Shown: positions 1 through 20,773 of the stretch, piece by piece
How positions within the stretch are numbered: position 1 is the stretch's first letter
How the letters are laid out: each line of letters starts with the position of its first letter
Notes under the pieces: generated by a model
The model's input: only the letters and a program-made list of their open reading frames with translations
Database searches by the model: none
Told to the model about the DNA's origin: nothing
Position numbers and translations under genes: made by a program
DNA from: a virus
IMG/VR virus record: IMGVR_UViG_3300043172_000682
Span: 1 to 20,773 of that record
Length of the DNA stretch: 20,773 nucleotides
Reading direction: 5' to 3' (one strand)

Positions 1-558
1 TTTAGAAACTAATCTAATTCTACCGATTTCGATATCAGTGAAGTCTGCTGACCCACCTTCAGGTACGTACTGAGCTACTAATGTTCCGATTAACTTGTTA
101 ATGTTAATGTTCCCAGTAGGCATTGGTACGATTGTAGCACCCATTTCTTTTACAACTGTTTGGTTGTATAAGAACTCGATTAATTCTTGTGCGTACTCTT
201 CGGGGATTAAGAACCCTCCTGAGTTACCTTGTTCAATTGATTTCTCAACTGAATTTACGAAGTATGTGTCTTTCGCGTATGTAGTTAATAAGAAATCTTT
301 TTGGTACTCGTTCATTGATAACTTAGTTTTACCTTGTAAATTATCTCTTTGGTACAGTACTGCTGATTTTATGAAACGTGTCGCATAAATACCAGCCATA
401 TCTCTTTCTTCGTATTTCTTAATTTGACGTTGCGTTTCGAATAGCAAGTCTGAGTATTTTTTACTTACTGTTTCATTAACATTATCTAATTTTGCTTCGA
501 CTGTTTTTGAAACTCTGTCTGCAACCTCATTTAAAAATTCTTCTTTTTTAAATTCCAT
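1..558 (-). CDS. HK97-fold major capsid protein, N-terminal part (runs off window)
   Basis: The 186 codons visible (the C-terminus lies left of position 1) match the start of an HK97-type major capsid protein, the subunit of the icosahedral head. Residues 1-100 are charged and helical, like the delta domain that acts as scaffold and is cleaved during maturation. The core begins near residue 113 with the family-typical stretch GGFLIPEEYAQELIEF, followed by VKEMGATIVPMPTG and then a strand-rich segment. The start ATG (558-556) follows an AGGAGG ribosome binding site. It lies 15 bases downstream of the protease gene, the standard portal-protease-capsid order. Family assignment rests on motif recognition and synteny. 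Whether the delta domain is cleaved here is inference. Confidence 0.9.
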   Translation of the reverse strand, partial: MEFKKEEFLNEVADRVSKTVEAKLDNVNETVSKKYSDLLFETQRQIKKYEERDMAGIYATRFIKSAVLYQRDNLQGKTKLSMNEYQKDFLLTTYAKDTYFVNSVEKSIEQGNSGGFLIPEEYAQELIEFLYNQTVVKEMGATIVPMPTGNININKLIGTLVAQYVPEGGSADFTDIEIGRIRLVSK

Positions 559-573
559 TTTAAATTCCTCCTA

Positions 574-1035
574 TTATAGTTTGTTTAAAGCTTCTGTTAT
601 AGCTTTACTTAGTTCTTTAGCATCAAGAACTATTTCAATCTCTGAAGCTTTCACTTCATCTATTTCTTCGACACCTTTTTCAATAGGGTCGGTTCCAGCA
701 GGTTCAACTTCTGTTTCAACAACTGTGTCTACTTCTACAGTTTTAATAACTGTTTCTTCAACTTCAATTGTCTTCTCTGGTTCAGTAACTGGAATTACTT
801 CCGTCACTACTTCCGTCACTACTTCGGGTTTTACTTCTACTTTCTCTACTTCTAGAGTTTTAGTTTCAGTTTCAATCGTACTTGCAACTACTTCTACTTC
901 AGTAGTGATGTCCGCTTCCCCTTTGGTAACAGTCCCAGCTAAATCAATAACCTCCTGTAAAGCTTCCTTAACCTTATTGATACTAACTAAAGCATCATCC
1001 GTATTAATAACAAGCTTTATTTCAACTTCTTTCAT
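574..1035 (-). CDS. Possible internally initiated scaffold protein nested in the protease gene
   Basis: An in-frame ATG at 1035-1033 inside the protease gene is preceded by AAGGAGGAG with a 6-base gap, one of the best ribosome binding sites in the window. Initiation there would give a 153-aa acidic protein (starting MKEVEIKLV) comprising only the tail: a helical segment, a Val/Glu/Thr-rich middle and a C-terminal helix. Lambda C/Nu3 is a known precedent for a scaffold made from an internal start in the protease gene. The protease domain ends well before this point, so a separately made scaffold would make functional sense. The start signal is seen; the function is inferred from position and composition. 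Confidence 0.5.
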   Translation of the reverse strand: MKEVEIKLVINTDDALVSINKVKEALQEVIDLAGTVTKGEADITTEVEVVASTIETETKTLEVEKVEVKPEVVTEVVTEVIPVTEPEKTIEVEETVIKTVEVDTVVETEVEPAGTDPIEKGVEEIDEVKASEIEIVLDAKELSKAITEALNKL

Positions 1036-1695
1036 AGCGTTCTCCTCCTTATGTTCAGGTCCACCATTTTGCAAGTCTTCCTTTGTCTCTGTTTGAGGGT
1101 CTTCTATTACTTCTTTGACTCCTTCTTGTATTTCTAATTCTTTCTGTAACAATGCTTCCACTTCTTCAATAACTTTTGTAAGGCTTCCGTTACAGAATTT
1201 GTCAAAACTTTTAATTTCTATTATGTCTAAGTCCCCACTACCAATTCCTTTAGCTAGTGCCTCTGGATTTGCTGGTACTGTTACCGCAGACAATTCTAGT
1301 AACTCTTGTTTTGTAATTACAAATACTCCGTCGTCATTGAATTCCCAGTCTTTTACGATAAATCCAACTGATGTAGCGTTTAAATATCCACCTTTGAATA
1401 ATTTATAAGCTGTTAGCGCAAAGTCGTATTCTTCAGCTGCAAATTTAATGTCGAAGATTAACTTGTCGTCCTCAACAAATACTTTTAGTGCTTTCCCTAT
1501 TGGTAATGCACCGTAGTCATGCCCCCATAAAAATACTGGATTCTTTTTGTAGTTCTTTAAGTCCCAACCTTTAGCCTTGACACTATCTCCTTGTCTGTCA
1601 ACTGCCTCGGTTGAACCAATCATTCTAAGTACAAAATCCTCGTCCTCTACTGCCTTAGCCTGAATCATCAATGATAAATTTTTTATCTTGCTCAT
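574..1695 (-). CDS. HK97-type prohead protease (S78 family) with long scaffold-like C-terminal extension
   Basis: Residues 1 to about 160 match the HK97 prohead protease: strand-rich core, His59 in FLWGHDYG, Ser109 in ATSVGF, and Glu134 in ELSAVTVPANPEA, the expected catalytic neighbourhood. It would cleave scaffold and capsid delta domains inside the prohead. The remaining roughly 210 residues are an acidic, Val/Glu/Thr-rich tail with VTEV-type repeats and a helical C-terminus (KELSKAITEALNKL), unlike a plain protease and resembling a fused scaffold. I chose ATG 1695 over the in-frame ATG 1716 because GGGAGGTGA sits 8 bases upstream of 1695. The gene overlaps the end of the portal gene by 41 bases. 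An internal, well-placed start occurs at 1035 (separate entry). Confidence 0.88.
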   Translation of the reverse strand: MSKIKNLSLMIQAKAVEDEDFVLRMIGSTEAVDRQGDSVKAKGWDLKNYKKNPVFLWGHDYGALPIGKALKVFVEDDKLIFDIKFAAEEYDFALTAYKLFKGGYLNATSVGFIVKDWEFNDDGVFVITKQELLELSAVTVPANPEALAKGIGSGDLDIIEIKSFDKFCNGSLTKVIEEVEALLQKELEIQEGVKEVIEDPQTETKEDLQNGGPEHKEENAMKEVEIKLVINTDDALVSINKVKEALQEVIDLAGTVTKGEADITTEVEVVASTIETETKTLEVEKVEVKPEVVTEVVTEVIPVTEPEKTIEVEETVIKTVEVDTVVETEVEPAGTDPIEKGVEEIDEVKASEIEIVLDAKELSKAITEALNKL

Positions 1696-2968
1696 CTTGT
1701 GGTTCACCTCCCTCATCTGTGCTTCCGTCGATTATCTCTTCGGTATTTAAATCTATAATAGTTATTTTTCCTTTGAAAATTAACCTATTACCTTGTCCAT
1801 TAGGTAGTGCTGCTAAGTTCATATTTAATAAGTCCCCAACTCTACCTCTGTACTCATCGATTGTAATTCCACCTAATTGGTAGGCTTCATTTATCGATTT
1901 CATTTCAAACTCTTTATCTTCAACAGTTTCCCTATCGAATAGGAAAATCAAGTCTTCACTATTTTTGAATTGTTTTAATAATTGCCAAGTTATTACTTCT
2001 TCAAATTCTATTAATTGTGGGTGTATAACTTGTTTTAAATATATATCTTGTGCCGCAACTACAGTAGCTTTATTTGAATTCTCTACATTCCCCATTATTT
2101 CAGGTGGAATTCCAAAATGCTGAATAGCTAAATCTCTATAGAACTTACGTGACTCTACAAAGTCCATTTCTCTATTCGACGTATTTAATATGTGTACTTT
2201 AGCGTCCCAGTTTAGGAATGCTGCTTTGTTTGAATTTCCTATCCCACCAAACTTCTGAAACCATCTTCTCTCTGCATTTTGAATTTCTTCATCATCAGTT
2301 TCGTCTGGTGCTGTTATAAGTATGTTTGGTGTTGCGTCATTGAAGAAGAACCTCTTAGCGAATTTCGCCATATATTCATCAGTTTCAACTTCGTCCCCGA
2401 TTTGTTCTACTCTACCAATACCCCTTCCCGTTGGGTCAAGTGGGTTTGGATTTTTACGATAAAACATATCTTCTGGTGCTACTCTAAACTGACTTCCTTC
2501 GGACCCATTTACTAAGTAGAAAGGGTCAGAGTTGGTTGGTGTATCCTTAACCCATCCGGGCGGGATAAACCATAAGAACTCTGGGTTACCAGCTTTATCT
2601 CGTTCAATTATTGCGAAAGATTCACCACGTACTAAATAATGTACTTGTGATAAATACAAATCGGCTGAACCAGTTAAGTGATAAACTTCGTTCGGTTGAT
2701 ATAATAGGTCTAGTAATGGGTGGTCTTCTAATGGTATTAGTTCCGCACCTTTCTTTCTATATACCTTACCCTTTGTTACTGAAATGTCTATTGACATCTT
2801 TGTAATTGGTGTTAGCCTAGGGCTCGTATTATAAAGTTCTAACCATTCCTTTCCTTTTCTTCTTGGGGGATTACTCCTAATAGGCACCATAAATTGGCCG
2901 TACTGTGAGTTACGAAGGTCACTGAATAATGATTTAAGTCCTAGTGCTGATAATACGGCTTTATTCAT
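1655..2968 (-). CDS. HK97-family portal protein
   Basis: This 437-aa protein is close to the usual length of phage portal proteins (pfam04860 type). The portal is the dodecameric ring at one head vertex through which DNA is packaged and to which the tail joins. Recognisable stretches are the N-terminal region with PLLDLLYQPNE, the ARG-like VRGESFAIIERD, then FFFNDATPNILIT, and the late HFGIPPEIMGNVENS segment followed by an ATVVAAQDIYLKQVIHPQ helix, which is highly typical of the family. The ATG at 2968 has a GAGGAGGGG binding site. The 3' end overlaps the protease start by 41 bases, suggesting coupled translation. Confidence 0.93.
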   Translation of the reverse strand: MNKAVLSALGLKSLFSDLRNSQYGQFMVPIRSNPPRRKGKEWLELYNTSPRLTPITKMSIDISVTKGKVYRKKGAELIPLEDHPLLDLLYQPNEVYHLTGSADLYLSQVHYLVRGESFAIIERDKAGNPEFLWFIPPGWVKDTPTNSDPFYLVNGSEGSQFRVAPEDMFYRKNPNPLDPTGRGIGRVEQIGDEVETDEYMAKFAKRFFFNDATPNILITAPDETDDEEIQNAERRWFQKFGGIGNSNKAAFLNWDAKVHILNTSNREMDFVESRKFYRDLAIQHFGIPPEIMGNVENSNKATVVAAQDIYLKQVIHPQLIEFEEVITWQLLKQFKNSEDLIFLFDRETVEDKEFEMKSINEAYQLGGITIDEYRGRVGDLLNMNLAALPNGQGNRLIFKGKITIIDLNTEEIIDGSTDEGGEPQDEQDKKFIIDDSG

Positions 2969-2993
2969 ATTTTCCCCTCCTCATATATTATTT

Positions 2994-5438
2994 TTATAAC
3001 TTAACTATATTAAAGGCTGCTCCAGGAGACAAATCAAAATCTTTAGTCCCAGTACACTCTCCATATATTTCTACATAATCGTTAGCTGATAATGAAAGTA
3101 ATCTAGAAAATCCTAATGTTATTATAGTATTATCTATCGTTGTATATCTTTCACCTAAGTCAGCTGCTTGTGAACCATTAACATATATAAATAGAGAATA
3201 TGTTTCGTTTCTTTTTATTAGTGCTGAACCAGTAAATTCTATCTTGTAAACACCATCAGATAAAGCTGTTATCCTATTATTAGAAGTACTTAATGTAGTT
3301 CCATTACTTACTCCTGCTGTATTCCATACTATTTTTGTTGGTGAACCAACTGATTGATTACCTCTAGCCACCATATATAATTCTCCATATTCGGAAGTTC
3401 CGAATGATGGTTTATTATTAATATAACTTTCTGCTCCTGAGTTTGCTTCATCCCAATCAGCTTGAACGTTACTTACTTTAGCTGTATTAGCTTGAACTGC
3501 TGAATCATTAGCGATATCAACATCAGCTTTGATTGTTTCATCTAAGGTAGGATTCTCAATAGTAAATTCTACATTACCATTGTTACTCAATTTATCAATT
3601 AAATATCCTGTTGAAGCATCATCTGCTGAAGCTTTAACAAGTTCATCTGTTGAGAATCTCCCAGCTGTTCTACAATCTTCAATATCTTTATCTCTTATAT
3701 CTTTTGGATTATCATTCTTATCTACTTTAATTTCTAATACTGCTATACATACGCTGTCAGCTGGTAATAATGGTAAGTCTGCTGAGTCTTTCTTTTCAGC
3801 GGTAGGTCCAGCTATAGATTTAATAACTTCATCAACATCTACATATATAGCCACTAAAGCATGTTGATAATTTACGAACCCTGCGTAATGGTCTACTCCT
3901 AAGTATCCATTCTCTAGGTCATAAGTTCCGCCAGATGCTATTGTTTTTACAACACCATCTATTAAGTAAGTTCCTGAAGTATAATCAACTGTTTGGTTTT
4001 TTGGTGAGTGTTCTGATACACTTAAACCGCTTATCCAATCGTCCCCACCACCATTATCTAGTATGTTGTCGATTTTTAATTTATCTTCTGCTGACATAGC
4101 CCCATCTGTAGATTGTGTAACTAGATTAACCTTAACTTCTTGTCCAGTTAAATCTAGTGTTTCTTGTGTTGTATCTCCTGCTTCTAATGTAACATCACCA
4201 GAATTACTTCCTGATTGATTACCAAGTTTTGTCTTCTCAGTGTCTGTAAATGCATTAGTATCAGCGTTGTTTTCATATGCTGTTTTAATCTCAGCATCTG
4301 ATGGATTAACTTCCGCACCTGCTTCTATACCACCTAGTTTAGTTCTTTCTGTATCTGAGAATATTTTATTATTAGTACCCTCGACCATATTCTCCATATC
4401 GAAAGCATCCTCCTCTACTAGGTTAGGGTCATATACGGACTTCTCCATATCCCCAGTCCCACTAGCGGGTTTATTTTTTATATAGTCGTCTTCAGATGCG
4501 TTTGATTGATTCCAATCACTTTGGACATTAACCTCTGCACCACCTTCTATATTATTTAATTTTGTTTTTTCAATGTCTGTAAATGCGTTTGTATCAGCAT
4601 TACTTTCATACATTGTTTTTATTAGTGCTTCATCATTTTCAGTTACCAATTCTGCAAATTCAAATTCTTGAAAATCAAGCTCTAAATACGGGATTCCTCC
4701 TCCGGGAAGTGCTGATATGAATTCCACACCAAGAAGTGTTCCGGGACTTGAATTCCAAAATCCTTCAGTACGGAAAGTCTCTCCATTCAGTATCCTTGTA
4801 GGTGTTGCACCATCTATATAATATAAGTCAATAAAATGTGTTCCTGCACCCATAAGGTCTATACCTTCACCATTGTCAAATCTAAACTTATCTGGATATG
4901 ATAATATAACTTCTCCAGTAGCAAGTGATATTAGTTGTACCCTAAAATTCATTACGTCTCCTGTTGTCTTGAAATAAATACCATTTATTATATTATTTCT
5001 AGTTGCCGTAAGGTCATATTCTAAAGGAGATGTTAACTCTGTATCATCTGTAGATTGTAATACTTCGTGTAGTTCCGCTTCTGCTGGAACATCGAATGTT
5101 CTTCCTGTTCCTGTTTTATCAATTTCTTGATAAGGTACTTGATAACGGATACCAGTTACTTTTGACCTCGCTATAAGTTGAGGTCCTGATGCTTGAAGGT
5201 CTAATGCGTCTCCTAGAGTATAGGTAGAACCTACTGAATCTACACCTTTTTCCGCTATTATTTGTTCTGTAAATCTTATTTTTCCATCGCCATCTTGTGA
5301 TGCCGTACTATTTTCAAAAGAGCCGCCAGCTGCTTTATATGGTATATTTGGGTTTGTTGTATTATCAACAGTACCTCCACCACCTTGTGCCGCTTTAGCT
5401 AGTGCTCTAGCTACTAAATCTACGCTTCGTCTACTCAT
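2994..5438 (-). CDS. Large fibre-like virion protein with repeats and C-terminal jelly-roll-like domain
   Basis: This 814-aa protein resembles phage fibre or appendage proteins. Residues 278-324, 359-378 and 390-406 carry the familiar fibre repeats ADTNAFTD.EKTKL..IE.GAEVN, and DW(N/D)..N.(S/A)E..YI.NKP occurs near 308-324 and 660-677. Residues about 465-590 form a globular domain (repeat-free, with Trp468). Residues about 684-814 are strand-rich, with a C1q/TNF-like jelly-roll pattern (GVYKIEFTGSAL and later NDYVEIYGEC), a common trimeric receptor- or surface-binding tip. The ATG at 5438 overlaps the upstream stop as TAATG. Its place between the terminase and portal genes is unusual for a tail fibre and fits a head or neck fibre. 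That location is inference. Confidence 0.75.
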   Translation of the reverse strand: MSRRSVDLVARALAKAAQGGGGTVDNTTNPNIPYKAAGGSFENSTASQDGDGKIRFTEQIIAEKGVDSVGSTYTLGDALDLQASGPQLIARSKVTGIRYQVPYQEIDKTGTGRTFDVPAEAELHEVLQSTDDTELTSPLEYDLTATRNNIINGIYFKTTGDVMNFRVQLISLATGEVILSYPDKFRFDNGEGIDLMGAGTHFIDLYYIDGATPTRILNGETFRTEGFWNSSPGTLLGVEFISALPGGGIPYLELDFQEFEFAELVTENDEALIKTMYESNADTNAFTDIEKTKLNNIEGGAEVNVQSDWNQSNASEDDYIKNKPASGTGDMEKSVYDPNLVEEDAFDMENMVEGTNNKIFSDTERTKLGGIEAGAEVNPSDAEIKTAYENNADTNAFTDTEKTKLGNQSGSNSGDVTLEAGDTTQETLDLTGQEVKVNLVTQSTDGAMSAEDKLKIDNILDNGGGDDWISGLSVSEHSPKNQTVDYTSGTYLIDGVVKTIASGGTYDLENGYLGVDHYAGFVNYQHALVAIYVDVDEVIKSIAGPTAEKKDSADLPLLPADSVCIAVLEIKVDKNDNPKDIRDKDIEDCRTAGRFSTDELVKASADDASTGYLIDKLSNNGNVEFTIENPTLDETIKADVDIANDSAVQANTAKVSNVQADWDEANSGAESYINNKPSFGTSEYGELYMVARGNQSVGSPTKIVWNTAGVSNGTTLSTSNNRITALSDGVYKIEFTGSALIKRNETYSLFIYVNGSQAADLGERYTTIDNTIITLGFSRLLSLSANDYVEIYGECTGTKDFDLSPGAAFNIVKL

Positions 5439-5779
5439 TATACTGTCACCACCGCTTCAGCAGTAAGTGTCCCATTACCTAATGAACCTACATTAAGCCT
5501 AAAGAAATCCGCTCCAACTGGTGTAACCGAGTATATTGAGCTTACTGCGTTGGTATATGTTGGTTGAAGTGCTGCCGTTGCAATTTCATAAACGGCTATT
5601 GGATACCAGTCGCCTGATGGTCCTTTCACTTCAAATGTCATATCATAACTTGTAGAATCTGTTTTTACTTCAACCATTATTTCAGCTGTACCTATAAACA
5701 TTCTTATTAATTCTATCTCAGTTCCAACTGCTGGAGCCGAAATATTGTCGTGTAGTACTTGTTTAAATCTTTTTGGCAT
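5438..5779 (-). CDS. Small beta-rich protein, likely virion associated
   Basis: I do not recognise the family. The protein (113 aa from this start) has no transmembrane segment or signal peptide and a run of alternating hydrophobic residues typical of a beta-sandwich: IELIRMFIGTAEIMVEV, DMTFEVKGPSGDWYPIAVYEI and FFRLNVGSLGNGTLTAEAVV. I prefer ATG 5779 over the upstream GTG 5788 because AGGAAGG lies 9 bases before the ATG and would be adjacent to the GTG. It lies between large terminase and the fibre gene and shares a TAATG overlap with the fibre gene, so the two are probably translated together. A base or adaptor for the fibre, or a decoration protein, are both possible. Confidence 0.6.
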   Translation of the reverse strand: MPKRFKQVLHDNISAPAVGTEIELIRMFIGTAEIMVEVKTDSTSYDMTFEVKGPSGDWYPIAVYEIATAALQPTYTNAVSSIYSVTPVGADFFRLNVGSLGNGTLTAEAVVTV

Positions 5780-5805
5780 TACACTCACCTTCCTAATATA
5801 TTATA

Positions 5806-7413
5806 TTAGAAAATGCGGATACGCTTTCTTTTCTTACGTCTCTGTAAATATATTCTATCCAATAGTTGTGAAAATGAATCTGCCATATCATCGTGCTTTA
5901 AATGTGGGAATCCACATATTTGAACTTTAAAGTCCTCAGCCCAATGATTTTCCGTTTTCTGTTTCGATGTGTCTGTCGCAGGTATCCAAACATTTCCTGC
6001 TTCTACGAATGGTGATACTGCAACCATTCTCGCTTCCTTACTTGCTAGTGGGTTGAAAGGAATAATTCCCGGAACAGCGTCGCTTAATAATTCAATTACA
6101 GCTGGTCCGTTCGCTTTGTCCTCCACTACTATTTCTATAGGAATATTAATTCCTCTTTCTCTTAATTCTTCATACCAATAGGCTTCAACATTCTGTACCG
6201 CCACGATAGTTTTTGTAATCCCTATATTTTCTTCCTTGGCGCCTATAATATATGTATTTACACCATTTGTTAATCCCACAGTATAAGCTACATTATCTGT
6301 TTTATTTCCTTCCTTGAAGTTCAAATCCCAAGATATTACTATCCAATATTTCTTCAACCTACTTCTTAAGTCCTCTGTATTAAAGGAATCAAGTGGTAGT
6401 ACGTGCCAATTTTTAAAGTCGTCTCCATCTATGATATTTCCACTTGTAGGAGTCGGGTTTTGCTGTTGTTGCGCACTGAATGTAATAGAACCTAATTCTA
6501 TTTTCAGTTGTTTTACCCAGTCTGGCCCCATTCTTTCAGGCCATAATACCTCGCCCACTTTATACTCGTGTACTTTTCCACTAATTGGATATGTAAATAT
6601 CCTATCCTCAATAGCTTCTATTGGTACTATAATAAATTTGTAAAATGGATAATTTTCTTTAATGAATCCACTTACATCATTTACGTGTAATCTTTGTTGT
6701 ATATTTACAATGACTCCTTTATTGAAATCATTTAAACGTGTTGGTAATGTTTGAGTTAAGAAGTTAATTGCTTTCTTTCTTTCTGACTCACTTTCTGCTT
6801 GTTTCGGGTTCTGTAGGTCATCTAATATTATAATGTCTCCACCTTTACCAGTTAATGTCCCACCGATAGAAGTACTAAACATCATTCCTTGTGCCTCGTT
6901 TTCAAAAAACCCTTTTGCATCTTGTTCTTTCTTTAATATTACATAATCGCCCCAGTTTTCTAAGAACCAGTCGCTTTTTAATATCTCTCTTCTTTTCTTA
7001 TTTATATCTAGCGATAAATCACCAGAATAAGATACTACTATAAATTTAATTGCTGGATTATGTATCCACGCCCATACTGGGAAGAATACACTAGCCAACA
7101 ATGTTTTCATTGCACGGGTTGGTATATTAATACATATCCTAGTATTTAAATCATTTTCAATATGGTCTAGTACTCTTTCGGGGCTAATATCTAACTTATC
7201 CCCAGCTATATAATGTAATGACATTAATGTTAATTCTTCTGCCAAATATTCGATATGCCAATTTGCACTGAATTCAACTCCGGGCTCAATTATTTTCCAA
7301 GCCTGTTTCGTAAATTCTAGTAAACTCTTTTCAGCCATAAGCTTCTCTAATAGTTTTTTACCACCATTCATTTTCAGTGTGTTTATTAATTCCTGCTTTT
7401 TAGTCAATGTCAA
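5806..7413 (-). CDS. Terminase large subunit (ATPase and nuclease)
   Basis: This is the packaging motor that pumps DNA into the prohead and cuts the concatemer. Residues 97-105 (IPTRAMKTL) sit where the Walker A loop is expected, in the variant form many phage terminases have. IIILDD (194-199) is Walker B. QQRLHVNDVSGF (from 239) fits the coupling motif. The RNase H-like nuclease domain shows SWD with Asp363, VVEDK with Glu431/Asp432, and KHDDMADSF with Asp508, Asp509 and Asp512. Length (about 535 aa) is normal. The first possible codon is TTG 7413, with a second TTG at 7407. Neither has a strong binding site, and translation is probably coupled to the small subunit gene, which it overlaps by 14 bases. 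Confidence 0.95.
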   Translation of the reverse strand: MTLTKKQELINTLKMNGGKKLLEKLMAEKSLLEFTKQAWKIIEPGVEFSANWHIEYLAEELTLMSLHYIAGDKLDISPERVLDHIENDLNTRICINIPTRAMKTLLASVFFPVWAWIHNPAIKFIVVSYSGDLSLDINKKRREILKSDWFLENWGDYVILKKEQDAKGFFENEAQGMMFSTSIGGTLTGKGGDIIILDDLQNPKQAESESERKKAINFLTQTLPTRLNDFNKGVIVNIQQRLHVNDVSGFIKENYPFYKFIIVPIEAIEDRIFTYPISGKVHEYKVGEVLWPERMGPDWVKQLKIELGSITFSAQQQQNPTPTSGNIIDGDDFKNWHVLPLDSFNTEDLRSRLKKYWIVISWDLNFKEGNKTDNVAYTVGLTNGVNTYIIGAKEENIGITKTIVAVQNVEAYWYEELRERGINIPIEIVVEDKANGPAVIELLSDAVPGIIPFNPLASKEARMVAVSPFVEAGNVWIPATDTSKQKTENHWAEDFKVQICGFPHLKHDDMADSFSQLLDRIYLQRRKKRKRIRIF

Positions 7414-7930
7414 TCACTTCTACATCATCTGACATCTCAAGCATTAATTTTCTAAGTTCTGAAACAGTCAACTCTTTTAATATACCTAAGTCGTGTTCAA
7501 CTTTAGTAGTAGTTTCTATTTGCCTTTTATCTGAATATTCTTTACTTTTCTTATTACTAAGAATATATTTCTGTGCCGTTGCATTTCCCCTCGCGTACTT
7601 TGTAATAGTAACAATCTCACCAGTTTTAGGCACAACTGCCTGTTCTTCGTACTCATAACCAATGGCTTCCCTGAATGTAGCGGACTCAACTGCGTGTATC
7701 ATTTCATTCATTCCATCTCGATAAGCTGCTTCCAACTCTGGTACACTTCGTTTTAGCCTATAAAAAGAAGAAGGAGTGATATCCAGTATTACTGCTATCT
7801 CCCTATCTGTTTTATTTTGACCTTTCATTGAAGTAATTTTGTCTAAGTATGGTTCTACTTTTCTTACATACATTGCTGTGCGTGGGTCTTTATCTTGTTT
7901 AGCAACAACATTTTGTACTCCTGTCGTCAT
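7400..7930 (-). CDS. Terminase small subunit
   Basis: The small subunit recognises phage DNA and feeds it to the large subunit. The 176-aa protein has a helix-turn-helix in its first half (KTDREIAVILDITPSSFYRLKRSVPEL), then an oligomerisation-like helical region (AAYRDGMNEMIHAVESATFREA), and ends acidic (MSDDVEVIDID). The assignment is supported by its place directly upstream of large terminase. I chose ATG 7930, with GGGAGGT 7 bases upstream, rather than the frame-open start at 7972. The 7972 start coincides with the -10 box of the promoter and so would lie upstream of the transcript start. Confidence 0.88.
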   Translation of the reverse strand: MTTGVQNVVAKQDKDPRTAMYVRKVEPYLDKITSMKGQNKTDREIAVILDITPSSFYRLKRSVPELEAAYRDGMNEMIHAVESATFREAIGYEYEEQAVVPKTGEIVTITKYARGNATAQKYILSNKKSKEYSDKRQIETTTKVEHDLGILKELTVSELRKLMLEMSDDVEVIDID

Positions 7931-7971
7931 ATAAACAACCTCCCTCAGCATGATATTTAATAATATAACCA

Positions 7972-8000
7972 ATTATAACACATTAAAGTAAATAAAGCAA
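7972..8000 (-). promoter_or_regulatory. Leftward sigma70-type promoter of the head/packaging operon
   Basis: Read on the minus strand, TTGCTT (8000-7995), a 17-base spacer and TATAAT (7977-7972) form a near-consensus promoter, and TG one base upstream of the -10 box makes it an extended -10. The expected start near 7965 leaves about 35 bases of leader before the small terminase ATG. A consensus promoter suggests reading by unaided host RNA polymerase, though nearby repeats could add control. Confidence 0.8.
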
Positions 8001-8170
8001 GAGCAATAAGGAATTTCTTTCACAAACTTTCCGGTTTTTAGTTAACTCAAGCAAAGTTTCCATTTAAGGGTTAACTTTTCCCTATTATCTTATATTTTAT
8101 AGTTTTAAGTATGTGTAAAATAGGATAGTTTAGTAGTATATATATATTTATAGTATTAACCTTTGATATT

Positions 8171-8208
8171 TAAGAGGGGGGGTATCTATTATATAAGAGG
8201 GGGGGGTA
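8171..8208 (+). repeat. Twin G-tract direct repeat upstream of rightward promoter
   Basis: TAAGA followed by seven G and TA (8171-8184) recurs as TAAGA followed by eight G and TA (8194-8208), offset by 23 bases, about two helical turns. The pair ends about 30 bases before the -35 box of the rightward promoter, a plausible activator position. Nothing in the window identifies the binding protein. Confidence 0.6.
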
Positions 8209-8237
8209 GCCATTTTGAACAATTATTTTTTTACCTC

Positions 8238-8266
8238 TTGACTAACCAACCTTATTAATATATAAT
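8238..8266 (+). promoter_or_regulatory. Rightward sigma70-type promoter of small-gene operon 1
   Basis: TTGACT (8238-8243), a 17-base spacer and TATAAT (8261-8266) make a near-perfect promoter. The expected start near 8273 falls in a GTTAAC palindrome and leaves about 30 bases of leader before the first gene. Confidence 0.85.
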
Positions 8267-8302
8267 AGAGTTAACTTAGTGTTATGAGGGGGAAATTAAA
8301 AA

Positions 8303-8560
8303 ATGATGTGGAATATTTATTGGATGCATGAAGTATTTAAAGAAAAGATAAGGGAAGCCGCTATAGGGAAAGAAGTTACCACAGATAAAGGGTATAAATT
8401 TACCTATTATGATGATGGTCTTTTTGCTGAATTAAAACTAGGGGGTTACGTTAATGGCAGCTGGAGAAATGGACTTACTGTTAGAAAAGGTATTGTTATT
8501 GAACAACCCCACGGATATGAATATGGGAAAATAGTTTATCAAGGAAAGATGGAATTATGA
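8303..8560 (+). CDS. Hypothetical protein, first gene of rightward operon
   Basis: I do not recognise this 85-aa protein. It has an N-terminal helix rich in Trp and Met (MMWNIYWMHEVFKEKIREAA) followed by strand-like segments and many Tyr and Gly, suggesting a small alpha/beta fold with no membrane segment. GAGGGGGA lies about 10 bases upstream of the ATG (an alternative ATG is the next codon). It is the promoter-proximal gene of the operon and its stop overlaps the next start as ATGA. Being first behind a strong promoter fits an early-expressed host-takeover protein, but that is inference from position. Confidence 0.7.
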   Translation: MMWNIYWMHEVFKEKIREAAIGKEVTTDKGYKFTYYDDGLFAELKLGGYVNGSWRNGLTVRKGIVIEQPHGYEYGKIVYQGKMEL

Positions 8561-8841
8561 TACTAAGTAATCAAACAAACAAGGCAAAACACGTACCAAT
8601 ATTAGGAGTATTTCTTCCTAAGAGACCAATGGTGCATGATATGTCTGCAGGTGGTTACATTAAAAAAGATATATTTGAATACGACTTTGGTAACTTTTCA
8701 ATTATATTTATAGATGATACATTTTATATAACAAGTGGTAATACAAGTGCTATTGATACTACCCATATGATTATATTAGATGAATTACTTGTTACCGACA
8801 TAGTGAATGCCTTCTTAGAAAGAGGAGCGAGTAGTTCCTAA
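8557..8841 (+). CDS. Hypothetical protein
   Basis: Unrecognised 94-aa protein. The middle is strand-rich and hydrophobic (FGNFSIIFIDDTFYIT), and a C-terminal helix follows (ILDELLVTDIVNAFLERG). There is no signal peptide, cysteine cluster or clear catalytic motif. The ATG overlaps the stop of the preceding gene (ATGA), so translation is probably coupled. A weak AAGG lies upstream within that gene. Confidence 0.65.
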   Translation: MILSNQTNKAKHVPILGVFLPKRPMVHDMSAGGYIKKDIFEYDFGNFSIIFIDDTFYITSGNTSAIDTTHMIILDELLVTDIVNAFLERGASSS

Positions 8842-8855
8842 GGAGAAGAATTTAG

Positions 8856-9428
8856 ATGAAGAAGTTTACAAAAGAAAGAATTATAGACGAAAACGCAGTA
8901 CATCAAGATGATGTAAGAACATTAATGACTGAAAAAGCTGCCGCTATATTAATAAGGGGAGGCGAGCATGACTGGTCAAAGAACGGGGATGAACCCGTTA
9001 AACTATTAGTTAGTTGTTTAAATAAGGAAGTTCCTTGGGGTGAGTGGAATGAATATCACTTTAAGAAGGAAAGTCACCACCCAGAATTTTACAGTGATGT
9101 GACAGAAATGTCACTTGTAGATTTAATAGAGATGGTTATAGACGGAGCTTGTGCGTGCTATAGAAGAAATCCTAAAGAACCAATATTAAGCGAACAAGTA
9201 GCCCACTTTTTTAAAAAGAGATTTGATTTGCAGTTGTCTACGTTACTAGCAAATGAATTTATGAAGGCCTATAGGGAGATAGCGGCGTATACTGAATTAA
9301 ATGGTACTCGCGGACCTGCTGGGTTTAGTAATGAAACAGGACCTGCTGGTGAAATAACAAACAGTTGCCCTCGAGGTTCTACAGGCCCCGCTTGGGTTGG
9401 ACCCGTTTTAAAGGGTATAAAAATCTAA
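8856..9428 (+). CDS. DUF5662-like protein with degenerate collagen-like C-terminal tail
   Basis: The 190-aa protein carries the features of phage DUF5662 proteins: an N-terminal His-Asp pair with DWSK (38-42), KKESHHPEFY (70-79) and SLVDLIEMVIDG (86-97). These conserved His/Asp/Glu residues suggest a metal-binding, HD-like helical fold, with biochemical role unknown. From residue 149 it changes character: NGTRGPAGFSNETGPAGEI, then PRGSTGPAWVGPV. This is Gly-Pro-rich and collagen-like but interrupted, and is not part of the family as I know it. AAGGAG lies 10 bases upstream of the ATG. The TAA stop lies in the left arm of a hairpin that also covers the approach to the next gene. Confidence 0.7.
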   Translation: MKKFTKERIIDENAVHQDDVRTLMTEKAAAILIRGGEHDWSKNGDEPVKLLVSCLNKEVPWGEWNEYHFKKESHHPEFYSDVTEMSLVDLIEMVIDGACACYRRNPKEPILSEQVAHFFKKRFDLQLSTLLANEFMKAYREIAAYTELNGTRGPAGFSNETGPAGEITNSCPRGSTGPAWVGPVLKGIKI

Positions 9429-9446
9429 GGCGCATAGCTTAGGTTT
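9421..9446 (+). promoter_or_regulatory. Hairpin spanning the stop of one gene and the leader of the next
   Basis: AAATCTAAG (9421-9429) and CTTAGGTTT (9438-9446) pair over 9 bases with one G-U pair and an 8-base loop, followed shortly by ATTTTT. The stop codon of the upstream gene is in the left arm. It could be a weak terminator or a structure limiting initiation at 9457. Transcription must continue past it, since no promoter is obvious before the next genes. Confidence 0.5.
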
Positions 9447-9456
9447 GAAAATTTTT

Positions 9457-9729
9457 ATGAAAAGTAAATATGAATTAGGTAGTAACTCAATATCATTTTA
9501 CAACGTAGAGTATCTTGCTGAGGTATTGCAAAACAGGAATGACGAATTCGAATCAATTTTAAAGGGGCGAACGGAATTAACTGATAGTGAAGTAGTAATA
9601 CTAAAATATGTATTGTTGCATAGGGAAACAAATAGGAGATTTTACATAGACATAATATGGGACTTAGGCCTAGGAGGCTATTATCCAGACGTTATGACAT
9701 ATAGTGAAATAATAAAGTCCGCCAAATAA
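9457..9729 (+). CDS. Hypothetical protein
   Basis: Unrecognised protein of 90 aa from ATG 9457. The frame is open from a TTG at 9445, but that codon lies within the arm of the hairpin at 9421-9446 and no good binding site fits either start, so the start is uncertain. The sequence is mostly helical with an acidic middle (NRNDEFESILKGRTELTDSE) and aromatic residues near the C-terminus (YYPDVMTYSEI). There is no known motif. It lies in the same operon as its neighbours with a 26-base gap to the next gene. Confidence 0.55.
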   Translation: MKSKYELGSNSISFYNVEYLAEVLQNRNDEFESILKGRTELTDSEVVILKYVLLHRETNRRFYIDIIWDLGLGGYYPDVMTYSEIIKSAK

Positions 9730-9755
9730 AAAATACAAAAAATTAAAGGAAGATA

Positions 9756-9983
9756 ATGATGATAGATAAATTATATAAATGGTTAGACAAGAAAGCATTA
9801 GAGAATGGTTTCTATCTAATATACAAGTGCAGTGGGAAAGATTGGTGTGGTGAAGAGGCCTATTGTGGTAAGGGTAAATGCACCCACACATTTAAATTAT
9901 ATCAGGCAAAAAAAATATTCGGGATATTCCCATATATTACTGCAATAAGACCTGAAAAAGAAATAGGGGGAATTGAAAGATGA
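9756..9983 (+). CDS. Small cysteine-rich hypothetical protein
   Basis: Unrecognised 75-aa protein. Cys25, Cys31, Cys37, Cys42 and His44 cluster in the middle (CSGKDWCGEEAYCGKGKCTH) and could hold one zinc ion, flanked by an amphipathic N-terminal helix and a basic C-terminal segment. AAAGGAAG precedes two adjacent ATG codons (9756, 9759). The stop overlaps the next start as ATGA. Zinc binding is inferred from the spacing only. Confidence 0.65.
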   Translation: MMIDKLYKWLDKKALENGFYLIYKCSGKDWCGEEAYCGKGKCTHTFKLYQAKKIFGIFPYITAIRPEKEIGGIER

Positions 9984-10453
9984 AATACCTAATAAGAAGT
10001 AGAATTGATACTGTTAACAAAGAAATACAAGGCTCTAAGGATAGTATAGAGGCTTATGAAGAAGAATTAGAATTCCTACTTGAATTAGAGAAGGCTGAGA
10101 AGGAACAAAACAAGCCTGTGGAAAATCCATTTAAGGACTTACACGAACACCCATATGATAACGACCCATATCCATACCCACTAGCTGAACCATATGTATT
10201 TACAAAGAGCTGTCTTGGTTGTGACCATAGTGGTTCAGTGTTTATAAGTGGCTACAATCCTTGTAGAAACTGTATAAACTTTAATATGTGGACTCCTGCA
10301 ATAGGAAGGCTTAATGATATTGGTTGTGATGGTAATCAAGGGTATGATGGTGGTATAACTTTTACTAATCATGATATTAAAGCTCAGACTAAACAAGAAG
10401 TAATAGATGAAGCTAAGCAATTACTTAAGTATAGAAATGGAATAACTAGGTAA
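9980..10453 (+). CDS. Coiled-coil protein with zinc-knuckle motif, hypothetical
   Basis: The 157-aa protein begins with a coiled-coil-like helix (residues 5-45, rich in Glu and Lys), then a His/Pro/Tyr-rich linker, then two Cys pairs (Cys78-x2-Cys81 and Cys95-x2-Cys98) that look like a zinc knuckle. It closes with a Gly-rich segment and a helix. The arrangement suggests an oligomeric nucleic-acid or protein-binding factor, but I do not recognise a family. It overlaps the upstream gene (ATGA) and the downstream gene (TAATG), so it is part of a translationally coupled chain. Confidence 0.65.
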   Translation: MKYLIRSRIDTVNKEIQGSKDSIEAYEEELEFLLELEKAEKEQNKPVENPFKDLHEHPYDNDPYPYPLAEPYVFTKSCLGCDHSGSVFISGYNPCRNCINFNMWTPAIGRLNDIGCDGNQGYDGGITFTNHDIKAQTKQEVIDEAKQLLKYRNGITR

Positions 10454-10752
10454 TGTCTTTTAAAATAGCAAGAACTAGACCAATAGAAGTGGGTTATATT
10501 TCATTTAAAGACTTTGATGAAATATATGAGGCGGATAAAAATCAAGAAATACCCGTAACAACATACGCACTGTTCGATTCGATTAAGCATCGTACTAGGA
10601 AATGGTATAAACCTTTTCCGCATTATCAAATTAACTTAAATAGTAGACACTTAACTTTTTCTCACGCAGATGTACTTATATTTGAAGAAGGAAAGGAAGT
10701 AAAGACTTGTAGAGTTAAAGAATTTAGTAAAATTTATAGAAGATTAACATAA
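10453..10752 (+). CDS. Basic hypothetical protein, last gene of operon 1
   Basis: Unrecognised 99-aa protein, basic overall, with alternating strands and aromatic-basic stretches (HRTRKWYKPFPHYQ, CRVKEFSKIYRRL) that could bind nucleic acid. The ATG overlaps the preceding stop as TAATG, without a strong binding site of its own, consistent with coupling. A rho-independent terminator begins two bases after its stop, so it ends the first rightward transcription unit. Confidence 0.65.
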   Translation: MSFKIARTRPIEVGYISFKDFDEIYEADKNQEIPVTTYALFDSIKHRTRKWYKPFPHYQINLNSRHLTFSHADVLIFEEGKEVKTCRVKEFSKIYRRLT

Positions 10753-10753
10753 C

Positions 10754-10784
10754 AAAGATGCTATTTTTAATAGTGTCTTTTTTT
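10754..10784 (+). terminator. Rho-independent terminator of operon 1
   Basis: AAAGATGCTATT (10754-10765) pairs with AATAGTGTCTTT (10769-10780) over 12 positions, including two G-U pairs, with a TTT loop, and runs into seven T. It sits between a stop codon and a new promoter. Confidence 0.88.
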
Positions 10785-10788
10785 ACTC

Positions 10789-10817
10789 TTTACAGCAACA
10801 ACGGTGTTTGTTATAAT
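10789..10817 (+). promoter_or_regulatory. Rightward promoter of operon 2
   Basis: TTTACA (10789-10794), a 17-base spacer and TATAAT (10812-10817), with TG placed as an extended -10. It begins immediately after the terminator, and the expected start near 10824 lies about 22 bases before the next ATG. Confidence 0.85.
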
Positions 10818-10845
10818 ACAGTATAGAGTTATCTTGGAGGGTATT

Positions 10846-11103
10846 ATGTTATTTGTAGTTAAGCGATTTGCGGATGGTAGTGGTTATACTATTAAATCAA
10901 AGGTGGCCTTGGAGATATTAGGCTGGGATGATAGTGATGATATATTTAGTAGAACTAATATCTTAATGGATGTAGGCAATAAGGTAAGATTTTATTTAGA
11001 TAAGGAATTATTAGCAATAAGTGAAATATGTTATAAAAGGACACAAAAAAATGGGGCCATTAAGTATTATTGTGAGCTCCCTAAATTGGAGGAATTATGT
11101 TAA
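10846..11103 (+). CDS. Hypothetical protein, first gene of operon 2
   Basis: Unrecognised 85-aa protein with an alpha/beta pattern and mixed charge, with two Cys in the C-terminal half (YCELPKLEELC). The frame is open from 10804, but that point lies inside the promoter. The ATG at 10846 has GGAGG 6 bases upstream, so I use it. The C-terminus overlaps the next gene by 7 bases. As the leader gene of the second operon it should be among its best-expressed products. Confidence 0.7.
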   Translation: MLFVVKRFADGSGYTIKSKVALEILGWDDSDDIFSRTNILMDVGNKVRFYLDKELLAISEICYKRTQKNGAIKYYCELPKLEELC

Positions 11104-11303
11104 AATATGATAAGGAATTATTTGATGGCTTTGACCTTGACGAATATGTGTTTGTTTATGAATGTCATTTAGGTGGCGCTTATTACCTAGAAATTGAAGA
11201 AATACAGTACGAGGACTTATATTGTGAAACTTGTGGTGATGCTGATTATCTTGAGGATGAAGGAACTGTACGTGAACTATTAGAAAGAGAGGAGGAAGAA
11301 TAA
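11097..11303 (+). CDS. Small, very acidic hypothetical protein
   Basis: Unrecognised 68-aa protein with a strong excess of Asp and Glu, ending in an acidic helix (LLEREEEE). A CETC pair (Cys43, Cys46) and Cys23 may bind metal. Strong negative charge in a small phage protein can mean DNA mimicry, known for several anti-restriction proteins, but no specific similarity is visible and charge alone is weak evidence. GGAGG precedes its ATG inside the upstream gene. The stop overlaps the next start (TAATG). Confidence 0.65.
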   Translation: MLKYDKELFDGFDLDEYVFVYECHLGGAYYLEIEEIQYEDLYCETCGDADYLEDEGTVRELLEREEEE

Positions 11304-11590
11304 TGAATGATTATTTAAAGGAAATAGAAAGACAAGAGAATGAAAGACTTAATGATTTTTTGGAGTCGGCAACAATATCAATTAAATTGTCGGGTGGTAA
11401 TGCTGGTAGAGGGCTAGATAAAATTGAAGTTGGTACTTATAACGGATATGGTCCAGCTCTTATAATTAAATATACACATAAGACAGCCTATATTAATATC
11501 AATTGTAATTCAATAGAGGCGACGGCTAGACAGTTATTTAATTATGTTTATACTGGTAAGGCACAAGGATTTATAGCGGAGGAATACTAA
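11303..11590 (+). CDS. Hypothetical protein
   Basis: Unrecognised 95-aa protein. The first 20 residues form a highly charged helix (YLKEIERQENERLNDFLE), followed by strand-rich segments (ATISIKLSGGN, GPALIIKYTHKTAYININ). No catalytic motif is visible. GAGGAGG precedes the ATG, and both ends overlap neighbours by single bases (TAATG), marking a tightly coupled chain from 11097 to 12248. Confidence 0.65.
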   Translation: MNDYLKEIERQENERLNDFLESATISIKLSGGNAGRGLDKIEVGTYNGYGPALIIKYTHKTAYININCNSIEATARQLFNYVYTGKAQGFIAEEY

Positions 11591-12042
11591 TGAAAAAATA
11601 TGTTAGAACCGAGGATGGAACAATAGCTGTTTTTAAATATAAAGAGGCAAATAGATTTGAGGGTTATACTTACTATTATACAAATAAGATTAGCCTTCAC
11701 GATATAAAGTGTCACGGCTATTCATCTTGGTATGAAGAATATTATGGTTATTGCCCAGACGCAGAGTTTGATATGGACCAATCACGAATTGTTAAAATTA
11801 AATTAAGTGGGGATAAATTAACTGATGTGCTTTTAAATAGTGATATTTTAAGTGTTGATAACGGTCTTGTAATTTGGACTTATACAATATTACAACTAAA
11901 AGAATTATGGCGGGAAGAAAATTGGCTTCCAACACAGGAGTTTTATAATGACTTTGGTGGATATTTAAGAGATATGATTAAACGTGGCTACAAGGTAACC
12001 ACACAAGAACACTATAGGCACTTAGCACAGGAGGTATCATAA
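11590..12042 (+). CDS. Hypothetical protein
   Basis: Unrecognised 150-aa protein, rich in Tyr (for example YTYYYTNK and WYEEYYGYCP). It has an N-terminal strand-rich half and a more helical C-terminal half (DFGGYLRDMIKRGYKV). There is no cysteine pair, signal peptide or membrane segment. It has GGAGG before the ATG and single-base stop/start overlaps on both sides. Confidence 0.65.
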   Translation: MKKYVRTEDGTIAVFKYKEANRFEGYTYYYTNKISLHDIKCHGYSSWYEEYYGYCPDAEFDMDQSRIVKIKLSGDKLTDVLLNSDILSVDNGLVIWTYTILQLKELWREENWLPTQEFYNDFGGYLRDMIKRGYKVTTQEHYRHLAQEVS

Positions 12043-12248
12043 TGGCTAATATAATGACAAACGGAAATACAAGTATAAGGATAGAGGATAATAAAATATT
12101 CATAAACGGTGTTGAGGTTGAAAGACCAGCGGGGATGAAAGGATATAGTATATCCCAAATTAATGATAAGATTTATATGGATGGCTATGAACTTAAAAAC
12201 GGAAAATGGAAAAGAACCCTAAAGGGATTATTCCATTACTTATTTTAG
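12042..12248 (+). CDS. Small beta-rich hypothetical protein
   Basis: Unrecognised 68-aa protein composed mainly of short strands with repeating pattern (IRIEDNKIFINGVEVE, then INDKIYMDGYELKNGKW) and a basic C-terminal end (RTLKGLFHYLF). The two half-repeats resemble each other, suggesting an internal duplication of a beta-hairpin. AGGAGG precedes the ATG, and it overlaps the upstream stop. Confidence 0.65.
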   Translation: MANIMTNGNTSIRIEDNKIFINGVEVERPAGMKGYSISQINDKIYMDGYELKNGKWKRTLKGLFHYLF

Positions 12249-12258
12249 GAGGAAAAAG

Positions 12259-12453
12259 ATGGAAGATTTAATTAAATTTGTAAAGACTCAGATACATACA
12301 CATGAATTTATGCTTGAGGATGAAGAAATGATGTACAGAACATTTGAGGCTATGGATATGACACCTAAACTATGTGCCGAAATGGTTGGTAGTGTAAAGG
12401 GCCAATTAAGAGCTTTTAACCGTATGTTAATGAAAATACTGGAGGTTACTTAA
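12259..12453 (+). CDS. Small helical hypothetical protein
   Basis: Unrecognised 64-aa, Met-rich, all-helical protein (EDLIKFVKTQIHTHEFMLEDEEMMYRTF, then LCAEMVGSVKGQLRAFNRMLMKIL), with the look of a small helical bundle. AGGAGG lies shortly before the ATG, and the next gene starts one base after its stop. No function can be assigned. Confidence 0.62.
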   Translation: MEDLIKFVKTQIHTHEFMLEDEEMMYRTFEAMDMTPKLCAEMVGSVKGQLRAFNRMLMKILEVT

Positions 12454-12454
12454 T

Positions 12455-12844
12455 ATGACTAAATTAGAACAGATTAAAATTATTGCTAATAACGTATTGT
12501 ATTTTGATGACGGTAGTGATTACGCTACTGCCCTATATGAAATACTTGATGTATTAGGTTATACAGAGAAACAGATGCACAATCTTGCTTATATTGACGA
12601 GGACGAATCAAAAAGAGAAATAACTAATGAATGTCCAGTTTGTAAAGTAGGAACACAAAGAGAGAATTTAGGCTCTATGAGTACATTAATGGGCTGGACA
12701 ACAATGGTAGATGAATTTGGGGAAACTATAAATAATGACCCTAATACGATAACGACTGCTTATAGATGTATGGATTGTAAGACTGCCTTCCAAACAAAAA
12801 GTAAGTATGGGAAGATATTTTCAAAGGAGATAATTAATGATTAA
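12455..12844 (+). CDS. Zinc-ribbon hypothetical protein
   Basis: A helical N-terminus (residues 1-50) is followed by a split zinc ribbon with Cys60-Pro-Val-Cys63 and Cys105-Met-Asp-Cys108, separated by 41 residues, the layout of a zinc-binding nucleic-acid or protein-interaction ribbon. Total length is 129 aa and I recognise no family. GGAGG precedes the ATG. The last 8 bases overlap the next gene, which also ends in a zinc ribbon. Confidence 0.65.
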   Translation: MTKLEQIKIIANNVLYFDDGSDYATALYEILDVLGYTEKQMHNLAYIDEDESKREITNECPVCKVGTQRENLGSMSTLMGWTTMVDEFGETINNDPNTITTAYRCMDCKTAFQTKSKYGKIFSKEIIND

Positions 12845-13199
12845 ACCGACAAGAATTGAGTGTACACGAGCTGGCCTTGTGAACATCACATTTGGTAAAG
12901 AGTATGACGTTCATAACTTGGATGGTTATGAGTACCAGATTACTGATGATAAGGGTTTTAATACGTGGCTAGATAAGGACCACGTAGAAGTATTGTACCA
13001 AAACAAACTTGCTTTTGTGACTGTTAATTCTGGGCCAATATATGTAGAATGTACTTGTCCTCATTGTGGGGAAGAAATAGAAATTGCCTATAGTGAGTTC
13101 ATTAGTGACCAATTATATGATTATCCCGGAGATTGGGATGAATTTGAATGTCCAGAATGTTATGAAACTATTGAAATAGAAGAATTAGAGTGGGAGTAA
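12837..13199 (+). CDS. Protein with SH3-like N-terminus and zinc ribbon, hypothetical
   Basis: Residues 1-55 (from RIECTRAGLVNITFGKEYDV to WLDKDHVEVL) look like a small SH3-type barrel of a kind common in phage hypothetical proteins. Residues 70-120 hold a zinc ribbon, Cys74-x2-Cys77 and Cys105-x2-Cys108, in a very acidic surround. This pairing suggests a protein-binding adaptor, but the partner is unknown. AAGGAG precedes the ATG. Confidence 0.65.
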   Translation: MIKPTRIECTRAGLVNITFGKEYDVHNLDGYEYQITDDKGFNTWLDKDHVEVLYQNKLAFVTVNSGPIYVECTCPHCGEEIEIAYSEFISDQLYDYPGDWDEFECPECYETIEIEELEWE

Positions 13200-13209
13200 G
13201 GAGGAAATT

Positions 13210-13614
13210 ATGAGTATTGAAGTAATGAAAAGGGAAACACCTAAAGCAAGAATAAAACATAGATGCAGTTGGTGTAGTGGTGTTATTGAAAAGGGTGAAG
13301 TATATGATAAACAAACAATTTTACTTGATGGCCGTTTTTATGATTGGAAAAGTCATAAATTGTGTATGAAAATAGTTAGCTTTCTAGATATGTACTCTTA
13401 TGATGATGGGTATGGTGTAGGAAGAGATGACTTTGTAGATGCCATTACTGAATATCATTATGAAGAAGTAGGTCAATATGTTGCACGAGATGAAACTTTG
13501 GAATATGAATATGAAACAGATTGGGATGAAGCTTATGCTTATGTTGTAAAAAGAATGAGAGATAAGGAGATTAAAGATGCACAAAATAAAATTACAGATA
13601 AAACCAAAGCCTAA
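13210..13614 (+). CDS. C2HC zinc-finger-like phage protein
   Basis: The first 52 residues show Cys19-x2-Cys22 followed by IEKGEVYDKQ, then His49-x2-Cys52. This resembles a short zinc-finger module seen in many phage hypothetical proteins (KARxxHxCxxCxxxIxKGE). The remainder is Tyr-, Asp- and Glu-rich and ends with a helix. It is 134 aa long. AGGAGG precedes the ATG. The last 38 bases overlap the next gene, which has its own binding site (AAGGAG) inside this one. Confidence 0.68.
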   Translation: MSIEVMKRETPKARIKHRCSWCSGVIEKGEVYDKQTILLDGRFYDWKSHKLCMKIVSFLDMYSYDDGYGVGRDDFVDAITEYHYEEVGQYVARDETLEYEYETDWDEAYAYVVKRMRDKEIKDAQNKITDKTKA

Positions 13615-13834
13615 AACTTGTGGTGAATGTATTTTTTGTAGAACACATACGGTTGAGTTTAAGCCAGATTCTGAACCGCCGGTGTTTTCAAAAGGATTAA
13701 TAAGGCCTTGGAAGGAAACATACTGCAAGATAACAAGTTATAAAATAAGGCGCAAAGAGGACTTATTACATAGTTGTCCTGCAAGGAGTAGAAGATGGCA
13801 AAGAAAGAAATTACAAAAAGATATGAAGCAGTAG
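13577..13834 (+). CDS. Small basic cysteine-rich protein, putative zinc finger
   Basis: This 85-aa protein is strongly basic at both ends and carries Cys15-x2-Cys18-x2-Cys21, Cys50 and Cys67, a likely zinc site. The basic C-terminus (RSRRWQRKKLQKDMKQ) suggests nucleic-acid binding. Its ATG has AAGGAG 8 bases upstream and starts inside the previous gene. Its end overlaps the nuclease gene by 40 bases. Overlap in different frames on both sides is unusual, but binding sites support all three genes. Confidence 0.65.
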   Translation: MHKIKLQIKPKPKTCGECIFCRTHTVEFKPDSEPPVFSKGLIRPWKETYCKITSYKIRRKEDLLHSCPARSRRWQRKKLQKDMKQ

Positions 13835-14292
13835 TATATCACCACTTTTTTCTAAACAAGGCAATGAGAGTTGGCCTAGAGGTTGATGTAATAACTGGTA
13901 GAGTAGATGTGCTAGCAAGAAAAGGTAGAGAATATATTTTTATAGAAATTAAAACAAGTGTACAAGATTTTAGGAGTAAGAACGGACATAATTTCTTTGG
14001 AACTAAGAACTATTATGCAATGCCAGAGAAAGTATTTGAGAAAGTTAAGCATAGAATACCTAAACATATTGGAGTTTATACAATAGTCGAGGGTGACTGG
14101 GGAAGACCTAAATTAAGTTGTCTTAAGAACAGTAAAACAGTCGATATGCCTAAGGAAATAGGTAAGGGTAGATATAAGTGGAGTAAACAAAAATACATTA
14201 AGGCAATAGACGAAAATCTACTGACGGCTTGTAATAGTGCGATTAATAGATTAATGAAGCCTTGGAGGGAAAAATGGGTAAAGGAAGAATGA
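13795..14292 (+). CDS. PD-(D/E)XK nuclease-like protein, MmcB-type
   Basis: The fold signature is clear: RVDVLARKGREYIFIEIKTS (from residue 36) gives Asp38 and Glu51-x-Lys53, the metal-binding and catalytic residues of PD-(D/E)XK nucleases. DFRSKNG (58-64), NYYAMPEKVFEKVKHRIPKHIGVYTI (72-96) is the pattern of the MmcB-like/VRR-like branch, associated with DNA repair or structure-specific cutting. Length (165 aa) suits a single nuclease domain, with a basic helical C-terminus. AAGGAG precedes ATG 13795. Substrate is unknown: branched or damaged DNA, or host DNA, are the main possibilities. Confidence 0.75.
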   Translation: MAKKEITKRYEAVVYHHFFLNKAMRVGLEVDVITGRVDVLARKGREYIFIEIKTSVQDFRSKNGHNFFGTKNYYAMPEKVFEKVKHRIPKHIGVYTIVEGDWGRPKLSCLKNSKTVDMPKEIGKGRYKWSKQKYIKAIDENLLTACNSAINRLMKPWREKWVKEE

Positions 14293-14750
14293 TACCTTAT
14301 GCAACAAGTAAAAAAGGAATAGTTAACTCCCTTAGAACGTGGAAGACACTTAATGGGCATACTAATGACTGTTGGGCAGTATCTATATCACTAGCTACTG
14401 GGGTAGACTATAATTATATTAGGGAATATGCTAAGAGTATTAGGGCCTTAACTCCCGAAGATAGAATTTATATGCACTATGATAGAATATTAATCAACCG
14501 CCTTGGCTTTGCAACAAGACAATTCTACAATGTAACATTTGATGAAGAAACTACAGTAAGAGAATTAGTAAAATCACTTGACAAAGATAAAAAAGTAATA
14601 TTGTGGTGTACTTACTGGGATAAGGAAATTGGTGTTGAGATAAGGCACTTAATCTACTCAACTAATAATGAAATTTGGGATGATAAAAGGAATAGAGTAG
14701 GTTGGAAAGTTAATATAGCTATGGAAATTATAGATTTGGGGGAGGAATAA
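14274..14750 (+). CDS. Papain-like Cys-His protein, putative cysteine peptidase or transglutaminase-fold
   Basis: HTNDCWAVSISLATGVDYNYI places Cys33 at the start of a helix, the hallmark of papain-like phage and bacterial proteins. The matching His is probably His125 in VEIRHLIYS, with Asp136 or Asp137 after it (EIWDDKRN) as the third residue and the usual strand-turn-strand order. It is 158 aa from ATG 14274, which has GGAGGG just upstream. The open frame extends to a TTG at 14262 that lies next to that site and is less likely. Proteolytic or amide-bond chemistry is inferred from fold; the target is unknown. Confidence 0.6.
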   Translation: MGKGRMIPYATSKKGIVNSLRTWKTLNGHTNDCWAVSISLATGVDYNYIREYAKSIRALTPEDRIYMHYDRILINRLGFATRQFYNVTFDEETTVRELVKSLDKDKKVILWCTYWDKEIGVEIRHLIYSTNNEIWDDKRNRVGWKVNIAMEIIDLGEE

Positions 14751-14751
14751 A

Positions 14752-15108
14752 ATGAGTTATACAGAAGCACACGCGGGAACACTAAAAAAGATAGTATTTC
14801 CTGAAGGAATGATTTATGCTTTAAAAATTGGTGTTTTAAAGAATGCTGGACACCAGTTCAGTTATGAGGATTACAAGTATAAGCAATTTGAATGTGATAC
14901 AATTTTTTACTCTTCTAAGTTTGATGAGTTTTACGAAATTAAAAATATTGAAATAGATTTAGATGGTAGTCTACATTTCGAGAATAAAGCTGATGGGGTT
15001 ATAGAGTATGGTTTTGCTTTTTATAATGGTGGGGCTGGTTTTGAAGAAGTAATGGATTACGTTATTGAAGAAGCAAGAAGTGAGGAGGCGACTAATGGCA
15101 AGAGGTAG
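14752..15108 (+). CDS. Hypothetical protein
   Basis: Unrecognised 118-aa protein, acidic and rich in aromatic residues, with a mix of strands (FYEIKNIEIDLDGSLHFE, IEYGFAFYNGG) and a C-terminal acidic helix (EEVMDYVIEEARSEEA). It starts just after the upstream stop with GGGAGG before its ATG. Its last 14 bases overlap the DUF2188-like gene. Confidence 0.63.
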   Translation: MSYTEAHAGTLKKIVFPEGMIYALKIGVLKNAGHQFSYEDYKYKQFECDTIFYSSKFDEFYEIKNIEIDLDGSLHFENKADGVIEYGFAFYNGGAGFEEVMDYVIEEARSEEATNGKR

Positions 15109-15367
15109 AATATTGGGTTATCACTTAGTACCACACCGTAGAGGTAATGGGAAGCTTTGGGCATTAAGAAGAAGAGAAGAAGGCGTTGAAAACGTTAGAA
15201 GTTCTAGAGTATTTTCCGAATCGATGTTAGAGGATGCGATTGCATTAGGTACAAAATGGGCAGAACAACATAATGTGAGGTTTTATATTCACGACAAAGG
15301 CGGAAGGGTAAAAGAAGTAATAAACGAAGATGCACCACCAATAAATGGAAAAGAGGTAAAATTATGA
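15095..15367 (+). CDS. DUF2188-like small protein
   Basis: The 90-aa protein reads like DUF2188: an N-terminal YHLVPHRRGNGKLWALRR, then the central SSRVFSESMLEDAIALGTKWAEQ helix, then VRFYIHDKGGRVKEV. This small two-stranded, one-helix fold is found in many bacteria and phages, with unknown function. The frame is open to TTG 15065, but ATG 15095 has GAGGAGG a few bases upstream and starts exactly at the conserved region, so I use it. The stop overlaps the next ATG. Confidence 0.75.
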   Translation: MARGRILGYHLVPHRRGNGKLWALRRREEGVENVRSSRVFSESMLEDAIALGTKWAEQHNVRFYIHDKGGRVKEVINEDAPPINGKEVKL

Positions 15368-15879
15368 GAATTGATGTACATTATAGTTACATAAAGGGCG
15401 GAATGTTTAATAATGATAAATACTACGGTGATTTCCAGTATGAAACCAGCGCTCAGGAAGACGCTAGAAAATGGCTTGATATCGAGGGTATAAAACTGGC
15501 GATAGAGGCAAGACATAATATTAAAGGTGTATCTATTAGAGGTGTAATGCCTAAAGAGGATATCTTAGGTCTTGGAAAACAGGAACTTTGGGAAGAGGTA
15601 ACAATTGGAGAGTACCACGAAGAGAACCACCATAATTTTGATAAATATAAATATCAATTTGTTTGTCCTAATTGTGGTAGAGTAGATAGAATTAGTTGGA
15701 CAGCTACACAATTAGCCAAGAATACAGCTGATGAAGTAATGGTTGGACTTACTTATAAGTGTCCTTGTAGCGCTTCTAGTGTACGTACAAAGTTATCAGT
15801 GAAAGATTGGGAGAGTAAGGTACAGTATATATATGACGAGGATGGAAATTTTAGTCATTATGAGGAGATAGTAGAGTAA
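15364..15879 (+). CDS. Zinc-ribbon hypothetical protein
   Basis: This 171-aa protein has an alpha/beta N-terminal domain and then a zinc ribbon in the C-terminal half: Cys101-x2-Cys104 and Cys133-x-Cys135. The second pair has a short one-residue spacing, so binding may also use a His nearby (His86, His89 or His90). It ends with an acidic strand-helix segment. It overlaps the upstream gene by 4 bases (ATGA) and is followed directly by the next ATG. Confidence 0.63.
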   Translation: MRIDVHYSYIKGGMFNNDKYYGDFQYETSAQEDARKWLDIEGIKLAIEARHNIKGVSIRGVMPKEDILGLGKQELWEEVTIGEYHEENHHNFDKYKYQFVCPNCGRVDRISWTATQLAKNTADEVMVGLTYKCPCSASSVRTKLSVKDWESKVQYIYDEDGNFSHYEEIVE

Positions 15880-16272
15880 ATGCCTTTTCCTATAATACCT
15901 AATACACCTCCAATGCCTCCTGTGAGGCCAGTAGCTAAAGAAAGAACAACTACAATCCCAGAAGGACAAGAGTGGCCAAAGAGTGGTGTTCAAAGATATC
16001 TTAACCCTCGTACTGATAGATTTATAGACAAAAATATAGAGGACATTATTAAGTCAAACCCCTATAGTCCGGAGACATTAGCCAGAATAGATACTATTCG
16101 TAGGGGCTTGGCGAAGGATAGAGAAAGAAGAATGGGAAGACTTGCTGGTAATATACTAGACCCTAACTTATGGCATGAGCATATGTCTAAACTCCACAAA
16201 TTAAGCTTGGGATTGATAGAAGAACCAAAACAACCAAAAAGGCCAGAAGGTCAAAGAATAAAAATGTTTTAG
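15880..16272 (+). CDS. Proline-rich, basic hypothetical protein
   Basis: Unrecognised 130-aa protein. Residues 1-20 are almost a proline string (PFPIIPNTPPMPPVRPV), followed by a basic helical body (ARIDTIRRGLAKDRERRMGRLAGN) and a Pro/Lys-rich C-terminus. It looks partly disordered, with a single helical domain that may bind nucleic acid or a partner. GAGGAG lies about 12 bases before the ATG, which immediately follows the upstream stop. Confidence 0.63.
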   Translation: MPFPIIPNTPPMPPVRPVAKERTTTIPEGQEWPKSGVQRYLNPRTDRFIDKNIEDIIKSNPYSPETLARIDTIRRGLAKDRERRMGRLAGNILDPNLWHEHMSKLHKLSLGLIEEPKQPKRPEGQRIKMF

Positions 16273-16284
16273 GAGGAGAGAAAA

Positions 16285-16515
16285 ATGAAAAATGAACTTG
16301 AGAAACACGCAGCTAAACTAATAGCTGAAGAAATACCTAAATTCTACAAGGTAGACATATTAGATTATTATGACTACAGCCATTATACTACTTATGTAAA
16401 TGAGACTAAAATGGCCTCATTAAGACAAAATATGGGTAATAATATGGACGGTTTCGGAGATATAGTAGAAATTAGTGAAGAAGATTACTTAAAACATAAA
16501 AGGAGTTGGGATTAA
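16285..16515 (+). CDS. Small hypothetical protein
   Basis: Unrecognised 76-aa protein with an N-terminal helix (ELEKHAAKLIAEEIPKFYKV), an Asp/Tyr-rich strand region and an acidic stretch before a basic C-terminal end. AGGAGG precedes the ATG. The next gene starts immediately after its stop, with its binding site inside the last codons here. Confidence 0.62.
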   Translation: MKNELEKHAAKLIAEEIPKFYKVDILDYYDYSHYTTYVNETKMASLRQNMGNNMDGFGDIVEISEEDYLKHKRSWD

Positions 16516-17001
16516 TTGGAAAAAAGTTGGATTGAAAAAATAACTGAGAATTTACTTGAGTATATGTCAAAAGCAACAGATAAAATAGAGGAGTTCAGTA
16601 CTTCTATGGATAAGATAAGTAAGGTTAAGGAAGAACCATTAGTTGAGGATACTTGTGACCTTCACGACAGAGGTAGGGACGCATTTGAAGCCTTAGAGTA
16701 CTTATATTGGGATAGTCTTTCACATAATGATTATTATTGCACCACAGAACAAGAAAAAGCACATTTTGGTGGTCTCACTGAAGAATATAATACACTAGTT
16801 ATAGAGGAATTAAGAGAACTAGAGAAGAGAAGAGAGTTTGACAAACCAGTACAATTTGCTATGGATATACATACAGGACCTTATTGTCCCGAATGTGGCT
16901 CTAAAGTAAGGTGGTATAGTAATGGTTATCAACAAAAATTCTGTAGTCAATGTGGAAAACCAATTAAGAATGATAGGGGCTGTAGTAACATTGAATACTA
17001 G
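16516..17001 (+). CDS. Helical protein with C-terminal zinc ribbon (TTG start)
   Basis: The 161-aa protein starts at TTG 16516, directly after the previous TAA, with GGAG about 10 bases upstream. No better ATG exists before the helical region. Residues 1-40 form a charged helix, 45-110 a helical acidic domain, and 122-150 a classic zinc ribbon, YCPECGSK with Cys124/Cys127 and FCSQCGKPI with Cys143/Cys146. The C-terminal ribbon is of the type often attached to regulatory or nucleic-acid-binding phage proteins. No family is recognised for the N-terminal part. Confidence 0.65.
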   Translation: MEKSWIEKITENLLEYMSKATDKIEEFSTSMDKISKVKEEPLVEDTCDLHDRGRDAFEALEYLYWDSLSHNDYYCTTEQEKAHFGGLTEEYNTLVIEELRELEKRREFDKPVQFAMDIHTGPYCPECGSKVRWYSNGYQQKFCSQCGKPIKNDRGCSNIEY

Positions 17002-17269
17002 GGAGTGGGATAAGGTAGCAAAGAGGCTAAAGAAACAAAAAGTGAGTAGCGAAGATATAATGATGGTTGAGGGATTGTTAAGTACATCAAATGCTTGGGA
17101 GTCCCTAAAAGAAATATTAGGCAGGGATAAAAGGTATGATGAATTTAATGATAAGCACCGAGTATCTGAAAAATTATTTGATGCCCAATGTTGTAGTGCT
17201 GCAATACACGTAGCATATACAGTTATCAGGATGCTGGACGAACTAGAGGAGGTAAATAATGAAGGTTAA
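16970..17269 (+). CDS. Hypothetical protein (start uncertain)
   Basis: Unrecognised, largely helical protein. The frame is open from 16922, which would overlap the upstream zinc-ribbon gene by 80 bases. I place the start at ATG 16970, giving 99 aa, though no strong binding site precedes it. TTG 16991, with AGGGG 11 bases upstream, is an alternative. The body has basic helices (EWDKVAKRLKKQKV), a middle helix and a C-terminal segment with paired cysteines (FDAQCCSAAIHVAYTVIRML). It ends inside the next start region, overlapping by 11 bases. Confidence 0.55.
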   Translation: MIGAVVTLNTREWDKVAKRLKKQKVSSEDIMMVEGLLSTSNAWESLKEILGRDKRYDEFNDKHRVSEKLFDAQCCSAAIHVAYTVIRMLDELEEVNNEG

Positions 17270-17579
17270 CAAAAGTATGAAATGTAGTAATACTGACTGT
17301 GTGTATTTAAGTATACATAAAATATGTCTATATAGTGATGACGTTGAAGGATATGTAGATTGCCTTAGTAGGGATATGATTCCAGCTAAGAATGATTTCA
17401 AAGATTGTAACTGTGATTGTTTTCGTGAATTAAATGACTTGAAAGATGACCTAAGATTTATAGTTAACAGAGCAAAAAAGGACCAATCAAAGGCAAGGAT
17501 TCATCCATTTGCTAGTTATGAAGCAATGGGTAAAGTAGTAGACTTGTTAATTCTGGATATAAATGATTTAACTAAATAA
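17259..17579 (+). CDS. Small cysteine-rich hypothetical protein
   Basis: Unrecognised 106-aa protein with a cysteine-rich first half (Cys9, 14, 23, 35, 50, 52, 54) that probably binds zinc or another metal, followed by helices (RELNDLKDDLRFIVNRAKKD, MGKVVDLLILDINDL). The CNCDC group with neighbouring Cys is unusual for an ordinary zinc ribbon. GAGGAGG precedes the ATG, inside the end of the upstream gene. Confidence 0.63.
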   Translation: MKVNKSMKCSNTDCVYLSIHKICLYSDDVEGYVDCLSRDMIPAKNDFKDCNCDCFRELNDLKDDLRFIVNRAKKDQSKARIHPFASYEAMGKVVDLLILDINDLTK

Positions 17580-17599
17580 AAATATGGAGGAACAAAATT

Positions 17600-18049
17600 A
17601 TGGGAATTAATGAAGTTGGGGTTCAAGGGATTGAAGTATCAAACAAGCCAATGAGGTTAAAGGATATAGAGGCTGGGTTGCACGTAATAGAGATGGACTA
17701 CGGAATAGGTTTAGTTATTAAGCAAGGTTTTGTTAGTGGTAGTAAAGTTCCTAAGGATGTAAGTAAGAGTGGCTTACTAGTTGCTTGGGAAACGGGAATG
17801 TATTGTACACTGACTCAAAATATGCTTGATGGAAATAGTAAGCATCATGCTAATGACCACTTAGTAAAACGTATAGGAGTAATTAAGGAAGCGGCTGAAT
17901 TATTCAGAAAAGATAGTAAACTAGCTAACAATGTAAATTGGATATGGCATAAAAGTGAAGAAAAACCAGTACTTGAGTTAACAATTGAGGAAATAGCTTT
18001 GAAGTATGAAGTCGACGTGTGTCAAATAAAAATAGTGGAGGTTAAATAA
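17600..18049 (+). CDS. Hypothetical protein, paralog of the next gene
   Basis: Unrecognised 149-aa protein. It shares an order of motifs with the following gene: NKPMRLKDIEAGLHVIEMDYGIGLVI, then CTLTQNMLDG, then KRIG, and a C-terminal LTIEEIALKYEVDVCQIKIVE. The fold seems to be a strand-rich domain plus a C-terminal helix-strand element. GGAGG precedes the ATG. The stop overlaps the next ATG as TAATG, so the pair are coupled. Tandem duplication is inferred from the shared pattern. Confidence 0.68.
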   Translation: MGINEVGVQGIEVSNKPMRLKDIEAGLHVIEMDYGIGLVIKQGFVSGSKVPKDVSKSGLLVAWETGMYCTLTQNMLDGNSKHHANDHLVKRIGVIKEAAELFRKDSKLANNVNWIWHKSEEKPVLELTIEEIALKYEVDVCQIKIVEVK

Positions 18050-18453
18050 TGAGTATAGAAGGGCCAAGAAGTAAGGTAGTAATGGTATTAAATGAGCCTA
18101 TGAAAGTAGAAGACGTAATAGCTGGGTCTCACATAGTAGAAGCAAATTATGGAATAGGGCTTATTGTACTAGATAGTAGCGGTATTAAAAAGATTTGCTG
18201 GGAGAATGATAGTCTATGCACTTTGAAGCAAGGTATGCTAGATGGCGGTTATCATCCAGCTAGTCACGACATTAAAAGAATAGGAAAATTAGATAATGTA
18301 AGTCAGTTTCTAAGAGATGGTACGGTTCTAGATGACGTAGTTAAGTGGGGAGTTTGGGAACGCAGTAGTGAAGTAAAAATGGTTGACATCAGCCTACGAG
18401 ACATAGCTGAGGTTCACGGAATCGACGTTAATCAAATCAACATTGTTGACTAG
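18049..18453 (+). CDS. Hypothetical protein, paralog of the preceding gene
   Basis: A 134-aa protein that repeats the pattern of the upstream gene: NEPMKVEDVIAGSHIVEANYGIGLIV, CTLKQGMLDG, KRIG and ISLRDIAEVHGIDVNQINIV. Identity is moderate and scattered, so the duplication is old. It is 15 residues shorter, with the loop after the first strand set reduced. GGAGG precedes the ATG, whose first base overlaps the upstream stop. Function is unknown for both. Confidence 0.68.
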   Translation: MSIEGPRSKVVMVLNEPMKVEDVIAGSHIVEANYGIGLIVLDSSGIKKICWENDSLCTLKQGMLDGGYHPASHDIKRIGKLDNVSQFLRDGTVLDDVVKWGVWERSSEVKMVDISLRDIAEVHGIDVNQINIVD

Positions 18454-18485
18454 TTAAGTATTAGAAAAATATTGGAGGGATAGAA

Positions 18486-18890
18486 ATGATGAATACTAAT
18501 GTAATGAAGGATTTAATGGAAGTCAATGGTATAGTCTGTGAGTATAGGTTTCAAGGATTCAAGCAACTAGTTGATGAGTGCATCGTCAAGATAGAAGAAC
18601 AGACTTACAAGGTAATCAATGAAGTAGCTGAAGATATAGACAATGCTATAAATGAAAGCGGCTTAAAACATTTTATGGAGTTAGGTCTCGACGTACAGTT
18701 ATTAAGTAGTTATGCTAATATATCTGGTAGTGGTGGTGACTATGAGATAAAGCAGTTAAGTGACGATAGAAGAATTGCAACTATAGTAGGCGGTGCAGTT
18801 ACTAAATTCGAAAGAGACATAACGCCAGACAATATCGATGCATTCAAAGTTCTATATACCACAGTACTATACGGAATCGTAATTTATTAA
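18486..18890 (+). CDS. Hypothetical protein, last gene of rightward operon
   Basis: Unrecognised 134-aa protein. The first 60 residues are helical and charged (FKQLVDECIVKIEEQTYKVINEVAEDIDN), a Gly-rich turn follows (NISGSGGDYEIKQLSDDRR), then strands and a hydrophobic C-terminus (FKVLYTTVLYGIVIY). There is no signal peptide. GGAGGG precedes two adjacent ATG codons. The operon terminator lies about 44 bases downstream, so this is the end of the second unit. Confidence 0.65.
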   Translation: MMNTNVMKDLMEVNGIVCEYRFQGFKQLVDECIVKIEEQTYKVINEVAEDIDNAINESGLKHFMELGLDVQLLSSYANISGSGGDYEIKQLSDDRRIATIVGGAVTKFERDITPDNIDAFKVLYTTVLYGIVIY

Positions 18891-18933
18891 TAGTTCTTAA
18901 AAATTTTATATAACAGTATTCATACTATTTAAT

Positions 18934-18967
18934 TTAGCATTCTCTTATAGGGGGTGCTAATTTTTTT
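18934..18967 (+). terminator. Rho-independent terminator of operon 2
   Basis: TTAGCATTCTC (18934-18944) pairs with GGGGGTGCTAA (18950-18960) across 11 positions (with G-U pairs), a TTATA loop and a run of seven T. It closes the rightward operon. Confidence 0.9.
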
Positions 18968-19102
18968 ATAAAAATATTTCAAGCGGGCGGGGGTTTAGAG
19001 ACTTACCGATTTACCGTTTAAAACATTTAGTGATGTTAGCACATATAGGGGACTTAAAAAATGACTTACTATTGGAGTGAACCACTGATAGTATGTAAAA
19101 AA

Positions 19103-19128
19103 TAAAAAAAAAGGTAACTTAGGTTACC
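19103..19128 (-). terminator. Leftward-facing terminator-like hairpin with T-run
   Basis: GGTAAC and GTTACC (19113-19118, 19123-19128) form a perfect 6-base stem around TTAG. On the minus strand it is followed by a run of nine T (19112-19104), the form of a terminator for transcription arriving from the right. No leftward gene is visible to its right, so its role may be insulation. Confidence 0.55.
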
Positions 19129-19164
19129 AAAACATATTTGTTAGGGTAGTCTAACACTTAATTA

Positions 19165-19222
19165 ATGTGTAGTACACAATAACCATACACCATAATATAA
19201 TATATGTGTAGTACACAATAAC
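19165..19222. repeat. Two direct repeats with palindromic core
   Basis: ATGTGTAGTACACAATAAC occurs at 19165-19183 and again at 19204-19222, offset by 39 bases. Each contains the inverted repeat TGTGTA-G-TACACA. This looks like a pair of sites for a dimeric DNA-binding protein or short iterons. They sit at the left edge of the dinucleotide-restricted DNA. Further along, AAACGTGTTA is repeated in tandem near 19296-19315. Confidence 0.75.
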
Positions 19223-19346
19223 TATTATATATGGGGGGTGTATAATTTACGTTTTAAAGGTATTTAAAATGTATGTGTACTATATTTGTATTTTAAACGT
19301 GTTAAAACGTGTTAAAACTAATATTTTAATGGTTTAATGGTATTAC

Positions 19347-19505
19347 AATGGTATGTGTATAGTGTATATAAAATGTATGTGTATTATATGGGTGTATGTG
19401 TGGGGTGTATATGTGTGTATGGGGGTGTATGTGTGGGGGGTGTATATATGGGGTTATATGTGGGGGGTGGTGGTGTATGGTATGGGGGTTAATTAGTTAG
19501 TGTTA
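19347..19505 (+). other. 159-base C-free, G-run-rich tract
   Basis: No C occurs between 19347 and 19505 on the plus strand. Seven G-runs of three to six G occur at 19390, 19402, 19421, 19435, 19450, 19462 and 19484, joined by TGTAT-rich spacers of 8-16 bases. A transcript through it would leave a G-rich non-template strand, prone to R-loops or G-quadruplexes. No gene is visible in it. Confidence 0.75.
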
Positions 19506-19631
19506 CCAACTAATATTAGTGTATATATACCCCTTAAAACCGTACATTTTAACTATTGTTTTGTATTTTATGTAATACCCAAAAAACCCTTATGTTATAT
19601 AGGTTTAATGGGGTGATGGAGGTATGTTATT

Positions 19632-19673
19632 ATGGTATGGTTTAAAATAAATATAAATAAAGGTAACAAATAA
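19632..19673 (+). CDS. Possible 13-codon leader peptide
   Basis: ATG 19632 opens a 13-codon frame (MVWFKININKGNK, then TAA). GGAGG lies at 19618-19622, 9 bases upstream, which is correct spacing. This binding site contains one of only two GA pairs of the whole restricted region. A leader peptide or a chance match are both possible. The next gene starts 240 bases downstream. Confidence 0.25.
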   Translation: MVWFKININKGNK

Positions 19674-19912
19674 CAATATATATGGTATTATTAGGTTGTA
19701 CCAAAACATATAATTAAGTACACCCACACAATATAAACCATTACATACAAGGGTAGTAAACTAATTAAGGTTTGGTAATAACTGTTATTTGGTAACTTAA
19801 TATAACCTAGTACACAAGTACATACTTAAAATGGTTATAACATACTAATAAAGGGGTTTTTACCTTTTATTGGTACATTGTAAAATTATGGTTTAAAACA
19901 AGGGGTATTATA

Positions 19913-20395
19913 ATGGGTATTAACAATAAAAAAAGTAACGTGGTAACAACTGTTAAAACAAACACTACTAAACCAGTAACAACTAAACCAGTAACAACTA
20001 AACCAGTAACAACTAAACAAAAAACACCACAACCCACAAATGTAATTAAAATTAACAAGTTTTTACAAAGTGGTAACGTAATTACACTATATAAAATTGT
20101 ACAAACAAGTTTATTAAATGGTGGTAGTATTACAAATAATAGTGGTGTAAAAACAAGTTTAAAAGGTTTTACACAATACAATATTACAAACGTAACTATA
20201 CTTAACAACCGTAATATAGTATTGGTTAATGTGTACTTAAAAAATGGTAATTTACCTATAATTACTTGTACACGTAAATTAAAAACTGGTGGTACTAATA
20301 CTGTTTTATATAACCACCTACCAAATAAACACATACAACAGTTAGTAACTAACCAAATTAATAAATATAACTATAATAAACCAGTAACAAAGTAA
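19913..20395 (+). CDS. Basic 160-aa protein without Asp, Glu or Ala
   Basis: Unrecognised protein encoded within the restricted DNA. It has no Asp, Glu, Ala or Trp, and by my count 27 Thr, 25 Asn, 20 Lys and 2 Arg, so it is strongly basic. Residues 16-36 are a Thr/Lys/Pro linker made by three perfect 15-base repeats (19967-20011, TKPVT units). The motif returns at the C-terminus (NKPVTK). Residues 43-150 look like a folded alpha/beta domain with alternating hydrophobics (NVTILNNRNIVLVNVYLKNGNLPIITC), so the frame is probably real. AAGGGG, 7 bases before the ATG, serves as a rule-compatible binding site. A nucleic-acid-binding role is inferred from charge only. Confidence 0.72.
   Translation: MGINNKKSNVVTTVKTNTTKPVTTKPVTTKPVTTKQKTPQPTNVIKINKFLQSGNVITLYKIVQTSLLNGGSITNNSGVKTSLKGFTQYNITNVTILNNRNIVLVNVYLKNGNLPIITCTRKLKTGGTNTVLYNHLPNKHIQQLVTNQINKYNYNKPVTK
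19967..20011 (+). repeat. Three perfect 15-base tandem repeats within a gene
   Basis: ACTAAACCAGTAACA occurs three times head to tail and encodes TKPVT each time. A partial fourth copy follows, and AAACCAGTAACA recurs near the end of the same gene. Perfect identity suggests recent expansion or gene conversion. Confidence 0.9.
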
Positions 20396-20407
20396 TTAAT
20401 TTATACC

Positions 20408-20469
20408 CCCTATTTTATAACAAGTTTATAAGTGTATAAAATAAATACCATAACCATTATAAAATAGGG
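20408..20469. repeat. 13-base inverted repeat downstream of the 160-aa gene
   Basis: CCCTATTTTATAA (20408-20420) and TTATAAAATAGGG (20457-20469) are perfect inverted copies separated by 36 bases, starting 12 bases after the stop codon. There is no T-run on the right, so it is not a typical terminator. It may stabilise mRNA ends or be a binding site. Confidence 0.7.
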
Positions 20470-20505
20470 TTGTAACATAAAAACCTTACAATGTACCAAT
20501 AAAGG

Positions 20506-20526
20506 GTATAAACAATAAGTTTATAC
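20506..20526. repeat. 8-base inverted repeat upstream of the 71-aa gene
   Basis: GTATAAAC and GTTTATAC flank AATAA, a perfect small dyad 25 bases before the start codon of the 71-aa gene. Its position suits an operator or translational control element. Confidence 0.6.
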
Positions 20527-20551
20527 ACCTAAATAAAAAAGGGGTGTTAAA

Positions 20552-20767
20552 ATGGTACAAAATTTACTAAAGGGTATGTTAATAGGTAAAAACCAAGTTT
20601 TTATTATAAAAAGTGGTGGTATACCAATATTTAGTGGTACTAAAAAGGGTTTATATACTAGTAAACGTAAAAACCTAGTTAATAGTATTGTTAGGGGTTG
20701 TTGTATACAACCAAGTATGGGTATATACCATAACATAATTAGTACACCAGTAATAATTATTAATTAG
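20552..20767 (+). CDS. 71-aa protein without Asp, Glu or Ala
   Basis: Unrecognised small basic protein from the restricted DNA. It contains no Asp, Glu, Ala or Trp. It has a hydrophobic-strand and glycine pattern (KNQVFIIKSGGIPIFSGTKKG), a basic helix (YTSKRKNLVNSIVRGC) and a hydrophobic C-terminus (HNIISTPVIIIN), which reads like a folded small domain rather than noise. AAAAAAGGGGTG lies about 8 bases before the ATG, the same GA-free binding site form as in the preceding gene. It ends with TAG six bases before the window edge. TGA cannot occur under the rule, so only TAA and TAG are available as stops. Confidence 0.68.
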   Translation: MVQNLLKGMLIGKNQVFIIKSGGIPIFSGTKKGLYTSKRKNLVNSIVRGCCIQPSMGIYHNIISTPVIIIN

Positions 20768-20773
20768 TATTAA

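Follow-up and report, generated by a model that had tools for sequence, protein, structure and literature searches.

Our analysis of a viral contig (IMG/VR record IMGVR_UViG_3300043172_000682, taken whole at 20,773 bases and hereafter called the window) confirmed an island in which the dinucleotides GA, TC and GC are nearly absent, and islands of the same kind were found in four other contigs from separate IMG/VR records (Table 1). Pooled, the five islands held 19 forbidden steps in comparison to 713 expected in 6.3 kb, leaving 2.7% of the expected GA, TC and GC. We suggest, with moderate confidence, that the island avoids the sites of the clade's DpdA and thereby forms a modification-free cassette within a modified genome. 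Mechanism aside, islands that recur in five related phages need explaining.

The right end of the window falls within its island. A recount of positions 19152-20773 gave two GA (19615 and 19619), no TC and no GC, identical to the count of the first-pass annotation, which had placed the start of the regime at 19152. The regime itself held, but its true start was slightly earlier, at 19088, as the last ordinary GA lies at 19087 and a TC at 19150 is the sole exception up to 19152. With this TC the exceptions number three, and from 19621 to the contig end the island is unbroken by forbidden steps. The longest step-free run in the window was 45 bases before 19087 in comparison to 465 bases within the island, and observed/expected values in the remaining window were about 1.0 for GA, 0.94 for TC and 0.92 for GC, which agrees with the earlier description of the adjacent 19 kb as unbiased. 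Given the three banned steps and the base composition, the other dinucleotides of the window island were mostly near maximum entropy, with the largest deviations at -2.4 (CG) and +2.4 (AT). In keto/amino form, the rule is that after G or T an A or C is allowed solely as TA, and this exclusion of keto-to-amino steps other than TA is equivalent to stating that on either strand G never precedes A or C. A fixed word is depleted symmetrically on the two strands to a degree that base composition does not explain, and the initial view of a rule acting on duplex DNA, in coding and non-coding sequence alike, was borne out. A rule at the RNA level was rejected because TC was lost along with GA.

Table 1. 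Positions of features in the window and in the related contigs that carry islands
Contig	Feature	Position	Strand	Remark
Window	Packaging/head module (terS, terL, portal, protease, capsid)	1..7972	-	Source of queries for relatives
Window	Small-gene operon (presumed early), oriented toward island	8303..18890	+	Layout matches relatives
Window	Terminator-like hairpin and T-run, end of rightward early operon	18934..18960	+	
Window	Island without GA, TC, GC	19088..20773	.	3 forbidden steps vs ~198 expected; right end past contig
Window	Island border: A-run, then GGTAAC	19104..19128	.	Minus strand terminator-like GGTAACCTAAGTTACC-T9
Window	TGTGTAGTACACAATAAC x2, palindromic core, iteron-like	19159..19225	+	
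Window	Non-coding G/T-rich tract	19226..19490	+	G-runs end in T every time
Window	28-nt inverted repeat arm	19856..19883	.	Partner 20486-20513
Window	Ribosome-binding-like AAGGGG	19900..19905	+	GGAGG impossible under rule
Window	160-aa ORF, no D, E or A, pI 10.5, in-frame TTKPV repeat	19913..20395	+	No homolog found
Window	Ribosome-binding-like AAGGGG	20539..20544	+	
Window	71-aa ORF, no D, E or A	20552..20767	+	No homolog found
G002	Island	93353-94501		IMGVR 3300027985_000700, 108,396 bp
G008	Island	3239-4463		IMGVR 3300043112_000063, 102,045 bp
G010	Island	about 10180 to contig end		IMGVR 3300005910_000259
G004/L030	Island	77-1000		IMGVR 3300035698_014459
L030, G008	Conserved 14-residue ORFs MLTLIRLLLKIILH and MLGILRALLKIIFK	L030 about 146-190, G008 about 3213-3257	minus	

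Relatives were sought through the portal and terminase proteins, and their head proteins were 50-60% identical to those of the window. The first-pass annotation had proposed tracing where the regime starts and ends and whether it recurs; it starts at 19088, reaches the contig end and recurs in the four relatives. Island length in this phage group was about 1-1.7 kb with sharp borders. In G002 and G008 ordinary phage DNA flanks the island on both sides, and all runs free of G before A or C (GM) that exceed 84 bases in G002 and 77 bases in G008 fall within it. The position of the island was likewise conserved, as in all five phages the packaging genes point away from it, the small early genes point toward it and it is located beyond the distal end of the latter. 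The motif AAAGGTA was found in the four relatives where the island starts or close to that point, and an A-run followed by GGTAAC (GGTACC in G008) was present in all five. Each island has a non-coding part of 0.4-0.8 kb that contains promoter-like sites, followed by 1-3 small ORFs, upstream of which AAGGGG or GGTAGG serve as ribosome-binding-like sites compatible with the GA ban. The far end of the cassette in G004 and G008 is a 14-residue ORF (MLTLIRLLLKIILH and MLGILRALLKIIFK) with its own ribosome-binding-like site. Distant terminase relatives in which the search gave no DpdA match had no island. Directly 3' of the G002 island, positions 94502-94560 are dense in GA and TC (AAAAGAAAAAGAAGAAAAGGAAGATGAAAGTCTTC).

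Alignment identified one protein family encoded in four of the islands (107 aa in G008, 116 aa in G010, 144 aa in G002 and 113 aa in G004). Asp, Glu and Ala were entirely absent from the island ORFs counted, those of G002, G008 and the window, and normal paralogs containing D, E and A are encoded outside the island at 94879-95262 and 106704-107000 in G002 and at 1151-1465 in G008. As one family occurs both under and outside the rule, the constraint lies on the DNA segment and not on the protein. AlphaFold gave a three-helix model for the island family (pLDDT 77) that had no significant fold match and no known relatives. The 160-aa ORF of the window yielded a poor model (pLDDT 40) and no detectable kinship to the family encoded in the other islands (hhalign 0.1%), and the window island ORFs had no homology in viral contigs, genome contigs, phages, PHROGs or Pfam. 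That neither the 160-aa nor the 71-aa ORF is detectably of this family speaks against the gene as the cause of the rule, although the window island is truncated and may continue into a family member past the contig end. A tandem repeat with a 15-nt unit (19943-20023) encodes the TTKPV repeats where the 160-aa ORF begins. No Rfam family or tRNA was found in the window, and a search for the iteron pattern TGTGTAGTACACAATAAC matched 16 unrelated contigs, none with the regime.

Since the rule bars G before A or C, a G-modifying enzyme was suspected and DpdA was checked; this hypothesis was set down before the pathway genes turned up in G002. FolE, QueD, QueE, QueC and DpdA, through which 7-deazaguanine enters phage DNA, are all encoded in G002 and G008, both of which are near-complete. 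The dpdA homolog matched phrog_887 in G002 (E 1.6e-27; NCBIfam DpdA 4e-4) and in G008 (E 7.8e-51). No methyltransferase signature motif was found in G002 or G008 genes of at least 120 aa, and DpdA is therefore the sole recognised DNA-modifying enzyme in these genomes. In the window contig and the two other short island contigs DpdA is not visible; all three are fragments, and the pathway region lies outside the 20.8-kb window. The phage of the window is thus provisionally placed in the DpdA-bearing group by relatedness of portal and terminase (50-60% identity). A GIY-YIG homing endonuclease-like ORF (G002 31109-31819) adjoins the DpdA frame, which is seemingly interrupted near its N-terminus.

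Under the reading that we favour, the phage group would make preQ0 by means of FolE, QueD, QueE and QueC, and DpdA would swap it for G in finished DNA. The DpdA of this clade would take as its target, on either strand, a G that precedes A or C, and its substitution of G in duplex DNA would explain the joint loss of GA and TC. A segment without GA, GC and TC would offer the enzyme no target and stay unmodified. Selection may accordingly have cleared the target sites from a cassette past the early operon that consists of a leader of about 0.4-0.8 kb and 1-3 small genes. The likeliest use of such a cassette would be that host machinery reads or binds it at a stage when phage factors adapted to modified DNA are not yet present, although this early-expression purpose, taken by itself, is possible rather than probable. 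A site-free segment would likewise be required for an origin, a packaging site or protection against nuclease cleavage of unmodified DNA. Among the ideas initially put forward for the regime, a modification constraint is thus the one favoured, in the form of the DpdA pathway, and a mutational process is disfavoured; the idea of a host defence with a very short target keeps its short duplex target, and the host defence is not needed.

The mutational alternative, for example a cytosine deaminase that targets double-stranded DNA where C follows T or G, has one point in its favour, namely that C-to-T changes at TC and GC on both strands remove precisely the three lost steps. The predicted equilibrium of such a process is about 10% GC and 0.5% GG, whereas the islands have 22-29% GC, with 4-6% GG in the three islands compared. 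In comparison to the nearest paralogs, replacement of E by K accounted for only 3 of 28 in island proteins and E to Q, N, T or P was far commoner; the joint marks of deaminase hypermutation (GC loss with E-to-K, D-to-N and A-to-T/V changes) were not found. A stop-to-stop frame of 184 codons exceeded the 99th percentile of a first- or second-order regime model (142 or 133), and ORFs and ribosome-binding-like sites are intact. The islands resemble RIP/APOBEC-type hypermutated DNA in that C and G steps are lost from both strands in a context-dependent manner, but their GC content, G-runs, open frames and replacements contradict such an origin. Selective avoidance fits the GC content, the G-runs and the amino-acid replacements, deamination does not, and we regard mutational erasure as very unlikely. 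An artefact (a chimeric contig, a contaminant or a synthetic sequence) was suggested by the window contig stopping inside the island, and the first-pass annotation had named chimeric assembly as what would overturn it; this is refuted for the relatives, as four other IMG/VR contigs have the island and two of these embed it in normal phage DNA, which makes an artefact extremely improbable. It is hardly more credible that D-, E- and A-free or low-complexity proteins gave an apparent DNA constraint. Codons for these residues do require GA and GC, but the rule also governs 0.4-0.8 kb that is non-coding, which refutes this reading, as well as the steps between adjacent codons, and same-family paralogs outside the island contain all three residues.

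Nuclease avoidance would also explain why the sites are wholly avoided on both strands, and it does not conflict with the presence of the DpdA pathway. In this case an endonuclease of the host or the phage would cut unmodified G before A or C and modification would shield the remaining genome, while the island, existing or working in unmodified form, would survive solely by having zero sites. Bacterial Dpd systems do act on unmodified DNA (PMC6884629). However, no candidate nuclease was identified and there is no reason for one exposed kilobase while the remaining virion DNA is protected, and we consider this explanation unlikely, though worth keeping in view. The rule would also suit any other duplex-DNA target of the same form, such as that of an unrecognised modification or a duplex-binding protein, distinct from DpdA, acting on G before A or C. 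No methyltransferase signature motif was seen in genes of at least 120 aa in the two long genomes, both carry the complete DpdA pathway and the published DpdA sites overlap with the rule, all of which leave this alternative quite doubtful.

Phage restriction-site avoidance, in which a duplex DNA word is counter-selected on both strands, is comparable to the island in this respect. Known cases concern words of 4-6 bases dispersed over the genome. In contrast, the island has lost a two-base target from one kilobase with sharp borders and is near normal elsewhere; depletion across the genome of the kind expected from restriction-site avoidance was not found, as observed/expected values outside the window island were 0.92-1.0. 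Phages can also have a restriction-site-free leading region, as in the T7 entry region, which is likewise a local target-free stretch possibly serving an early function. The island differs in its two-base target, in the modification pathway alongside and in being placed at the early operon's distal end. The literature, including work on deazaguanine, gave no description of a comparable island, and the partial coverage of that search makes it weak evidence of absence.

The closest known systems are the DpdA 7-deazaguanine phages (dPreQ0/dG+; CAjan, 9g and Iggy; Queuovirinae), whose full gene set is shared by G002 and G008 and whose known sites resemble the suggested one in being short, beginning with G and including GA. 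The DpdA sites of phage CAjan are GA and GGC (PMC8306585), in comparison to G-A and G-C as suggested here, and a single GA motif is given for a Pseudomonas phage group in the title of Olsen 2023. Applied to CAjan, the GM rule overshoots, as it predicts 117,000 modified G per million nt in comparison to 70,628 reported. No comparable island was found in 13 other DpdA phages scanned, indicating that DpdA alone is insufficient for an island, and the expression of CAjan and other 7-deazaguanine phages without an obvious clear zone counts against the DpdA reading. Of the two long genomes, only G002 showed mild genome-wide depletion of GA, TC and GC (0.70-0.81; overall 0.74), the value in G008 coding DNA being 0.92, and in CAjan, HD01 and Iggy GA/TC were depleted and GC enriched. 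This contrast fits a GA+GC site in the island clade and a GA-led site in CAjan, HD01 and Iggy, with composition as a confounding factor. The comparison of intergenic and coding depletion showed no clear promoter effect.

Among the DpdA phages, Shewanella phage S0112 (MK675901) has a mostly unannotated stretch at 21541-22400 that is GA/TC-poor and GC-rich, including two 200-bp segments with 2 GA/TC each in comparison to 24 expected; in 29 control contigs observed/expected never fell below 0.32. This stretch could be the same device for a GA-only site, in a weaker and partly interrupted form. The GA/TC minimum seen locally in CAjan and Iggy was rejected as a counterpart, as it lies within a gene beside a nuclease gene and may be protein-driven.

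If the DpdA reading is true, base modification has a local cost, which the phage avoids because an entire locus has been rewritten, and the target site of a modification enzyme would be readable from sequence alone. The island would then point to a first infection step that is intolerant of 7-deazaguanine, and would represent a clear zone written into the sequence of an epigenetically armoured genome, paid for with proteins that contain no Asp, Glu or Ala. Paralogs that occur in pairs, one within the island and one beyond it, amount to a natural experiment on how a protein can be built with neither acidic residues nor alanine.

Several other features were observed in this phage group. The terminase large subunit is encoded in two segments in three relatives (L030 5587-7638, G001 11125-13669 and G008 8900-10852), split by an intron- or homing-element-like insertion, and the window gene is intact. 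Near the end of the early operon of the window, 17600-18049 and 18049-18453 are tandem paralogs (37% identity), and amid the early genes 8856-9428 encodes a DUF5662 domain protein with a collagen-like tail.
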